DNA of 64,000 nucleotides, taken from the NCBI RefSeq assembly GCF_003344625.1, contig NZ_QPKJ02000001.1:1240001-1304000 (forward strand), read 5' to 3'. Below the pieces are notes generated by a model that searched no databases, was not told the DNA's origin, and saw only the letters and a list, made by a program, of their open reading frames with translations. The position numbers and the translations under genes were made by a program. Below, piece after piece: positions 1-64,000 of the stretch. The first letter of the stretch is position 1. Each line of letters begins with the position of its first letter. The stretch is from Solirubrobacter deserti (lineage in GTDB: Bacteria; Actinomycetota; Thermoleophilia; Solirubrobacterales; Solirubrobacteraceae).

Positions 1-813
1 GTCCGAATAGCGCAGCAGATGGTTGCGGTACGCGTACGCCCACTTGTTCGAGACCGAGCCGTCGTTGAGCGAGATCACCCAGTGTCGATGCCAGAAAAGC
101 ACCAACCGCTCCGGGAGCGGGTTGACCGCCCGCTGCATGCGGTCGATCCATTCGAGCTCGAGCTCGACCTGCCCGGCCAGCGGGTCGATCGTCGTCGCGC
201 CCGCGGCCGTCTTGGGCGCCAGCATGCTCGTGTCGATGCTCGCCGGCGTGCTCACCAGCCACTCGACCAGATCCGCGTGGCGCTTGCCGACCCACGCGTC
301 GCGCTGCGCCTGCGTCGGCCCGAAGCCCGCCCGCCAGAACAGGCGGTCGACCATCGCCTCGGTCATCGTGTCGTACGGCGACGGCACGGGCGTCGGCGTC
401 GCGACCGGCGTCGGAACCGACGGGATCTCAGGCGTCGGCGTGACCGCCGCGATCGGCGCCGCCGGGTTGCTCGTCCCCGGTGTCCCCGGCGTCGGAACGT
501 CCGTCTGCTTGGGCACGGTGACCCGCCGGCTCGGCGTCAGCGCGCCCGCGCGCTTGGCCTTGTCGTAGGCCCGGACCGCGTACCGGTACGTCCGTCCCGC
601 CTTGACGGTCGTATCCGTGAACGAAGCCCTCGTCGTCCGGCCGAGGCTCTTGCCGTCGCGCACGACGACGTAGTAAGCGGGCTTGGCGCCCTTCGGCGCC
701 GCCCACTTCAGCGTCACTCCCTTTGGTCCGACGCTCGCGACCTTCAACGATCGCGGCGCGGCCAACCGCTTCCTGGCTGCGGACTTGCGTCCGAAGACCG
801 ACCCCCCATCCAT
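1..813 (-). CDS. DUF1800 family protein, N-terminal part (gene runs off the left edge)
   Basis: Only the first 271 codons are in the window. Residues about 25-105 read like a fibronectin type III-type beta module (AGRTYRYAVRAYDKAKRAG), followed by a Pro/Thr-rich linker (about 106-150). The DUF1800 domain then begins with RLFWRAGFGPT near residue 155 and the family signature LFWHRHW near 235. DUF1800 proteins have no established biochemical role and are often exported. The ATG at 813 is the first usable start after an in-frame TGA at 829-831. I see no Shine-Dalgarno and no signal peptide, so the true start or export route is uncertain. The family call is firm; the function is unknown. Confidence 0.82.
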   Translation of the reverse strand, partial: MDGGSVFGRKSAARKRLAAPRSLKVASVGPKGVTLKWAAPKGAKPAYYVVVRDGKSLGRTTRASFTDTTVKAGRTYRYAVRAYDKAKRAGALTPSRRVTVPKQTDVPTPGTPGTSNPAAPIAAVTPTPEIPSVPTPVATPTPVPSPYDTMTEAMVDRLFWRAGFGPTQAQRDAWVGKRHADLVEWLVSTPASIDTSMLAPKTAAGATTIDPLAGQVELELEWIDRMQRAVNPLPERLVLFWHRHWVISLNDGSVSNKWAYAYRNHLLRYSD

Positions 814-831
814 GATGCGACTTTTGCATCA
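813..831. repeat. Inverted repeat across the DUF1800 start codon
   Basis: The arms TGATGC and GCATCA are separated by 7 nt and overlap the ATG at 813. It could be an operator or an mRNA hairpin controlling translation. The only evidence is symmetry. Confidence 0.3.
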
Positions 832-837
832 TCCGAA

Positions 838-853
838 AGGGGTGACAACCCCT
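838..853 (-). terminator. Probable terminator hairpin behind the ROK gene
   Basis: On the minus strand AGGGGT-TGTC-ACCCCT is followed by TTT, starting 11 nt after the ROK stop codon. A second small inverted repeat (CTGACC/GGTCAG) sits between it and the stop. The stem is only 6 bp. The sequence also resembles a degenerate copy of the GGGGT/ACCCC palindromes found elsewhere in this window. Confidence 0.45.
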
Positions 854-863
854 GACCGGTCGG

Positions 864-2096
864 TCAGGCGGCGGCGACGAGTGTTGGGTCGGCCAACAGC
901 CGACGCAACTGGGTGGCGGCGGCGCCGCGCATCGCGGCCTCCGCGCCGAGGCTGGACGACAGCACGGGCGGGACGGCGCCGTTGCCGCCGAGCACGCGCG
1001 TCGCGAGTTCGGAGCAGATGACGGGCTTGAGCCATTCGGTCATCGGCGCGAAGTGGCCGCCGAGCACGATCGCCTGCGGGGAGAGCAGGTTGACGACCGT
1101 CCCGAGCGCGATGCCGAGCCAGCGCCCGCAGTCCTCCAGCGCTGCCAGCGGCTGCGCCTCCCCCGCCTGAGCGCGCTTGACCAGGTCGGCCACCGGGCGG
1201 GCCAGGCCGCGCGAGCGCGCTTCCCCGGTCCCGTTGATTCCAGCCGCGGTGAGCACCGGCTCCAGGCCGGCACGGGTCTCGAGGCACCCGCGGGACCCGC
1301 AGGCGCACGGGAGCCCGTCGTGCTCGACCGTCGTGTGCCCGAACTCGCCCCCGAAGCCCCGGTAGCCGCGGAACAGCTCGCCGCCGAGCACGAGCCCGCC
1401 GCCGACGCCGATCTCGCCCGAGCAGTACATGAAGTCGCTGATCCCCGTGGCCGCGCCCTCCCACAGCTCGGCCAGCGCGGCGAGGTTCGCCTCGTTGTCG
1501 ACGCCGATCTCCAGGCCGGGTGCGTCGATGCGCTCGCGCAGCGCGTCCACGAGCGGGACGTCGCTCCAGTGCAGGTTCGGCGCGATCAGCAGCGCGCCGC
1601 GCTCGATGTCCACCAGACCGGGCACGGCGACGGTGGCGCCGATCGGGCGCAGGCCCTGCGCCTGGACCTCCACCAGCGCGCTGCGCGCGAGCTCGCCGAG
1701 CCGGTCGAGCACCTCGTCGACGCCGCGCCCGCGGTTGTCGACGGCCTCCATGCCCTTGTAGCGGGAGCCGCCCGCGAGATCGGTGGCCTGCACGCCGACG
1801 TAGTCGACGTTGACCTCGAGCCCGAGCGCCACGACACCGTCACGCGCGACGTCGACGACGAGGCCGGGCCGGCCGGCCGTGCCGCGGTGCTCGGCGCCGC
1901 GCTCGACCAGCAGCCCGAAGTCCATCAGCTCGCTCACGAGGCTCGAGACCGTGCTCTTGTTGAGTCCGGTGTCCGTCGCGATCGTCGCGCGCGAGCGCGG
2001 CCCGCGCTCGACCACCTGGCGCAGCACAACGCTGAGGTTGTGGCGCCGCACCGCGCGCTGGCTCGAGAGCTCGATGGCGGGCTTCGGGGTCCACAT
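864..2096 (-). CDS. ROK family transcriptional regulator
   Basis: A sugar-responsive repressor of the NagC/XylR-type ROK family, about 410 residues. The N-terminal winged helix-turn-helix covers roughly residues 10-70 (RAVRRHNLSVVLRQV, then TGLNKSTVSSLVSELM). The ROK kinase-like sugar-binding fold follows, with the zinc motif CACGSRGCLE. It lies behind the kinase and ThuA genes on the same strand, so it is the natural candidate to control them. I chose the ATG at 2096 because the family HTH normally starts within about 15 residues of the N-terminus. In-frame ATGs at 2129 and 2165 exist, but the longer one would lie inside the ThuA terminator hairpin. The ligand is unknown; xylose or a related pentose is a guess from the neighbouring kinase. 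Confidence 0.85.
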   Translation of the reverse strand: MWTPKPAIELSSQRAVRRHNLSVVLRQVVERGPRSRATIATDTGLNKSTVSSLVSELMDFGLLVERGAEHRGTAGRPGLVVDVARDGVVALGLEVNVDYVGVQATDLAGGSRYKGMEAVDNRGRGVDEVLDRLGELARSALVEVQAQGLRPIGATVAVPGLVDIERGALLIAPNLHWSDVPLVDALRERIDAPGLEIGVDNEANLAALAELWEGAATGISDFMYCSGEIGVGGGLVLGGELFRGYRGFGGEFGHTTVEHDGLPCACGSRGCLETRAGLEPVLTAAGINGTGEARSRGLARPVADLVKRAQAGEAQPLAALEDCGRWLGIALGTVVNLLSPQAIVLGGHFAPMTEWLKPVICSELATRVLGGNGAVPPVLSSSLGAEAAMRGAAATQLRRLLADPTLVAAA

Positions 2097-2146
2097 GAGA
2101 CCGGTAACCGTATCGACGGGCCCGGTCATCGCGTGTGGAGCGGCAC

Positions 2147-2180
2147 CGCCGCGGCGACGACCCACGTCGTCGCCGCGGCG
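2147..2180 (-). terminator. Strong terminator hairpin behind the ThuA gene
   Basis: A perfect 15-bp stem (2147-2161 with 2166-2180) closes on the 4-nt loop CCAC, 10 nt downstream of the ThuA-protein stop. There is no U tract, which is usual for GC-rich actinobacterial terminators. Confidence 0.65.
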
Positions 2181-2189
2181 TGCACGCGC

Positions 2190-5100
2190 TCACGGAGTCG
2201 TGGTCGACAGCGTGAACGTCAGGGTCTTGCGGTAGCTGCCCGTGCGCAGCGGGTCCGTGCGCTTGATCAGCTGCTTGAACGTGATGTCCACGTTCTCGTT
2301 GGCCGTCGGCGCCGTCCAGCTGGACTTGCTGAACGAGACGCGCAGCGGCTCGGCCAGCGCGAAGGCGCCGTTGGTCATGTGCCCGGGGTCGGAGACGCTG
2401 AGCGTCGCCTCACCCGCGGAGCTGATGACCTTCGCACCCACGCTGGTCGTGTACTCCTGCTCGACGCCCGGTACGAACGGCTGGAACGTCGCCGCGCCGG
2501 CCAGCGAGAGGGCGAGCGTCGCCGGCACGGTGCCGCCCACGGTACCGGTGGCGTCCGTCTGCAGGACCGGCGCAGCCGGCTGGGCCTCGTTGCCGCTCAT
2601 CCAGCCCACGAGCTCGGCGCCCTTGGTCTGGAGCGCGAGCAGCGCCGCGCCGTTGTCGGCGCCGGCGTGGACCGCCCGCTTGGCCTCCGCCACGAACGTC
2701 CGCGCGTGCGTCGCCGCGCCCGCGAAGTCGTCCGCGCGGTAGGCCGTGTCGGCCTCCTCGAGGGCCGCGCTGAGCGCGGTGTTGCCCGCGGCGGTGACGT
2801 TGCCGTCCGCCCGCGCCTTCGCGAGCAGGTCGCGGACCTCGTTGAACGTGACGCAGTTCGAGTACTCCTGGCCCGCCGTCCACTGGACCGCGTTGAGCAT
2901 CATGTCGCGGAACCAGGTCTCGGTCGCGTACTGCCAGTTGTGGCCGAGCGTGGTCGTGAAGGAGCGCCCGCCGTCGAAGTTCCGGCACCACGTCATCACG
3001 TGCTTGTCGGTGTTGTGCAGCCCGTTGCCGGGGCCGTAGCCGAGCTGACCGACGAGCGTGTCCTCGTTCTCGTACATCAGCGGGTGCGCGATCCCGAGCG
3101 CCGCCGGGTCGCGGTTGGTGTTGTAGAGCTCCTCGATCGAGAAGAAGCGCCGCGGCACGGCCTGCATCGTCGAGTGCGCCGGGTCGGCGTTGATGAGCTC
3201 GACGTGGCCGCCGGACTCGGTGTCGATCAGGATGCCGCCCTGGTTGGAGCCGTGGTTGGTGAAGCCGGCGCCGACCAGGTCCATGTACCACGGCACGTTC
3301 TGCATCGCGTCCGTGCCGCCGTGGATGGCGATCACGCCGCCGCCCTCGCGGACGAACCGCTGCAGGTTGGCGAACTCCACCGCGTTGACCGTCGACGTGG
3401 CGTTGAGGCCGACCGTCGAGTTGAAGATGATCGTCTTGTACTGCTTGAGCTGCTCGTAGTCCAGGAACGGGCTCGTGGGCAGCGAGACGCCGGCCGGCGC
3501 CTGGCGGCCCGGGCTGCCGTTGATGTTCGGGTCCCAGATGTCGACGTTGAAGCCGTGCTCGAACCCGAGCTGCTGGAACATCCAGTGGAAGTCCACGATC
3601 GACTGGTGGCGGAAGCCGCCCGCACGGCCGTTGACGAGGATCTTGTACGTCGCCATCGGGTTGTTGACGAACGGGCTCGGGTTGTTGAACACCCGGATGG
3701 CCTGCACGCCGTCCTCGGCGGCCTCGACCGTGATGCCCGTGCCGGTGGTGTCGACCGGCGTGCCGTTGAGCTGAGCGATCAGGGCCTCACCGGCGCTCTG
3801 CAGCGGACGCGACGCCGCGGCGGCGGCGTTGAACGCCTGCAGCGCGGTGATCGCGGCGGCGGTCTGGCCCGCGTCGGCCTTGGCCTTGGCGTCGGCCAGC
3901 AGGGCGCGCAGCTCGGTGGCCTTGGCGGCGCTGATCAGCGGCTGCGGGTTGGCCACGGTGGTGCCGGTCGCGTGCGCCTTCGTCAGCGGCGTGGTGAGCG
4001 TCACGTTGTTCAGGCTCGTCGCCGTGCCCGCCGCGTGGTCCTTGGCCAGCGGCGCGCTCAGCTCGACGTTCGGCGCCGGGGCCGGGGGCAGCGGCGAGAG
4101 GTGGCGCTTGACGTAGACGACCTCCTGGTTGGCGCCCGTGTCGAGCACGATCGGCTGGCCGATGATCGGGCCGTTGTTGCTCGGCGGGTTGGGCCCGGTG
4201 AGCGTCTCGGTCGTGTAGCTGGCCAGGCGGATCTGGGTCGCGCCCGCGGTCGCGGCCGCGCTTAGGGTGGTGTTGAGCGTCGGCGGCGGGGTGAGCGCCT
4301 TGGCGATCGTCACCGTCTCGGCTCCGTCACCGGTGCCCACCACGAGCTGCTGGCCCGCGCGGAATCCGCCGACCGGCGCCGTCAGGCGCAGGCCGGTCGC
4401 GCCGACGGCCTGGGCGCCGTTGAGCGTGGTGCGCAGCGCGTTGTCGGCGTGCTGGTCGATGACCGTCGCCAGGTCGGCGAACGACGTCGTGACCACGAAC
4501 GTGTTGACGTACTTGGCCGTCTGGCCGGCGGCGTCCTGCAGCGAGACGGTCTGGGTGTGCTTGCCGACCGTCAGCCGGTTGAGGTTGACCGTCTTGGGGA
4601 CCATGAACTCGCCGTCGAGCGTCATCCGGCGCGGTGCCGCGCCGCCGGCGCCGCTGGCCACGGTGTCAGACGAGTCACGCAGGCGCGGATCGCTGCGCAG
4701 CGGCGTCAGCGTCTGGGACTGCAGGATCTTGCCGTCGACGACCTGCGGCACGTAGACGTTCGCCCCCGAGATGTGGGCCTTGGTCAGCGCGCTCGTCAGC
4801 ACGACGTTCGGCGCCGGAGCGGCCGCGGTCGGATCCACGCTGGCGACCTTCACGGTCTCCGCGTTGCCGCCCTGGTCGACCTGCAGCGTCTCGCCGGCCG
4901 TGCGGCCGCTGACGCTCGCGATCCGGATGCCCGTCGCGCCCGCAGCCGCCGGCGCGGCCAGCGTCGAGGCCTGCGTGCCCCAGGTCGCGACCGGGGCCTT
5001 GGTGTCGATCTGCAGCGCGATCGTGTGCGCGAAGGCGGTCCCGGCCACCGCGGTGGTGGCGGGGTGGGCGTTCGCCAGCGGCGCCGTCAGCGTGACGTTG

Positions 5101-5612
5101 GGCTGCGGGGCGGGCGGCGCCGGGGCGACGATCGTCGCGATCGTCGCGGTCTCCTGGGTCGCACCCGTGTTCAGCTGCAGCCGGTCGCCCGGGGCCAGCC
5201 CTGCGGTGCTCTGCAGGCGGACCGCGCTCGCGCCGGCGGCCGCGGCCTGGTTGAGCGTCGTGTTGACGGTGGCGCGCGAGACGTTGCCCGCTTCGTCGAC
5301 CGCGCGGTAGCGCAGCGGCGTGTTGCCCTCCTGCGAGAGCGTCAGGCTCGCGGCCCCCGCCGTCGCCGGGACGTCGACGTAGGTCGCCCCGCCGTCCAGC
5401 GAGTACTGGAACTTGGTCACGGCGACGTCGTCGGTCGCCGACAGGTTCAGCGTCTGCGGCGCCGTCAAGCGCCAGTTGCCGTTGCCGCTCGCCGGTGTGG
5501 CGAACGTGGCCGGCGCCATCACCGGCGGCGTCGTGTCCTGCGCGTGTGCCGCGGTCGGCAGCGCAACCAGCGCAGCTCCGACCGCAGCCGCGGTCGCGGC
5601 TCTCCTGTACAC
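2190..5612 (-). CDS. Large secreted ThuA-domain protein with repeats and a shared C-terminal domain
   Basis: About 1140 residues. A Sec signal peptide (VGAALVALPTAAHA) is followed by Ig-like segments and at least three copies of a repeat of about 60 residues (AGAT-I-R-L ... ETV ... PNV-LT-PL-KAH). A ThuA/trehalose-utilisation-type domain lies at about residues 650-925 (GGGVIAIHGGTDA, TTLGHNWQYATETW). ThuA domains have a class I glutamine amidotransferase-like fold and occur in sugar-related proteins. A helical spacer follows. The last 120 residues or so match the C-termini of three other secreted proteins in this window and end in KTLTFTLSTTTP. I prefer the GTG at 5612, which directly follows a purine-rich Shine-Dalgarno-like run, over the ATG at 5627. 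Probable role: extracellular carbohydrate-linked protein; substrate unknown. Confidence 0.8.
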   Translation of the reverse strand: MYRRAATAAAVGAALVALPTAAHAQDTTPPVMAPATFATPASGNGNWRLTAPQTLNLSATDDVAVTKFQYSLDGGATYVDVPATAGAASLTLSQEGNTPLRYRAVDEAGNVSRATVNTTLNQAAAAGASAVRLQSTAGLAPGDRLQLNTGATQETATIATIVAPAPPAPQPNVTLTAPLANAHPATTAVAGTAFAHTIALQIDTKAPVATWGTQASTLAAPAAAGATGIRIASVSGRTAGETLQVDQGGNAETVKVASVDPTAAAPAPNVVLTSALTKAHISGANVYVPQVVDGKILQSQTLTPLRSDPRLRDSSDTVASGAGGAAPRRMTLDGEFMVPKTVNLNRLTVGKHTQTVSLQDAAGQTAKYVNTFVVTTSFADLATVIDQHADNALRTTLNGAQAVGATGLRLTAPVGGFRAGQQLVVGTGDGAETVTIAKALTPPPTLNTTLSAAATAGATQIRLASYTTETLTGPNPPSNNGPIIGQPIVLDTGANQEVVYVKRHLSPLPPAPAPNVELSAPLAKDHAAGTATSLNNVTLTTPLTKAHATGTTVANPQPLISAAKATELRALLADAKAKADAGQTAAAITALQAFNAAAAASRPLQSAGEALIAQLNGTPVDTTGTGITVEAAEDGVQAIRVFNNPSPFVNNPMATYKILVNGRAGGFRHQSIVDFHWMFQQLGFEHGFNVDIWDPNINGSPGRQAPAGVSLPTSPFLDYEQLKQYKTIIFNSTVGLNATSTVNAVEFANLQRFVREGGGVIAIHGGTDAMQNVPWYMDLVGAGFTNHGSNQGGILIDTESGGHVELINADPAHSTMQAVPRRFFSIEELYNTNRDPAALGIAHPLMYENEDTLVGQLGYGPGNGLHNTDKHVMTWCRNFDGGRSFTTTLGHNWQYATETWFRDMMLNAVQWTAGQEYSNCVTFNEVRDLLAKARADGNVTAAGNTALSAALEEADTAYRADDFAGAATHARTFVAEAKRAVHAGADNGAALLALQTKGAELVGWMSGNEAQPAAPVLQTDATGTVGGTVPATLALSLAGAATFQPFVPGVEQEYTTSVGAKVISSAGEATLSVSDPGHMTNGAFALAEPLRVSFSKSSWTAPTANENVDITFKQLIKRTDPLRTGSYRKTLTFTLSTTTP

Positions 5613-5653
5613 CCTCTCTCCCCTCATATGACCCTATTTGGTCCGGCGTGCCA

Positions 5654-5682
5654 ACTAAACCTGTCTGACAATCGCTTGTCAA
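5654..5682 (-). promoter_or_regulatory. Promoter of the ThuA gene with an operator over the -35
   Basis: On the minus strand TTGACA (5682-5677), a 17-nt spacer and TTTAGT (5659-5654) form a good sigma-70-type promoter. The palindrome TGACAA-TCGC-TTGTCA (5666-5681) overlaps the -35 and begins 2 nt from the kinase stop codon. TTGACA/TGTCAA half-sites recur in the kinase promoter at 7125-7163, which fits control by one regulator, perhaps the ROK protein. Confidence 0.55.
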
Positions 5683-7119
5683 CTAGGCTGCGTTGGCACG
5701 TGTCAGCGCGGGGTAGAGCGCCGTGTAGCGTGCTTTGAGCTCCCGATAGGGCTCGATCCACTCCGCGACGGGCTCGACTTCGGAGTGCGTATGGACGCAC
5801 GCGGCGACGGCTTCGTGCACATCCCCCCACAAACCTCCGGCGACGCCGCCCAGCAGCGCCGCGCCGTAGGCCGCGCCCTCCTCCACCGCAAGCCGCTCGA
5901 GCGGGATCTCCAGCACCGAGGCGACGATCTGCAGCCACAGCTCGCTGCGCGCGCCGCCGCCCGAGACGCGCCCGCGCTCGCCGCCGCCGACGAGGTCGAA
6001 CGAGTCCCGCAGGCCGCAGGCCACGCCCTCCAGCACGGCGCGGGTGAGCGCGCCGCGGTTGTGGCGGATCTCGAGGCCGGTGAACGCGCCGCGCGCGTCG
6101 GGGTCGGCGTGCGGAGTCCGCTCGCCGGTCAGGTACGGCAGGAACGTCAGCCCGTCCGCCCCCGGCCCCCATGCCGCCGCCTCCTCGGTCAGCTGTGAGA
6201 ACTCGCCGCCGACCACGCCGCGCAGCCACGCGAGCGAGCCGGCCGCGGACAGCATCACGCCCATCTGGTGCCACGCGCCGGGGACGGCATGGCAGAAGGC
6301 GTGGACGCGGGCCTGGGCGTCCGCTCGGTACTCGGGCAGCGCCGCGAAGACCACGCCGGAGGTGCCCATGGCCACGCTCAACGGTCCCGGCCGGTCGACG
6401 CCGACGCCGAGCCCGCCCGCGGCCTGGTCGCCCGCACCCGCCGCGACCGCGATCCCACCCGCCGTGCGGCCGCTCACCTCCGGCGACTCGAGCACGGTCG
6501 GAAGCCACGCCGGGTCGATCTCGAGCGTCTGCAGGACCTCGTCGCTCCAGCGGCGCTGGGCCACGTCGAGCAGCAGCGTCCCGGAGGCGTCGGCGACGTC
6601 GATGGCCCGCTCGCCGGTGAGCTTGAGCCGCACGTAGTCCTTGGGCAGCATGATGTGCGCGATCCGGGCGTAGGCGTCCGGCTCGTGCTTGCGCAGCCAG
6701 AGCAGCTTCGGCGCCGTGAAGCCCGTGAGCGCGCGGTTGCCCGTCAACTCGACGAGCCGATCGAAGCCGACCCGCTGCTCGATCTCAGCGCACTCGGCGC
6801 CGGTGCGCTGGTCGTTCCACAGGATCGCGGGCCGGATCGGGCGGTCGGAGGCGTCGAGCGTGACGAGCCCGTGCATCTGGCCCGAGAGGCCGATGCCGGC
6901 GACGCCTTCGGTGAGGCCGTCGAGCGCCTGCTCGGTGGCGGCCCACCAGTCGTCCGGGTTCTGCTCGGACCAACCGGGCTTGGGCGTCGAGAGCGGGTAG
7001 GAGACCTCGCGGCGCTCGAGCACCTCGCCGTCTTCAGCGACGGCGATGACCTTGACCGCGGACGTGCCGACATCGATGCCGATCGCGGTTCGTGACGGGT
7101 TCTGAAGTGTTGATGACAT
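5683..7119 (-). CDS. xylB: Xylulokinase (FGGY carbohydrate kinase)
   Basis: A kinase of 478 residues that phosphorylates D-xylulose or a related ketose in the cytoplasm for the pentose phosphate pathway. The FGGY fold is clear: AIGIDVGTSAVKVIAV at the N-terminus, GLSGQMHGLV, AILWNDQRT, PYLTGERTPHADP, and the C-terminal ATP-site region VSGGGARSELWLQI. Length and motifs suit XylB. The ATG at 7119 was chosen over a TTG at 7134 that lies inside the control region. It is divergent from the seven-gene catabolic operon and upstream of the ThuA gene, so the true substrate may be whatever ketose that operon produces. Confidence 0.85.
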   Translation of the reverse strand: MSSTLQNPSRTAIGIDVGTSAVKVIAVAEDGEVLERREVSYPLSTPKPGWSEQNPDDWWAATEQALDGLTEGVAGIGLSGQMHGLVTLDASDRPIRPAILWNDQRTGAECAEIEQRVGFDRLVELTGNRALTGFTAPKLLWLRKHEPDAYARIAHIMLPKDYVRLKLTGERAIDVADASGTLLLDVAQRRWSDEVLQTLEIDPAWLPTVLESPEVSGRTAGGIAVAAGAGDQAAGGLGVGVDRPGPLSVAMGTSGVVFAALPEYRADAQARVHAFCHAVPGAWHQMGVMLSAAGSLAWLRGVVGGEFSQLTEEAAAWGPGADGLTFLPYLTGERTPHADPDARGAFTGLEIRHNRGALTRAVLEGVACGLRDSFDLVGGGERGRVSGGGARSELWLQIVASVLEIPLERLAVEEGAAYGAALLGGVAGGLWGDVHEAVAACVHTHSEVEPVAEWIEPYRELKARYTALYPALTRANAA

Positions 7120-7124
7120 TTGGC

Positions 7125-7163
7125 TTGACAGCAATTGAAGGCTAATGCAAGCTTGCCTGTCAA
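7125..7163. promoter_or_regulatory. Divergent control region with the inverted repeat TTGACAG...CTGTCAA
   Basis: TTGACAG (7125-7131) and CTGTCAA (7157-7163) form a 7-bp inverted repeat that places a -35-like TTGACA on each strand between the kinase and the FAD-oxidase gene. A GCAAGCTTGC palindrome lies inside (7147-7156). The minus-strand promoter reads TTGACA-N18-TTCAAT. Similar half-sites precede the ThuA gene. DeoR (11616-12407) or ROK (864-2096) could bind here. Confidence 0.5.
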
Positions 7164-7166
7164 TAG

Positions 7167-8594
7167 ATGAAGTCTTCTGTCACGCAGCTGGTCGAGCTTG
7201 CCCCCGCCCTGGCCGCGGTCCTCGGCGGGGACGCGGTCCTCACCGACGACGCACAGCTTGACGCCTACACGGCCGACACGTACTGGCCGGCGATCCACGC
7301 CCGCGCCGCCGGCGCGCCGCTGGGCCGGCCGGACGTGGTGGCGGTGCCCCGGCGTGAGGAGGACGTGGCCACGATCCTGCGCATCGCCGCCTCCCACCGC
7401 GTGCCGGTGACCGCCTGGGGCGGTGGCTCGGGGACGCAGGGCGGCGCGGTGGCGATCGAGGGCGGGCTCGTGGTGGACCTGCGCGGCCTGGACACGATCG
7501 TCGAGATCGACGAGGTCTCGATGACCGTGACGGCGCAGGCCGGCGTCAACGGGAACGTGCTGGAGCGCACGCTCAACGAGCGCGGGCTGATGCTCCCCCA
7601 CTACCCGGCGAGCTCGGAGTGGGCGACGGTCGGCGGGTACGTCGCGGCGCGCGGCTCGGGCGTGCTCTCCACCCGCTACGGGAAGATCGAGGATCTGGTG
7701 CTGGGCCTGCGCGTCGCGCTCCCGGATGGCACCTTCTTCGACAGCGTGCCCGCGCCGCGCCACGCCGTCGGCCCCGACCTCACGCCGCTGTTCGTCGGCT
7801 CGGAAGGCACGCTCGGGATCATCACCCGCGCGACGCTCGAGGTCGTCCCTGCTCCCGCCGAGCGCACGTTCGCGGCGCTGCACTTCCCGAGCGTGCACGC
7901 CGGCGTGGACGCCTTCCGCACCGCGCTCGCGCGCGGGAACCGGCCGTCGGTGATCCGCATGTACGACGAGGAGGCGACGCGCCGCACGCTCTCGCCCGTC
8001 GTCGGCGAAGGGCTCGACGGCGTCGTGGCGATCGTGGTGTTCGAGGGGGGAGAGCCGGAGGTCACCGCGGCCGAGCGCGCCGCCACCATCGGGCTCGCGC
8101 GCACGGAGGGCGCGCGCGAGCTCGATCCGGCCCTCGCCCGGACGTGGTGGGACCGCCGCTACGACTTCTACAAGCCGCCGCACCACCCGGAGCTGCCCTC
8201 GGTCTGGGGCACGATCGACGTCGTCGCGTCCTACCGAACCATCCACGACGTGCACCGGGCGCTGCAGACCGCCGTCCGCGACCGCTACGCGCCGGACGGC
8301 CTCCAGCTGCGGATGCACTTCTCCCACTGGTATCGCTGGGGCACGATGATCTACGCCCGCTTCCTCATCCCGGACGGCGGGCAAGACGCCCGGGAGCTGC
8401 ACGACCAGGTCTGGGCCGACGGCGTCACGGCCGTCCTCGCCGCCGGCGGCGTGATGAACGACCACCACGGTGTGGGCCTCAAGCTCGCACCCTTCATGCA
8501 GGCACAACACGGAGCGGGCCTCGAGGCCTTGCGCTCGGTGAAGTCCGCGTTAGATCCTCTCGGCATCATGAATCCCGGCAAGCTCGGCCTCTGA
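7167..8594 (+). CDS. FAD-linked oxidase (FAD-binding PCMH type)
   Basis: A flavoprotein of 475 residues with an N-terminal FAD-binding type 4 domain (VPVTAWGGGSGTQGGAV, then ATVGGYVAARGSG) and a C-terminal FAD-linked oxidase domain ending in MNDHHGVG and IMNPGKLGL. The layout is that of alkyldihydroxyacetone-phosphate synthase-like, glycolate or D-lactate dehydrogenases that oxidise 2-hydroxy acids or polyols. It is first in a tightly packed operon with sugar-isomerase and dehydrogenase genes, so it probably oxidises a sugar acid or polyol. The ATG lies 4 nt after the operator with no Shine-Dalgarno, so the message may be leaderless. The substrate cannot be read from the sequence. Confidence 0.78.
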   Translation: MKSSVTQLVELAPALAAVLGGDAVLTDDAQLDAYTADTYWPAIHARAAGAPLGRPDVVAVPRREEDVATILRIAASHRVPVTAWGGGSGTQGGAVAIEGGLVVDLRGLDTIVEIDEVSMTVTAQAGVNGNVLERTLNERGLMLPHYPASSEWATVGGYVAARGSGVLSTRYGKIEDLVLGLRVALPDGTFFDSVPAPRHAVGPDLTPLFVGSEGTLGIITRATLEVVPAPAERTFAALHFPSVHAGVDAFRTALARGNRPSVIRMYDEEATRRTLSPVVGEGLDGVVAIVVFEGGEPEVTAAERAATIGLARTEGARELDPALARTWWDRRYDFYKPPHHPELPSVWGTIDVVASYRTIHDVHRALQTAVRDRYAPDGLQLRMHFSHWYRWGTMIYARFLIPDGGQDARELHDQVWADGVTAVLAAGGVMNDHHGVGLKLAPFMQAQHGAGLEALRSVKSALDPLGIMNPGKLGL

Positions 8595-8628
8595 GGAGAA
8601 GGCCGTGCCGGAGGAGGAGAGGAAGACA

Positions 8629-9537
8629 GTGGCGATCAAGGTGTCGATGCACAACTGGATGCGGCCGGAGCCGATCGAGCGCACGATCGAGCGGCTGGCG
8701 CGTCTGGGCTACGACGGGATCGAGATCTCGGGCGAGCCCGATCAATACGACGTCGGCCGGGTGCGCGGGCTGCTGGAGGAGCACGGGCTCGTCTGCTGGG
8801 GCGCCGTGACGCTGATGATGGGCGCGCGCGACCTGTGCCATGAGGATCGCTACATGCGGATCGGCAGCGTCGAGTACGTCAAGGACTGCCTGACGTTCGT
8901 GTCCCAGCTCGGTGGCCAGATCGTCACGGTCGTGCCGTCGACCGTGGGCAAGATCACACCGATGGGCTCGCCCGCGGACGAGTGGCGCTGGTGCGTGGAG
9001 TCGCTGCGTGAGTGCCAGGCACACGCCGAGTCGGTCGGCGTCCGGATCGCGCTGGAACCGCTCAACCGGTTCGAGACGTACTTCCTCAACCGCGGCGAGC
9101 AGGCGCTCGCGCTCGCCGAGGAGGTCGGCGGCAACTGCGGCGTCGCGCTGGACACGTTCCACATGAACATCGAGGAAGCCGACCTGATCGACGCCATCCA
9201 CCAGGCCGGCGACCGGCTCGCCGACTTCCACGTGGCCGACAACAACCGCATGCCGCCGGGCCACGGCGCGCTCGACTGGGACGCGATCGTCCGCGCGCTG
9301 CACACGATCGGCTACCAGGGGCACATGACGGCGGAGTTCGTCCCCTCGCTGGACCGCAGCTCAATCTCCGAGCGCGAGATCGGCGACGCGTCCGAGGCCG
9401 GCGGCGGCGTCGCCATGGAGAAGTTCCTGCGCGACCACTCGACCGGCGCGGTCCCCGAGGCCTACTACGACCGCTGCGCCCAGGCGTCGATCGACCACCT
9501 GCGCGCGGCGTTGGCCGGGAGCACATCCACCGTCTGA
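8629..9537 (+). CDS. Sugar phosphate isomerase/epimerase-like TIM barrel protein (first copy)
   Basis: About 302 residues of the xylose isomerase-like TIM-barrel superfamily. Visible features are the N-terminal strand IKVSMHNWMRPEPIE, the metal-site glutamate region RIALEPLNRF, the DTFHMNIEE motif (as in tagatose/psicose epimerases and IolE-like enzymes) and DFHVADNNR. Members interconvert ketoses or dehydrate inosose using Mn or Co. The GTG at 8629 is preferred because AGGAGG lies about 10 nt upstream; an alternative GTG at 8605 has its own GAGGAG. The stop overlaps the next start (TGATG), implying translational coupling. Probable keto-sugar epimerase in the operon. Confidence 0.75.
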   Translation: MAIKVSMHNWMRPEPIERTIERLARLGYDGIEISGEPDQYDVGRVRGLLEEHGLVCWGAVTLMMGARDLCHEDRYMRIGSVEYVKDCLTFVSQLGGQIVTVVPSTVGKITPMGSPADEWRWCVESLRECQAHAESVGVRIALEPLNRFETYFLNRGEQALALAEEVGGNCGVALDTFHMNIEEADLIDAIHQAGDRLADFHVADNNRMPPGHGALDWDAIVRALHTIGYQGHMTAEFVPSLDRSSISEREIGDASEAGGGVAMEKFLRDHSTGAVPEAYYDRCAQASIDHLRAALAGSTSTV

Positions 9538-10760
9538 TGCCCGCCGTCGCCCTCATCGGGACCCTCGATACCAAGGGCGACGAGATCGCGTACGTGCGCG
9601 AGCGCTTGAAGGCGTTCCGGGTGCGCGCGGTGGTGATCGACAGCGGCATCCTGGGCGAGCCGGGCTGCAAGGCGGACATCGGCCGGGAGGAGGTGGCCGC
9701 GGCGGGCGGCCACGCGTTGGCCGACGTGCAGGCGGCGGGCTCGCGCGGCGCGGCCGTGTCGCTGATGGTGGACGGCGTCCGGGCGCTCGTGGTGCGCCTG
9801 TTCGCCGAGGGGCGGGTCCAGGGCGTGCTGTGCCTGGGCGGCGCGGAGGGCGCGCTGCTGGGCGCGGCGGCCATGCAGGCGCTGCCGGTGGGCGTCCCGA
9901 AGCTGCTCGTGTCGCCGAGCGCGAGCGGGCGGCGCACGTTCGCGGCCTTCGTCGGCGAGAGCGACGTCTGCGTCATGCACTCGGTCGTCGACATCCTCGG
10001 CCTGAACGGCATCTCGCGGCCGATCTTCGACAACGCCGCGGCCGCGATGGCGGGCATGGTCCACGACGCGGGCTCCGCGCTGGGCACGCTGGGCGAGCAC
10101 TGCGTCGGCGTCACGATGCTCGGGCAGACGACCCCGGGCGTGATGCGCCTGCGCGAGCACCTCGCGCTGGCCGGGCATGAGCCCGTGATCTTCCACGCCA
10201 ACGGCGTCGGCGGACCCGCGATGGAGCACCTGTGCGAAGAGGGTGCGCTGCAGGGTGTGGTCGACTACACCCTGTCCGAGGTCGCGAACTCCTTGAAGGA
10301 CGGGATGCACGCGACCGGGCCCGAGCGGCTCACGGTCGCCGGCCGGCTCGGCCTCCCCCAGGTCGTCGTCCCCGGCTGCGTGGACTTCTTCAACCAGGGC
10401 CCGCGCGAGTCGCTGCCGCTGCAATACCGCGCGCGCAAGACGTACTTCCACAACCCGGTGATGACGCTCGTGCGGCTGGACCGCGACGAGGAGGCCGAGC
10501 TCGGCGCGATCGTCGCCGAGCGCCTGAACGGCGCCACCGGGCCCGTGCACGTCGTCGCGCCGCTGCGCGGGTTCTCGCTGGCCGACGCCGAGGGCGGCGA
10601 CCTGTGGGACCCGGAGGCCGACTCCGCCTTCCTGGAAGCCCTGAGCGGCGCGTTGCGCGCCGACATCCGCTTCGAAGCCGTCGACGCCCACGTCGACGAC
10701 CACGACTTCGCCGACGTGGTCGCCACCCGTTACCTCGCCCTCGTCGGAGCCTATGCCTGA
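9537..10760 (+). CDS. UPF0261 / Tm-1-like ATP-binding domain protein
   Basis: A protein of 407 residues of the UPF0261 family, whose plant relative is the N-terminal domain of the tomato Tm-1 resistance protein. It opens with VALIGTLDTKGDEIAYVRE and has the glycine-rich region GVLCLGGAEGALLGAAAM and the late block VVVPGCVDFFNQGP. Its bacterial role is unknown; family members usually sit beside catabolic genes. Its start overlaps the upstream stop by one base and its stop overlaps the creatininase start by 8 nt, so it is certainly part of the operon. The family call is strong; the function is open. Confidence 0.82.
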   Translation: MPAVALIGTLDTKGDEIAYVRERLKAFRVRAVVIDSGILGEPGCKADIGREEVAAAGGHALADVQAAGSRGAAVSLMVDGVRALVVRLFAEGRVQGVLCLGGAEGALLGAAAMQALPVGVPKLLVSPSASGRRTFAAFVGESDVCVMHSVVDILGLNGISRPIFDNAAAAMAGMVHDAGSALGTLGEHCVGVTMLGQTTPGVMRLREHLALAGHEPVIFHANGVGGPAMEHLCEEGALQGVVDYTLSEVANSLKDGMHATGPERLTVAGRLGLPQVVVPGCVDFFNQGPRESLPLQYRARKTYFHNPVMTLVRLDRDEEAELGAIVAERLNGATGPVHVVAPLRGFSLADAEGGDLWDPEADSAFLEALSGALRADIRFEAVDAHVDDHDFADVVATRYLALVGAYA

Positions 10761-11619
10761 TTCAGCTCGTCCCGTCTCGCACTGCATCATGGACCTCGCG
10801 CCGCCGGACATCGCGTGGTTCCAGGAGAAGTCGGACATCATCCTGGTGCCGATCGGGTCGTGCGAGCAGCACGGCGCGCACCTGCCGCTCGGGACGGACA
10901 CGATCACGGCGCTGGAGGTCGCGCGGCGCGCGGCCGAGCAGGCCGATGTGCCCTACACCGCGCCGTTCTGGGCCGGCTACTCGCCGCAGCACATGCGCGA
11001 GACCGAGTCGGCCGTGGGCACGATCACGCTGCGTGCCGAGACGCTCAACGCGGTGCTCTACGACATCCTGCGCTCGCTGATCCACCACGGGTGGAACAAG
11101 CTGATCCTGGTCAACGGGCACGGCTCCAACGTCAAGGTGCTGGACCCGCTGCTGCGGCGCATCAAGTACGAGACGGGCGCGCTGGTCGCGCTCTACAAGC
11201 CGTACGCGGAGCGCTACATCGGCATCCTCGAAGGGCTGCTGGACAACCCGCCGGAGGAGACGCCGGGCTGGCACGCGAGCGAGCTGGAGACCTCCCAGGT
11301 GCTGGCGCACAACGCGGCGCTGGTGCGGATGGACCGCGCCGCCGAGGACCGCGCGCAGGCGCCCGAGTGGCTGCCGGACTCGATGCTCAAGTCCGACGGC
11401 GCGCCCGACGTCCAGTTCGAGGGCTACCAGTACTTCTCGTTCCCGATGGACCACGGCGAGTTCTCGCGCACGGGCGTGATCGGCAACCCGCTGACGGCCA
11501 CCGCCGAGAAGGGCGAGGAGGCGCTTTCGCGCTTCTCCGGTCATCTGGTGCGGGCGATCGACGAGTTCCGGCCGCTGAAAGTGGACGTGCGCCGGCGCGC
11601 GTTCGAGGAGCGCGTGTGA
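10753..11619 (+). CDS. Creatininase-family amidohydrolase
   Basis: A protein of 288 residues with the creatininase metal site: IGSCEQHGAHLPLGTDT near residues 35-50, then LVNGHGSN and WHASELETS. Creatininase-fold enzymes open cyclic amides or act on formamide-type substrates with Zn or Mn. In sugar operons they are annotated as hydrolases or lactonase-like enzymes of unknown substrate. The ATG overlaps the previous stop and the stop overlaps the DeoR start (GTGA), so the gene is translationally coupled on both sides. Here it may open a lactone or a cyclic intermediate, which is inference from context. Confidence 0.8.
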   Translation: MPDSARPVSHCIMDLAPPDIAWFQEKSDIILVPIGSCEQHGAHLPLGTDTITALEVARRAAEQADVPYTAPFWAGYSPQHMRETESAVGTITLRAETLNAVLYDILRSLIHHGWNKLILVNGHGSNVKVLDPLLRRIKYETGALVALYKPYAERYIGILEGLLDNPPEETPGWHASELETSQVLAHNAALVRMDRAAEDRAQAPEWLPDSMLKSDGAPDVQFEGYQYFSFPMDHGEFSRTGVIGNPLTATAEKGEEALSRFSGHLVRAIDEFRPLKVDVRRRAFEERV

Positions 11620-12407
11620 GCACCACGCCGCCCGCGCTGCGGCGCCAGCAGATCCTGGAGCGCATCCAGCGCGACGGCGGCGTGTCCGTCGCCGACCTGG
11701 CGCGCGATCTGACGGTGTCGTCGATCACGGTCCACCGTGACCTCGAGCAGCTGTCTAAGGACGGGCTGGTCGAGCGCGTACACGGCGGGGCGCGGGCGCT
11801 GGCGGCGGCCGGGCCGGCGACGGCGATCCCGCCGACGGGCTGGGAGCAGCGGGCGGCGGCCTCGCGTGGCGCGAAGGCCGCGATCGCCGCGCACGCCGCG
11901 CGCGAGGTCCGCTCGGGCTCGACGATCTTCCTCGACTCCTCGTCCTCCTGCCTCGCGCTGGCGCGGCAGCTGGTGAGCGAGTCGGCGTCGAACCTCACGC
12001 TGGTCACCAACTCGCCCGCGATCGCCTACGAGCTGGCGGACGAGCGGATGCTGGTGATCGTCACGCCCGGCGAGCTCGACCAGCACATGCGGCTGCTGGC
12101 GGGGCGCTGGACGACCGACTTCATGTCGGGCTTGAACTTCGAGCTGGCGTTCGTCTCGTGCGCGGGCGTGACGCTGGACGCGGGGCTCACGACCTCGCGC
12201 CGCGCGCTCGCGGACGTGATCAACGTCGCGAGCGCGAACGCGGCCCGCACCGTCGGGCTGATCGACTCGAACAAGTTCGGGCGGGCGTCGCTGCTGACGA
12301 TCGCCCGCGCGCAGGACCTGGACGCGATCGTCACGGATGAGGGACTGGACGACGCGACCGCGCACGACTTCCGGGCGGCCGGTGTGGCGCTCGAGATCGC
12401 AAAGTAA
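11616..12407 (+). CDS. DeoR/GlpR family transcriptional regulator
   Basis: A regulator of 263 residues starting at a GTG that overlaps the creatininase stop. The N-terminal DeoR helix-turn-helix ([20 protein letters not shown], then [19 protein letters not shown], then RVHGGA) is followed by the sugar-phosphate sensor fold ([18 protein letters not shown]). Such proteins repress sugar catabolism genes and release DNA when they bind a phosphorylated sugar. It lies inside the operon, so it is probably autoregulatory. Its likely site is the divergent palindrome at 7125-7163. Confidence 0.85.
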
Positions 12408-12423
12408 CGGAGGAGAACGAGGG

Positions 12424-13425
12424 ATGGCACGACCCGTAACGCTGTTCACCGGCCAATGGGCCGACCTGGGCTTCGAGGAGCTGGCCAAGAAGGTCGGCGA
12501 GTGGGAGTTCGACGGCCTCGAGCTCGCGACCTGGGGTGACCACTTCGAGGTGCCCAAGGCGCTCGCGGACCCCTCCTACTGCGCCGGCCGGCGCGAGGTG
12601 CTCGAGCGCCACGGTCTCAACATCTGGGCGATCGGCGCGCACCTCACCGGCCAGGCGGTGTGCGACCCGATCGACTCGCGCCATCAAGGGGTGCTGGACC
12701 CGGAGGTGTGGGGGGACGGGGACCCCGAGGGCGTGCGTCAGCGTGCCGCCGAGCGCATGAAGGACACGGCGCGCGCGGCCGCGCAACTCGGCATCGAGGT
12801 CGTCACGGGCTTCACCGGCTCGTCGATCTGGCACCAGCTGTACTCGTTCCCGCCCAACGACTTCGCGGAGATCGAGCGCGGCTACGAGGACTTCGCGGAG
12901 CGCTGGGGGCCGATCATCGACGTCTTCGACGCCGAGGGCGTGCGCTTCGCGCTCGAGGTCCATCCCACCGAGATCGCCTACGACTTCGTGACCACGCGCA
13001 AGACGCTGGACGCGCTCGACAACCGGCCCGGGTTCGGCATCAACTTCGACCCGTCGCACTTCGCGCACCAGTTCCTCGACAGCGCCGCGTTCGTGACCGA
13101 GTTCGCGGACCGCATCTACCACGTGCACGTCAAGGACTCGATCAAGACGCTGGACGGGCGCACGTCGATCCTCGGCGGGCACCTGAACTTCGGCGAGGCC
13201 GGCCGCGGCTGGGATTTCGTGTCCCCCGGGCACGGCGACGTGGACTTCGAGGCGCTGTTCCGGGCGCTGAACCGGATCGGCTACCGCGGGCCGTTGTCGA
13301 TCGAGTGGGAGGATTCCGGGATGGACCGGGACTGGGGCGCGCCCGACGCGCTGGCGTTCGTGCGGCGCACGGACTTCGCGCCGTCCACGGTGGCGTTCGA
13401 CGCGGCGTTCGCGCGGGAGGCGTAG
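12424..13425 (+). CDS. Sugar phosphate isomerase/epimerase-like TIM barrel protein (second copy)
   Basis: About 333 residues, preceded by a clear GGAGGAG at 12410-12416. It is a TIM-barrel metal enzyme: [15 protein letters not shown] at the N-terminus, the glutamate strand [26 protein letters not shown] and IYHVHVKDS. It is only distantly related to the first copy in this operon. Pairs of such proteins with a Gfo/Idh/MocA dehydrogenase (next gene, 0 nt spacing) are typical of inositol, keto-glycoside or rare-sugar degradation. The exact reaction cannot be assigned. Confidence 0.78.
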
Positions 13426-14607
13426 ATGAGCAAGGTCGGATTCGTCACGATGGGAGAGTCGGCGGGCGGGGATGACGTCCCCACCGTCGGCATCGGCATG
13501 CTCGGGTACGGGTTCATGGGCAAGGCCCACTCGAACGCGTACAAGACGCTCGCCTACATGACCTGGCCGCCGCCGTTGATGCCGCAGCTGGTGTCGATCG
13601 CGGGGCGCAACGAGGAGGCCGTCGCCGGCGCGGCGCGCCGCTATGGCTTCGACGGCTATGTGACCGACTGGAAGCAGATCATCGCCGACGACCGCGTCGG
13701 CGTGTTCGACAACTCCGGGCCCAACAACTTCCACGCCGAGCCGACGATCGCGGCGGCCGAGGCGGGCAAGCACGTGATCTGCGAGAAGCCGCTCGGGCGC
13801 ACCGCGGACGAGGCGTACGAGACGTGGCAGCGCGTGCAGGCCGCGGGCGTGAAGGCGATGTGCGCCTTCAACTACCGCTTCGTGCCGGCCGTTCGGCTCG
13901 CGCGCATGATCATCGAGTCGGGCGAGCTCGGCGAGATCTTCCACTTCCGTGGGAGCTACCTGCAGGAGTGGATCATCGACGCGGACTTCCCGATGGTCTG
14001 GCGGCTGGACAAGGACGTGGCCGGGTCGGGCGCCCTGGGCGACCTCGGCGCCCACGTGATCGATCTGGCGCGCTACCTGGTCGGTGAGATCAGCGCGGTG
14101 AGCGCCCACACGCGGACCTTCGTCAAGAACCGCGAGGGGCAGGCCGTCACCGTCGACGACGCCGTGGAGTCCATCGTCGACTTCGAGAACGGCGCGGTCG
14201 GCACGATCGAGGCCACGCGCTTCGCGTCGGGCCGCAAGAACGGGCTCACGTTCGAGATCAACGGCTCCAAGGGGTCCTTGAGCTTCGACATCGAGCGCCT
14301 GAACGAGCTCCAGGTCCATTACCGGGACTCCAAGCCCGGCGACCTGGCGCAAGGCTTCCGCACCGTGCTCGTGTCCGAGGCCGACCACCCGTTCTGGGAG
14401 CACTGGTGGCCGCAGGGGCACATGATCGGCTGGGAGCACACGTTCGTCCACGAGATCCACCACTTCCTCTCGGCGATCCGCGAGGACACGGAGATCGGAC
14501 CGCACGGCGCCACCTTCGAGGACGGCTACCGCGCGGCCGAGATCTGCGACGCGATGCTGCGCTCCGCCGGGAACGGCGCGCGCGAGACGCTGAGCTACCG
14601 GTCCTAG
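13426..14607 (+). CDS. Gfo/Idh/MocA family NAD(P)-dependent dehydrogenase
   Basis: An oxidoreductase of 393 residues whose ATG directly follows the previous stop. The N-terminal Rossmann fold has GIGMLGYGFMGKAHSNAY (GxGxxG-type), and the conserved EKP motif is present in HVICEKPLGRTADEA. A C-terminal alpha/beta domain has GDLGAHVIDLARYLVGE with the usual catalytic-type histidine. Members oxidise sugars, inositols or keto-glycosides. It is last in the operon and followed by hairpins. It probably makes or uses the keto-sugar handled by the two TIM-barrel proteins. Confidence 0.85.
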   Translation: MSKVGFVTMGESAGGDDVPTVGIGMLGYGFMGKAHSNAYKTLAYMTWPPPLMPQLVSIAGRNEEAVAGAARRYGFDGYVTDWKQIIADDRVGVFDNSGPNNFHAEPTIAAAEAGKHVICEKPLGRTADEAYETWQRVQAAGVKAMCAFNYRFVPAVRLARMIIESGELGEIFHFRGSYLQEWIIDADFPMVWRLDKDVAGSGALGDLGAHVIDLARYLVGEISAVSAHTRTFVKNREGQAVTVDDAVESIVDFENGAVGTIEATRFASGRKNGLTFEINGSKGSLSFDIERLNELQVHYRDSKPGDLAQGFRTVLVSEADHPFWEHWWPQGHMIGWEHTFVHEIHHFLSAIREDTEIGPHGATFEDGYRAAEICDAMLRSAGNGARETLSYRS

Positions 14608-14656
14608 GACCAAAGGCGTCTGGTCACCGGGCGTCGTCCCAGCGACGATGCCCGGT
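14608..14656 (+). terminator. Paired hairpins closing the catabolic operon
   Basis: GACCA...TGGTC (within 14608-14625) is followed by a stronger hairpin. Its arms are 14626-14637 (ACCGGGCGTCGT) and 14645-14656 (ACGATGCCCGGT), pairing over 12 bp with one G-T pair around a 7-nt loop. The second hairpin ends directly against the ATG at 14657, so it may also act on translation of the next gene. Confidence 0.5.
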
Positions 14657-14977
14657 ATGACCACGATCGCTGAAGAAGTCGAGGCGTGGCCCGGCGTGCA
14701 CGCCGAGCACGGCTCGCGGGGCGAGTACGCCTTCAAGGTGGGCGCGCGCGAGATCGGGCACGTGCACGGTGACCGCGTGCTGCACATCGGCTTCCCGAAG
14801 GCCGTCTGGCATGAGCTCCACGACGCCGGCCGGATCGACTACCACCCCGTCTTCCCGAACAAGCCGGGGTTCGGCTCGCGTGACCTACGCAGCGAGGACG
14901 ACGTGCGCGACGCGATCGAGCTGCTGCGCCTCAACTACGACCGCGTGATCGAGCGCTACGGGCTCCCCACCCCGTGA
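14657..14977 (+). CDS. DUF5519 (luciferase-domain-like) small protein
   Basis: A protein of about 106 residues matching the DUF5519 pattern: EEVEAWPGVHAEHGSRG, REIGHVHGDRVLHIGFP, and a C-terminal SEDDVRDAIELLRLNYDR. Family members are small soluble proteins of unknown role; the 'luciferase' name comes from similarity only. The start could be 14648 (inside the hairpin) or 14657 (directly after it); I chose the latter. Its stop overlaps the GTG of the next gene, so the two are likely co-translated. Confidence 0.65.
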   Translation: MTTIAEEVEAWPGVHAEHGSRGEYAFKVGAREIGHVHGDRVLHIGFPKAVWHELHDAGRIDYHPVFPNKPGFGSRDLRSEDDVRDAIELLRLNYDRVIERYGLPTP

Positions 14978-15840
14978 GGGCCGTCTGGCTGCGCGCGTTC
15001 GGCCCGCCTTCGGTGCTCGAGGCGGGTGAGGCGCCGGAGCCCACGAACCTAAAGAGGGACAGTCCCTCTTTAGGTTTGATCAAGGTCGAGTTCGCGAACG
15101 TCACGTTCGTCGAGACGCAGGTCCGAGCCGGCCGCGGCCCGTTCCCGGTGCAGCTCCCCATGATCCCCGGGAACGGCGTCGGCGGCCGGCTGGAGGGGCG
15201 ACGCGTGGTCGCTTCGCTCAACGGCCGCGGCGGCTACGCCGAGCGCGCCGTCCCGGGTGAGCTCTTCGACGTGCCGGACGAGCTCCCGCTCGATCACGCG
15301 GTCGCGCTGCTCGCCGACGGCCGCACCGCGACGCTGCTCACCGACGCGGCGGCGATCCAGCCCGGTGAGCGGGTGCTCGTCCTGGCCGCGGCGGGAGGCG
15401 TCGGCACGCTGCTCGTCCAGCTCGCGCGGCGGGCGGGCGCGACGGTGGTCGGGGCCGCGAGCGAGTCCAAGCACGACGTCGTCGAGCGGTTGGGCGGCGC
15501 GCCCAGGCGCTATGACGACCTGCCGGCCGCCGATGTGGTGTTCGACGGCGTCGGCGGCGCCGCGGCCCGCGCGGCCTTCCAAGCGCTCTCCCCCGGCGGC
15601 CGCATCCTCTCCTACGGCCTCGCCAGCGGCGCCTGGGCGGACATCACGCCCGAGCAGGCGGCCGCACGGGACGTCACGCTCGTCAAGACCGGCCGCCCCG
15701 AGCGCCACCACACCGAGCGCGCGCTGACCGCCGGCCTGAAGCCGATCATCGGCCAGCGCTTCGAGCTCGAGCAGGCCGCCGCCGCGCACGCCGCGATCGA
15801 GGCGCGCGCGACGGTCGGCAAGACCCTGCTCGTGCTCTAG
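14974..15840 (+). CDS. Zinc-type alcohol dehydrogenase/quinone oxidoreductase (MDR), with an inserted palindrome
   Basis: An enzyme of 288 residues of the medium-chain dehydrogenase/reductase superfamily, quinone-oxidoreductase branch. It has MRAVWLRAFGPPSVLE at the N-terminus, GNGVGGRLEG, the NADP-binding loop VLVLAAAGGVGTLLVQLARR and TVGKTLLVL at the end. It lacks the structural-zinc cysteines. Between residues about 24 and 36 the protein reads TNLKRDSPSLGLI, encoded by a perfect 31-bp palindrome (15046-15076) that is foreign to the family. It sits between the first beta strands, probably in a surface loop. Starts at a GTG overlapping the DUF5519 stop and overlaps the M1 peptidase gene tail to tail. 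Confidence 0.78.
   Translation: MRAVWLRAFGPPSVLEAGEAPEPTNLKRDSPSLGLIKVEFANVTFVETQVRAGRGPFPVQLPMIPGNGVGGRLEGRRVVASLNGRGGYAERAVPGELFDVPDELPLDHAVALLADGRTATLLTDAAAIQPGERVLVLAAAGGVGTLLVQLARRAGATVVGAASESKHDVVERLGGAPRRYDDLPAADVVFDGVGGAAARAAFQALSPGGRILSYGLASGAWADITPEQAAARDVTLVKTGRPERHHTERALTAGLKPIIGQRFELEQAAAAHAAIEARATVGKTLLVL
15046..15076. repeat. GGGAC/GTCCC palindromic element inside the MDR coding sequence
   Basis: The arm AACCTAAAGAGGGAC (15046-15060) and its exact reverse complement (15062-15076) flank a central A. The element stays open in the host frame and adds about 10-12 residues beginning N-L-K. It is near-identical in layout to the element at 21227-21267. Confidence 0.85.
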
Positions 15841-17948
15841 CGCGTCACCCGCTTCATCGGACCGTGGCCGCCCGGGACGACGCGCAGCGTCGAGCCGGCC
15901 TTGCGCATCGCGGCCGCGTCGCCGAGGCTGGCCGGCTTGGCCGGCGTGAACAGCCACTCGTCGAAGAACGGGTCGAGCTCCTGGCCGGAGATCCGCTCGG
16001 CGAGCGCGATGAACTGCGGGATCGCCACGTTGCCGCCGCGGTTGCGGGCGATCCATTCGCGCAGCAGGCGGAAGAACGGACCGTCCCCGATCCGGGTCCG
16101 CAGCGCGTGCAGGGTCATCGCCCCGCGGTCGTAGACGGCGCCGTCGAACAGGTCGATCGGGCCCGGGTCGCCGATCTTGATCGACCAGAACGGGTCGTCG
16201 GCCGGCTGGGAGGCGTAGAAGTCGAAGAAGTCCTGGGCCGTCGAACGGCCCTGCTCCTCGCTCCACAGCCACTCGGTGTAGGTGGCGAAGCCCTCGTTGA
16301 GCCACAGGTGCCGCCACAGCGAGATCGCCAGCGAGTCACCGACCCACTGGTGCGCGAGCTCGTGGACGACCACGCTCTCCGCCGGCTCGGACCGCACGTT
16401 GAAGAACGCGCGCGAGTAGGTCGGCCGGGTCTGGTTCTCGAGCGCGAAGCCGATGCCCTCGACATCGTCGACGATCGAGCCCGCGGACGAGAACGGATAG
16501 CGGCCGAACAGCCCTTCCAGGAACGTGATGATCTGCGGCTGCTGGTCGAGCGCCGAGCGCGCGACCTCACCCTCGGTCGGCGGGGTCTGCGCGGCGCCGC
16601 CCACGATCCAGTCGTTCTCGTTCGGCGGCGCGTCGGCGGGCGGGCCGCTCACGGTCCAGCCGTCGAACACGTTGCCGTCGGCCTCGAACGAGGTCGTGCC
16701 CTGCCCGCCCGGGCCGACGATGTCGTCGAGCTCGACGCCCGCGATCTGGTAGAGGTCGTCGCTGGCGTGGGTGAGCGACAACTCGACCTGCTGCCCGGCG
16801 TAGGCGCCGAGGTCCACGCGCCACTGCTCGTAGCCGTCGCTGGAGCCGCTCGCGGCCCACCACTCGCCGGTCGTGCCCGTCGGGACGCACTGCCCGTTGA
16901 CGACGTCGATGTAGCTCGCGACCTGCGCGTAGATGCTGCCGAGGCCGTTGCACGCGCCGGCCGTCACCTGCGAGTTGTGACCGTTGAGGTCGCGCAGCGT
17001 CGTCCAGTCCTCGGTGCCGGCCGGGCGCGCCTCGACGAAGAAGAAGTCCCAGCTGGGCTCGGTCTCGCGCCGGACCCAGAACGAGAGCTCACCGCCGCCC
17101 GCGGGGACGTCGATGGTGCGAGTGAGGCGCTTCCAAGACGGCTCGGCGATCTGCGAGATCGCCATCTGACGCCCGGTGCGCGGCTCGGGCTCGGCGAGCA
17201 GGTCCGGGTCCATCGCGTCCCAGTACTTGATGCCGTTGGCCTTGTAGGCGTCGACCTTGAACTCGCCGATCGTCGCCGTCGTCAGGTACGACGCCATCGG
17301 CTCCTTCGCCTCCCACTTCCACGTCGTCCACGGCCCGAAGGTGCTCACGTCGCGCAACTCGCCGTTCGCGATCGCCTCCAGCCCGCGCGGGACCGTGATC
17401 GAGAACGAGTAGGACGCCTTGTCGAGCGGATGGTCGTTGACCGGGTACCAGTACGCGGCGGAGTCCGGCTGGCCGGCCACGTATGTGCCGTCGTCGGTGT
17501 GGATGAAGCCGGACAGGCCGAGGACACCCTCGTCGATCGTCTGCGGCACGCCGTCGTAGAGGAAGTACGCGTTGAAGCGCTCCCCGCGCCGGATCCCCTT
17601 CAGCGGCTTGACCGTCATCTCGCCGCCGCTGCGGCTCACCCGCGCGGGCCAGCCGTCCACGAGCGCGAGCCGCACGTTCATCCCGATCAGGTCGAGGTTG
17701 AAGCTCGAGAGGTCCTGCTTGGCGGTAATCTCCAGCTTGGCGACACCGCGCAGCACGTCGGTGTCCGGGTCGTAGCTGAGCGTGAGCCCGTAGTGGGACA
17801 CGTCGTAGCCGCCGTTGCCGTCCAGCGGGAAGTACGGATCCCCGATCCCGGGCGCTCCCGGTTTGAACGAGATGCCCTTCGCCTCGGCCACGGCCGGCAC
17901 CAGTGCCAGCGCGAGCGACGCCGCCATCACCCCTACGAGCCTGCGCAC
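15837..17948 (-). CDS. Secreted M1-family zinc metallopeptidase with an inserted MAM/InhA-like domain
   Basis: A protein of 703 residues with a Sec signal peptide (LALALVPAVAEA). The M1 N-terminal beta domain (YDVSHYGLTLSYDPDTDVLRG) is followed by the catalytic thermolysin-like domain with HELAHQW near residue 528, downstream glutamate in LNEGFATYTEW, and GFALENQTRP in place of the usual GxMEN. Residues about 265-450 are an extra jelly-roll-like segment (LSFWVRRETEPSWDFFFVE), similar in style to immune inhibitor A/MAM modules. Probably an extracellular aminopeptidase. It overlaps the MDR gene stop by 3 nt. Confidence 0.82.
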   Translation of the reverse strand: MRRLVGVMAASLALALVPAVAEAKGISFKPGAPGIGDPYFPLDGNGGYDVSHYGLTLSYDPDTDVLRGVAKLEITAKQDLSSFNLDLIGMNVRLALVDGWPARVSRSGGEMTVKPLKGIRRGERFNAYFLYDGVPQTIDEGVLGLSGFIHTDDGTYVAGQPDSAAYWYPVNDHPLDKASYSFSITVPRGLEAIANGELRDVSTFGPWTTWKWEAKEPMASYLTTATIGEFKVDAYKANGIKYWDAMDPDLLAEPEPRTGRQMAISQIAEPSWKRLTRTIDVPAGGGELSFWVRRETEPSWDFFFVEARPAGTEDWTTLRDLNGHNSQVTAGACNGLGSIYAQVASYIDVVNGQCVPTGTTGEWWAASGSSDGYEQWRVDLGAYAGQQVELSLTHASDDLYQIAGVELDDIVGPGGQGTTSFEADGNVFDGWTVSGPPADAPPNENDWIVGGAAQTPPTEGEVARSALDQQPQIITFLEGLFGRYPFSSAGSIVDDVEGIGFALENQTRPTYSRAFFNVRSEPAESVVVHELAHQWVGDSLAISLWRHLWLNEGFATYTEWLWSEEQGRSTAQDFFDFYASQPADDPFWSIKIGDPGPIDLFDGAVYDRGAMTLHALRTRIGDGPFFRLLREWIARNRGGNVAIPQFIALAERISGQELDPFFDEWLFTPAKPASLGDAAAMRKAGSTLRVVPGGHGPMKRVTR

Positions 17949-18008
17949 ATCAACCTCCCGGAACCTCTCGTTTCACGGAACGTTGCCGTGCGGTAGGAAC
18001 GCCGTCAA

Positions 18009-18560
18009 GTGCCTACCACCGCCCTGATCGTCGTGGACATGCTCAATGCGTACGACCACGAGGACGCCGACCAACTCGCCGAGTGCGTCGAGCGTCAGCT
18101 GCCGCAGATGGTTCAACTGCGCGACACCGCCGCCGAGCGCGACGACATCCTGCTCGTCTACGTCCAGGACAACTACGACGCCTGGGAGGTCGGCCGCGAG
18201 CAGCTGGTCGACCGGGCGCTGAAGGGCGAGCACCCCGAGCTCGTCGAGCCGATCGCGCCCAGCGACGGCGTCGCGTTCCTGCCCAAGGGCCGGCACTCGA
18301 TCTTCTACCAGACGGCCCTGGACCACGTGCTGAGCGTGGGCGACGTCAAGAAGGTGGTGCTCGTCGGCCAGGTCACGGAGCAGTGCGTGCTCTATTCCGC
18401 GCTCGACGCGTACCTGCGCGGGTATGAGGTGACTGTGCCGCGCGACGCCGTCGCGCACATCGACAAAGAGCTCGCGGACGCCGCGCTGAAGATGATGGAG
18501 CGCAACCTGCACGCCGACCTGTCGCCGGCGGCCGAGGTGTTTCAGCCCGTCACGTCGTAG
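18009..18560 (+). CDS. Isochorismatase-family cysteine hydrolase
   Basis: A protein of 183 residues with the Rossmann-like isochorismatase fold and the full catalytic triad: Asp10 (ALIVVDMLNAY), Lys93 (LPKGRHSIF) and Cys126 (GQVTEQCVLYS). Relatives hydrolyse nicotinamide, N-carbamoyl compounds, ureidoacrylate or isochorismate; the substrate cannot be told here. It starts at a GTG 60 nt from the divergent peptidase start. Its 3' end overlaps the small minus-strand gene at 18542-18739. Confidence 0.82.
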   Translation: MPTTALIVVDMLNAYDHEDADQLAECVERQLPQMVQLRDTAAERDDILLVYVQDNYDAWEVGREQLVDRALKGEHPELVEPIAPSDGVAFLPKGRHSIFYQTALDHVLSVGDVKKVVLVGQVTEQCVLYSALDAYLRGYEVTVPRDAVAHIDKELADAALKMMERNLHADLSPAAEVFQPVTS

Positions 18561-18739
18561 CCCGCGAGGTCCAGGCAGACCATGCAGTAGGGCCACGGCG
18601 GGTTCCACGGCCAGCCCGTCACGTCCTTGCCGCAGAGGGCGGTGTCCGGGTCGTCCTCGGGGACGATGTGGCAGATCTTCTCGCCGTCGTGGGTCGGGCC
18701 GTCGACCTTCGACTTCTCAGGTGCGATGGTCATGCTCAT
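18542..18739 (-). CDS. Small cysteine-containing protein, possible zinc-binding fold
   Basis: A protein of 65 residues with C-H and C-x2-C type spacing: EKICHIVPEDDPDTALCGK followed by PYCMVCLDLAG. The two cysteine pairs and a histidine suggest a zinc ribbon, as in several actinobacterial small regulators, but I do not recognise the family. It overlaps the isochorismatase gene tail to tail by 19 nt. Starts at 18739 or 18733 are both possible. Likely real because the cysteine pattern is coherent. Confidence 0.5.
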   Translation of the reverse strand: MSMTIAPEKSKVDGPTHDGEKICHIVPEDDPDTALCGKDVTGWPWNPPWPYCMVCLDLAGYDVTG

Positions 18740-18771
18740 TGTTGTAGCCCAATCGGGGTACGAGGGCGAGC

Positions 18772-19446
18772 GTGCTCACGATCGTGATTCTCGGATTGGC
18801 CCTGTTCGGCGCGCCTGGCTGGCTGACGCATACCACCGCGGAGGAGCTGAGCTTCTCGTATCAGGCGATCGGCGAGGAGGACGAGTTCGACCAGGTCCTC
18901 ACGATCAAGAACGACGGCTTGGGGGCGGTCGCCCCGAAGCTGAAGATCACACCGCTGGACTCGACGAGCCAGCCGATCTCGGGCCTGAAGGTGACGAGCG
19001 CGTTCGGCAGCACGAACGGCACGATGATCATCCCGTCGTTCTTCGAGGACTTCGACATCCTCAAGTTCGAGGGCGCCCGTGCGGACGAGGTCTACGACGT
19101 CCGGGTCGAGGTGGTCGAGCTCAAGCAGGTGGACTACCCGGACATGCCCGAGGGCGGCGTCGTGATCGAGCAGTACCTCAACGAGGGCAAGCCGTCGAAG
19201 GAGTTCGACGACCCGTTCGACGCGCTCGAGCTGCACAACCCCAACGACGACGACTTGACGATCAAGATCGCGCTGATCGCGTGGCAGGAGAAGGAGGGCG
19301 ACGCGCCGCAGCAGTTCGACTGGGTGATCACGTCCGGACCGGCGGTCACCGTGCCGGCGAACTCGCGCAAGACACTCCGGCTCGGCCAGGACACGGCGGG
19401 CATCCGCTACGTGACGGCCTGGCCGTTCCAGTCGACTACATCCTGA
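18772..19446 (+). CDS. Hypothetical exported or membrane-anchored protein
   Basis: A protein of 224 residues, GTG start. One hydrophobic N-terminal segment ([19 protein letters not shown]) acts as a signal peptide or anchor. The rest is an acidic beta-rich domain with two Ig-like halves ([18 protein letters not shown], and [19 protein letters not shown]). I do not recognise a family. The two halves hint at an internal repeat of a CARDB-like fold. It is convergent with the carboxylase gene and overlaps its end by 11 nt. Confidence 0.6.
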
Positions 19447-20938
19447 ACACGCCGTAGCCCACGTCGCGCAGCGGCGCGCCGGAGCACGCCCCGAGCGCGA
19501 GCCCGAGCACGTCGCGCGTGTCGCGCGGGTCGATCACGCCGTCGTCCCACAGCCGTGCGGTCGCGTAGTACGGGTGGCCCTGCTCCTCGTACTGCTCGCG
19601 CAGCGACGCGCCGACCTCCGGCTGGCCGACGGTCTCCATCACGGTCGCGGCCTGCTGGCCGCCCATCACCGAGATGCGCGCGTTCGGCCACATGAACAGG
19701 AAGCGCGGCGAGTACGCGCGCCCGCACATGCCGTAGTTGCCGGCGCCGAACGACCCGCCGACGATCACGGTGAGCTTGGGCACGCGCGCGCAGCTGACCG
19801 CCGTGACCATCTTCGCCCCGTGCTTGGCGATGCCGCCCGCCTCGTAGTCCTTGCCGACCATGAACCCGCTGATGTTCTGCAGGAACACGAGCGGGATGCG
19901 GCGGCGATCGCAGAGCTCGATGAAGTGGGCGCCCTTGAGCGCGGACTCGCTGAACAGGATCCCGTTGTTGGCCAGGATGCCGACCGGGTGGCCGTGGATA
20001 TGAGCGAAGCCGGTGACGAGCGTCGGCCCGTACAGCGCCTTGAACTCGTGGAAGTGCGAGCCGTCTACCAGCCGCGCGATCAGCTCGTGCGGGTCGTAGG
20101 GCTTGCGGACGTCGGCGGGCACGACGTCGAAGATCGAGTCCGCGTCGTGGTGTGGCGGCTCGACCGCGATCCGCTCCCAGGCGCGGGTCGGCTTCGGGAG
20201 CGTGGCGACGATGTCGCGGACGATCGCCAGCGCGTGCGCGTCGTCGTCGGCGAGGTGGTCGGTGACGCCGGACGTGCGCGAGTGCAGGTCGCCGCCGCCC
20301 AGCTCCTCCGCGGTGACCTCCTCGCCCGTCGCGGCCTTCACCAGCGGCGGGCCGCCGAGGAAGATCGTGCCCTGCTCGCGGACGATCACGCACTCGTCGC
20401 TCATCGCGGGCACGTACGCGCCGCCCGCCGTGCACGAGCCGAGCACCGCGGCGATCTGCGGGATGCCCTTCTCGGACATCGTCGCCTGGTTGAAGAAGAT
20501 CCGGCCGAAGTGTTCGCGGTCGGGGAAGACCTCGTCCTGCAGCGGCAGGAACGCCCCGCCCGAGTCGACCAGGTAGATGCACGGCAAGAGGTTGTGCAGC
20601 GCCACTTCCTGCGCGCGCAGGTGCTTCTTGACCGTCATCGGGTAGTAGGTGCCGCCCTTGACCGTCGCGTCGTTGGCGACGATCACGCACTCGCGGCCCT
20701 GCACCCGCCCGACCCCGGTGACGAGCCCCGCGCCGGGCGCGTCCCCGTCGTACATGCCGTGCGCGGCGAGCGGGCTCAACTCCAGGAACGGTGCGCCGTG
20801 GTCGAGCAGCCGGTCCACGCGCTCGCGCGGGAGCAGCTTGCCCCGGCTGGTGTGCCGTGCGCGGGCCTTCTCCCCGCCGCCCAGCCGCACGCGCTCGAGC
20901 TGCGCGTTCAGGTCGGCGACCAGCTCCGCGTGCGTCAT
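19436..20938 (-). CDS. 3-methylcrotonyl-CoA carboxylase beta (carboxyltransferase) subunit
   Basis: A carboxyltransferase of 500 residues. The crotonase-fold halves are visible: [54 protein letters not shown] and [20 protein letters not shown]. The H-x-x-SGVTDH motif and overall length fit the MCC beta branch rather than propionyl-CoA carboxylase. It transfers CO2 from biotin to 3-methylcrotonyl-CoA in leucine breakdown. The start overlaps the alpha-subunit stop by 4 nt (ATGA), so expression is coupled. With the acyl-CoA dehydrogenase upstream this is a liu-type leucine/isovalerate module. Confidence 0.85.
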
Positions 20939-22698
20939 GCGACCACCGCCACGATCTCGTCCCGCCCCACCTTGTCCCCCACCTTCACCTTCAGCTCGGT
21001 CACCGTGCCGTCAGATGGAGCGGTGAGCGAGAGCTCCATCTTCATCGACTCCAGCACCACCACGGGCTCGCCGGCCTTGACCTCGTCGCCCACCGCCCGC
21101 GGCGTGAGCAGCACCGACCCGGGCATCGGCGCCCGCAGCTCCCCGTCGCCCGCGACGTGGTGCAAGTCCTCCGCGCTCGGCTCGCTGACCCGCCACGTCC
21201 ACCCATCGACCGCCACCCACGGACCCGAACACAACCTTAAGGGGTCTGACCCCTTTAGGTTGTGTTCGATAGAGATCGGGGCGCCGCCGTTGACCGAGAG
21301 CGTCCAGTAGGACGGGGCGCGCGCGCCGCCGAGGCGCCAGCCGTCCACGCGCTGCCACGGGTCGTCGCCGGCGCGGCGCAGTTGTGCGGAAGCCCAGGCT
21401 GCGGCGGCCTCCTCGTCGGTGAGCGGCGGCTCCGGCGGGTCAAGGCGGCCGATCAGGCCCGTGTCCATCTCCCCCGCGCGCACGTCGTCGCGCGCAAGCA
21501 GCGAGCGCAGAAAGCCGACGTTGGTCTCCAGGCCGAGGATCGCGGTGTTGGAGAGCGCACGGTCCAGGCGCGCGAGGGCGGTGCGGCGATCCGGGCCGTG
21601 CGCGATGACCTTGGCGATCATCGAGTCGTAGTCCGTGCCGACCACGCTCCCGGTCTCGACCGCCGCGTCCACGCGCACGCCGGACGGGTACCGGGCGAGC
21701 AGCACGGGACCGGCGGACGGGAAGAAGCGCAGGTCCTCGGCGTTCACGCGGGCCTCGATGGCGTGGCCGGTCATTTCCACCTGGACGTCCAGCGGCTCAC
21801 CCGCCGCCACGCGCAGCTGCAGCTCGACCAGGTCCAGGCCCGTCACCAGCTCCGTAACCGGGTGCTCGACCTGCAGGCGCGCGTTCATCTCCAGGAAGAA
21901 GTGCTGCGACGGATCGTCTGCGTCGGCGATGAACTCGACCGTCCCCGCGCCGACGTAGCCCGCGGCCTGCGCCAGCGCCACCGCCTCGCGGCCGAAGACC
22001 TCCCTCAGCGCCGCGTCCACGACCGGCGACGGCGACTCCTCGATCACCTTCTGGTGGCGCCGCTGGAGCGTGCACTCGCGCTCGCCGAGCGAGATCACGG
22101 TGCCGTGCGTGTCGCCGATCACCTGCACCTCGATGTGCCGGGCGCGCGGGAGGAAGCGCTCGAGGAAGACGCGGTCGTCCCCGAAGCCCGCGGCGGCCTC
22201 GCGGCTCGCCGCCGCCATCGCGTCCGCCAGGTCCTCCGGACGCTCGACGACCCGCATGCCGCGCCCGCCGCCGCCCGCCGCGGCCTTGACCAGCACCGGG
22301 TACTCCGCCGTCTCCGGGGTGTACGTGGGGACGACCGGCACGCCCGCAACCTCCGCGGCCGCCTTCGCGCGCACCTTGTCCCCCATGAGCTCGATCGCGT
22401 CCGCCGACGGCCCGATGAACACGACGCCCATCTCCTCGCACGCACGCGCGAACGCCGGGTTCTCGCTCAGGAACCCGTAGCCGGGATGGACCGCGTCGCA
22501 GCGCGCGGCGACGACCATGATCTCGTCGATGCTCAAGTAGGACGAGACGAGCTCGGCGGCGTCGGCCTCACGCACGTGCGGCGCGTCGCGATCTGCCTCG
22601 GTGTAGATCGCCATGGACCGGATGCCGAGCCCGTGCAGCGTCCGCAGGACCCGGCGCGCGATCTCGCCGCGGTTGGCGACGAGCACGGAGTCGAACAC
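20935..22698 (-). CDS. 3-methylcrotonyl-CoA carboxylase alpha subunit (biotin carboxylase plus BCCP), with an inserted palindrome
   Basis: 587 residues from a GTG at 22698, 2 nt after the acyl-CoA dehydrogenase stop. The biotin carboxylase domain covers about 1-445 ([40 protein letters not shown]). A linker domain follows, and the C-terminal biotinyl domain has [10 protein letters not shown], whose lysine carries biotin (ESMKM in place of the common EAMKM). Between linker and biotinyl domain the protein contains [13 protein letters not shown], encoded by a 41-bp palindrome (21227-21267) that is not part of the family. The enzyme carboxylates biotin with ATP and bicarbonate. Confidence 0.87.
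21227..21267. repeat. GGGGTC/GACCCC palindromic element inside the carboxylase alpha coding sequence
   Basis: The arms 21227-21246 and 21248-21267 pair over 20 bp with one mismatch around a central T. The gene reads it in the phase [10 protein letters not shown], the same N-L-K phase as the element in the MDR gene at 15046-15076. Confidence 0.85.
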
Positions 22699-22700
22699 GG

Positions 22701-23834
22701 CTAGGCCCCGAGCGCCCGCGCGATCACCATCTGCTGCACCTCGTCGGTGCCCTCGCCGATGGTGAGGATCTTCGCGTCCCGGTACATGCGGCAGACCGGG
22801 TACTCCTCGATGTAGCCGTAGCCACCGTGGATCTGCACGGCCTCCTCGGCGCAGCGTACCGCCAGCCGGCCCGTCTTGAGCTTCGCCTGCGCGGCCGTGA
22901 GCGTGAAGTTGCGGCCCTGGTCCTTGAGCCGCGCGGCCTTGTAGACGAGCAGCCGCGCCGCCTCGATCTCGGTCGCCATGTCGGCGAGCTTGGCCTGGAT
23001 GGCCTGGAACTTGGAGATCGGCTTGCCGAACGCGCGCCGCTCCTTCGCGTAGGCCAGCGCCTGGTCGAGCGCGCCCTGCGCGAGGCCGACGCCCATCGCC
23101 GCCACGCCGATGCGCCCGATGTCCAGCACGTGCAGGAACTGCTTGAAGCCGGCGCCGCGCGGGCCGAGCAGGTTCTCCTCCGGCACCACGCAGTCCTCGA
23201 ACGTCAGCGGCCGCGTGTCCGACGCGTTCCAGCCCATCTTGCGGTACGGCTCGCCCTGGAAGTAGCCCGGCGTGCCGTTCGGGACGATCAGGTTGGAGAT
23301 CTCGTCCTCGCCGGTGCGCGCCGTGATGCACACCACGCCGGAGATGTCCGTGCCCGCGTTGGTGATGAACTGCTTGGCGCCGTTGATCGTCCAGCCGTCC
23401 TCGTTCAGCGAGGCGCGCGTGCGCACGTTGCCCGCGTCCGACCCCGCTTCGGGCTCGGTCAGCCCGAACGCGCCCAGGACCTCGCCGCTCGTCAGCTTCG
23501 GCAGCCACTCGGCCTTCTGCTCCTCGGAGCCGAACAGGTAGATCGGCTGCGTCCCGAGTGACGTGTGGGCGCAGAGCGTGATCGCCACCGACGAGTCCAC
23601 ACGCGTGAGCTCCTCGACCGCGATCGCGTAGGCCAGCGAGTCCGCCCCCGCCCCGCCGTACTCCTCCGGGAACGGGATGCCCATCAGCCCGAGCTCCCCG
23701 AGCTGCTTGACGATCGCGTACGGGAACGCCTTCGTGCGGTCGAGCTCCTCCGCCACCGGAGCGACCTCCTGCTCGGCGAAGTCGCGCACCGTGCGCCGGA
23801 TCAGCTCGTGGTCGTCGGGGAGATCGAAGTTCAT
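22701..23834 (-). CDS. Acyl-CoA dehydrogenase (isovaleryl-CoA-type by context)
   Basis: A flavoenzyme of 377 residues: MNFDLPDDHELIRRTVRDFA at the N-terminus, GAFGLTEPEAGSDAGNVRT for substrate and FAD binding, FGKPISKFQAIQAKLADMA, and the C-terminal IHGGYGYIEEYPVCRMYRD with ILTIGEGTDEVQ. It introduces the alpha-beta double bond into a short or branched acyl-CoA. The downstream methylcrotonyl-CoA carboxylase genes argue for isovaleryl-CoA. The ATG at 23834 is 6 nt behind TATAAG, so the transcript is probably leaderless. It is divergent from the TetR gene across the operator at 23842-23863. Confidence 0.85.
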   Translation of the reverse strand: MNFDLPDDHELIRRTVRDFAEQEVAPVAEELDRTKAFPYAIVKQLGELGLMGIPFPEEYGGAGADSLAYAIAVEELTRVDSSVAITLCAHTSLGTQPIYLFGSEEQKAEWLPKLTSGEVLGAFGLTEPEAGSDAGNVRTRASLNEDGWTINGAKQFITNAGTDISGVVCITARTGEDEISNLIVPNGTPGYFQGEPYRKMGWNASDTRPLTFEDCVVPEENLLGPRGAGFKQFLHVLDIGRIGVAAMGVGLAQGALDQALAYAKERRAFGKPISKFQAIQAKLADMATEIEAARLLVYKAARLKDQGRNFTLTAAQAKLKTGRLAVRCAEEAVQIHGGYGYIEEYPVCRMYRDAKILTIGEGTDEVQQMVIARALGA

Positions 23835-23841
23835 GTACAAC

Positions 23842-23863
23842 TTATACCGAACGCTCGTTATAA
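23842..23863. promoter_or_regulatory. TetR-type operator between the dehydrogenase and the regulator
   Basis: TTATACCGAAC (23842-23852) and GCTCGTTATAA (23853-23863) form a 22-bp inverted repeat with two mismatches per arm. It covers the minus-strand -10 element TATAAG. Its location between a TetR gene and its presumed target makes it the likely operator. Confidence 0.65.
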
Positions 23864-23903
23864 AAACGGGCGTCCGGGGGCGGAGCCCCTGGTTCGTTAC
23901 AGA

Positions 23904-24455
23904 ATGGCCGCCCGAAGAGAGAAATACGACCGCCGCCAGCGCGAGGTCGTCAGCATCGCCGCCGCGCTGTTCGCGCGCCGCGGCTTCCAGGCGACGTCGA
24001 TGGACGAGCTCAGCGAGGCGACCGGGCTCCGGAGCGGCGGGCTGTACCACTACATCGGCTCCAAGCGGGCGCTGCTGCTGCAGATCTTCAGCGAGCTCAT
24101 GGACCCGCTGCTCGAGCAGGCGGCGGCCATCGACAGCGGCACGCCCGAGCAGCAGCTGCGCGAGCTGGTGCGCGTCTGGGTGCGGCACATCGAGGCCCAC
24201 CTCGACCACATGGCGGTGTTCGCCCAGGAGCGCCACGCGATCGAGCGCGAGCCCGAGTGGGAGGCCGTGCGCGCGAGCCGCGACGCCTTCGAGGCGATCC
24301 TCGCGAGCAAGCTGCGCGCGAACGGCATCACCGACCGCCTGCAGCACTTCGCGCTGCTCGGCATGGTCAACCACACGGCCACGTGGGTGAATCCGAACGG
24401 CCGCCTGAGCGCCGACCAGATCGCCGACGGCTACTGCGACATGATCCTGAAGTGA
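23904..24455 (+). CDS. TetR family transcriptional regulator
   Basis: A regulator of 183 residues. The N-terminal TetR helix-turn-helix (VSIAAALFARRGFQATSM, then LRSGGLYHYIGSKRALL) is followed by a helical ligand domain of the TetR_C type that often binds acyl-CoA (VRVWVRHIEAHLDHMAVFAQ). It faces the acyl-CoA dehydrogenase/carboxylase operon and probably represses it, releasing on an acyl-CoA. The ATG at 23904 fits the family start. Confidence 0.85.
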   Translation: MAARREKYDRRQREVVSIAAALFARRGFQATSMDELSEATGLRSGGLYHYIGSKRALLLQIFSELMDPLLEQAAAIDSGTPEQQLRELVRVWVRHIEAHLDHMAVFAQERHAIEREPEWEAVRASRDAFEAILASKLRANGITDRLQHFALLGMVNHTATWVNPNGRLSADQIADGYCDMILK

Positions 24456-24518
24456 TCAGCGCCGCTGTTTTCGGTTCGCGGGCGCGCACGTCGACGACGT
24501 CCCTGACGTCGCTCGACC

Positions 24519-25307
24519 TCAGTCGCTGATGTCCCAGTAGTCGCTGTCGAGGGGCTCGGCGAGCACCTCCACGACGCCCTTCCACTGCTTGTGGCTGAGC
24601 GTCACCTGGGTCGGCGCCTCGTGCTCGAACCCGAACCCGATCTGCACCTCGGGACGACGCAGCCGGCTGCGGGGCGCGAGCTTGGCGATCTGCGCCCTCC
24701 AGCCGTCGTCGTCCTCCCACGTGACCGGCTCGTCGAGCGCCGCGAGCGTCGCGAGGTCCCACTCCGGGGCCCAGACCGAGATCGTGTCGTCGTCGGTCTC
24801 GATCGAGAGCAGCAGGTCGCTCGTGTGGTTGGTGATGACGAAGTCGCCGCCGTCACCGGTCCAGCGGACCTCCGGCAACTCCTCGTCGTTCTCGTCGTCC
24901 TCATCGTCCTCGCCGGGCAACGGCTCCTCGGGCGGCTGCGCGGCGGCCACCTCCGCCCAGAACTCCCCGCGGGCGGGCTGCAGCAGCGCGTGGACGGCCT
25001 CGATCCAGTGCTCGCGGTCCAGCAGCACGGACGGCGCGTCGTCGAGGCTGCCGTCGTCGCCTTCGGGGCGGATCGAGATGCGGACCGCGGCGTTGCCGAG
25101 CCCGAACGCCGCCCGGGCGCGGTTGCCGTGCTCGTCTTCCCATTCGAGGGGCTCGTGCAGCCCCAGCTCCGGCCCCTCCCATCCCCAGTCGGCCCAGATC
25201 GAGTACCAGCCGCCGTCGGGCTTGGGCTCGATGCCGATCAGCAGGCGCCCGCCGCTGTTGGAGATCGTGAAGTCGCCGTCGGGATGGCTCCACCGGATGG
25301 TGTCCAT
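24519..25307 (-). CDS. Unknown protein built from two copies of one domain
   Basis: A protein of 262 residues with no recognised family. It consists of two similar halves of about 110 residues. Half one contains IRWSHPDGDFTISNSGGRLL, EPLEWEDEHG and LLDREHWIEAVHALLQP. Half two contains VRWTGDGGDFVITNHTSDLL, EPVTWEDDDG and LSHKQWKGVVEVLAEPL. A strongly acidic linker (GEDDEDDENDEELPE) joins them. It is soluble with no signal peptide and rich in Trp, Asp and Glu. Function unknown. Confidence 0.7.
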   Translation of the reverse strand: MDTIRWSHPDGDFTISNSGGRLLIGIEPKPDGGWYSIWADWGWEGPELGLHEPLEWEDEHGNRARAAFGLGNAAVRISIRPEGDDGSLDDAPSVLLDREHWIEAVHALLQPARGEFWAEVAAAQPPEEPLPGEDDEDDENDEELPEVRWTGDGGDFVITNHTSDLLLSIETDDDTISVWAPEWDLATLAALDEPVTWEDDDGWRAQIAKLAPRSRLRRPEVQIGFGFEHEAPTQVTLSHKQWKGVVEVLAEPLDSDYWDISD

Positions 25308-25309
25308 GC

Positions 25310-25612
25310 GCTGAACGTTTGCAGACGGCGGCTGACCAGCGTCGCCCTCCAGCCGGCGTTCACCACCCGCACGCGGTACTCGCCGCGCGCGAACCGCGTG
25401 TCGCAGGTGGCGCGCTCGAGCTGGCCCAGCACGTGGACACGCGGACCGGCCGCGTGACGACGCCCGCCGCGCCGCGGTGCGGTGCCTGGCGGCACTGCAC
25501 CGCGGCGTCGCCTCGGGCGGTGACCCGTGTGTCGAAGACCGAGGTCGAGGCGTGACCGGTGGACGGCGCGGCGCCCGCCGCGATCAGCGCGAGGAACGCG
25601 GCGAGTCACGGC
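25310..25612 (-). pseudogene. Possible decayed small secreted protein with frameshifts
   Basis: Read on the minus strand, one frame gives a signal-peptide-like LAAFLALIAAGAAPSTGHAS and then STSVFDTRVTARGDAAVQC. A second frame continues plausibly with LGQLERATCDTRFARGEY and VRVVNAGWRATLVSRRLQTF. The first frame has a TGA directly before it and no start codon, and the second has no sensible stop before the next gene. This looks like a degraded gene or two assembly errors. No family is recognised. Confidence 0.3.
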
Positions 25613-25708
25613 CGCTCAGTCCCCGTGAATGTCACTTGATAAACACGCCGTCAAGCGGTGCATCGACCTCGCCCGCTTCGGGTCCGTTCGAAGTAGGGTT
25701 GTGTGAAC

Positions 25709-27511
25709 ATGGCCGACACCGCCCAACGCTCATCCGCCGCCGAGGAGCGATCGCTCGGCGGCCTCGCGCTCGCCGCCGCCGACCGCCATTCGGGGGACGC
25801 GATGCGCGCCCCGGGCCGGCCCGCCATCACCTACGCCGAGTTCGGCCGCGCGATCCGTGAGATCGCCGGCGGCCTCGCGGCGCTCGGCGTCGAGCCCGGG
25901 GATCCAGTGGCGATCCTGTGCGGCACGATCCCGGAGTGGACGCTCGCCGACTTCGGCGCGTTCTGCGCCGGCGCGGTCGTCGTGCCCGTCTACCACACGA
26001 ACTCGCCCGAGGAGTGCGAGTACGTCCTCCAGCACAGCGGCGCGAAGGTCGTGCTGCTCGAGGACGCCGAGCAGGCGGCGAAGGTCGCCGCCGTGCGCCC
26101 GAACCTGCCCGAGCTCGAGCACGTCGTCGTCCTCACCGGCGAGGCGCCGGACGCCATCACGCTGGCCGACCTGCGCGGGCGCGGCGTCGAGAACGGCGAG
26201 CAGGTCGCGCGTGAGCGCACGGAAGCGATCACGCCCGACGACACGGCGACGATCGTCTACACGAGCGGCACCACCGGCCCGCCGAAGGGCTGCGTGCTCT
26301 CGCACGGCAACCTCCTCTACACGGCCGGCGCGTACATCGAGCGGCTCGAGCTGCGGGACAAGCCGTCGATTATGTTCCAGTACCTGCCGCTCGCCCACGT
26401 GCTCGCGCGCATGGTCTCGTTCGTCACGATCGAGGTCGGCGGCACGCTCGCGTTCTGGGGCGGGGACACCAAGAACCTCGCCGCCGACATCGCCGAGGCC
26501 CAGCCGACGCACATCCCGACCGTCCCGCGGCTGCTCGAGAAGATCATGACCCGCGTGATCAGCACGGCCGAAGGCGCCGGCGGCGCGAAGGCCGCGATCT
26601 TCAAGCGTGCGCTGTCCACGGGCGAGAAGGTGGCCAAGGCCCAGCGCGAAGGCGGCTCGGTCAACCCGCTGATCAAGATCCAGGCCGCGCTCGGCCACAA
26701 GCTCGCGCTGTCGAAGGTCAAGAACGCGCTCGGGCCCAACGATCCGGTGCTGATCACGGGCGCCGCGCCGATCGGCGCGGAGGTGATCGAGTTCTTCTAC
26801 GCCTGCGGCGTGCCCGTGCTCGAGGGCTACGGCATGACGGAGACGTGCGCGGCGGCGACGCTCAACACGCTGTCGGAGATTCAGGTCGGCTCGGTCGGGC
26901 GCCCGCTTCCCGGCACGGAGGTCTCGCTCGGCGACGACGGCGAGATCCTCATGCGCGGCCCGCACGTCTTCAAGGGCTACCACCGCAACCAGGAGGCCAC
27001 CGACGCCATCATCGACGACGACGGCTGGCTGCACTCGGGCGACCTGGGTGAGATCATCGACGGCTACGTCCGCATCACGGGCCGCAAGAAGGACCTGATC
27101 ATCACCTCCTCGGGCAAGAACGTCTCGCCGGAGATGCTCGAGTCCGCGCTGCGCGAGACGCGCTGGATCTCGCAGGCGATCGCGGCCGGCGACCGCCGCT
27201 CCTACCTCGTCGCGCTCGTGACCATCGACCCTGACGAGGCGCCCAAGCTCGCCGCGGAGCTCGGCGTGCCCGCCGACCCCGAGTCGATGGCGACCGACGA
27301 GAAGGTGCGCGAGCGCATCTGGGAGGACATCGACACCGTCAATCAGCGCTTCGCCAGGATCGAGCAGATCAAGCGGTTCGCGATCCTCCCGCACGACCTC
27401 TCGCAGGAGACGGGCGAGCTGACGCCGACGCTGAAGGTCAAGCGCTCGGTCGTGTACGAGAAGTACGCCGGGGACGTGGACGCGCTCTACGAGGGCACGC
27501 CTAGCGAGTGA
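25709..27511 (+). CDS. Long-chain fatty acyl-CoA synthetase (AMP-forming)
   Basis: About 600 residues. The AMP-binding signature is YTSGTTGPPKGCVLSHGNLL near residue 183; later motifs are VLEGYGMTETCAAATLN, WLHSGDLGEI and GRKKDLIITSSGKNVSPE. It resembles the FadD15/long-chain branch. It activates fatty acids with ATP and CoA at the membrane face. A -10-like TAGGGT at 25694-25699 places the transcription start within a few bases of the ATG at 25709, so the message may be nearly leaderless; an in-frame GTG at 25703 is the alternative. It overlaps the convergent LuxR gene by 11 nt. Confidence 0.87.
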   Translation: MADTAQRSSAAEERSLGGLALAAADRHSGDAMRAPGRPAITYAEFGRAIREIAGGLAALGVEPGDPVAILCGTIPEWTLADFGAFCAGAVVVPVYHTNSPEECEYVLQHSGAKVVLLEDAEQAAKVAAVRPNLPELEHVVVLTGEAPDAITLADLRGRGVENGEQVARERTEAITPDDTATIVYTSGTTGPPKGCVLSHGNLLYTAGAYIERLELRDKPSIMFQYLPLAHVLARMVSFVTIEVGGTLAFWGGDTKNLAADIAEAQPTHIPTVPRLLEKIMTRVISTAEGAGGAKAAIFKRALSTGEKVAKAQREGGSVNPLIKIQAALGHKLALSKVKNALGPNDPVLITGAAPIGAEVIEFFYACGVPVLEGYGMTETCAAATLNTLSEIQVGSVGRPLPGTEVSLGDDGEILMRGPHVFKGYHRNQEATDAIIDDDGWLHSGDLGEIIDGYVRITGRKKDLIITSSGKNVSPEMLESALRETRWISQAIAAGDRRSYLVALVTIDPDEAPKLAAELGVPADPESMATDEKVRERIWEDIDTVNQRFARIEQIKRFAILPHDLSQETGELTPTLKVKRSVVYEKYAGDVDALYEGTPSE

Positions 27512-30311
27512 GCAGCCCGAGCTGGCCGGCGCGGTTGGCGGCCTCGGTCCGCGTCCGGCAGCCGAGCTTGGCCAGGACGTTGCGGACGTGCATGTCGACG
27601 GTGCGCGGGCTCAGGAACAGCTCGCGTGCGATCTCCCGGTTCGTCCGGCCGAGCGCGACGAGCCGGGTGATCTCGACCTCGCGGCGGGTCAGCCCGGCGG
27701 ACGCATGCTGGGCGGCGGCGCGCGGCCCGAGCCGGCGCTCCAAGGGCTCGCCCAGCCGCTCGAACGCCTGCGCGGCGGCGGTTGCGAGCGGCTTGGCCTG
27801 CAGGCGCTTGGCCGCGCGGTAGCTCTCCTCCAGCCGCTGCAGCGCCGCTTCCCGCCGGTCGCTCCGCGCGAGCGCGACGCCGGCGCGCAGTGCGATCTGC
27901 GCGCGCTCGAACGGGATCTCGAGGTCGGCGTGCAGGTCCAGCGCGCGCGTGAGCTTGTCGGCGGCCTGCTGCGTGTCGCCTTCGGCGAGGGCGATCTCCC
28001 CCAGCGCGTGCGCGAGCGCGGCCAGCGCGTCGGCGTGAGCGGTCTCGGCGGCGATCGTCGACAGGGCGGCGGCCGCGGCGCGGGCCCGCGGCAGGTCGCC
28101 GTGGCGGGCCAGCAGCTCCGCGGCGGTGCGCAGACCCCAGACGGCGTAGTGGTGGTCTTCGGTGCGCTCCCAGCGCTCCAGCACCGCGAGCGCGTGCTCG
28201 ACGGCGGCGGACGGGTCCTGCGCGTCCAGGTAGGCGAGCGCGGCGACGCTGTCGACGCCCATCGAGACGACGTCGAGGCGCGCGGCCGTGGCGCGGCAGC
28301 GGAGCAGGAGCGGACGGGCGTGGCGGGTGTCGCCGCGGAACGCGAGGATCGAGCCGAGGATGCCGTCCGCGACGAGCGCGTCGTCAGCGCGCGCCCGGCC
28401 CGCGCCGAGCTCCTTGCACAGCGCCGCGGCCTGATCCCAGTCGCCGAGCTCGCGCAGCACGTACGCCATGCAGCTCAGGCACGTGTGTTCCTGCCCGCGC
28501 TCGCCGGTCGCCTCGCACAGGCCGACCGCCGTCGTCAGCGCCTCCCGCGCGCCGCCGTAGTCTGCGGCGCTCTCCATCGCGGTGGCGAGCCGCTGGTAGA
28601 GCTCGGCCGCCTCGGCGGTGAGCTCGTGCGCAAGCGCGAGCGCCAGGCCGGCCCGGATCGTCTCGACGCCCTCGCCGTACCGCCCGCGCTTGGCCTGCGC
28701 GACCCCTTCGAGCCCGAACGCCCGCGCCCGCAGGTCGCTGCGGTCGGCCGCGAGCGCGTCGGCGGCCGCGGCGCGTGCGAGTTCGACCGCCTCCTGATGG
28801 CGCCCCGCGCTCTGCGCGTACGCGGCGAGCCCGAGCCGCTCACCGGCCGCCTCGGCGCGGCGCCCGCCGAGATCGAAGGCGGCGACCGCGTCGCGGCGCG
28901 CGACCAGCGCACGTTCCCGATCGCCCTGCAGCTCATAGAGCCCGGCCAGCCGCCGCGCGGTGACGCCGCGCTCGGCTCCGTGGCGCAGCGCGGCGGCCTC
29001 CCGCAGCGCGCGGGTCGCCTCGGCGAGGTCGCCGGCGAGCTCGGCGGAACGGGCGTAGACGTCGAGCGCGGCGAGTCGCTCGCCGGAGCGGACGCCCTCC
29101 GGCCACAACTCGAGCGCCTGCAGCGCCGCGGCGGCGGCGTCACGGTGCGCGTGCACGCGCGCGAGGTCGTGGGCCGCCGCCAGGAAGGCGTCGAGCGCGC
29201 GAGCGCGGTCGCCGGCGGCCAGGCGGTGGGCGGCGATCGTGGCGTGCGACGCGCCGCCGAACTCGAGCGCGTCGGCGAAGCCGGCGTGCAGGTCGCGGCG
29301 GCGGCGCCACGGGATGTCCTCGTAGATCGCGCCGCGGACGAGCGCGTGGCGGAACGCGGCGCGGCCGGGACGGATCTCGACGATCAGCCCTGCCTCGAGC
29401 AGCTCGTCCAGCGCGGGCGCCAGGTCGAGCCGGAACTCCGGTCCGACGACCGCGGCGGCTTCGGCGGCGGCGCGGCCCGCGCCGGACAGGCCCATCGTGC
29501 GCAGCAGCACGGCGTCGCGGATGGTCTCGGGGATCGGGACGTCCGCGTCGTGCTCGAGCTCCAGGCCGTCCGGGCCGGCGCGCAGCCGCTCCCCGGCCTG
29601 CAGGCCGGCGGCGAGCTCCTGGACGAAGAACGGGATGCCCTGGGTGCGGTCGTACAGCGCTTCGGCGAGCGCCGGGGCGGGCGGCGATCCGAGCGTCCGC
29701 GCGGCCAGCTCCCGCGTGCCCGCGGCGTCGAGCGGCCGCACGACGAGCTCGCGGAGCGCTCGCGCCCGGCGCAGATCGGCGCGCAGGCGCCGCAGCGGGG
29801 CGCGGACCTCGTCGGTGCGATACGCACCCACGACGAGCAGCGCCTGTTCCCGCAGCGGCACGGCGAGCGCGGCCAGCAGGTCGAGGGTCGCGCCGTCCGA
29901 CCACTGCAGGTCGTCGAGCAGGACGACGGCCGGAGCGACCGCCACGAGCGCGCCATGGACGGCCTCGAAGAGCGTGGCCCGGTCGCCGCTCGGGTCCGGC
30001 TCGCCGAGCTCGGGCAGCAGCAGCGCCAGATGCGGGCGCAGCCGGCCACAGGCGTCGAGCGCGGCCGGGTCCTCGCGCAGGCGTGACCGCAGCGCCGCGA
30101 CCACCGGCCCGTAGGGCGCCGCGGCCGGCGCGTGGGCGGCGCCGCGCAGCAGCGGCAGGCCGGCGAACGCGGTCTCGGCCAGATGGCTCTTGCCCACGCC
30201 CGCCTCACCGGCCAGCAGCACGAGCGCGCCGCGCCCCGCCAGCGCGTCGGCGGCCGCGTCCGCGAGCCACGCGGTCTCCTGTCGGCGGCCGATGAGCGCC
30301 GGGGCCGTCAC
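27501..30311 (-). CDS. LuxR-type ATPase regulator (LAL/AAA plus TPR plus HTH)
   Basis: A protein of 936 residues from a GTG at 30311. The N-terminal AAA ATPase module has Walker A GEAGVGKSHLAE near residues 35-45 and Walker B AVVLLDDLQWSDG. The long middle is TPR-like helical repeats. The C-terminal LuxR helix-turn-helix reads LTRREVEITRLVALGRTNRE and LFLSPRTVDMHVRNVL. Such LAL regulators are ATP-dependent activators of secondary metabolism or carbohydrate genes. No target is obvious nearby. A palindromic element lies 16 nt upstream of the start, and the 3' end overlaps the acyl-CoA synthetase gene. Confidence 0.87.
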   Translation of the reverse strand: MTAPALIGRRQETAWLADAAADALAGRGALVLLAGEAGVGKSHLAETAFAGLPLLRGAAHAPAAAPYGPVVAALRSRLREDPAALDACGRLRPHLALLLPELGEPDPSGDRATLFEAVHGALVAVAPAVVLLDDLQWSDGATLDLLAALAVPLREQALLVVGAYRTDEVRAPLRRLRADLRRARALRELVVRPLDAAGTRELAARTLGSPPAPALAEALYDRTQGIPFFVQELAAGLQAGERLRAGPDGLELEHDADVPIPETIRDAVLLRTMGLSGAGRAAAEAAAVVGPEFRLDLAPALDELLEAGLIVEIRPGRAAFRHALVRGAIYEDIPWRRRRDLHAGFADALEFGGASHATIAAHRLAAGDRARALDAFLAAAHDLARVHAHRDAAAAALQALELWPEGVRSGERLAALDVYARSAELAGDLAEATRALREAAALRHGAERGVTARRLAGLYELQGDRERALVARRDAVAAFDLGGRRAEAAGERLGLAAYAQSAGRHQEAVELARAAAADALAADRSDLRARAFGLEGVAQAKRGRYGEGVETIRAGLALALAHELTAEAAELYQRLATAMESAADYGGAREALTTAVGLCEATGERGQEHTCLSCMAYVLRELGDWDQAAALCKELGAGRARADDALVADGILGSILAFRGDTRHARPLLLRCRATAARLDVVSMGVDSVAALAYLDAQDPSAAVEHALAVLERWERTEDHHYAVWGLRTAAELLARHGDLPRARAAAAALSTIAAETAHADALAALAHALGEIALAEGDTQQAADKLTRALDLHADLEIPFERAQIALRAGVALARSDRREAALQRLEESYRAAKRLQAKPLATAAAQAFERLGEPLERRLGPRAAAQHASAGLTRREVEITRLVALGRTNREIARELFLSPRTVDMHVRNVLAKLGCRTRTEAANRAGQLGLLTR

Positions 30312-30326
30312 GGCGCGAGTCTAAAG

Positions 30327-30354
30327 CACCTTAAGGGGTCTGACCACTTAGGTG
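30327..30354. repeat. Degenerate palindromic element upstream of the LuxR-type gene
   Basis: CACCTTAAGGGGTC ... GACCACTTAGGTG is the same palindrome type as at 21227-21267, with one mismatch and one indel between the arms. It forms the outer end of a duplicated block shared with 30391-30419. Confidence 0.7.
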
Positions 30355-30390
30355 GTGGCGGGGACCGGATCGGGCGTCGACGATCGGCGG

Positions 30391-30419
30391 CCACCTGAGG
30401 GGTCTGACCCTTCAGGTGG
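30391..30419. repeat. Palindromic element carrying the DUF4242 stop codon
   Basis: CCACCTGAGGGGTC (30391-30404) and GACCCTTCAGGTGG (30406-30419) pair with one mismatch. The TGA stop of the DUF4242 gene (30412-30414) lies inside it. The codons beside it (for V-N-P-D-P-V-P-A-T-T) recur in diverged form between this element and the one at 30327-30354. Confidence 0.75.
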
Positions 30420-30705
30420 TCGCGGGGACCGGATCCGGGTTGACGATCACGGTGTCGGCGACGAGGGTGATCTCGTCGGCGGGCATGCCGGTGCGCTCGG
30501 CCTGCTCGCGGACCTTCTCGGCACTGGTGCCCTCGTAGAGGCAGACCGTGCCGAGCTTGCCAGACTCCTCCTGCACGACGTAGGTGCGGATCCAGCGGAC
30601 GTCGTCGGACATCTCGGCCCCGACCTCGGCGGATCGGGCGGCGGTCTGCTGAAGCTCCTCGGGCGTACCCCAGAAGTCACGGCGGCGGATGGCGTAGAGG
30701 TTCAT
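30412..30705 (-). CDS. DUF4242 (SCO4226-like) protein
   Basis: 97 residues from the ATG at 30705. It matches the DUF4242/SCO4226 family of small ferredoxin-like fold proteins, one of which from Streptomyces binds nickel. Motifs are MNLYAIRRRDFWGTPEELQQ, IRTYVVQEESGKLGTVCLYE and ADEITLVADTVIV. It probably acts as a cytoplasmic small-molecule or metal binder. The stop codon is inside a palindromic element and the last residues (NPDPVPATT) may derive from repeat-linked duplication. Confidence 0.75.
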   Translation of the reverse strand: MNLYAIRRRDFWGTPEELQQTAARSAEVGAEMSDDVRWIRTYVVQEESGKLGTVCLYEGTSAEKVREQAERTGMPADEITLVADTVIVNPDPVPATT

Positions 30706-30872
30706 GGCGCCAACGATCTCCGACACGCGCCGTCACAGCATCCGCGCGACTGCCGTAGTTGCGCGCGGCCTATGCCGTATTCGCGGCGGCCTCTACCGCG
30801 GCCTTACCGCCACATGGCCGCCGGACCCGAGCAAGCTGGCCATGCACCCGGCCCGTCCCTTCTTCGCCGCGC

Positions 30873-31169
30873 ATCTCCAGAGCGCTGCTGCCGGCGATCG
30901 TCGCGCCGGAGGAGCTCGCGCGCGCGAACGGGCGCTTCGGCGCCGTCCGCGAGATCGGTCAGCTCGCCGGGCCCGCGGCCGCGGCCGGCCTGCTGCTGGT
31001 GGCCGACCCGTCCACGCTGCTGGCGTTCAACGCGCTCACGTTCGCGCTGTCCGCGCTGCTGCTCACCCGCCTGCGCGGGAAGCTGAACCCGCCCGCGCCC
31101 GCGGAGGACGAGCGAACCACGTCCCTGCGTCCAAGGGAGGTGAGGGCATGGGCCGCAAGTGGTAGTTGA
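30873..31169 (+). pseudogene. Remnant of an MFS transporter
   Basis: The reading frame contains LLPAIVAPEELARANGRFG, then REIGQLAGPAAAAGLLLVAD and LLAFNALTFALSALLLTRLR. This is the mid-protein signature of major facilitator exporters (EntS-like), normally around residues 130-200 of a protein of about 400. Neither the preceding five helices nor the C-terminal half is present. Upstream sequence (30727-30870) does not continue it in any frame. It is best read as a deletion relic, not a functional gene. Confidence 0.6.
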
Positions 31170-31235
31170 GCGTGCGCGCGCCCGAAAGTTCCCGGGCACG
31201 CCACAAAGTTCCCGACCGCTCCGGAAACCGGACGC

Positions 31236-32975
31236 GTGGCCGATTTCTTCGGAGGTATGGGCTTCCCGCGCCTTGACCCCCGCGCCGCGCTTCCCGCCGC
31301 CGGCGCCGTGCTCGCCACTTACTGGGTGGCGCTGGTGGTCGGCGTGGACACGCTCCTGCTCACGCACTGGGCGTCCCTGGCGCTGCTGACGGTGCCGACG
31401 GTCGCGGTCGTGACCCGCGCGGTCCTGGTTGGCCAGGACCGGGTCGCTTGGACCGTCCTCTCGGTTGGCATGACGCTCTGGACGCTCGGCTTTGTCGTCC
31501 AGGTCATCGGCGACATGCACGGCGTCGTCCCGGACTTCCCGAGCATCTCCGACGGCTTCTGGTTGGGCTCGTACCCGTTCGCGTTCACCACCTTCGCGAT
31601 CTTCGCCTGGCCGTGGCTGCGCCGCGCGCCCAAGGCGCTCACGCTCGAGACGCTCGCGGTCGGGTTCGGGTTGACCGCACTGGTCACGGCGGCGGTCGTC
31701 CCGCTGATGACGGCGAACGCCGGTGGGCTGAGCACGCTCGCGCGGATCGTCAACCTCACATACCCCGTCGCGGACTGCGCGCTGCTCTCGGTCGCGCTGA
31801 TCGGCGCCGCGGTCGCCGGCCGGCGCGGCGGGCGCACCTGGATGCTGCTCGCGCTCGGCGCGCTCGCCCTCACCAGCGCGGACGCCGTGTGGGCGCTGCA
31901 GGCCTACGCCGGGACGTGGGAGCCGGTCATGCCGTCCAACGCGCTATATCCGCTCTGGCCGAGCTTCGTCGCCGTGGCCGCCTGGCTGCCGGCCAAGCCG
32001 CGCCGCGCGCGCGGCCGTGGCGGCCTCGGCACGCACGCCGCGGCGCTCGTCGCCGCCGTCGCGTCGGTCGCGCTGCTGGTCGCGAACGAGTGGCTGTCGA
32101 TCCCCGCCGTCTCGGTCGTGCTGGCCGCGCTCACGCTGCTGGTGGCCGTCCACGGCACGGGCCGCGCGTTCGCCACCGGGCTGCGCGCCTCGCTCGCCGC
32201 CGCCCGTGACCGCGAGCTGGTCGAAGACGTCCGCGAGGCAATGCGCAATGGCGAGCTCGACCTCTACTTCCAGCCGCTGGTGGACGTCGCCGACGGTCAC
32301 GTCCACGGCGCGGAGGCGCTGTTGCGCTGGCGCCGTCCCGACGGCGTCTTCGTCCCGCCGGACGCGTTCCTGCCCGCGGTCGAGCGCAGCGACCTGATGG
32401 GCCCGCTGACCGACTGGGTTCTCGACCGCGCGCTCGCGGCGGCCGCCGGCTGGCACCGCTCGGGGCACACGCTGGGCGTCAGCGTCAACCTCGCGACCGG
32501 CAACCTGTCGGAGGCCGACCTGCCCGGCCGCGTGCTCGCGGCGCTGCGCCGCAACGAGTTCCCGGCGGCCAAGCTCACGCTCGAGATCACCGAGACCGCA
32601 GCGGTCGAGGACAACGCGCTCACCGCGCACGTGCTGACGGCGCTGCGCGAGCTCGGGGCCGAGCTCGCCGTCGACGACTTCGGCACGGGCCACTCCTCGC
32701 TCGTGCGTCTGTCGGAGTTCCCGATCTCCGAGCTCAAGGTCGACCGCTCGTTCGTGGCCGACATGCACGACGCCGACCGGCCGATCGTCGCGACCTCGAT
32801 CCAGCTCGCGCGCATGCTCGGCCTGCGCGTCGTGGCCGAGGGCGTCGAGGACCAGCGCACGCTGGACGCGCTGGCCGCCCTCGGCTGCGACCTGGCGCAG
32901 GGCTACTTCGTCTCGCGGCCGCTGCCGGCCCTTGAGTTCGCGGGCTGGCTCAACCACCCCGTGCTCGTTCCTTAA
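31236..32975 (+). CDS. Membrane protein with a cytoplasmic EAL (c-di-GMP phosphodiesterase) domain
   Basis: 579 residues. About nine hydrophobic segments fill residues 20-320. A complete EAL domain covers about 335-575: GAEALLRW, VSVNLATGNLSE, LTLEITETAAVEDN, LAVDDFGTGHSSLVRL, LKVDRSFVADM and VVAEGVEDQ. The metal-binding residues are present, so it should hydrolyse cyclic di-GMP. No GGDEF domain is present. The membrane part is of the kind that senses signals in many actinobacterial EAL proteins. A GTG at 31236 was used; an ATG at 31257 is possible. Followed by a hairpin at 32980-33008. Confidence 0.82.
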   Translation: MADFFGGMGFPRLDPRAALPAAGAVLATYWVALVVGVDTLLLTHWASLALLTVPTVAVVTRAVLVGQDRVAWTVLSVGMTLWTLGFVVQVIGDMHGVVPDFPSISDGFWLGSYPFAFTTFAIFAWPWLRRAPKALTLETLAVGFGLTALVTAAVVPLMTANAGGLSTLARIVNLTYPVADCALLSVALIGAAVAGRRGGRTWMLLALGALALTSADAVWALQAYAGTWEPVMPSNALYPLWPSFVAVAAWLPAKPRRARGRGGLGTHAAALVAAVASVALLVANEWLSIPAVSVVLAALTLLVAVHGTGRAFATGLRASLAAARDRELVEDVREAMRNGELDLYFQPLVDVADGHVHGAEALLRWRRPDGVFVPPDAFLPAVERSDLMGPLTDWVLDRALAAAAGWHRSGHTLGVSVNLATGNLSEADLPGRVLAALRRNEFPAAKLTLEITETAAVEDNALTAHVLTALRELGAELAVDDFGTGHSSLVRLSEFPISELKVDRSFVADMHDADRPIVATSIQLARMLGLRVVAEGVEDQRTLDALAALGCDLAQGYFVSRPLPALEFAGWLNHPVLVP

Positions 32976-32979
32976 CCGC

Positions 32980-33008
32980 CGAGGGCCGCCCCGACGGGAC
33001 GGCCCTCG
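32980..33008. terminator. Bidirectional terminator hairpin
   Basis: CGAGGGCCG (32980-32988) pairs perfectly with CGGCCCTCG (33000-33008). It lies between the converging EAL and LVIVD genes, with no U tract on either side. Confidence 0.55.
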
Positions 33009-33026
33009 AACCGCACTTCGCTGCGA

Positions 33027-35261
33027 CTACGGGTTCGTCGTGCTCAACGTGAACGTCAGCGTCTTGCTGTACGTGCCCGTGCGGAGCGCGTCGTTGGCGC
33101 CGATCGCCTGCTTGAAGGTGATCGTCGGCTTGTCGTTGGACACCGGGCCGGTGTAGGTCTTCACGGTGCCGAGGCCCTGGAGGGGCTGCGGCAGCACGAA
33201 GGAGCCGTTGACCAGATGCCCCTTGTTGGTCGTGCTCGGGTCGGTGACCGAGAGGGTCGCGTCGCCGGCGGTGGAGGTCACGGTCGGCGTCGTGGTCGCC
33301 GTGTACTCCTGCGCCACGCCCGGGACGAACGGCGCGAACGACGCCGCCGTGCCCATCTCGAGCGACAGCGTCGCCCCGACGGAACCGCCCACGGTGCCCG
33401 TCGTCTCGGCCGTCACGGTGTAGTTGACGGTCTTGGTCGACGTATTGCCGGCCTTGTCGGTCGCGGTCACCGTGTACGACGCCGGCCCGAAGGTCGACGT
33501 GTTGAGGTTGGTCACGCTCGCGATGCAGGACTCGACGCCCGAGTCGGCGTCCGTGCACGTGAACTGCGGCGCTTGCGTGGAGCCCTGCTTGTAACCCTTG
33601 CCCTCATCGGTCGACGTGATCGTCGGGCCCTGGAGGTCCTGGGCGACGCCGCCGATCTGCGTCTGCGGGTTCGACAGGTCCGGCGTGCGGACCCGGCGCA
33701 TCGAGTCGTGGTCGAGGTTCCAGATCAACAGACCGCGACGGATGTCGGACTCGTAGATGCGGCCGTTGTAGTAGTGCGTGGACCAGTTGCCGGACGTCGG
33801 CCAGGTGTTGGTCGCCTCAGGCGTGTACTCGCTCGGGTCGGCGTACGCGATCTGCTGCGGGGCCTGCACGTTCGTGAAGTCGAACACCGAGATGCCCATC
33901 TCGTAGTTGCCCGAGACCGCGTAGTAGCCCTTGTACGTCGGCACGACGTTGAAGTTGTGCCACGTGCAGTTCTCGGTCGCGGACTGCGGGCGCGGCTGGA
34001 CGAACGTGCCCAGCGTCTCGCCGTTGGCCGAGTTCAGGAAGAACAGCGAGCGGTCGACGACGCTGTCCGTCGCCTCGCACGCGGCGCCGGTGCCGCCGCC
34101 CGGCTCATGGCCGAAGATCAGCACCTTGCCGTCGTAGGTGAACGAGCCGGAGTGGCCGATGCCGACGCCGGTGATGACCTTCGTCCACGCCACGGTCGGG
34201 TTCGCCACGCCGCCCGGGCTCTCGACCGTGCCGGCCGCGTCCGGGGCCTTGCTCATGTCGAACTTGTACATCGTCAGGCCGTTGCCGCCGGCGCACATCG
34301 CGTAGCCGATGCTCGAGCCGTCGACGCCCATCAGCACGTTGTTGTCGTGGCAGGACTGGCCGTTGCCGGTCGTCGGGTTCCGGCCGCGCTCGTTGTACGC
34401 GTGGTTGACGAACTTCGCGTCCATCAGGTCGTTCTGGTTGATGCGGACGATGTCGATGCCCGGGCACGCAGCGCCCGAGCCGCCGACGTACAGCCACAGG
34501 ACGCCACGCGCGTCATCCGGCACGCCCGTCGCGGTGTGGGCGCCGCAGCCGATCGCCGGCGCGCCCTCCTCGTTGCCGGTGGCCGCCATCCGAACCTGAC
34601 GCCTGAACTGCGGGTTCTTCGGGTCCGAGATGTCCCAGATGTGGATGCCCTCGAAGCCGGCGCCGACCGCGCGGCCCTCGCACGTCGCGTTCGCGTTCGC
34701 GTTCGTGGAGTTCGGGGAGTCCCACGTGCGCACGAGGATGTTGCCGTGCACGACCACGTCGCCCTGGCCGGACGTGTGGCGGCAGTTTTCGGTGTTCCAC
34801 ACCTGCTCGGGCTTGGTGGGATCGGTGATGTCGATCACGCGGAACCCGCTCCAGTGGCCCTGGAACGCGTAGTTGCCCTTGAAGGCGATGTCCGAGTTGA
34901 TGTCCGGGAGGCTCGTCATGGGGTGCCGCGGGGGCACGCGCGCCGAGTAGCCCAGCGGCGTCAGGTTCTCGCTCTTGGCGTAGGTCGCCGTCTCGGCGAC
35001 CGGGTCGCCCGGCGCGACGGCGCTGCGCGCCTTGGCCGCGCTCAGCGACTCCGTGATCGGTGCGCAGTCGGCGTCGTTGCTCTGCGGCGGGATCGAGCCG
35101 GCCCAGGCCGTCCCGGTGTTGTTCGCCGTCAGGAAGGTGGCGTTGGACAGCGTCCACGCTTCCGTGCACGGGTGCGCGAGCGCGGACGACGGGGCCAGCG
35201 CCCCTACCGCGAGCGTCGCGCCTACTCCCGCTAAACCGGCGAGGCTCCTCTTCAAACGCAT
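33027..35261 (-). CDS. Secreted LVIVD-repeat protein (first paralogue) with a shared C-terminal domain
   Basis: 744 residues from the ATG at 35261, which has a good GAGAGGGG Shine-Dalgarno. Signal peptide LAVGALAPSSALAHP. The body is made of LVIVD-type beta-propeller repeats (FRVIDITDPTKPEQV, IHIWDISDPKNPQFR, ISVFDFTNVQAPQQ). An Ig-like insert follows (YTVTATDKAGNTSTKT), then the shared C-terminal domain ending in TLTFTLSTTNP. LVIVD repeats are found on cell-surface proteins of unknown function. It is the tandem paralogue of the gene at 35376-37709, including its leader. Confidence 0.82.
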   Translation of the reverse strand: MRLKRSLAGLAGVGATLAVGALAPSSALAHPCTEAWTLSNATFLTANNTGTAWAGSIPPQSNDADCAPITESLSAAKARSAVAPGDPVAETATYAKSENLTPLGYSARVPPRHPMTSLPDINSDIAFKGNYAFQGHWSGFRVIDITDPTKPEQVWNTENCRHTSGQGDVVVHGNILVRTWDSPNSTNANANATCEGRAVGAGFEGIHIWDISDPKNPQFRRQVRMAATGNEEGAPAIGCGAHTATGVPDDARGVLWLYVGGSGAACPGIDIVRINQNDLMDAKFVNHAYNERGRNPTTGNGQSCHDNNVLMGVDGSSIGYAMCAGGNGLTMYKFDMSKAPDAAGTVESPGGVANPTVAWTKVITGVGIGHSGSFTYDGKVLIFGHEPGGGTGAACEATDSVVDRSLFFLNSANGETLGTFVQPRPQSATENCTWHNFNVVPTYKGYYAVSGNYEMGISVFDFTNVQAPQQIAYADPSEYTPEATNTWPTSGNWSTHYYNGRIYESDIRRGLLIWNLDHDSMRRVRTPDLSNPQTQIGGVAQDLQGPTITSTDEGKGYKQGSTQAPQFTCTDADSGVESCIASVTNLNTSTFGPASYTVTATDKAGNTSTKTVNYTVTAETTGTVGGSVGATLSLEMGTAASFAPFVPGVAQEYTATTTPTVTSTAGDATLSVTDPSTTNKGHLVNGSFVLPQPLQGLGTVKTYTGPVSNDKPTITFKQAIGANDALRTGTYSKTLTFTLSTTNP

Positions 35262-35280
35262 TGCACCCCTCTCGTCAAGC

Positions 35281-35312
35281 GGTCCCCTCATGGACCATGC
35301 GAGAAAGCTATC
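35281..35312 (-). promoter_or_regulatory. Promoter and leader hairpin of the first LVIVD gene
   Basis: On the minus strand GATAGC (-10-like, 35312-35307) is followed by a leader with the hairpin GGTCC-ATGAGG-GGACC and then GAGAGGGG before the ATG. The same block precedes the second LVIVD gene at 37727-37759. Confidence 0.4.
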
Positions 35313-35335
35313 CGCGTTATGAGCGTGAGATGAAG

Positions 35336-35369
35336 GAGCGGGGCGTGGAGGTTTCTCCACGCCCCGCTC
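35336..35369 (-). terminator. Strong terminator hairpin behind the second LVIVD gene
   Basis: A perfect 15-bp stem (35336-35350 with 35355-35369) closes on a 4-nt loop, starting 6 nt past the stop codon. No U tract. Confidence 0.65.
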
Positions 35370-35375
35370 ACATCG

Positions 35376-37709
35376 TTACGGCGTGGTGGTGCTCAGGTTG
35401 AACGTGAGCGTCTTGCCGTAGGTGCCGGCCTGCAGCGCGTCGTTGTTGGCGGAGATCGCCTGCTTGAAGTGCAGGTTGGCCGAGCGGTTCGCCACCGGCG
35501 TCGCGTAGGACAGGATCGGCGTCGGGTTGCTCGCGCCACCGACGTTGCCGCCCGCGAGGGCGGTCGCGCCGTTGCTGCCGCTGGTAGTGAGGAAGACCTG
35601 CAGCGGCGAGGACAGCGCGCGCGTGCCGTTCATCAGACGGCCGGTGGCCGTCGTCGCGGCGTCATAGATGCTCAGCGTCATGTCGGACCCCGTCGAGGTG
35701 ATCGTCGCGTTGACGTTCGCCTCGTAGGTCTTGGTGAGACCCGGCGTGAGCGGGCCGAACAGCACCGAGCCCGGCAGCGACAGGCTCATGATCGACTCGA
35801 CCGTGCCGCCGTTGACCTGCACGGGGACGTCGATGCTGTTGACCTTGTAGGCCACCGACTTGGTGAAGATGTTGCCCGACTTGTCGGTGGCCGTGACGGT
35901 GAACGTCTTGGTCCCGAGCTTGGTGTCGATCGCGGCGCCGTCGTCGACGGTGCCGACGCAGGACTCGATGCCCGTCGCGTCCGCGCAGTCGAAGTCGGCC
36001 ATCATCGCCGTGCCGGCCTTGTAGGCGGCGCCCTCGCCCGGGGTGCGGACGTTGATCGTCGGCATCTCCGCGTCAGGCGCGTACGAACCGATCTGCGTCT
36101 GCGGGTTCGACTGGGCGAACGTGTTGAACTGCTTCAGGTGCGCGTTGGCCTGCGTGGCCGTGGCGTCGCTGCCCAGGTTGAGCTGCCAGGACAGGACACC
36201 GCGCTTGATGTCGGACTGGTAGATCGTCCCGTTGTGCCAGTAGGTCGACCAGTCGCCGCCGAGGATGATCTCGGTGGTGGGTGGCGTGGTCTGCAGGACC
36301 GGCGGGTCGGCGTAGGCGAGCTCCTTCGGGGCGGCCGGGTTCGAGAAGTCGAACACGGAGATGCCGGACTGGTAGGAGCCGACGGTCGCGTAGTAACCGG
36401 CCTTGGTCGGCACGACGTTGAAGTTGTGCCAGGTGCAGTTCTCACGCGAGCCCTGCGGGCGCGGGTGCAGCATCTCGCCCGTCGTCTTGCCCGTGAGCGG
36501 ATCCAGGAAGTACAGGGTGCGCTCGACCGGCAGGCTCGTGGCCTGGCAGCGCGCCGCCGAGCCGCCGCCCGGCTCGTGGCCGTAGATCAGGTGCTTGCCG
36601 TCGTAGGTGAACGAGCCGGAGTGGCCCGTCGTGACACCCGGCATCTGCTGCGTCCAGAGCTGGATCGGCTTCTCGACCGAGCCCTCCTCCTCGACCGGCT
36701 TGGTGAGGTCGAACTTGAACATGGCGAGGCCGTTGCCGCCCGCGCACATGGCGTAGGAGGTCGTGGTGCCGCCGACGTTCAGGAGCACGTTGTTGTCGTG
36801 GCAGGAGTTGTTGCCCACGCGCTCGACGCCCGTCTTGGCGTCGATGCCCTCGTTGGAGGCGCGACCGATGATGTCGATCTGCTTCGGGTCCGAGATCTTG
36901 ATCTTGAAGATGTCGATGCCCTCGCAGCTGCCGCTCGAGCCACCGTTGTAGATGTAGAGCGCGTCACGCGTCGGATCCGGAACGGCCGTCGCGGTGTGCG
37001 AGCCGCAGCCCTGGTTGCGCAGCACGCTGCCCTCGGGCATGCCGGTCCCCGCGAAGCGCAGCGAGCGAACGTACTCCGGCTTGGTCGGATCCTTGATGTT
37101 GAAGACGTGGATGCCCTCGAAGTTCGCGCCCACGGCCTCGCCGCCGCACATCGGGTTCGAGTGGTTCGGCGAGTCCCACGAGCGGACCAGGATGTCGCCG
37201 TAGACGACGACGTCGCCCTGGCCGACGGGGCAGCCGTCGTAGTTGACGAGCTCGACCGGGTTCTTCTTGTCGGTGAAGTCGAGGATGCGGAAGCCCGCGT
37301 ACGTGCCGGCGATGACCAGGTTGTCCTTGAACGCCAGATCCGAGTTGTAGACACCGGCGCTGGTACCGGTGTACGGGACGTCGCGGCGGCTGTAGCCGAG
37401 CGGCGACAGGTTCTTGATGGCCCAGTTGGAGACGATCGGCCCGGGATCCTCGCCCACCGCCGACGTCGCGACGGCCGAGGTCTCATACAGGTAGGAGTTC
37501 AGGTCCTCGGCGCACTCGTGGTCGAGGTTCTCGAACGCCGGCAGCGCCCCGGCCCAGTTCCCGCCGGTGTGGAGCGAAAGCGACTTGCCCATGGCCGCTT
37601 CGGTCTCGGAAATACACGGATGCGCCATCGCTGCCGACGGCGCCAGAGCACCGACCAACAGCATCGCGCCTACCCCCGCCGCGCTGGCGAGGCCCCTCTT
37701 AAAACGCAT
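35376..37709 (-). CDS. Secreted LVIVD-repeat protein (second paralogue) with a diverged shared C-terminal domain
   Basis: 777 residues. Signal peptide MLLVGALAPSAAMAHP. LVIVD propeller repeats (FRILDFTDKKNPVELV, IHVFNIKDPTKPEYV, ISVFDFSNPAAPKELA) and conserved blocks CAGGNGLAMFKFD, GHSGSFTYDGKHLIYGHEPG and ENCTWHNFNVVPT are shared with the first paralogue, so this is a tandem duplication. The C-terminal domain is longer and more diverged but still ends in KTLTFNLSTTTP. Same leader and Shine-Dalgarno as its neighbour. Surface-located by inference; function unknown. Confidence 0.82.
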   Translation of the reverse strand: MRFKRGLASAAGVGAMLLVGALAPSAAMAHPCISETEAAMGKSLSLHTGGNWAGALPAFENLDHECAEDLNSYLYETSAVATSAVGEDPGPIVSNWAIKNLSPLGYSRRDVPYTGTSAGVYNSDLAFKDNLVIAGTYAGFRILDFTDKKNPVELVNYDGCPVGQGDVVVYGDILVRSWDSPNHSNPMCGGEAVGANFEGIHVFNIKDPTKPEYVRSLRFAGTGMPEGSVLRNQGCGSHTATAVPDPTRDALYIYNGGSSGSCEGIDIFKIKISDPKQIDIIGRASNEGIDAKTGVERVGNNSCHDNNVLLNVGGTTTSYAMCAGGNGLAMFKFDLTKPVEEEGSVEKPIQLWTQQMPGVTTGHSGSFTYDGKHLIYGHEPGGGSAARCQATSLPVERTLYFLDPLTGKTTGEMLHPRPQGSRENCTWHNFNVVPTKAGYYATVGSYQSGISVFDFSNPAAPKELAYADPPVLQTTPPTTEIILGGDWSTYWHNGTIYQSDIKRGVLSWQLNLGSDATATQANAHLKQFNTFAQSNPQTQIGSYAPDAEMPTINVRTPGEGAAYKAGTAMMADFDCADATGIESCVGTVDDGAAIDTKLGTKTFTVTATDKSGNIFTKSVAYKVNSIDVPVQVNGGTVESIMSLSLPGSVLFGPLTPGLTKTYEANVNATITSTGSDMTLSIYDAATTATGRLMNGTRALSSPLQVFLTTSGSNGATALAGGNVGGASNPTPILSYATPVANRSANLHFKQAISANNDALQAGTYGKTLTFNLSTTTP

Positions 37710-37726
37710 TGCACCCCTCTCGTAAC

Positions 37727-37759
37727 GGTCCCCTCATGGACCCTCCTCGGGACGCTATA
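37727..37759 (-). promoter_or_regulatory. Promoter and leader hairpin of the second LVIVD gene
   Basis: TATAGC (-10-like, 37759-37754) is followed by the GGTCC-ATGAGG-GGACC hairpin, matching the leader of the paralogue at 35281-35312. Confidence 0.4.
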
Positions 37760-37833
37760 CGGGTTATGAGGTCTTAAAGAAGCGGGCGAGCGTGGACTTC
37801 CCTCAACATCCCGCCCGCCATACTCCGCGCGAG

Positions 37834-39252
37834 ATGACCCGATCTGACGGCGCTACCACACCCGACGACCACGTGATCGTGCTGTTCGGCGCGCTCGGCG
37901 ACCTCTCTCGCCGCAAGCTGCTGCCGGGCCTGTTCCACCTCGACCGCGCCGGGTTGATGCCGGAGCGCTACCGGATCATCGGGACCTCGCGCAAGGGCGG
38001 GTCCGTGGAGGACTTCCGCAAGGTCGCGCAGACGGCGATCGGCAAGGCCGCGACCGGCGAGGTGTGGGACCGCTTCTCCTCCCGCCTAGCTTTCAGCGCC
38101 TTCAACGCGGACGATCCGAAGCCGCTCGTGGAGGCGGTCGCCGAAGCCGAGAAGGACCTCGACGAGCCGCGCCGGCTGCACTACCTGTCGGTGCCCCCGG
38201 GCGCGTTCGGCGCCACGGTCAAGGCGCTCGGCGACGCCGGCCTCGATACGCGCGCGCGGGTCGTGCTCGAGAAGCCGTTCGGCGTCGACCTGGACACCGC
38301 GGTCGAGCTCAACGGGCTCGTGCACTCCGTCTTTCCCGAGCACCGGGTGTTCCGGATCGACCACTTCCTCGGCCGCGAGGCCGTGCAGAACCTGCTGGCG
38401 CTGCGGTTCGCGAACGGGATGTTCGAGCCGATCTGGAACCGCGACCACATCGACCACGTGCAGATCGACGTGCCGGAGACGCTGTCGATCGAGGACCGGG
38501 CCGGGTTCTACGAGGGCACCGGTGCGTACCGGGACATGGTGGTCACCCACCTCTTCCACGTGCTGGGCTTCGTCGCGATGGAGCCGCCGACCGCGCTGGA
38601 CGGCCGCTCGATCATCGAGGAGAGCGGCAAGGTGTTCCGCTCGATGCGGCCGATCGATCCCGCCAGCGTGATCCGCGGGCAGTACGCCGGCTACCGCGAC
38701 GCGGAGGGCGTGGACCCGAACTCGCAGACCGAGACGTTCATCGCCATGCGGGCGGAGATCGACAACTGGCGCTGGACGGGCGTGCCGTTCTTCCTGCGCA
38801 CCGGCAAGTCGATGGGCGAGTCCAAGCGGCTGATCACGATCGCGTTCCGCGAGCCGCCGCGCAAGATGTTCCGCGACGTGAAGGCGTTCGTGGAGGACTA
38901 CGGGCCCGACCACATCTCGTTCGACTTCGGCGACCCGGGCGGCATCACGACCTCGTTCCTGGCCAAGGTCCCGGGCCCGCGCATGCGGCTCGGCCAGGCG
39001 CAGATGAAGTTCTCCTACGAGGGCTCCTTCAACACGGCCGGGCTCGAGGCTTACGAGCGCCTGCTCTACGACGCCATGCTCGGCGACCGCACGCTGTTCA
39101 CCGACTCGGACGGCATCGAGGACCTGTGGGCGGCGTCCTCGGCGCTGCTCGAGGACCCGCCGCCGCTGCACCGCTACGCGCCGGGCAGCTACGGCCCGCA
39201 GAAGATGCACGAGCTGATCGCGCCGCGGCGCTGGTGGCTGCCCGTCACCTGA
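37834..39252 (+). CDS. zwf: Glucose-6-phosphate 1-dehydrogenase
   Basis: 472 residues from the ATG at 37834; a GTG at 37792 would add 14. NADP-binding start VIVLFGALGDLSRRKLLPG, substrate-site RIDHFLGREAVQNLLALRFA (RIDHFLGR in place of the usual RIDHYLGK), and later WTGVPFFLRTGKSM. It oxidises glucose 6-phosphate to 6-phosphogluconolactone, making NADPH. It stands alone, without the usual tal-opcA-pgl neighbours, so it may be a second copy. The conserved lysine region carries conservative changes only. Confidence 0.88.
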   Translation: MTRSDGATTPDDHVIVLFGALGDLSRRKLLPGLFHLDRAGLMPERYRIIGTSRKGGSVEDFRKVAQTAIGKAATGEVWDRFSSRLAFSAFNADDPKPLVEAVAEAEKDLDEPRRLHYLSVPPGAFGATVKALGDAGLDTRARVVLEKPFGVDLDTAVELNGLVHSVFPEHRVFRIDHFLGREAVQNLLALRFANGMFEPIWNRDHIDHVQIDVPETLSIEDRAGFYEGTGAYRDMVVTHLFHVLGFVAMEPPTALDGRSIIEESGKVFRSMRPIDPASVIRGQYAGYRDAEGVDPNSQTETFIAMRAEIDNWRWTGVPFFLRTGKSMGESKRLITIAFREPPRKMFRDVKAFVEDYGPDHISFDFGDPGGITTSFLAKVPGPRMRLGQAQMKFSYEGSFNTAGLEAYERLLYDAMLGDRTLFTDSDGIEDLWAASSALLEDPPPLHRYAPGSYGPQKMHELIAPRRWWLPVT

Positions 39253-39260
39253 CGTCCGGC

Positions 39261-39290
39261 TCGACAGGCAAGTAGCGACTTGCCTATAGT
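39261..39290 (+). promoter_or_regulatory. Promoter and ArsR-type operator
   Basis: TCGACA (39261-39266), an 18-nt spacer and TATAGT (39285-39290) form a good promoter. Within the spacer lies the palindrome AGGCAAGT-AGCG-ACTTGCCT (39266-39285), a likely autoregulatory operator. Predicted transcription start is 39297. Confidence 0.65.
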
Positions 39291-39296
39291 GGGCGC

Positions 39297-39569
39297 ATCA
39301 CGGACGTCTTCCATGCGCTGTCCGCGCCGGCCCGCCGGGCGATCCTCGACGCGCTGACCGATCGCGACGGTCAGACGCTGTTCGAGCTGTGCTCGCGGCT
39401 GGTCGCGGACGGGCACAGCATGTCCCGCCAGGCCGTCTCCCAGCACCTCGACGTGCTCGAGCGGGCCGGCCTGGTCAAGACGCGCAGGGACGGCCGGTTC
39501 AAGTTCCACCACCTCGACACCGCACCGCTGGACGAGATCGTCCGGCGCTGGAAGGAGCCGCCCCGATGA
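39297..39569 (+). CDS. ArsR family helix-turn-helix regulator with an ATC in the start position
   Basis: 90 residues if the ATC at 39297 initiates: [M]TDVFHALSAPARRAILD, HSMSRQAVSQHLDVLERAGL, then VKTRRDGRFKFHHLDTAPL. This is a complete ArsR winged helix of the type paired with VOC or AHSA1 genes. No in-frame ATG, GTG or TTG lies between the upstream TAG and the recognition region. The ATC is exactly where the family Met stands and 6 nt behind TATAGT, so it would be a leaderless ATC start. It overlaps the VOC gene by 4 nt. It probably senses a small molecule or stress and represses itself and the VOC gene. Confidence 0.72.
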   Translation: MTDVFHALSAPARRAILDALTDRDGQTLFELCSRLVADGHSMSRQAVSQHLDVLERAGLVKTRRDGRFKFHHLDTAPLDEIVRRWKEPPR

Positions 39570-39958
39570 GGATCGCCGTCACGAGCATCTTTGTGGACGA
39601 CCAGGAGAAGGCGCTGGCGTTCTACACCGAGACGCTGGGCTTCGTGAAGAAGACCGAGTTCCCGGCCGGCGAGTTCCGCTGGCTGACCGTCGTGTCGTCC
39701 GAGGCGCCGGACGGCGTTCAGCTCTCGCTCGAGCCGGACGAGCACCCGGCGGCGAAGACGTTCAAGACCGCGTTGCTCGAGGACGGCATCCCGTACCTGA
39801 GCTTCGCGGTCGACGACGTGCACGCCGAGCACGAACGGCTGTCCGCGCTCGGCGTCACCTTCACCCAGCCCCCGACCGAGATGGGTCCCGTCACGACCGC
39901 CGTCCTGGACGACACGTGCGGGAACCTCATCCAGATCGCGAGCCTGCCTACGGGTTAG
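39566..39958 (+). CDS. VOC (glyoxalase/bleomycin-resistance fold) protein
   Basis: 130 residues with the VOC beta-alpha-beta fold: ITSIFVDD-type N-terminal strand (here VTSIFVDDQEKALAFYTETL), LTVVSSEAPDGVQLSLEPDE and AVLDDTCGNLIQIASL, with a metal-binding-type glutamate in the second repeat. Members are lyases, dioxygenases or drug-binding proteins. Translated by overlap with the ArsR gene, so regulation is shared. The 3' end overlaps the carboxypeptidase gene by 11 nt. Confidence 0.82.
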   Translation: MRIAVTSIFVDDQEKALAFYTETLGFVKKTEFPAGEFRWLTVVSSEAPDGVQLSLEPDEHPAAKTFKTALLEDGIPYLSFAVDDVHAEHERLSALGVTFTQPPTEMGPVTTAVLDDTCGNLIQIASLPTG

Positions 39959-42851
39959 TGGTACTCAGGGTGAACGTCAGGGTCTTGCTGTAGGTGCCGG
40001 TGCGCAGCGCGTCGTTGGCCTTGATCGCCTGCTTGAAGGTGATCGTCGGCTTCGCGTTGCTCACCGGGGCGTCGTAGGTCAGCACGTTGGTCGGCGCGGC
40101 GGCGCCGCCGACGTTCGCGAAGGCCGGACCGCCCGTGGCCATCACCTGCAGCGGCTCGGGCAGCGCGAACGCGCCGTTGACGAGCTTGCCGGTGTGGGTC
40201 GAGCTCGGGTCGGCCACCGACAGCGTGGCGTTCCCGGCGGTGGAGATGACGTTGGTGTTCACCGACGCCTCGTAGTCCTCCGCCACGCCCGGGACGAACG
40301 GGTCGAACGTGGCCGTGCCGGCGAGCGACAGCGAGAGCGTGGCCGGGACGGTGCCGCCGACGGTGCCGCCCTCCCCGATGTTGATCGTCTCGGAGCGGTA
40401 GCTGTTCGCCGTCGCCGGGTTGTTCGGGTCATAGCCGGCCGGCTCGACGTTGCCCGCCGCGTCGACCGAGAACCACTTGAACGTCGTGGTCTTGTCCACC
40501 CACAGCTCCTCGCCCGGCTCGCGGAACTCGGTTTGCTTGTAGCGGGTGGACTGCAGGGTCGGCGCCGTGCCGTCGGTCGTGTAGTAGATGGTCGCGGGCT
40601 CGTTGGTGTCGAACCGGACCGCGGTGGGCGAGTCGAACTGCCGCGCGCTCGGCGTGAGCGTGGACGTCGCCGGCGCCTTGTCCCGGCCCCAGTCGGCGGC
40701 GACGCGGAACATCTCCATGATGCCGTTCGCGTACTCGAGCGTCTCGCCGTGCCCGCTGATCAGCGGTGAATCCGGCCATGGCGGCTGGAACGAGCCGTCG
40801 ACGAAGCGCTTGGTGTTCGGGTCGTACACCGAGCCGCCGACCTCCCAGCCGAACGAGAAGATCCCGTAGTTGAAGTACATGTCCTCGCGGACGTTGCCGG
40901 CCGAGGAGTACAGGACGTCGGAGGAGCCGCCGACGTCCTCGGTCTGCACGACGGTCTGCCGCGGCGTAGCGCGCACGTGCGACAGGATCCGCTCCGCCGA
41001 CTGCCAGTAGAACGACTCGTGCCCGAGCGGCGGGCGCGGCGTGGTGATGCGCCCCTCGGCGATGTAGGCGCCTGGTTGCCAGAACAGCTGACCGCCGTTG
41101 GAGTGCACCGACATCATGAACTTGATGTTGCGGTATTGCTCGACGAGCCAGACCGAGTTCTTGCTCTCGGGCTCGGACAGCTCGGCCGGGCCCATGTAGT
41201 TGCCGCTGGTGCAGCTGTCCGACGCGCCGTCGTAGCCGTCGAAGCCCGACCCGACGCGGTAGTTGCGGTTGAGGTCGACGCCCCAGGCGTTGCGGTTGCC
41301 CGGGTCGGCCGCGGCGTCCGGGCAGTGGTTGGTCATGTTCTTGCGCTGGGACGCGAAGTTGTAGAACGAGTAGTTCGCGCCGTCCGGGTTGTTGACCGGG
41401 ATCAGGAAGATGTCGGTGTTGTCGATGATGTCGCGCGTGGCGGGGTCGGTCGCGTAGTTGCGCACGAGCCGCTCGGCCGCCTCCAGCGTGATCGTCATCG
41501 GCACCCACTCACGGGCGTGGTCGGACGCCTGGATCAGCACGCCCGGCTTGGAGCCGTCGCGGTGCTTGCCGATCCGCAGCGCGCGGATGGTGTACGGGCC
41601 GCGCGGGACCTCGCCCGCGGGCGCACCGTTGCGCTTCTGGCTCAGGAAGTCGGTGAGGACGATCGGGACCGTCGTCGCCGGCACGATCCCCGTGCCCTCG
41701 TTGGCGCGGTACGGGTGGGCCCGGTCGATCAGGCCCTGCGAGCCCGCCTCGATCGCGTCCGCGACCTGCTTCGCCGTGCTCGCAAGCGCGCCGCCTGAGT
41801 CCTTCGCGAGGTGCACCTTGACGGCCTTGCCCTCGACGGTCACCGACAGCGGCAGGTTCGCCCCGGGCCGCTCGACCATCTCGACCGAGATGCCGTTGCC
41901 ACCCTCGTGGCCCCAGGCCGCCGAGCTCACGACGACCGTGGACTGCGCGGGCGTCATGGGGTTGGTGGGCGCCGGGCCGATCGTGGCCTGCGCCTTGCGC
42001 TGGTAGCCGTTGGTCTGGTTGGGCATCCGCACGATCTCGGCGATCTCCGGGTACTGCTGCGCCATCTCCTCGAAGCGCGCGTACAGCTGCTGCGGGTGCT
42101 TATAGCCGTCGACGAAGTCGTACTTGTAGCCCGGCGCGGCGGTGAGCGGCGTGACCTCGTCGAGCCAGTCCGAGACCTTCCCGACGGCCTGGCCGTCGGT
42201 GACCGTCGTGCCGCCCGGACCGGGCAGCGTCGCGGTCACGCGGATCTGGTCCGGGCGCTTGTCCACGGGAATCCGGTTGCGGTGGAACATGTACTCGCCG
42301 GAGTCCATGAAGCGGTTCATGGCGCGCGGCGTCGCGAACGCGGTTCCCGGCCCGCTGTCGCTCTCGAGCGTCATCGTCACGAGCGGTTGCGGATTCTCGG
42401 GATCCCCGCCGGGCAGGTTCTCCTTGCCCTTGGTGGTCCGCGCCTCGACGTACAGGAAGCCCTGACCCTTGGTCGAGAAGTAGTCCGCGCGCACGATCCG
42501 CACGGTCGGCGCGGCCGGGCGCGGCAACGCGTCCGCCGCGACGATCCGGGCCTTGGAGAGACCCCACTGGAACTCCTCGCCGGGTTCGAGGATCTCGCCG
42601 CCCATCGCGAGCAGCTCGAGCTCCTGCGCCTTGCTCAGGTGCATCTTGGCCTCGATGCCGTCGGGCACCCGCTCGAGCCCGTGATCGAGATCGAAGCCTC
42701 GCTCCTGGGCCTCGGCCAGCATCGCGGCGCCGGTGAGCTTCACCCGCACCGTCCCGTCGTCGGTGCCGCTGGCGAACGCCGGAGCGCTCGCGGTCAACAC
42801 GCCCGCCGACACCGCGGCAAGCACCAGCAAACGGCCACGCGTACGCGCCAT
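39948..42851 (-). CDS. Secreted M14 zinc carboxypeptidase with a shared C-terminal domain
   Basis: 967 residues from the ATG at 42851. Signal peptide LVLAAVSAGVLTASAPAFA. The catalytic M14 domain has zinc ligands in SDHAREWVP and MMSVHSNGG, substrate motif WGVDLNRNYRVG, and catalytic glutamate in FSFGWEVGG. A chitobiase-C-like beta domain follows (ATIYYTTDGTAPTL). The shared C-terminal domain ends in KTLTFTLSTTNP and is closest to those of the ThuA and first LVIVD proteins. It removes C-terminal amino acids from peptides outside the cell. The extra N-terminal region (about 30-280) is a propeptide-like segment. Confidence 0.85.
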   Translation of the reverse strand: MARTRGRLLVLAAVSAGVLTASAPAFASGTDDGTVRVKLTGAAMLAEAQERGFDLDHGLERVPDGIEAKMHLSKAQELELLAMGGEILEPGEEFQWGLSKARIVAADALPRPAAPTVRIVRADYFSTKGQGFLYVEARTTKGKENLPGGDPENPQPLVTMTLESDSGPGTAFATPRAMNRFMDSGEYMFHRNRIPVDKRPDQIRVTATLPGPGGTTVTDGQAVGKVSDWLDEVTPLTAAPGYKYDFVDGYKHPQQLYARFEEMAQQYPEIAEIVRMPNQTNGYQRKAQATIGPAPTNPMTPAQSTVVVSSAAWGHEGGNGISVEMVERPGANLPLSVTVEGKAVKVHLAKDSGGALASTAKQVADAIEAGSQGLIDRAHPYRANEGTGIVPATTVPIVLTDFLSQKRNGAPAGEVPRGPYTIRALRIGKHRDGSKPGVLIQASDHAREWVPMTITLEAAERLVRNYATDPATRDIIDNTDIFLIPVNNPDGANYSFYNFASQRKNMTNHCPDAAADPGNRNAWGVDLNRNYRVGSGFDGYDGASDSCTSGNYMGPAELSEPESKNSVWLVEQYRNIKFMMSVHSNGGQLFWQPGAYIAEGRITTPRPPLGHESFYWQSAERILSHVRATPRQTVVQTEDVGGSSDVLYSSAGNVREDMYFNYGIFSFGWEVGGSVYDPNTKRFVDGSFQPPWPDSPLISGHGETLEYANGIMEMFRVAADWGRDKAPATSTLTPSARQFDSPTAVRFDTNEPATIYYTTDGTAPTLQSTRYKQTEFREPGEELWVDKTTTFKWFSVDAAGNVEPAGYDPNNPATANSYRSETINIGEGGTVGGTVPATLSLSLAGTATFDPFVPGVAEDYEASVNTNVISTAGNATLSVADPSSTHTGKLVNGAFALPEPLQVMATGGPAFANVGGAAAPTNVLTYDAPVSNAKPTITFKQAIKANDALRTGTYSKTLTFTLSTTNP

Positions 42852-42933
42852 GTACTGCCCCCCATCCCTCTGTAGCCCCCAGTGCGCGAGCCCGCTCCCC
42901 TCCGTCCTGCCGGGGCTCACGCGGCGATCATAA

Positions 42934-42963
42934 AGCGGACCTCACCTTTCGGTCAGGTCCGCT
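42934..42963 (-). terminator. Terminator of the proline-utilisation operon
   Basis: AGCGGACCT (42934-42942) pairs with AGGTCCGCT (42955-42963), with an inner ACC/GGT pair and loop TTTC. On the minus strand the stem is followed by TTTA, 32 nt past the P5C dehydrogenase stop. Confidence 0.6.
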
Positions 42964-42994
42964 GTCCGAGTCGGGACCGTTCGGGGGATCGGGA

Positions 42995-44542
42995 CTACAC
43001 GACCAGGCCGTGGCGGACGGTGTTCTCCGTCACCGCGCGGGCCTCGACGAACTGCAGCAGGTAGTCGGGGCCGCCCGCCTTCGGGCCGGTGCCGGAGAGG
43101 CGCCCGCCGCCGAACGGCTGGCGGCCGACCATCGCGCCCGTGATCTCGCGGTTGATGTAGAGGTTGCCGACCGGCGTGCGCTCGGAGACGTGCTCGATGG
43201 TGCGCGGGGAGCGGGAGAACAGGCCGCCGGTGAGCGCGAAGCCGCCCGCGTCGACGAGCTCGCACGCGTGCTCGACGCTGTCGACCGTCTCGAGCGACAG
43301 GACCGGGCCGAAGATTTCCTCCTGGATGATCTTGTGGTCGGTCGGGAGGCCGGCGAACAGCGTCGGCGGAACGTAGAAGCCATCGTCGCGCGTGTCGCCC
43401 TGGGCCAGCGGCGCCGCCGAGTCGATGTAGCCCTCGATGCGCTGCTGGGCGGCGATGTCGATCACGGGCGGCACGTCGGTGCCGAAATCCGCGGCGGGGC
43501 CGACGCGCAGCGTGCTCAGCGCTCCCGCCAGGCGCTCGGTGAGCTCGTCGGCGACGGCGCGGTGGATGAGCGCGCGCGACGCCGCGGAGCACTTCTGGCC
43601 GGCGAAGCCGAACGCGGACTTCAGCAGGCCGGGGACGACGTCGTCGAGGTCGGCGTCGGAGTCGACGATGATCGCGTTCTTGCCGCCCATCTCGGCGATG
43701 ACCTTCTTCACGTGGCGCTGGCCCGGGACCATGGTGTGGGCGGTCTGCAGGATGTTCAGGCCGGCCGCGACCGAGCCGGTGAAGACGATCGTGTGGATGC
43801 GCGGGTCGGCCACCAGCGCCTTGCCGGGCTCGTCACCGCCGGGCAGCAGCGCGAGCGCGTCGTGCGGGACGCCGGCGGCGTGCAGCGCGTCGACGACGGC
43901 CTTCGCGCACGCGGGCGCCTGCTCGGCCGGCTTGAGGACGACGGCGTTGCCGGTCGCCAGCGCGGCGCTGACCATGCCGGCGGCGATCGCGAGCGGGAAG
44001 TTCCACGGCGCGATCACGCCCGTGACGCCGCGCGGGACGTAGCGCATGGAGTTGCGCTCGCCCGGCATCTGGACCAACGGCCGTCCGGCGTCGAGAACCA
44101 GCGCATTCTGCGCGTAGTACTCGAGGAAGTCGATCGCCTCGGCGACATCGCCGTCGGCCTCCGCCCACGGCTTGCCCGCCTCGCGGACGGCCAGCGCGGC
44201 GAGCTCGAAGCGACGGCTGCGCAGGATGCCGGCGGCGCGCGAGAGCGCGGCGGCACGCTCGGTCGTGGGGCGCTTGGACCAGACCTGCTGCCCGCGCTCG
44301 GCGGCCGTGATCGCGTCGTGCACGTGTGCGGCGGTGGCAGCGTGCGCGTTGGCGACGACCGTCGTCGGGTTGCTCGGGTCCACGCTCGCGAACACCTGGC
44401 CCGTGACGACGTCGTCGCCGATCAGCATCGGCACTTCGAGCGGGAGCCTGGCGTCGAGCGCGGCGAGGGCCTGCAGCGCCTCGTTGCGGACCGGGCCGCG
44501 GCGCAGCTCGAGCAGCGGCTCGTTGCGGAACGTCGTGTTCAC
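42995..44542 (-). CDS. pruA: L-glutamate gamma-semialdehyde (P5C) dehydrogenase
   Basis: 515 residues from a GTG overlapping the proline dehydrogenase stop (GTGA). Aldehyde dehydrogenase fold: VIAPWNFPLAIAAGMVSAAL, VFTGSVAAGLN, the glutamate in VIAEMGGKNAIIVDSDADL, the catalytic cysteine in FGFAGQKCSAASRALIH, and EEIFGPVLSLETV. It oxidises glutamate semialdehyde to glutamate with NAD. Together with the next gene it amounts to a split PutA. The operon ends at the hairpin 42934-42963. Confidence 0.88.
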   Translation of the reverse strand: MNTTFRNEPLLELRRGPVRNEALQALAALDARLPLEVPMLIGDDVVTGQVFASVDPSNPTTVVANAHAATAAHVHDAITAAERGQQVWSKRPTTERAAALSRAAGILRSRRFELAALAVREAGKPWAEADGDVAEAIDFLEYYAQNALVLDAGRPLVQMPGERNSMRYVPRGVTGVIAPWNFPLAIAAGMVSAALATGNAVVLKPAEQAPACAKAVVDALHAAGVPHDALALLPGGDEPGKALVADPRIHTIVFTGSVAAGLNILQTAHTMVPGQRHVKKVIAEMGGKNAIIVDSDADLDDVVPGLLKSAFGFAGQKCSAASRALIHRAVADELTERLAGALSTLRVGPAADFGTDVPPVIDIAAQQRIEGYIDSAAPLAQGDTRDDGFYVPPTLFAGLPTDHKIIQEEIFGPVLSLETVDSVEHACELVDAGGFALTGGLFSRSPRTIEHVSERTPVGNLYINREITGAMVGRQPFGGGRLSGTGPKAGGPDYLLQFVEARAVTENTVRHGLVV

Positions 44543-45849
44543 GGTGCCTCCAGGAGCTCGGCGGTGTCGGTGCCGCTCGCGGCGGCGGCGAGGAAGGAGT
44601 CGTTGGCGGTGTTCTCGAGCAGGCGGCGCACCAGGTAGGCCATGCCCGCGACGAGGTCGCCGACCGGGCAGTACGCGCGGACCTGCCGGCCGGTGGCCGC
44701 GATCGCGGCCTGCGTGTCGTCGCCCAGGCCGCGCAGGATCTGGAACTCGAGGTCCTCGTTGCCGACGCCGCGGGCGTCTGCGTAGGCCGCGGCGTGCGAG
44801 ATCGAGCGCAGGTTGTGGGAGGCGATCGCGACCTTGACCGTCGGCGTGGCGTCGATCAGGCGCTTGGTCAGCGCCTCGAAGTTGCGGTCGCACTCATGGC
44901 GGTCGGTGAACACCGGCGGCGCCCAGCCCATCTGCGCGGCCTGGACCACCTCGTGGTCCCAGTAGGCGCCCTTGACCAGGCGGATCACGAACGGGTGCGT
45001 GCGCGGCGTGCTCTGCGCCCAGTGCAGCAGCTCGTCCAGGTGCTCGGGCGAGTCGACCAGGTACGCCTGCAGGACGATGCCGGCACTCGGGCCGTCTGCG
45101 AACTCGGGCTTGGAGAGCAGGTCGAGCGTGAGCGCGGTGATCGCCTCGCGCGTGTCGAAGGACTCCATGTCGACGTGCAGGTGCGCGCCGACCTCCTTCG
45201 CGACCCGCAGCAGGCGTTCCAGGCGCGGGCGAGCGCCCTCGATGCCGCGCTCCGGCGCGGTCGGGCGCAGCAGCGGGGTGAGCGCGGAGACCTTGACGGA
45301 CAGATTCACCTGGCCGGGCTTGGTGGCCGCGGACGCCAGCGCGCGCAGCGTCTCCTCGCAGCGGCGCATGTAGGTGTCGGCCTCGGTCTCGGAGACGGTC
45401 GCCTCGCCGAGCAGGTCGACGGTCGTCTCGACGCCGTTGCGCCACAGCTTGGTGATCTCCGGCAGCGCGTCCCGGGCGTCCTCGCCGATGATGAACTGCT
45501 GCGCCATGCGCTTGACGCCGGCCGCGGCGGCCACCGCGATCGGCCGCTGCGCGAGCGGGCGGCCCGTGATGCCGGTCGCGCGGCGCGCCGTCTTTGACTC
45601 GGCGTCGACCAGGAACTCGTGCAGGTGGCGGGTGACGTCGGCCGGCGAGGAGCACGCCGGGCGCACGTCGACGAAGCGGAACAGCGCCGCGCGCAGCGCG
45701 GGGTCTTTCATCAGCAGCTCGGTCATTCGCCGCTCGACCCGCGCGGTCGAGACGGCGCGCGGACGCGGCATCCGCGCGGCGAGATCGGTCCCGATCTCCC
45801 TGATGGGGCGCTCCAGGTCCAGCGGGCGCTCTTGGGTCGGTGCGGCCAT
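44539..45849 (-). CDS. pruB: Proline dehydrogenase (PutA-type PRODH domain)
   Basis: 436 residues from the ATG at 45849; an upstream start at 45876 is less likely. FAD TIM barrel with VDMESFDTREAITALTLDLL, FVIRLVKGAYWDHEVVQAAQ, VAIASHNLRSISHAAAYA and FQILRGLGDDTQAAIAA. The C-terminal YCPVGDLVAGMAYLVRRLLE resembles the PRODH part of bifunctional PutA more than short Gram-positive PRODH. It oxidises proline to pyrroline-5-carboxylate, passing electrons to quinone. Coupled to the P5C dehydrogenase by a 4-nt overlap and controlled by the PucR-type gene upstream. Confidence 0.88.
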   Translation of the reverse strand: MAAPTQERPLDLERPIREIGTDLAARMPRPRAVSTARVERRMTELLMKDPALRAALFRFVDVRPACSSPADVTRHLHEFLVDAESKTARRATGITGRPLAQRPIAVAAAAGVKRMAQQFIIGEDARDALPEITKLWRNGVETTVDLLGEATVSETEADTYMRRCEETLRALASAATKPGQVNLSVKVSALTPLLRPTAPERGIEGARPRLERLLRVAKEVGAHLHVDMESFDTREAITALTLDLLSKPEFADGPSAGIVLQAYLVDSPEHLDELLHWAQSTPRTHPFVIRLVKGAYWDHEVVQAAQMGWAPPVFTDRHECDRNFEALTKRLIDATPTVKVAIASHNLRSISHAAAYADARGVGNEDLEFQILRGLGDDTQAAIAATGRQVRAYCPVGDLVAGMAYLVRRLLENTANDSFLAAAASGTDTAELLEAP

Positions 45850-45918
45850 GCCCGGAATCCTCGCGTTCGGCGCCATGCACTACGAGGTACCCGCCGTCGC
45901 GTCTCCACCGATCCACAC

Positions 45919-45969
45919 GCGACACCTGTCGCGTTAAGGGGACTGTCCCCTTCGCGCGACAATTGTCGC
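45919..45969 (-). promoter_or_regulatory. Two GCGACA-NN-TGTCGC sites upstream of the proline genes
   Basis: GCGACACCTGTCGC (45919-45932) and the perfect palindrome GCGACAATTGTCGC (45956-45969) are the same site 37 bp apart. They lie between the PucR-type regulator and proline dehydrogenase, where an activator would bind. A GGGGAC/GTCCCC palindrome (45936-45952) separates them. Confidence 0.5.
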
Positions 45970-45992
45970 TAAAGAGGGACTGTCCCTCTTTA
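45936..45992. repeat. Two palindromic elements at the end of the PucR-type gene
   Basis: AAGGGGAC-T-GTCCCCTT (45936-45952) and TAAAGAGGGAC-T-GTCCCTCTTTA (45970-45992) are both perfect. The second carries the TAA stop (45990-45992) of the regulator. They belong to the same family as 15046-15076 and 21227-21267. Confidence 0.8.
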
Positions 45993-47087
45993 GGAAAACG
46001 CGTCGTGGAGGCGAAGCAGGCGGAGGCCGAGGTGGGCGAGCAGGCGGTCGTCGCCGCGGCTGAGGTCGAGGCCGGTGATCTGCTCGACCCGCTCGATGCG
46101 GCGGTACAGCGAGGCCCGGTGCAGGTGCAGCGTCTTGGCGGCCGCGGCCGCGTCTCCCCCGGACTCGAGAAACACGGTCAGCGCTTCCAACAACTGATCG
46201 CGCCGGCGATGCATGGTCAGCTCGAGCAGGGGCGAGATCGGGAGCGGCCGGCCTGCGGAGACCCACAGGTCGGCGACCAGGCCCCAGCTGCCCAGCTCGC
46301 CCCACACCGCCACCGGCCCGAGATCGGGCGCCGCGCGGGCGCACAGCGCGGCGAGCTCCGCGTGATGCAGCGCCTCGGGGATGTCGGCCAGGCCGGGGAA
46401 GCGGGCGAGGCCGCCGCGGGCGCCGGCCGTGGCCAGCTCGTCGGGCAGGGCGGCCGTGGGGTCACGGGCCACGATCACGACGCGCTCCTGAAGCGCCAGC
46501 CAGGCGTAGTCGGCGGCGCCGCGGCGGCGGCGCAGACGCTCGGGGATCTCGTCTCCCCCGCTCGACACCACGACCGCGAAGGAGCCGGTGGCGGGCCAGC
46601 GCAGCGTCGCGGCGAGCTCGGCACCGACGGCCTCGCCGCCGAACGCGCGGGCCAGCAGCGCGTTGATGCGCCCACGGCGCTCGTCGGCCTCGCGCAGGCG
46701 CCCCCACAGGTTGTCGGCGACCTCGGCGCCGCCGCGCGCGATCGCGGCACGGTCGGCTTCGGTCAGCGGCCGCTCGCCGACGATCACCCACAGGAAGCCG
46801 AGCAGGACGTCGCCGTGACGGATCGGCAGCACGACGCGCTGGGTCATCCCGAGCGCCTCGTTCTCCGGCAGGTCGACGAGATCACGCGCCCGCTGCAGGC
46901 CGAGGCCCTCCAGCCACGCGGCGACGGCCGGCGCCGTCTCGCGCGTGAGGATCGAGCTGCGCCGCACCGCGTCGGTCTCGTCGGGCTGCGCGGAGTGCGC
47001 GAGCAGGCGCCAGCGGCGGTCCTCGACCGAGATCGGCCGCAGCAGCTCCGCCTCGAGGTCGTCGACGATGTCCTGGAGGTCCGCGAT
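45990..47087 (-). CDS. PucR family transcriptional regulator of proline use, with an ATC in the start position
   Basis: 365 residues if the ATC at 47087 starts the protein. It resembles PruC, the PucR-family activator of proline genes in mycobacteria. The family N-terminus ADLQDIVDDLEAELLRPISV, then RRWRLLAHSAQP, is fully encoded upstream of the first standard start (GTG 46967). A TAG lies 12 nt before the ATC and no ATG/GTG/TTG lies between. TAGGCT stands 6 nt upstream of the ATC, giving a leaderless geometry. The C-terminal PucR helix-turn-helix reads LEALTVFLESGGDAAAAAKT, then LHLHRASLYRRIERVEQITG. The stop codon is inside a palindromic element. Confidence 0.75.
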   Translation of the reverse strand: MADLQDIVDDLEAELLRPISVEDRRWRLLAHSAQPDETDAVRRSSILTRETAPAVAAWLEGLGLQRARDLVDLPENEALGMTQRVVLPIRHGDVLLGFLWVIVGERPLTEADRAAIARGGAEVADNLWGRLREADERRGRINALLARAFGGEAVGAELAATLRWPATGSFAVVVSSGGDEIPERLRRRRGAADYAWLALQERVVIVARDPTAALPDELATAGARGGLARFPGLADIPEALHHAELAALCARAAPDLGPVAVWGELGSWGLVADLWVSAGRPLPISPLLELTMHRRRDQLLEALTVFLESGGDAAAAAKTLHLHRASLYRRIERVEQITGLDLSRGDDRLLAHLGLRLLRLHDAFS

Positions 47088-47118
47088 CCCGACAGCCTAT
47101 GCGTGCGAAGCTAGGCGC

Positions 47119-48030
47119 TTGCACTGGGACGCCATCGTCGTGGGCGCCGGGATCTGCGGGCTCGCGACCGCCTACGAGCTCGCGCGGCGCGAGCGGCGCG
47201 TGCTGGTGATCGAGGCCGTGGGCGTCGGCGCGGAGCAGTCGGCCGGGCTTGCGCGCATCTTCCGGATCGCCCATCGGGACGCCCGGCTGCGCGAACTGGC
47301 GCTCACCGCCCGGGAAGGTTGGCGGCGCTGGGAGCGCGAGCTCGGCGTGCACCTGCTCGGGGAGGAAGGCCTGGTTCTGGTCGGCGGCATGGACGGCTTC
47401 GAGGGCGAGCCGCTGGACGCGGAGGCGATCCGCGCGCGGCTGCCGATCCTCGCGCCCGACGTCTGGCACGAAGCGCAACTCGATCCGCTGGCCGGCGCGA
47501 TCCGCGTCCGCCGCACGCTCGACGCGCTGGCCGCGCGCCTGCCGGTGCGGCTCGGGACCGTGACCGCGATCGACCCGGACGGGTTCGTGTGGGTCGTTGA
47601 CGAGCGACTGTCGGCGAGCGTCGTGGTCGTGTGCGCCGGGCTGGGCACACAGCCGCTCATCACGCCGCTCGGCCTTGACCTCCAGCTGCGCACCGAGCCG
47701 CACACGCGCTTCACCTACGAGCCGGCCGGCCCCTCCGCGTGCTTCATCTCGCCGGAGACCTACGGGGTGCCGCTCGGCCGCACCGGCCGCTACGCGATCG
47801 GGATGCACGAGCCTGGCGCGGAGGGCTGGGTCGCAACCGCGTTCCCGCAGCTGCGCGCGGTCGGCCGGATCGACTGCGTGTCGCTGTTCGCGCCCTGGCT
47901 CGAGCACGGGGACGGGTTCGTCGAGCTGCGGGCCGGGCGGGTGATCGCGTCCGGAGCGAGCAACGCGATGAAGTTCGCGCCCGTGATCGGCGAACGGCTG
48001 GCGGGACTCGCCCTCGGCATCGAACACTAG
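47119..48030 (+). CDS. FAD-dependent amine/amino-acid oxidoreductase (DAO family)
   Basis: 303 residues from a TTG at 47119. N-terminal Rossmann FAD site WDAIVVGAGICGLATAYELA, then VLVIEAVGVGAEQSAG, SVVVVCAGLGTQPLI, and a C-terminal closing strand ASGASNAMKFAPVIGERL. It looks like the DAO/sarcosine-oxidase or glycine-oxidase group, shorter than typical (about 370), so substrate is uncertain. It faces the PucR gene across a short region with a GCCTA...TAGGC inverted repeat (47095-47115). It might oxidise proline or another imino/amino acid, which is inference from position. Confidence 0.72.
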   Translation: MHWDAIVVGAGICGLATAYELARRERRVLVIEAVGVGAEQSAGLARIFRIAHRDARLRELALTAREGWRRWERELGVHLLGEEGLVLVGGMDGFEGEPLDAEAIRARLPILAPDVWHEAQLDPLAGAIRVRRTLDALAARLPVRLGTVTAIDPDGFVWVVDERLSASVVVVCAGLGTQPLITPLGLDLQLRTEPHTRFTYEPAGPSACFISPETYGVPLGRTGRYAIGMHEPGAEGWVATAFPQLRAVGRIDCVSLFAPWLEHGDGFVELRAGRVIASGASNAMKFAPVIGERLAGLALGIEH

Positions 48031-48069
48031 GCCAGGTCGTTGCGGTTCGGCGGGCCAGCTGCCGAATCA

Positions 48070-49698
48070 ATGGGTGTGCGGCGCACCGCCTCCATCAGCC
48101 TCCTCTTCGGCCTCCTCGTCTTTCCGGGCGTCGCGCGGGCCGACGACGCGATCGTCGTCAAGCGCGTCGCCGGCCTCGATCGCGCCGAGCGCGCGGACGT
48201 GCGCCAGGACGCGGGCGTCAAGCTCGTCGACACGCTGACGCTGCCCGACACCGAGGTGGTCGTCCCGCGTGACGGTGACGTCGGCGCCGCGCTGACCGAG
48301 CTCAACGCCGACCCCGACGTCGAGTACGCCGAGCCTGACCTGCCGGTGGAGCTCGCGTCCAACGACCCCCATTCGTTCCGGCTGTGGGCGCTGCCGCAGA
48401 TCCGCGCGATCGACGCCTGGGCGCGCACGCGCGGCGCGGGCGCCGCGGTCGCGGTCGTGGACACCGGCGTCGAGACCGCGCACCCGGATCTCGCCGCCCA
48501 GTTCACCGGCAACGTGGGCGAGCGCGGCAACGGGCGCGAGACCAACGGTGTCGACGACGACGGCAACGGCTTCGTCGACGACTGGCAGGGCTGGGACTTC
48601 GCGCGGGGCGACAACACGGTCGACACCGAGTCCCAGACGCACGGGACGCACGTCGCGGGCACGATCGCGGCGGTCGCCGACAATGCGATCGGCGTGGCGG
48701 GCGTCGCGCCCGCGGCCCGCATCCTGCCGTTGAAGGTCTTCGGCGCGTCCGGCTCGGCCACGAACAGCGCGATCGCGAGCGCGTTCGACTACGCCGGCGA
48801 TCTCGGCGTGCCCGTCGTCAACGCGTCGCTCGGCGGCCTTGGCACGTCCACGACGATCACCAATGTCATCAAGGCGCACCCGAACACGCTGTACGTCATC
48901 GCGGCGGGCAACGACGACACGGACGCGGCCGCCTACTTCCCGTGCAACGCCAACGCCGCGAACGTCGTGTGCGTGGGTGCGAGCGACGACTATGACGAGC
49001 GCGCGTACTTCTCCAACTTCAGCGCAACCGCCGTCGACCTGTTCGCGCCCGGCGTCAGCATCTACTCGACGATCCCGAACGGCTACGGGTACATGGACGG
49101 CACGTCGATGGCGACGCCGCACGTCGCGGGGGCCGCGGCCCTGCTCGCGTCGGCCCAGCCCGCCGCGGGCAGCGCCGAGCTCAAGAGCGCGCTGCTGGGC
49201 TCGGTGGAGGTCACCGGCACGCTGACCGGCCTCTCGCTCACGGGCGGCCGCCTGGACGCGAACGCCGCGCTCGAGGTGGTCGCGCCCGCCCCGCCGGCGC
49301 CGGTCGAGACGCCGACGCCCACGCCGACCCCGGTGGCGCCGACGCCCACGCCCGCGCCACCTCCGGTCGCGCCGCCGCCGATCGTCACCCCGACCCCCAC
49401 GCCGCCCGCCGCGACGCCGGTCGTCTCCTCCCTCAAGGTCTCCGGGACCGTCACCCAGCGCCGCCCGGCCCGGGTCACGTTCTCGATCTCCCGCACGGGC
49501 AAGGTCGCCCTGACGGTCCGTCGTACGGGTACCGGCTCCGCAAGTGCGACCAGCCGGTGGTCTCTGACTGCCGAGGCCGGCAAGCGCTCCTTCACGCTCG
49601 GCCGCCGTGTCGCCGGGCGCACGCTCAAGCCCGGGACCTACACGCTGACTGTGGCGACGGGCGCCGGTTCGCGCTCGGTCACCTTCAAGGTGCGCTAA
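48070..49698 (+). CDS. Secreted subtilisin-like serine peptidase (S8)
   Basis: 542 residues from the ATG at 48070. Signal peptide SLLFGLLVFPGVARA, then an I9-type propeptide (VVPRDGDVGAALTELNADPD). The S8 triad is visible: Asp in AVAVVDTGVETAHPD, His in QTHGTHVAGTIAAVAD, Ser in DGTSMATPHVAGAAALL, with oxyanion-hole VIAAGNDD. A Pro/Thr-rich linker of TPTPTP type follows, then a small beta domain (RTGKVALTVRRTGTGSA). Exported protease; the C-terminal domain probably binds the cell surface or substrate. Confidence 0.88.
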   Translation: MGVRRTASISLLFGLLVFPGVARADDAIVVKRVAGLDRAERADVRQDAGVKLVDTLTLPDTEVVVPRDGDVGAALTELNADPDVEYAEPDLPVELASNDPHSFRLWALPQIRAIDAWARTRGAGAAVAVVDTGVETAHPDLAAQFTGNVGERGNGRETNGVDDDGNGFVDDWQGWDFARGDNTVDTESQTHGTHVAGTIAAVADNAIGVAGVAPAARILPLKVFGASGSATNSAIASAFDYAGDLGVPVVNASLGGLGTSTTITNVIKAHPNTLYVIAAGNDDTDAAAYFPCNANAANVVCVGASDDYDERAYFSNFSATAVDLFAPGVSIYSTIPNGYGYMDGTSMATPHVAGAAALLASAQPAAGSAELKSALLGSVEVTGTLTGLSLTGGRLDANAALEVVAPAPPAPVETPTPTPTPVAPTPTPAPPPVAPPPIVTPTPTPPAATPVVSSLKVSGTVTQRRPARVTFSISRTGKVALTVRRTGTGSASATSRWSLTAEAGKRSFTLGRRVAGRTLKPGTYTLTVATGAGSRSVTFKVR

Positions 49699-49800
49699 CG
49701 GGAGGCGGCTCGTCGCCGCTTTCACGTCCGCCGCGGTGGTTGTGGGGTGTGCGTTGCATCTTGCCCTATAGACGACGGCCGCACGGGGAACTCATCGCTC

Positions 49801-50340
49801 ATGGAGAGAAATTTCTCCGGCCTCTTCAACCGCCGGGTCGGGCCGCTCGGCGCGCTGGTGATCGTGGCCGTCGGGATCGCGCTCACGGTCGCGGTCGCGC
49901 AGCTGCTCCCCGAGCGTGACGAACCGGAGACCGCCGCCACGCCCACGCCCACCGCCACGCCGTGCAAGGCGCTCGACCCGCCGTACGGTAAGCCGCCGCA
50001 GGACCTCACCTACGATCCGGTGGACGCCGCGACGCGCGCGCAGACCGTCGAGGCGCTGCACCCGGAGGAGGGTGGCGGGAAGGTGGACGTGCGCGAGGTG
50101 CGCCAGGGCGGCGTCGTGGTCGGGCGCATCGTCGGGGTGACCAGCCGGGACCCGACGAAGTACGCCGCCCGGCTGATCGCGAGCGCGGACGGCGAGCTCG
50201 AGCGCGGGACGGGCTACGCGATCCTGCCGCTCGAGAGCGGCGCGCGCGTCGCGATCGGCGTGAAGGGGTGCCGCACGGTCCTGGTCAATGCCCGGGACAC
50301 GGACGGCACCCGCCTCCTCGCTGCTGCGATCTTCGGTTAG
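49801..50340 (+). CDS. Hypothetical single-pass membrane protein
   Basis: 179 residues from the ATG at 49801. One transmembrane helix (PLGALVIVAVGIALTVAVAQ, residues about 15-35), a short Thr/Pro linker, then an extracytoplasmic domain (VDVREVRQGGVVVGRIVGV, AILPLESGARVAIGVKGC). I do not recognise a family. A TATAGA at about 49766 could be the -10. It overlaps the PhoX-like gene tail to tail by 4 nt. Confidence 0.65.
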   Translation: MERNFSGLFNRRVGPLGALVIVAVGIALTVAVAQLLPERDEPETAATPTPTATPCKALDPPYGKPPQDLTYDPVDAATRAQTVEALHPEEGGGKVDVREVRQGGVVVGRIVGVTSRDPTKYAARLIASADGELERGTGYAILPLESGARVAIGVKGCRTVLVNARDTDGTRLLAAAIFG

Positions 50341-51761
50341 AGCGCCTTCTCGTCGCGGCCGTCGAAGCCGCCCCAGATGGCGAACGTCAAGCCCGCCTTG
50401 CTGTCCGGCTGCGAAGTCTCGGTCTCGCCCAGCGCCAGGCGGTCGCCCTGCTGGTTGAGGAAGAACGTCTTGCCGTCCGGGCTGAAGCAGCCACCGCAGA
50501 ACTCGGTGGTGTTGAGCACGGCTTTGGCGAAGTCGTAGATCAGGCCGTTCTTCGTGACGCCGCGGACGTACTGCTCGTTGCTGGAGTCCTCCTGCAGGAA
50601 GACGTCACCAGTGTCCGGGACGATCACCAGGTTGTCCGGGTTCTCGAGGTCCTGCAGGTCGGTCGATTCGTAGATGAGCTTGAGCTCGCCGCCCCACTGG
50701 CCCTTGGGCGTGTACTGCCACAGCTGGCCGAGGCGGGCGTCGCCGCCGGTGGTGCAGTCGAAGTAGACGCTGTTGCCGGCGGTCCAGATGCCCTCGGTGC
50801 GATCGAAGACCATCGCGCCCTTGCTCTGGGCCTCCTTGCGGACCGTGTCGTCGAGCGGGTTGGGCTCCTCGATGCGGACCCACTCGACCGGGTAGGTCTC
50901 GCCCGGGTTGGCGGTGTTGCCGTTGAGGTTCGGACGACCCTTGACGGCGAGTGCCCACAGCGTGCCGCCGAACGTCGCCAGGTCGCCGGCCTCCTTCGGC
51001 TCACGCTCCGGGATGAAGCGGTAGAAGCACGCGTCGCCGCGGTCCTCGGTCTCGTACAGCGAGCCCTTCAGCCACGCGACCGCCTCGTGCGAGAAGCGGC
51101 CGGCGTCGAGGATCGGCTGCGGCGTGACGGGGCCGTTGGCAGCCGCGTCGATTTCGAAGCAGTACCCGTGCGGGACGCCCGTGCCCGGCGCGACGTTGTT
51201 CTCGGCCGAGCCGTAGTTGAAGATCTCCTCGCACGTGATCCACGTGCCCCAGGGCGTCTCGCCGCCGGCGCAGTTGGTGTGCGTGCCGCCGAGGACCGGG
51301 AACACCGACTCGAGCCGGCGGTCCTTGCTCACGACGAGCTTGGTGTTGCCGCCGCGGACAGCGACGTCCGGGTCGTAGCGCTTGCCGGTGGGCACCGGGA
51401 CGGTGACCTCGCCGGTGCGCGAGCGGTTCTCGTGGTTGCGGATGAGCACGGTCGTGCCGCCCGGGCCCGCGTAGGCGCCCATGCCGTCGAAGATGCCCGG
51501 CGTCGGCAGGCCGTTGCGCATCGGCGCGCCCGCGCGGTTGATCAGGCGGTACTTGAAGCCGACGGGTAGCTGCAGGTAGACCTTGCCGCTGTCCTGCTCG
51601 GGCGTCGGCCGCAGCGGGCCGTAGCCGGCGGCCTTGGGCCGCTTCTTGTCCTGCTTGGTCTTCGCGGCAAACGCCGTGATCGGCCCACCCAGCGCGTACG
51701 CGGTAGCTGCCGCTCCTGCGGTCCCGGCCACAAATGTGCGCCGGTTGACGTCCGTTGCCAT
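50337..51761 (-). CDS. PhoX/DUF839-family phosphatase-like protein with a Tat signal
   Basis: 474 residues. A twin-arginine signal NRRTFVAGTAGAAATAYALG directs folded export. The DUF839/PhoX beta-propeller follows: VLIRNHENRSRTGEV, GETPWGTWITCEEIFN (with the Cys-Glu-Glu metal motif), SHEAVAWLKGSLYETEDRGD and GGCFSPDGKTFFLNQQG. Relatives of PhoX are Fe/Ca phosphatases or of unknown function. An 11-bp-phased direct repeat upstream (51818-51836) resembles PhoP-type boxes, so phosphate control is possible. Confidence 0.82.
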   Translation of the reverse strand: MATDVNRRTFVAGTAGAAATAYALGGPITAFAAKTKQDKKRPKAAGYGPLRPTPEQDSGKVYLQLPVGFKYRLINRAGAPMRNGLPTPGIFDGMGAYAGPGGTTVLIRNHENRSRTGEVTVPVPTGKRYDPDVAVRGGNTKLVVSKDRRLESVFPVLGGTHTNCAGGETPWGTWITCEEIFNYGSAENNVAPGTGVPHGYCFEIDAAANGPVTPQPILDAGRFSHEAVAWLKGSLYETEDRGDACFYRFIPEREPKEAGDLATFGGTLWALAVKGRPNLNGNTANPGETYPVEWVRIEEPNPLDDTVRKEAQSKGAMVFDRTEGIWTAGNSVYFDCTTGGDARLGQLWQYTPKGQWGGELKLIYESTDLQDLENPDNLVIVPDTGDVFLQEDSSNEQYVRGVTKNGLIYDFAKAVLNTTEFCGGCFSPDGKTFFLNQQGDRLALGETETSQPDSKAGLTFAIWGGFDGRDEKAL

Positions 51762-51817
51762 GGTGCTTCCCTCCGGTTGGTGGCTGGCAATCGGACGTCT
51801 ATCGGTCCAATGACCCT

Positions 51818-51836
51818 CGAGTTGTCAACGAGTTGT
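51818..51836 (-). promoter_or_regulatory. Direct repeat upstream of the PhoX-like gene, possible PhoP-type box
   Basis: CGAGTTGT occurs at 51818-51825 and 51829-51836, exactly 11 bp apart, which is the phasing of PhoP/Pho boxes. On the minus strand it embeds TTGACA. The motif does not match the Streptomyces GTTCACC consensus. Confidence 0.3.
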
Positions 51837-51883
51837 GAGACTACGGTCAGTAGTAGTTGATCGAGGCCGTATCTTCCCGCTTC

Positions 51884-52714
51884 GTGAACATGCGGGACGG
51901 GTACGCACATCTGCCGCAGTCGACGCCTCGGGTCTCGCGGCGGGACCTGCTCCGGCTCGGCCGTGGGCCGTTGTTCCGGGATGACATCGACTACGACGGC
52001 GCCGCGCTGCGCGTGCTGCAGGAGTGGTCGAGCAGCGACCGCGCGGCGCTGCTGCGCGCGCTGGAACCCGTCGCGTCGGCGCTTGTCGAGTGCGCGGGCG
52101 TCCAGCCCGGTTGGCGGGTGCTGGACGCGGCCGCCGGCGACGGCAACGTCGCGCTGGCCGCGGTCGCCGCGGGCGCGGAGGTGGAGGCGTGCGACGTGTC
52201 GCCCGAGATGGTCGCGCGCGGTCGGGCGCGCGTCGCCGGCGCGGCGCGCTTCTCGCTCGCCGACGTGCAGGCGCTCACGTACCCCGACGGGTCCTTCGAC
52301 GCGGTCATCTCGGCGTTCGGGTTCGCGCTGGCGCCACGCGCGCTGCGGACGGCGCGCGAGCTCGTGCGCGTGTGCAAGCCGGGCGGCGTGGTGGCGCTGG
52401 CCGCCTGGTGCCCGCGCGGGCTTCCCGGCGAGTTGTTCGAGCATCTGCCGCGCCCGACCGGCGTCGTCTCCCCCGGGATGTGGGGCGTCGAGGACCGCGT
52501 GCGCACGCGGCTCGAGCCGCTGCTCGACGACCTCGTGATCCGCACGCGCGCCGTGTCGCTCGAGTTCGACACGGCGGACGCGCTGTTCGCGCAGCTGACC
52601 GACGACGAGCACGCGCGGCCCGCGTTCGACCGCTTGCTCGCGTCGTGCAACGACCGCCCGCCGTCCGCGGTGGTCAGCGGGCGCTACGTGCTCGTCACCG
52701 GGGTGCGAGCCTGA
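51884..52714 (+). CDS. Class I SAM-dependent methyltransferase
   Basis: About 276 residues (GTG 51884 or ATG 51890). Methyltransf_11 fold: motif I WRVLDAAAGDGNVALAAVAA, acidic loop VEACDVSPEMVARGRARV, motif II-type FSLADVQALTYPDGSFDAVI and post-motif VCKPGGVVALAAWCPRG. TATCTT at 51870-51875 fits a leaderless GTG start. It probably methylates a small molecule or quinone-like substrate; not identifiable. Converges on the bpX6 gene with a 20-nt overlap. Confidence 0.82.
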   Translation: MNMRDGYAHLPQSTPRVSRRDLLRLGRGPLFRDDIDYDGAALRVLQEWSSSDRAALLRALEPVASALVECAGVQPGWRVLDAAAGDGNVALAAVAAGAEVEACDVSPEMVARGRARVAGAARFSLADVQALTYPDGSFDAVISAFGFALAPRALRTARELVRVCKPGGVVALAAWCPRGLPGELFEHLPRPTGVVSPGMWGVEDRVRTRLEPLLDDLVIRTRAVSLEFDTADALFAQLTDDEHARPAFDRLLASCNDRPPSAVVSGRYVLVTGVRA

Positions 52715-55094
52715 GGCGGGCGAGCAGCTCGTCGTTGGTCAGGTCGACGGCGAGCACGCGGCCGTCCGTGCTGAACGCGGTCGCGACGTCCCCGAAGACG
52801 CGCAAGCGCACGCCGTCGGCTTCGGGGAACTCGAGCGTGGCGCGGGCGACCTCGACCCGTCCGCCCGTGATCAGCGCGTAGCGATCGCCGCTGACGGCGA
52901 CCGCGCTCGGGCCGTCGAGCGGCCGGCCGTCACGCGGGCCGGGGTCGGTGCGCAGGTGGTCGCCCTCGATCCAGACGACGCGCCCACCCGCGGTCGTCTG
53001 CGCGTCCGGCGCCCACTCGTCGCTCTGCAGGTCCCGCTGCTCCAACGCGCGCGCCGGCATCCGCCACGTCCAGCGCTCGATGCTGCGCTCTCCGGGGCGC
53101 CCCTCGAGCGGGGTGTCGACGATCGCCGACAGCGACGTGGCCGTGCGCGCGAGGTGCCTGACCTCGGTGCGCTGGTCGAGCTCGGACCACGCCGTGCGCG
53201 GCGGCGCGTGCGTGAGGTCGACGCCCTCGATGCCCTCGTGCGCGGCGATCACGATCGCGCCGTCGAACGTGTCCAGGAAGCGGTAGCCGGCCAGTGCGGC
53301 GACGTGCGACAGGCGCCGCGTCGTCAGATCGAGGTGACGGACCTGCGCGACCGACTCGCCGTGCGCGACGACGAGCGCCGACGTCCCGTGGTCGGCGGGG
53401 ATCAGCTGGTCGGCGGGCGTGTCCGCCCAGCGCGCGAGCTCGCGCCCGTCGGGGCGCAGCAGCCGGACCCCGAGCGCGCCGTGGGCGACCAGCACGCCCG
53501 CGGGCAGCAGCACGGCGTCGCGCAGCTCGAGCGCGCCGCGGTCCGCCGGCGCCTCGAAGTGCACGTTCCCGCCAGGCTGGCGGCCGGCCCGGAAGACGGG
53601 CAGGTCGGCGCGCAGCAGCGGGTCGGCCCGTTCGCGCAGCGCCTCGAACAGCGCCCGGCCGGAGTGGGTCGTGCGCAGCTCGCCGGTGGCGCCCTCGCGC
53701 AACACGGCGCGCAGCGCGGCGCTCGCGAGCCGCCGGTCCGCGAGCGGGTCGGCCGCGGGATGGTCGGCGAGGCCTTCGAGGAGCGCAAGCCGCACGGCGG
53801 CGCCGGACGGGCGCGGCGCCAGCAGCGCGAGCGCCTCCTCCGTCGTGGGCGTGTCGGGCCTCCAGGCCAGCGCGAGCGCGAGCGCGGTCGCTCCGGGCGC
53901 GCCGCCGAGCTCGCGCAGCGCAGCCAGGTCCGGGCCGATCTGCTCGCGCAGGAGCGGGTCGGGCCAGGCGGCGTCGATGGCGGCGCGGTGGTCGCCGCGT
54001 TCGCGCTCGGCTTCGACCCAGGCCTCCCGGAGGTCGCGGGCGAGGTTCGCGTTCTCGACGCGTTGCAGCGCCGAGTACCAGGCGCCGCGCTCGCGCGCGA
54101 GGGCGATGGCGCGTTCGCGGCGGCCGGCGCGCCACCAGAGCGAGACCGCGAGCGCGGGCACGAGGTCGCGGGCCTCGGCCAGGCGCGCCGCGAGCGCGAA
54201 GCGGCGGTGGCGCTCGAGCAGCGCGACGGCGTCGTAGGGCGCGTGCAGCAGGTCGGAGTGCACGAAGGCGGCGCGCTCGATCTGGTCCGCGTACTCGAGC
54301 TCCTTGGCGGCCTTCAGGTACAGCTGGCGCAGCAGGTCGCCGATCGAGTCGGGCCACGGGACCGCGCCGCCGCCTCCGCCGAGGTGGTCGCTCGGCCGCA
54401 GCTCGCCCTCGCGGCGGCCGGGGAGGCGGAGCGAGAGCCACTCGGCCCCGGCGCCGCCGAGCGCGATCGCGTCGCGCAGCGCGTTCTCGTAGTCGCCCGT
54501 CTCGAACGCGCGCGTGAGCTTGTCCAGGTACTCCTTGTGACGGCGCCCGACTACGCCCGCCGCGGGCGAGCGCAGGACGAGCCGCGCGAACCAGCCCCGC
54601 CTGCGCGTTCCAGCCTTGGCGGCTTCGAACAGGCGCTCGGTCTGCTCCCCCGCGCTGGCGAGCGTCGCGACCCCGCGCAGGTCGAGCTCCTCCGGCGGCT
54701 CCGGCCGGACGACGGTCACCGGCACGGGCGGCGCGTCGAGCGGGCGCAGCGCCACGACGGGCGGCAGCTCCAGCCACGCCGACGGGTCCAGCCGCGGCAG
54801 CGCGTCGACGTCGTGGTGCTGCGTGCGGCCGTGGCGAAGCTCGACGAGCCCGCTTCCCGGCTCGTCCGAGCCGGCGCGCAAGGTCGTGCCTTCGCGCAGC
54901 ACGGGCAGCCCGGGCGCGCGCTCGGCGCGGACCGTCACCGGCGCCGCGAGCAGGACCAGCCAGCGGCCGTCCGGCAGCGCGCGCAGCGACGCGCCCGCCG
55001 CCCACGCGGCCAGCACGCGTGCGCGCGCCGCGGGCTCGCCGATGACCGGCACGTCGAGGATGTAGCCGGCCGCCTCGACCGTCCCGCGCATCAT
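52695..55094 (-). CDS. bpX6 protein of a MoxR-vWA-beta-propeller ternary system
   Basis: 799 residues. The N-terminal domain (about 1-190) fits bpX6: AAGYILDVPVIGEPAARARV, LPDGRWLVLLAAP and PALRPLD-type strands (VVALRPLDAPPVPVTVV). Residues about 200-480 are helical, TPR-like, with KEYLDKLTRAFETGDYENAL. The last 280 are a beta-propeller (LLRPDGRELARWADTPADQL). The start ATG overlaps the previous stop (ATGA). bpX proteins accompany MoxR and vWA proteins in loci proposed to be NTP-dependent conflict systems; the propeller may sense or present a target. Domain identity is from memory of family patterns. Confidence 0.72.
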   Translation of the reverse strand: MMRGTVEAAGYILDVPVIGEPAARARVLAAWAAGASLRALPDGRWLVLLAAPVTVRAERAPGLPVLREGTTLRAGSDEPGSGLVELRHGRTQHHDVDALPRLDPSAWLELPPVVALRPLDAPPVPVTVVRPEPPEELDLRGVATLASAGEQTERLFEAAKAGTRRRGWFARLVLRSPAAGVVGRRHKEYLDKLTRAFETGDYENALRDAIALGGAGAEWLSLRLPGRREGELRPSDHLGGGGGAVPWPDSIGDLLRQLYLKAAKELEYADQIERAAFVHSDLLHAPYDAVALLERHRRFALAARLAEARDLVPALAVSLWWRAGRRERAIALARERGAWYSALQRVENANLARDLREAWVEAERERGDHRAAIDAAWPDPLLREQIGPDLAALRELGGAPGATALALALAWRPDTPTTEEALALLAPRPSGAAVRLALLEGLADHPAADPLADRRLASAALRAVLREGATGELRTTHSGRALFEALRERADPLLRADLPVFRAGRQPGGNVHFEAPADRGALELRDAVLLPAGVLVAHGALGVRLLRPDGRELARWADTPADQLIPADHGTSALVVAHGESVAQVRHLDLTTRRLSHVAALAGYRFLDTFDGAIVIAAHEGIEGVDLTHAPPRTAWSELDQRTEVRHLARTATSLSAIVDTPLEGRPGERSIERWTWRMPARALEQRDLQSDEWAPDAQTTAGGRVVWIEGDHLRTDPGPRDGRPLDGPSAVAVSGDRYALITGGRVEVARATLEFPEADGVRLRVFGDVATAFSTDGRVLAVDLTNDELLARLRLAPR

Positions 55095-56746
55095 CCGGCG
55101 CGGACCTCGACCGGCGGGTCGCTGGAGCCGTACTCGATGACCTCGACCAGTTCGGGCGAGCGCTGCACCGCCAGCAGCGGCAGGCGCGGGTGCAGCGCCC
55201 AGTCGAGCCCCGGACCGGACCAGCCGCCGACCGGCGTGGCGGACGTGGGCGTGCGCAGCCAGACGGTGTCGGACGCGTCGAGCGTGACCAGGCCCTGCGC
55301 CGCGGCGATGTAGAGCCGGCCCAGCACGGTGTCGTCCGCCGGCACCGGAATCGCCTCCGTCCGGAACCGGTAGTCGGCGAGCTGCCAGACGCCCCCGTCC
55401 TCCCACGCGCTCCAGCTCTCCCCGGCCAGTACGGCGCCGGTCGACCTGCCGAGATCCCGGCCGCCGTAGAGCAGGAGGCGCTCGCTTACGCGGTGGAAGG
55501 TGTACGGCGAGTCGAGCGCCGGGCCCGGGCCGACCGCGACCACGTCGTCCTCGCGGCTCGCCCGCGCGTGCGTGCTCAGCCGCCACCATGCGTCGCCGAT
55601 CCGGCACAGCACGCTGCCGCTGTCGAAGAACAGCGGCGGCAGCACGTCGAGATCCACTGTCCCGGCGTCGAGGTCGAGATCCTCGAGCGGGACCTCGATC
55701 TGCTCCACGCGCGCGAGCCGCTTGCCGACGACCTCGCAGCGCAGCCGGTCCCCGTCCAGCAGCAGCACGACGAGGCGGCGGCTGTAGAAGGTGGCGGACA
55801 CGACCGGATGCGCGAAGCGGTGCAGCCGCGGCCGGGCCTCGCCGCCGGTGGCGGTAGTCGGCATCGGCAGCACCAGGAGCTCCTCCGGTTCCTCGCCACG
55901 GAGCAGCAGGCGCCGCTCCGACGCCGGGAACGTCGGGCAGCGCAGCGCGCCCATCGCCACCGATCTCCGCTCGCGCGGGACCCGGCGCAGCGCCGCGCCG
56001 CGCAGCGCGGCCACCGACACCGGGCCGCCCGGGAGCGCCAGCGTCGTCGCGCGGCCCTCGAACCGGACCTCGACCGCGGTCACGCCCTCCGCGTCCCACG
56101 CCGACTCGCGCGTGTGCAGCAGCAGCGGGAGCTTGCGCCCGGCTTCGGCGAGCGCGTCGCCGGCGAGCACCCACAGCTCGTCGGCCGCGTCGAGCGTGCT
56201 GAGCCGCTCCTCCAGTTCGGCCGCCGTCGGCGCGAGCGGCTCACGCGCGGCGCGCCACGCCGCGTACAGCTCGGGCAGCCCGCCCGCGTGCCAGCCCGTG
56301 CCGCCGGAGACGCCGACGACGAGCTCGGTGCCGCGCGTGCGCGCCCGCCGGTGCAGGACGATCAGCGCCGCCAGCTGCACCAGCCGAGCCGCGCCGAGCT
56401 GGTCCGGGCCGACGTCGCAGAACACCGCGACGCGCCCTTCCGGCGCCGACGCGCGGAACGCGGGCGCGACGTACAGCAGCTCGTTGTTCGCCGCGCGGCG
56501 GATGAACTCGAGTGGCAGCTCCTCCGCCAGCAACCACTCGGACAGCAGCAACCGCTCGGGATGGCCGCGCAGCGAGAGCCCGCCGTAGCCATCGGGGACG
56601 CCGGTGCGCGCGTCGGCCGCGTCGTGGCGGCGCACGAGCGCGTCCAGGCGCCGCACGAGCGGCCCGATGTGCAGCGCCGCATCGACCGTGAGAAAGCCGA
56701 GCGACTCCGCCCAGGGCCGCAGCGCGGGTGGCAGCTCCGTCGTCAC
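55091..56746 (-). CDS. vWA-like plus beta-propeller protein of the ternary system
   Basis: 551 residues from a GTG overlapping the bpX5 stop. An N-terminal helical region (LRPWAESLGFLTVDAALHIG) precedes a von Willebrand A-like Rossmann core (RVAVFCDVGPDQLGAARLVQ, then GTELVVGVSGGTGWHAGGLP). The MIDAS DxSxS is replaced by D-V-G-P-D, so metal binding is doubtful. The C-terminal 220 or so residues are propeller-like (FHRVSERLLLYGGRDLGRST). In such systems the vWA protein is the partner of the MoxR ATPase. Assignment to a numbered bpX family is not possible by eye. Confidence 0.62.
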   Translation of the reverse strand: MTTELPPALRPWAESLGFLTVDAALHIGPLVRRLDALVRRHDAADARTGVPDGYGGLSLRGHPERLLLSEWLLAEELPLEFIRRAANNELLYVAPAFRASAPEGRVAVFCDVGPDQLGAARLVQLAALIVLHRRARTRGTELVVGVSGGTGWHAGGLPELYAAWRAAREPLAPTAAELEERLSTLDAADELWVLAGDALAEAGRKLPLLLHTRESAWDAEGVTAVEVRFEGRATTLALPGGPVSVAALRGAALRRVPRERRSVAMGALRCPTFPASERRLLLRGEEPEELLVLPMPTTATGGEARPRLHRFAHPVVSATFYSRRLVVLLLDGDRLRCEVVGKRLARVEQIEVPLEDLDLDAGTVDLDVLPPLFFDSGSVLCRIGDAWWRLSTHARASREDDVVAVGPGPALDSPYTFHRVSERLLLYGGRDLGRSTGAVLAGESWSAWEDGGVWQLADYRFRTEAIPVPADDTVLGRLYIAAAQGLVTLDASDTVWLRTPTSATPVGGWSGPGLDWALHPRLPLLAVQRSPELVEVIEYGSSDPPVEVRAG

Positions 56747-57123
56747 AGCGCGGCGGTGTTCATCGGCCGCGGGCCACGCAGCACGACCTCGTCGAGCACG
56801 ACGATCAGCCCGTCGCCGAGCGCGCCGGCGACGAGCTCGACCGCGGCGCCGCCGCCCACCCCCTCGATGTCCAGCGCGCGCGTGGTCGGGAGCAACAGCG
56901 GCCCGTCCGCGCCCACGTAGACGCAGCCGTCGGCCCACGGAAGGTCGTTGTACCCGCCGAGCACGACGAGCCAGCCGTCGCCCTGCGCCGCGCGCAGCCG
57001 CACGCCGGCCTCGAGCGCGCGACGGGCGGCCCCCGTCAGCCCGCGCAGTGCGGGGCCGGTCGCGACCACGCCGACCGCGGGTAGCGGGGGCTCACGCGGC
57101 CGGAGCCTGATCGTCCAGGACAT
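56743..57123 (-). CDS. bpX5 protein of the ternary system
   Basis: 126 residues, a small domain that fits bpX5: WTIRLRPREPPLPAVGVVAT, GWLVVLGGYNDLPWADGCVY, then GADGPLLLPTTRALD and PLVVLDEVV-type ends (GLIVVLDEVVLRGPRP). It overlaps MoxR by 32 nt and the vWA-like gene by 4 nt, so all four are translated together. Role unknown; probably a scaffold between MoxR and the propeller proteins. Confidence 0.68.
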   Translation of the reverse strand: MSWTIRLRPREPPLPAVGVVATGPALRGLTGAARRALEAGVRLRAAQGDGWLVVLGGYNDLPWADGCVYVGADGPLLLPTTRALDIEGVGGGAAVELVAGALGDGLIVVLDEVVLRGPRPMNTAAL

Positions 57124-58216
57124 GGGTCAGGCGGGCGCGGACGAGCGCGAGGTCCTCGGGCATCTCGCTGTGGGCGAAGCCGGCGTCGATCTCGCGCAGC
57201 ACGGCCTCGACGCGCAGCCGGTCGTCGGGCGTGTCGCCGACGGCCTCCAGCAGCTCACGGCCGGTCGCGGTCAGGCGCGCGGCCCGGGCGGTACGACCGC
57301 GGGAGAACTGCTCGGCGGCGTGCACGAGCGCCTCGCTGCGCGCATCGGCGATCAGGTCGGCCAGGACTTCCTGGGCGGTCGCCTGGTCGTCGGCGGTCGG
57401 GGCGATCATCGGCAGCACCCAGAGGTCGGCGGGCGTGGCGGCGGACCGGCCGTCGAGCGCGGCGGCGGCCGCGATCAGGCGCTGGGAACGGACCGCGCGG
57501 CGGTCGCTGAGCTCGATCCCCGCGCCGCGCAGGCGCCGCACGGCCTGGCCGACCACCGGCTGGACGGCGCGCAGGTCACACGCGCGGGCGGCTTCGGCCA
57601 GTGCGTCGAGCGCGTCCAGCGGGCGCTCAGTAGCCGGCTTCGGCCGCTCGCCCGCCCAGCCGACCTCCAGCAGCTCCTCGAGCCGCATGTCCGCGACGCC
57701 GTCGAGGAAGACACGAGCCAGGAAGCGGTCCGCGAACGCGGCCAGCGCGGGATCGTCCGGCAGCGCGTTGCTCGCCCCTACGCACACGCGCAGCGCAACC
57801 GGCAGCGCGGTGCGCCCGCGCCGGAACACGCGCTCGTTGAGCATCCCGAGCAGCGTGTTGAGGATCGCGGTCGAGCCGAGGAAGACCTCGTCGAGGAACG
57901 CGACCTCGGCCTCGGGCAGCATCCCGGCCGTCTCGACCTCCACGACGCCCTCGCGCAGGCGGCGCAGGTCGATCGGGCCGAACAGCTCGTTGGGCTCGGT
58001 GAAGCGCCCGACCAGGTACTCGAAGTAGCGCCCGCCGAGCTGTTCGGCGACGCGCCGGACCGCCTCGGACTTGCCCGTTCCCGGTGGCCCGATGACGAGC
58101 AGGTGCTCGCCGGCGACCGCGCACAGCACGACCGCCTCCGCGATCGACTCACGATCGACGAGACCCTTCTGCGCCCGCCCGATCGCGGTTCGAACCCGTT
58201 TGACCTCAACTTCGAT
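57092..58216 (-). CDS. MoxR-type AAA+ ATPase of the ternary system, with an ATC in the start position
   Basis: 374 residues if the ATC at 58216 starts it. Helix before Walker A: EVEVKRVRTAIGRAQKGLVD, then AVVLCAVAGEHLLVIGPPG and TGKS. Walker B VAFLDEVFLGSTAILNTLLG, sensor 1 VCVGASNALPDDPALAAF, arginine-finger region FADRFLARVFLDGV. The first standard start (GTG 58129) would delete the conserved N-terminal helix. TAAGGT, whose TAA is the stop codon of the upstream acyltransferase gene, stands 7 nt before the ATC. MoxR ATPases remodel partner proteins with vWA domains. Confidence 0.8.
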   Translation of the reverse strand: MEVEVKRVRTAIGRAQKGLVDRESIAEAVVLCAVAGEHLLVIGPPGTGKSEAVRRVAEQLGGRYFEYLVGRFTEPNELFGPIDLRRLREGVVEVETAGMLPEAEVAFLDEVFLGSTAILNTLLGMLNERVFRRGRTALPVALRVCVGASNALPDDPALAAFADRFLARVFLDGVADMRLEELLEVGWAGERPKPATERPLDALDALAEAARACDLRAVQPVVGQAVRRLRGAGIELSDRRAVRSQRLIAAAAALDGRSAATPADLWVLPMIAPTADDQATAQEVLADLIADARSEALVHAAEQFSRGRTARAARLTATGRELLEAVGDTPDDRLRVEAVLREIDAGFAHSEMPEDLALVRARLTHVLDDQAPAA

Positions 58217-58226
58217 GCCCGCGACC

Positions 58227-59201
58227 TTAGCGACGAGCCGCGACCCACGCGTCCAATTCGGCCCACCACTGGAACAGCCAGTCGATGCGCGCGTCGGTGC
58301 CCGCGGGGATCTCGTCCGCGCGCACCAACCACAGCTCGACCTCGATCGTCTTACGGTCGGGCAGCGTCCGCCACGTGTCGCGCAGCCCTTCCGGGAAGCC
58401 GGCGTGCGCGAAGAAGACGACGTCCGCGTCGGGCGCGCCCTCGAGCGCCGCCAGCGCCCCGCCGGGCCGGGGCGCGCCGAGGTGACCCATCGCCGCCGCG
58501 CGCTTGGCCTCGCGGTGGTGGCCGCGGTGCAGGAGCCGCTCGATCGCGCGCTTGCGCCGCTCGGCGGTGACGTTGCCGCCCTCGGGGAAGATCAGGACCG
58601 CGTCCTCGGCGCCCAGCCCGTGGCTCATCACCTTGATCTCCTGCTCGATGTCCCCGCCGCGCGGGTCCACGAAGCGGTTCGGCAGCCGCCGGCCGATGAT
58701 GTCGATCAGCGGGTCCAGCGAGAGCAGCTGGTGCATGACGATCCGCGGCCGCCGCCGGTGGCGCCGCAGCAGGTGGTCGAGCACGAGCAGCGAGTCGCCC
58801 TCGCCCGAGTGGATGCTGAGCACGACCAACGGCCGCTGGCGCGCGGACAGCGCGGCCTCGGCCGCCGCCGACCCGTGCATGACGAGCTTCACGCGCGCGA
58901 CCCGCAGCGCCGCCCGCGCGATCCCGCCGACGAACCAGCGCATCACGGCGTAGTGCGGCCCGCGCGCGCCGCCGCGCCCGGTCGCCCACAGCAGCAGGCA
59001 GGCGGCGACGGCCGTGACGTGCCCGACGGCGTAGGCGAGCACGATCGTGAGCAGCCGCAGCGGCCGCCGCCCGCCCAGCAGCGGGGAGAGCAGCGCCGCG
59101 AGCGCGGTCAGGACGGGCGACGCGGCGATCAGCGCCAGCTCGACGGCGAGCACGAGCGGCGCGACCGTGACGCGGCGCACGCGCGGCGGCGGGACGCGCA
59201 T
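58227..59201 (-). CDS. PlsC-like phospholipid/glycerol acyltransferase
   Basis: 324 residues from the ATG at 59201. Two hydrophobic N-terminal segments (VLAVELALIAASPVLTAL, LAYAVGHVTAVAACLLLWA). The acyltransferase H-x4-D motif is HSGEGD within VVLSIHSGEGDSLLVLD, and FPEGGNVTAERRK is the second motif (FPEGT-type). It transfers acyl groups onto lysophospholipid or glycerol phosphate at the membrane. It is immediately upstream of MoxR and downstream of a patatin lipase, an arrangement that pairs lipid deacylation and reacylation. A 27-nt reading of the gene end includes the MoxR -10. Confidence 0.82.
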   Translation of the reverse strand: MRVPPPRVRRVTVAPLVLAVELALIAASPVLTALAALLSPLLGGRRPLRLLTIVLAYAVGHVTAVAACLLLWATGRGGARGPHYAVMRWFVGGIARAALRVARVKLVMHGSAAAEAALSARQRPLVVLSIHSGEGDSLLVLDHLLRRHRRRPRIVMHQLLSLDPLIDIIGRRLPNRFVDPRGGDIEQEIKVMSHGLGAEDAVLIFPEGGNVTAERRKRAIERLLHRGHHREAKRAAAMGHLGAPRPGGALAALEGAPDADVVFFAHAGFPEGLRDTWRTLPDRKTIEVELWLVRADEIPAGTDARIDWLFQWWAELDAWVAARR

Positions 59202-59232
59202 CAGACCCGCCCGCCGATCGCCGGTACGAGCT

Positions 59233-59261
59233 GGGTTTTCGACCGTGGCGGTGGAAAACCC
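59233..59261 (-). terminator. Hairpin between the patatin and acyltransferase genes
   Basis: GGGTTTTC (59233-59240) pairs with GAAAACCC (59254-59261) around a 13-nt loop, within the 82-nt gap between the two genes. It may be a partial terminator or an mRNA processing or stability hairpin. Confidence 0.4.
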
Positions 59262-59283
59262 GCCACGCAGGTGCGCGGCGCGG

Positions 59284-60114
59284 TCACAGGCCGCGCTCCT
59301 CGAGGTACGCCGCCGAGGCGGCGTGCGCGCGCTCGATGCTCGCGGCCAGATCCAGGCCGCCGCGGTAGCGCAACGCCGAGAGGTCGTTGTACTTGGGCGG
59401 CTCGGCCTGGCCGGTGGGCATGACGTGGACCTCGAGATCGTCGGGGAGCGCGGCGAGGTCGCCGACGAAGCGGTGCCGGCGCGCAACCTCGAACGCCACC
59501 ACCGCGACCTCCCACGGCCGGCGCGGCGGCTCCAGCGGCCGGTCCACCCGGCCGACGTGCATGACGAAGATCCGCGTGGCGCCCAGCGAAACGGCGCGGC
59601 CGACCGGGATCGAGTTCACGATCCCGCCGTCGATGAAGTGCTCGCCCGCGATCTCGACCGGCGGGAGCAGCCCCGGCACGGCCGCGCTCGCCAGCACCGC
59701 GTCCACCAGCGGCCCGCTCGTGAACCAGTGCTCGGCGGCGTTCTGGATCGACGCCGCCACGCACTGGAAGCGCACCGGCAGGTCCTCGATCAGCGGAATC
59801 TCCAGCGCCTCGTCCAGAACCGCGCGCAGCGCCGTGTTGTCGTGCAGGTGCGTGCCGGTCCGGGCCAGCGTGGCCAGGCGGTTGAACAGCGAGCCGGCGA
59901 AGACGTCGCTGCGCTCGATGTCCAGCCACGTCGAGGCGAGCTGCCGGGCGGCGTCCACGGACGGGTCCGACGCGACGGCGGCGCCGTTGATCGCGCCGAC
60001 CGACGTGCCGACCACGACGTCGGGCACGATCCCGCGCTCGAGCAGCGCGCGCAGCATCCCGGCCTCGTGCGCGCCGAGCTGACCACCGCCGCCGAGCACG
60101 AACGCCGTCGTCAT
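59284..60114 (-). CDS. Patatin-like phospholipase (RssA-type)
   Basis: 276 residues from the ATG at 60114 with GGGGCGG upstream. Oxyanion-hole loop FVLGGGGQLGAHEAGMLRAL, nucleophile GTSVGAINGAAVAS (G-x-S-x-G), and catalytic Asp in HFIDGGIVNSIP. The Ser-Asp dyad is intact, so it should hydrolyse acyl lipids, though RssA-group substrates are poorly defined. Patatins are effectors in several immune systems, and this one lies on the same strand behind which the acyltransferase and MoxR cluster follow. Confidence 0.85.
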   Translation of the reverse strand: MTTAFVLGGGGQLGAHEAGMLRALLERGIVPDVVVGTSVGAINGAAVASDPSVDAARQLASTWLDIERSDVFAGSLFNRLATLARTGTHLHDNTALRAVLDEALEIPLIEDLPVRFQCVAASIQNAAEHWFTSGPLVDAVLASAAVPGLLPPVEIAGEHFIDGGIVNSIPVGRAVSLGATRIFVMHVGRVDRPLEPPRRPWEVAVVAFEVARRHRFVGDLAALPDDLEVHVMPTGQAEPPKYNDLSALRYRGGLDLAASIERAHAASAAYLEERGL

Positions 60115-60125
60115 CCGCCCCGACG

Positions 60126-61502
60126 CTAACTCATGGCGAACGCCGCCGTCGTCACGATCTCGCACAGCCGGTCGCGCCGCACGCACGCACGCAGCGCGAA
60201 CGAGTCGGCCAGCGCGTCCAGGCCGGCGTCGTCGAGCCCGCGGAAGTAGGCCGCGTACTCGGGCACCATGGCCTGCGCGAACAGCAGGTGGCGCACCAGG
60301 TCGTCGGTGGTCGAGCGCGCGTCCCACGGGTACGGCTCCCAGGCGGGGAACTCGCGCGCGATCAGCGCGTGCAGCGGTTCCATGACCTCCGCCTGCTCGC
60401 GGTCCGTCGAGCCCCACGAGTCGACGCCGAGCCGCGCCTTCTTGGACACGAACTCCCCGAACAGCCGCAGGTAGAACGACGACGGCGACGCATACACCAA
60501 CCCCTGGAGCCCGATGTCCTTGTAGGTCCACAGCGACCAGCCCGCGCCGTGCTCGGCGTACAGCGCCAGCTGGTCCTCGAGCAGCGCGTAGCGGGGCTCG
60601 TCGAGCTCCGGCACGCCGGTGTACACCGGCCCGAACTCCCCCACCCAGATCGGCGTCCCGGTCTGCCGCTGGTAGGCCGTGCGCTTGAGGAACGTCGTCT
60701 CCAGCCGCCCGCGGTCGCCGGCGTAGGGACCGCCGAAGGCCATGCCGTCGCGCGCGTAGTCGTGGCACGCGTAGACCGCGTTCTCCACCGGCTCGCCGAA
60801 CGACGAGAAGTCCGTCGAGTAGGTGTTGCCGTCCAGAAAGACGATGTGGTCGGGGTCGACCTCGCGCACGGCGCGCACCGTGCGCTCGTGCCACGGCCCG
60901 ACGACCGCGCCGGTCGGGTCGGCCGGCTCGTTGAGCAGGTTGTAGCCCGCGACCCACGGGTTGCCCGCGAAGCGCGAGGCCAGCTGCACCCACAGCGCCG
61001 TCGCCCGGTCCATGAAGTGCGGGTGCTTCCAGAACGCGGCCACGTGGGTGGCGTTGTCGGAGTGCCAGTGCTGGTTCTGCGAGCCGGGCACGGCGTGCAG
61101 GTCGATCACCGAGTAGATCCCGCACGACCCCAGCAGGTCCACCGCCGCCGAAAGCCGCTCGAAACCTCTCGAAAGCCATTTGAACGGCTCGGCGTCACTT
61201 TCGTAGTGCCGTTGATTGATCGGGAGACGTACGCAGTTGACGCCGAGCCCGGCCAGGAACTCCGCGTCGTCTTCCTCGAAGAAGCGATCCAGGAGCCGCT
61301 CGAAAAACGCGTCCGCGCGCTCGAGGCCCAGCACCCCGCCGACCGCCTCGCGCATCGCGCTCTCGTTGGCGGGATAGCCGGTGATGAAGTTCTCCATGTT
61401 CATCCAGCCGCCGAGGCCGACGCCGCGCAACACCACGGGGACGCCCGACGAGTCGACGATCGCGTCCCCGCGAACGCTTAGACCCTGAAAGTTTCGCGCC
61501 AT
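60126..61502 (-). CDS. Glycoside hydrolase family 5-type glucanase or glucosidase
   Basis: 458 residues from the ATG at 61502. A TIM barrel with acid/base glutamate in VAGYNLLNEPADPTG and nucleophile glutamate in TPIWVGEFGPVYTG. Also RGVGLGGWMNMENFITGYP and VNCVRLPINQRHYESD near the N-terminus. No signal peptide, so it acts inside the cell, perhaps on oligosaccharides imported by the ABC system at 62531. TATGTT lies 6 nt before the ATG, a leaderless arrangement. Divergent from a LacI repressor across a shared operator. It probably releases glucose from beta-glucans or related glycosides. Confidence 0.85.
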   Translation of the reverse strand: MARNFQGLSVRGDAIVDSSGVPVVLRGVGLGGWMNMENFITGYPANESAMREAVGGVLGLERADAFFERLLDRFFEEDDAEFLAGLGVNCVRLPINQRHYESDAEPFKWLSRGFERLSAAVDLLGSCGIYSVIDLHAVPGSQNQHWHSDNATHVAAFWKHPHFMDRATALWVQLASRFAGNPWVAGYNLLNEPADPTGAVVGPWHERTVRAVREVDPDHIVFLDGNTYSTDFSSFGEPVENAVYACHDYARDGMAFGGPYAGDRGRLETTFLKRTAYQRQTGTPIWVGEFGPVYTGVPELDEPRYALLEDQLALYAEHGAGWSLWTYKDIGLQGLVYASPSSFYLRLFGEFVSKKARLGVDSWGSTDREQAEVMEPLHALIAREFPAWEPYPWDARSTTDDLVRHLLFAQAMVPEYAAYFRGLDDAGLDALADSFALRACVRRDRLCEIVTTAAFAMS

Positions 61503-61506
61503 TGTC

Positions 61507-61527
61507 GAAACATATCTGATACGTTCC
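61507..61527. promoter_or_regulatory. LacI-type operator covering two divergent leaderless promoters
   Basis: GAAACATAT (61507-61515) and ATACGTTCC (61519-61527) are a 7-of-9 inverted repeat around CTG. The plus -10 TACGTT (61520-61525) is 6 nt before the LacI ATG and the minus -10 TATGTT (61514-61509) is 6 nt before the glycosidase ATG. Bound repressor would block both. Confidence 0.65.
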
Positions 61528-61531
61528 GGCC

Positions 61532-62515
61532 ATGGCACAGCGCGTCACGATCGCCCACATCGCTGACGCCGCGGGCGTCTCGGTCCCGACGGTCTCCAAG
61601 GTCGTCAACGGCCGTGCCGACGTGGCCCCGGAGACCAGGGAGCGGGTCGAACGGATGCTGCGCGAGCACGGCTACAAGCGGCCGCAGGCGCCCAACCACG
61701 CCGAGCTGCTGGACGTCGTGTTCAACGAGCTCGAGAGCCCGTGGGCGATGGAGATCATCCAGGGCGTCGAGGAGGTCGCGCGAGAGAACCACCTCGGCGT
61801 CGTCCTGTCCGCGCAGGAGGGTCCGGGAGCGATCGGGCGCTCGTGGGTGGACGCGGTGGCGAGCCGGCGCAGCGCGGGGCTCATCCTCGTGGTGAGCGAG
61901 CTCACCCCCGAGCAGATCGGGCGCCTGACCGCCCGCAGCATCCCGTTCGTGGTCGTCGACCCCGCCGGGGAGCCGGCGGCCGGCGTCCCGTCCGTGGGCG
62001 CGACCAACTGGAACGGTGGGCTGTCGGCCACCCGCCACCTGCTCGAGCTCGGCCACACCCGCATTGGCATGATCGGCGGTCCGTCGCGCATGCTCTGCAG
62101 CCGCGCCCGCGTGGACGGCTACCGCGCCGCGCTCGAGACCGCCGGCCAGCAGGTCGACCCGGACCTGATCCGGTGGGGGACGTTCCACGTCGAGGCCGGC
62201 TTCGAGCACGGCACGGCGCTGCTCGACCTCGACGATCCGCCGACCGCGATCTTCGCGGGATCGGATCTGCAGGCGTTCGGCGTCTACGAGGCCGCGCGCG
62301 TGAAGGGGATCGAGATCCCCACGCAACTCAGCGTCGTCGGCTTCGACGACCTGCCGATGGCCCGCTGGGTCGGGCCACCGCTGACCACGATCCGCCAGCC
62401 GCTGACCGAGATGGCGGCCACGGCGGCTCGCCTCGTCCTCGGCCAGGGCGAGGACCGTCGCGTCGAGCTCGCGACGACGCTCGTGGTGCGTCAGAGCACC
62501 ACGAACCCCCGATGA
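61532..62515 (+). CDS. LacI family transcriptional repressor
   Basis: 327 residues. N-terminal LacI helix-turn-helix TIAHIADAAGVSVPTVSKVV with hinge, then the periplasmic-binding-protein-like sugar domain: RRSAGLILVVSELTPEQI, TRIGMIGGPSRMLCSRARVD and LSVVGFDDLPMARWVGPPLT. It probably controls the divergent glycosidase and the downstream ABC transporter through the operator at 61507-61527. Ligand probably a di- or oligosaccharide. Confidence 0.88.
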   Translation: MAQRVTIAHIADAAGVSVPTVSKVVNGRADVAPETRERVERMLREHGYKRPQAPNHAELLDVVFNELESPWAMEIIQGVEEVARENHLGVVLSAQEGPGAIGRSWVDAVASRRSAGLILVVSELTPEQIGRLTARSIPFVVVDPAGEPAAGVPSVGATNWNGGLSATRHLLELGHTRIGMIGGPSRMLCSRARVDGYRAALETAGQQVDPDLIRWGTFHVEAGFEHGTALLDLDDPPTAIFAGSDLQAFGVYEAARVKGIEIPTQLSVVGFDDLPMARWVGPPLTTIRQPLTEMAATAARLVLGQGEDRRVELATTLVVRQSTTNPR

Positions 62516-62530
62516 CAGGAGGAGAGGGAG

Positions 62531-63826
62531 ATGATCCAACCGGTTCGCAGCGCGCTGGTCCTCGCGGCCACGGCGCTGCTCGTCGCGTGCGGCGGTGGCG
62601 GCGATGACGACGGCTCCGGCTCGGCCAGCAAGAGCACCGGGCCGGTGACGATCGAGTGGTGGCATATCCAGAACAACGACCCCATGAAGTCGGTCTGGGC
62701 GGACGCCGTCAAGCAGTATGAGGCCGCCAACCCGAACGTCAAGATCAACGTCACGGTGCTCGAGAACGAGGCCTTCAAGGCCAAGCTCACGACCACCATG
62801 CAGGGCGGCAAGGTGCCTGACATCTTCCAGTCCTGGGGCGGCGGCACGCTCAAGGAGCAGGTGGAGGCCGGCCTTGTCCAGGACGTCACCGAGCCCACCA
62901 AGGCGTGGATCGGTGACCTCAACTCCGCCGCCACCGGCCTCTACCAGATCGACGGCAAGCAGTACGGCGTCCCGTTCAACCTCGGCATGGTCGGCGTCTG
63001 GTACCGCAAGTCGCTGTTCGAGCAGGCCGGCATCGACGCGCCCCCGGCCACGTGGGACGAGTTCCTGACCACGGTCCAGGCGCTCAAGCAGAAGGGCGTC
63101 ACGCCGCTGGCCGTCGGCGAGAAGGACAAGTGGCCCGGGATGTTCTGGTGGGCGAACCTGAGCCTGCGGATCGCGGGCAAGGACGCGCTCGCGCAGGCGG
63201 GCGAGGACGGCTCCTTCGACTCCCCCGGCTTCGTGAAGGCGGGCGCGGAGCTCAAGCGCCTGATCGACCTGCAGCCCTTCCAGAAGGGCTTCCTGGCCGC
63301 GCCGTGGGACGGCGCCGGAGGCGAGGCCGCGCAGATCGGCAACGGCAAGGCCGCGATGAGCCTGATGGGCCAGTGGGCGCCGTCGACGTACGCCGCCAAC
63401 ACCAAGGAGTCCGAGGAAGTGCTGGCCGATCTCGGCTGGTTCCCGTTCCCGACCGTCGACGGGGGCGCCGGCGGCCCGACCGAGCAGTTCGGCGGCGGCG
63501 ACGGCTTCGCGATCGGCAAGGACGCCCCGCCGGAGGCCGTCGACTTCATCAAGTTCCTCGTGACCAGCGACGTCGCCAACAAGGCCGGCGCCAGCGGCGG
63601 CATCCTGCCGGTCAAGAAGGGCACGGAGTCCTCCGTGACCGACCCGAACATGAAATCCGTGCTCGACGCCCGCGCGCAGGCCGACTTCGTCCAGCTCTAC
63701 CTCGATCAGGCCTACGCGCCCGCCGTCGGCCAGGCGGTCAACGACGCGGTGCAGGAGCTGTTCGCGGGCAAGGCCTCCCCCCAGGACGTCGCCGGCAAGA
63801 TCGCGGATGCCGCCAAGGCCGGATAG
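62531..63826 (+). CDS. Sugar ABC transporter substrate-binding lipoprotein
   Basis: 431 residues with a lipoprotein signal peptide: lipobox LVAC with Cys20 (ALLVACGGGGDDD). Family 1 extracellular binding fold: WWHIQNNDPMKSVWADAVKQ, GGKVPDIFQSWGGGTLKEQV, YGVPFNLGMVGVWYRKSLFE and AAIGNGKAAMSLMGQW-type core (QIGNGKAAMSLMGQWAPSTY). It captures an oligosaccharide outside the membrane and hands it to the permease. Strong Shine-Dalgarno GGAGGAGAGGGAG. Stop overlaps the permease start. Confidence 0.88.
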   Translation: MIQPVRSALVLAATALLVACGGGGDDDGSGSASKSTGPVTIEWWHIQNNDPMKSVWADAVKQYEAANPNVKINVTVLENEAFKAKLTTTMQGGKVPDIFQSWGGGTLKEQVEAGLVQDVTEPTKAWIGDLNSAATGLYQIDGKQYGVPFNLGMVGVWYRKSLFEQAGIDAPPATWDEFLTTVQALKQKGVTPLAVGEKDKWPGMFWWANLSLRIAGKDALAQAGEDGSFDSPGFVKAGAELKRLIDLQPFQKGFLAAPWDGAGGEAAQIGNGKAAMSLMGQWAPSTYAANTKESEEVLADLGWFPFPTVDGGAGGPTEQFGGGDGFAIGKDAPPEAVDFIKFLVTSDVANKAGASGGILPVKKGTESSVTDPNMKSVLDARAQADFVQLYLDQAYAPAVGQAVNDAVQELFAGKASPQDVAGKIADAAKAG

Positions 63827-64000
63827 CGCCGCCGTCACCGGGCTCCTCCCCACCCACGTCCGCCGGGCACGCCGCGCGCGTGCCCGGCGGCGTTGGACCA
63901 CGATTGCCATCTTCATCGCCCCGGCGCTCGTGCTCTACGGGCTGCTGGTCATCGCGCCCGTGCTGCAGGCGATGTACTACAGCGGCTTCAAGTGGAACGG
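63807..64000 (+). CDS. ABC sugar transporter permease (MalF/UgpA type), N-terminal fragment
   Basis: 64 codons in the window; continues past the right edge. Starts at an ATG inside the binding-protein gene (20-nt overlap, different frame). Basic N-terminus VRRARRARARRRW, then the first transmembrane helix IAIFIAPALVLYGLLVIAPV followed by LQAMYYSGFKWNG, the standard opening of sugar permeases of the MalF class. Confidence 0.8.
   Translation, partial: MPPRPDSAAVTGLLPTHVRRARRARARRRWTTIAIFIAPALVLYGLLVIAPVLQAMYYSGFKWN

Follow-up and report, generated by a model that had tools for sequence, protein, structure and literature searches.

The gene for a predicted biotin-dependent carboxylase (mccA) in the window, the whole 64,000-nucleotide stretch of Solirubrobacter deserti DNA analysed here, contains an in-frame REP-like insert that is probably linked to a RAYT transposase, and the site of this insert has probably been kept in five species of one genus (that of the window, and those of genomes G001, G003, G004, and G005) while the element occupying it was exchanged. 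The features of the window to which we refer are these:

14974 to 15840, plus strand: zinc-type (MDR) dehydrogenase gene carrying an AGGGAC palindrome (Pfam ADH_zinc_N / ADH_zinc_N_2)
15046 to 15076: second in-frame palindrome, a member of the AGGGAC family lying close to the 5′ end of the MDR gene
20938 to 22701, minus strand: carboxylase alpha subunit, methylcrotonyl-CoA carboxylase-like by its Pfam domains, with a shortened BT region
21226 to 21268: REP-like palindrome of the GGGGTC family, in frame in mccA, coding for 14 residues on the minus strand
30326 to 30420: two GGGGTC-type palindromes just upstream of an AAA_16/GerE gene (27501 to 30311, minus strand)
45919 to 45995: two palindromes where the proline dehydrogenase and PucR-type genes meet, either between them or at their end

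A palindrome at the same codon of mccA in five species

The palindrome in mccA has 21-nt arms (21226-21246 and 21248-21268) in which 20 of 21 positions pair (95% complementary), and a 1-nt centre. An earlier note on this DNA had described the same object as 21227-21267 with 20-bp arms, omitting the outermost pair, and had given the insert a length of 41 bp, a number not divisible by 3; 14 residues require 42 nt (21226-21267), and the in-frame 14-residue peptide that it reported is indeed seen in the minus-strand open reading frame 20938-22701. No clean empty mccA site was found among the orthologues and homologues compared, so that the true length of the insert may differ from these 42 nt. A chance palindrome is ruled out by a hairpin score of 18 in the window, as against best scores of 9 to 13 per shuffle in 20 dinucleotide-preserving shuffles, and by the RNA folding energy of the mccA copy (-31.7 kcal/mol, z -6.9), which none of 200 shuffles equalled; an assembly error is ruled out by G021, a second genome of the same species, in which the surrounding 301 bp are 100% identical. 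The idea that a remnant of an older hairpin is nested in mccA was dropped, the long arms recurring elsewhere: the outer arms of the window's copy are found again at G021 C85 (91% over 43 bp).

The product of the host gene appears to be the alpha subunit of a biotin-dependent carboxylase resembling methylcrotonyl-CoA carboxylase, the substrate being predicted. Biotin_carb_N, CPSase_L_D2, Biotin_carb_C, and Biotin_lipoyl all exceed their Pfam cut-offs; BT_MCC_alpha stays below its own (26.3 bits vs 31) and is matched only over positions 6-49 of its 118. The biotin carboxylase domains extend to about residue 417, the biotinyl domain starts at residue 521, and the palindrome-coded residues lie between them, where the earlier note had placed them; the "flexible linker" of that note is putative, the segment itself aligning to a shortened BT domain. 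The stretch between the biotin carboxylase and biotinyl domains is 127 residues long here vs 142-184 in all 12 aligned outgroup proteins. AlphaFold, given a 13-row alignment, returned pLDDT <50 for residues 423-518 and so no usable model of the region. Outside the genus, no homologue found exceeds 55% identity (an earlier homologue alignment recovered 9 of the 20 sequences tried), and the nearest named carboxylases among the matches listed are those of Patulibacter and Conexibacter, which suggests Solirubrobacterales. The gene is under purifying selection, with dN/dS of 0.16-0.24 among the window's species, G001, G003, and G004, and of 0.32-0.42 against G005.

Four same-genus mccA orthologues were found, three of them 88-90% identical to the gene in the window and that of G005 76%. 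All four carry a palindrome at the homologous codon and in the same phase (5/5 mccA genes with that of the window), and in three it is spelled with other letters: the window's species and G003 have GGGGTC, G001 has ACGTCC, G004 has GGGGCC, and G005 has GGGGTC/GGCCCC. Because the same-genus orthologues also carry an insert at this place, the mccA insert is not the recent, private insertion that the earlier note had envisaged. In G002, a fifth same-genus species, we found neither a close mccA orthologue nor a RAYT gene, and only 1-2 matches to the REP patterns. The letters in mccA of G001, G004, and G005 are those of the most frequent family in the sample from that genome (ACGTCC, 32/67; GGGGCC, 38/62; and GGGGTC/GGCCCC, 23/32, respectively), the sampled loci having been chosen for carrying a REP, and the families having been recognized by the patterns TAAA-N11/N13-TTTA, so that the AGGGAC family (N15) falls outside the genome-wide count. 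Six N13-type matches on GC-rich contigs of the window's genome comprise five GGGGTC and one GGCCCC variant; the sample of loci from this genome was picked with the GGGGTC core and so gives no ranking of GGGGTC as the commonest family there; the G003 sample is mixed (75 N11-type vs 14 N13-type matches) and does not establish the mccA family as its commonest. The mccA copies of the window's species and G003 differ at 5/43 positions when aligned directly and at 2/43 after inversion, and an inverted copy retains the peptide except for one or two residues.

Five of the six family consensuses can be read through in a single phase per strand, and their two strands then encode identical or almost identical peptides; AGGGAC can be read through in two phases. 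Phase, to which the earlier note had given weight, is accordingly no discriminating argument. The window's mccA copy, being an imperfect palindrome, has two of three phases open on each strand, and the phase in use is the only one open in both orientations. The phase shared by the MDR and carboxylase copies, noticed earlier, arises from the element's sequence together with selection against stops; an orientation bias, the other cause then suggested, is superfluous given the open-phase counts. In a survey of 204 REPs, 26 were part of an uninterrupted open frame whose flanks share its strand and phase and 178 were not so placed, and 21 in the same setting had stops; it used a crude codon model with some weak coding scores, and it missed copies near gene ends such as the MDR copy. 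Palindromes <300 bp from a locus end were excluded here and from the stricter filter below. The coding copies do have counterparts outside coding frames elsewhere. A stricter coding filter found 24, of which 3 are one natural palindrome in a ligase-like gene; of the 21 left, as read from their peptides, 18 use the canonical phase, 2 use the second phase that is open in AGGGAC, and 1 GGGGCC element uses a phase that is normally closed.

The other palindromes of the window differ in how far they are shared. The MDR copy at 15046-15076 is common to G003 only, of four relatives compared. At its position G001, G004, and G005 have some 4-5 unrelated residues instead of the palindrome, and because of these residues the insertion there is not a clean addition. 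Three relatives have one more in-frame REP in this MDR gene, at G001:C2:1374840, G004:C236:249124, and G003:C11:44110 (about 15500 in the window); it is AGGGAC in two of these relatives and ACGTCC in one, and none was detected in the window's genome. At 30326-30420, G004 has other REP types, and none was seen in G001 and G003; at 45919-45995 the window has GGGGACTGTCCCC vs GGGGTCTGACCCC at the same place in G001. The window also contains repeated stretches that are 60-85% alike (2190-5627, 33027-35360, 35376-37709, and 39948-42920), and their sequences suggest that several of its large minus-strand open reading frames are paralogues; the right flank of the REP site G001:C1:1293950 resembles these stretches.

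REP-like families and putative RAYT genes

The mccA insert appears to be a REP-like hairpin of a RAYT (TnpA_REP-type) transposase system, the RAYT activity being putative. Its exact core GGGGTCTGACCCC is present in 10 copies in the 7.55-Mb genome, and a 25-bp form gives 25 strand-wise matches at up to 3 mismatches; reversed controls gave 0 in both cases. It is a short dispersed palindrome in many copies, that is, a REP in the broad sense, and RAYT genes are likewise flanked by palindromes, several loci having one side imperfect or not seen. Three Y1_Tnp genes of the window's genome exceed the Pfam cut-off: that at C200:637064 has a GGGGTC-type palindrome to its right and the related form CATCAACGGGTCTGACCCCTTTAGG to its left, and each of the other two lies between AGGGAC-type palindromes. 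Beside the RAYT genes of the relatives, on one side or on both, there are palindromes of other families. The proteins have RAYT-like GNHxHL and NPVxAG motifs, and both GNHxHL and the Y of Y...NPVxAG, which we take to be the catalytic tyrosine, are invariant in nine proteins from ten loci. At L057, L059, and L029 the C-terminal residues of the RAYT are themselves encoded by the flanking REP (e.g., 20 residues).

The consensuses of five families are symmetric about TAAA/TTTA, some with weak GAAC/GTTC feet, and none has a GTAG or CGTC tag at the element end; we write "REP-like" because this GTAG/CGTC head is missing from the ends. A syntenic RAYT is 48-73% identical among the window's species, G001, G003, and G004, vs 90-93% for the neighbouring protein, and the REPs differ at that locus. 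The TAAAGGGGYCWGRCCCCTTTA form occurs in 4/151 genomes of the order, all four of the same genus and two of them of one species, in a draw made without G004 and G005 and with a pattern blind to the ACGTCC and AGGGAC families. AT-rich, non-REP matches to the patterns concentrate on small contigs of G000 (C36, C57, C77, C94, C132, and C410); this is the sole genome with many control matches and has a listed contamination of 5.04%, which suggests that these small contigs are contaminants.

Sites that probably persist while cores switch

The sequences compared suggest that REP sites in general persist while the element changes, mccA being no special case. We found 25 orthologous loci occupied in at least two species, and 40 of their 53 occupied species pairs lack a common core; the number of differing bases, out of 13 in the core, is 1-2 in 14 of these pairs and 3-9 in the other 26. 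Of the 53 pairs, mccA supplies 10 and the RAYT locus 6; with both removed, 26 of the remaining 37 pairs differ, and in 17 the difference amounts to at least 3 bases. These counts are of loci chosen for carrying a REP, so that sharing is biased; G021 is excluded from them as from all cross-species counts, and one G003 site, with paralogous surroundings, is paired with two G001 sites. Non-REP core strings were removed throughout (six in the 204-REP survey, eight in the orientation and 25-locus counts), one having slipped through; the removed strings include the palindrome CGCCTGCCAGCCG, unchanged in G001 and G003, which leaves one unswitched pair uncounted.

A random sample, drawn to offset this bias, consisted of 8 ACGTCC sites from the 26 that were eligible in G001, and four genomes were searched for their flanks. 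Twelve of 17 readable orthologous positions were occupied, 10 of the 12 by another core, and 5 were empty; three of the 12 are degenerate palindromes, of which the one at site 4 may match the second REP of a G001 doublet. Seven of the 8 sites had at least one readable junction and site 3 had none, the right flank of site 6 lies in a multi-copy gene family, and the reading did not extend to the match of site 1 in G003 or, for other sites, to matches of one flank alone. Persistence is only partial, because of the five empty random positions and because 38 site/genome combinations in the fetched set have no detected REP.

Some sites preserve what may be intermediates of exchange: at 10/188 sites there are two or more cores (in four cases differing by a single base), and 10/181 REPs lie between half-REPs on both sides, vs 0/1007 displaced positions. 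One REP sits at the tip of a GC-rich hairpin in G001, where G000 and G003 have the plain GC-rich hairpin and G004 has none. At the L336 junction of G004 (C211), an empty position where G001 and G003 have a REP, there is a scar-like GAACCTAGTTC, which resembles two REP feet after loss of the middle. Pairing beyond the core exceeds that of 300 shuffles at offsets 16 to 18 (at offset 16, 13/204 REPs have at least 5 further pairs; shuffle mean 1.9, maximum 6), and shows no excess at offset 15 (7/204; shuffle maximum 11); it stems partly from nested REPs and long element variants.

Probable exchange in place and its alternatives

The main rival to exchange in place is that the old REP was lost in each lineage and a REP of a new family inserted independently at the same hot spot. 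Enzymes of the IS200/IS605 type have fixed target sequences, empty positions and a scar-like remnant do exist, and in switched pairs the centre points either way at random (the same way in 17, the opposite way in 14, with some pairs counted from both sides), which fits exchange and re-insertion equally well; yet such re-insertion would require several independent events at mccA, where the homologous codon is filled in 5/5 species that have the gene, and must also accommodate the 12/17 random positions that are filled. By a rough estimate, chance would have G001 and G004 sharing 0.1 to 1 site, vs the 15 seen, mccA and the RAYT locus included, and we regard independent re-insertion as unlikely.

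We consider it more improbable still that the palindromes were inherited vertically and that their letters drifted by compensatory mutation, with selection for an mRNA or DNA hairpin, or template-switch repair, maintaining the pairing. The strong RNA fold of the mccA copy would suit such drift, as would the 14/40 differing pairs whose cores are separated by just 1 or 2 bases (among them GGTGCC/GGGGCC at s10 and, both at s11 and at 45.9 kb of the window, GGGGAC/GGGGTC), but 26/40 pairs differ at 3 or more core bases, a change from GGGGTC to ACGTCC alters the length and most of the arm letters, and a single ACGTCC core occupies 32 places in the G001 sample, whereas independent drift would not converge at many loci. 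As for a recent, selfish insertion private to one species and retained through its open phase, the mobile and dispersed type of the element and the presence of the MDR copy in only one of four relatives (G003) would fit it, but for mccA it is refuted by the same-genus orthologues, 4/4 of which have the insert, and we give it almost no credence.

Exchange of the element at a retained site remains our preferred reading. We suppose that a hairpin entered mccA once, in an ancestor, and would have been tolerated there because its phase is open in both orientations, the peptide of the palindrome being nearly the same either way round; that a new REP would enter at or beside the old one, which would then be lost; that the RAYT would perform the exchange; and that the standing hairpin, single-stranded during replication, would most likely be the preferred landing place.

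Parts of this picture are already in print. In the portions of the papers available to us, GTAG/CGTC REPs inside open reading frames add residues, and the recB genes of X. campestris and of X. oryzae have different REPs at about the same site (Di Nocera et al. 2013, PMC3733652); our palindromes likewise lie inside reading frames and add residues, but they have no GTAG/CGTC head, and differing elements share a site at many loci of one genus. The accessible text of Nunvar et al. 2013 (PMC3686654) and 2010 (PMC2817692) describes REP/RAYT orthoswitches, in which syntenic RAYTs are flanked by different REP classes, the RAYT evolves faster than its neighbours, and palindromicity is retained, all of which we also see; unlike that model, in which old REPs stay and decay, we find new families at positions that other families hold in relatives, and the published expectation, as far as these portions give it, counts against exchange in place. 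The parts available of PMC3116915, PMC8049555, PMC8266576, and PMC3390384 make no mention of exchange in place. The literature already knows in-frame REPs as well as RAYT/REP orthoswitches; what we did not find in the open-licence literature searched, and what is apparently new, is REP exchange in place across numerous loci.

Rickettsia palindromic elements are reportedly also protein-coding, in-frame palindromic inserts in genes (Ogata, Claverie, and colleagues); ours resemble them, by description only, in being in-frame coding inserts, and differ in being short (about 29-43 bp) and RAYT-linked. A review by Higgins et al. in 1988 is said to have asked about REP evolution by gene conversion.

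In the sources as available to us, the spread and mutual replacement of REPs is an open question, and the mccA codon, at which the hairpin family differs between species, offers a clean natural record of it; the 25 shared loci make replacement vs re-insertion directly testable. The gene also illustrates how an enzyme can gain about 14 residues from a palindromic element for which it makes almost no difference which way round it lies. We tentatively advance the further possibility that REP sites are long-lived docking places, at which a change in RAYT specificity lets a new hairpin overwrite the old one genome-wide, protein genes included. If so, a transposase would drive the replacement of very short elements while their sites are preserved, amounting to concerted evolution without long homology, and overwriting would leave reading frames unbroken, the palindrome being coding-neutral to inversion.
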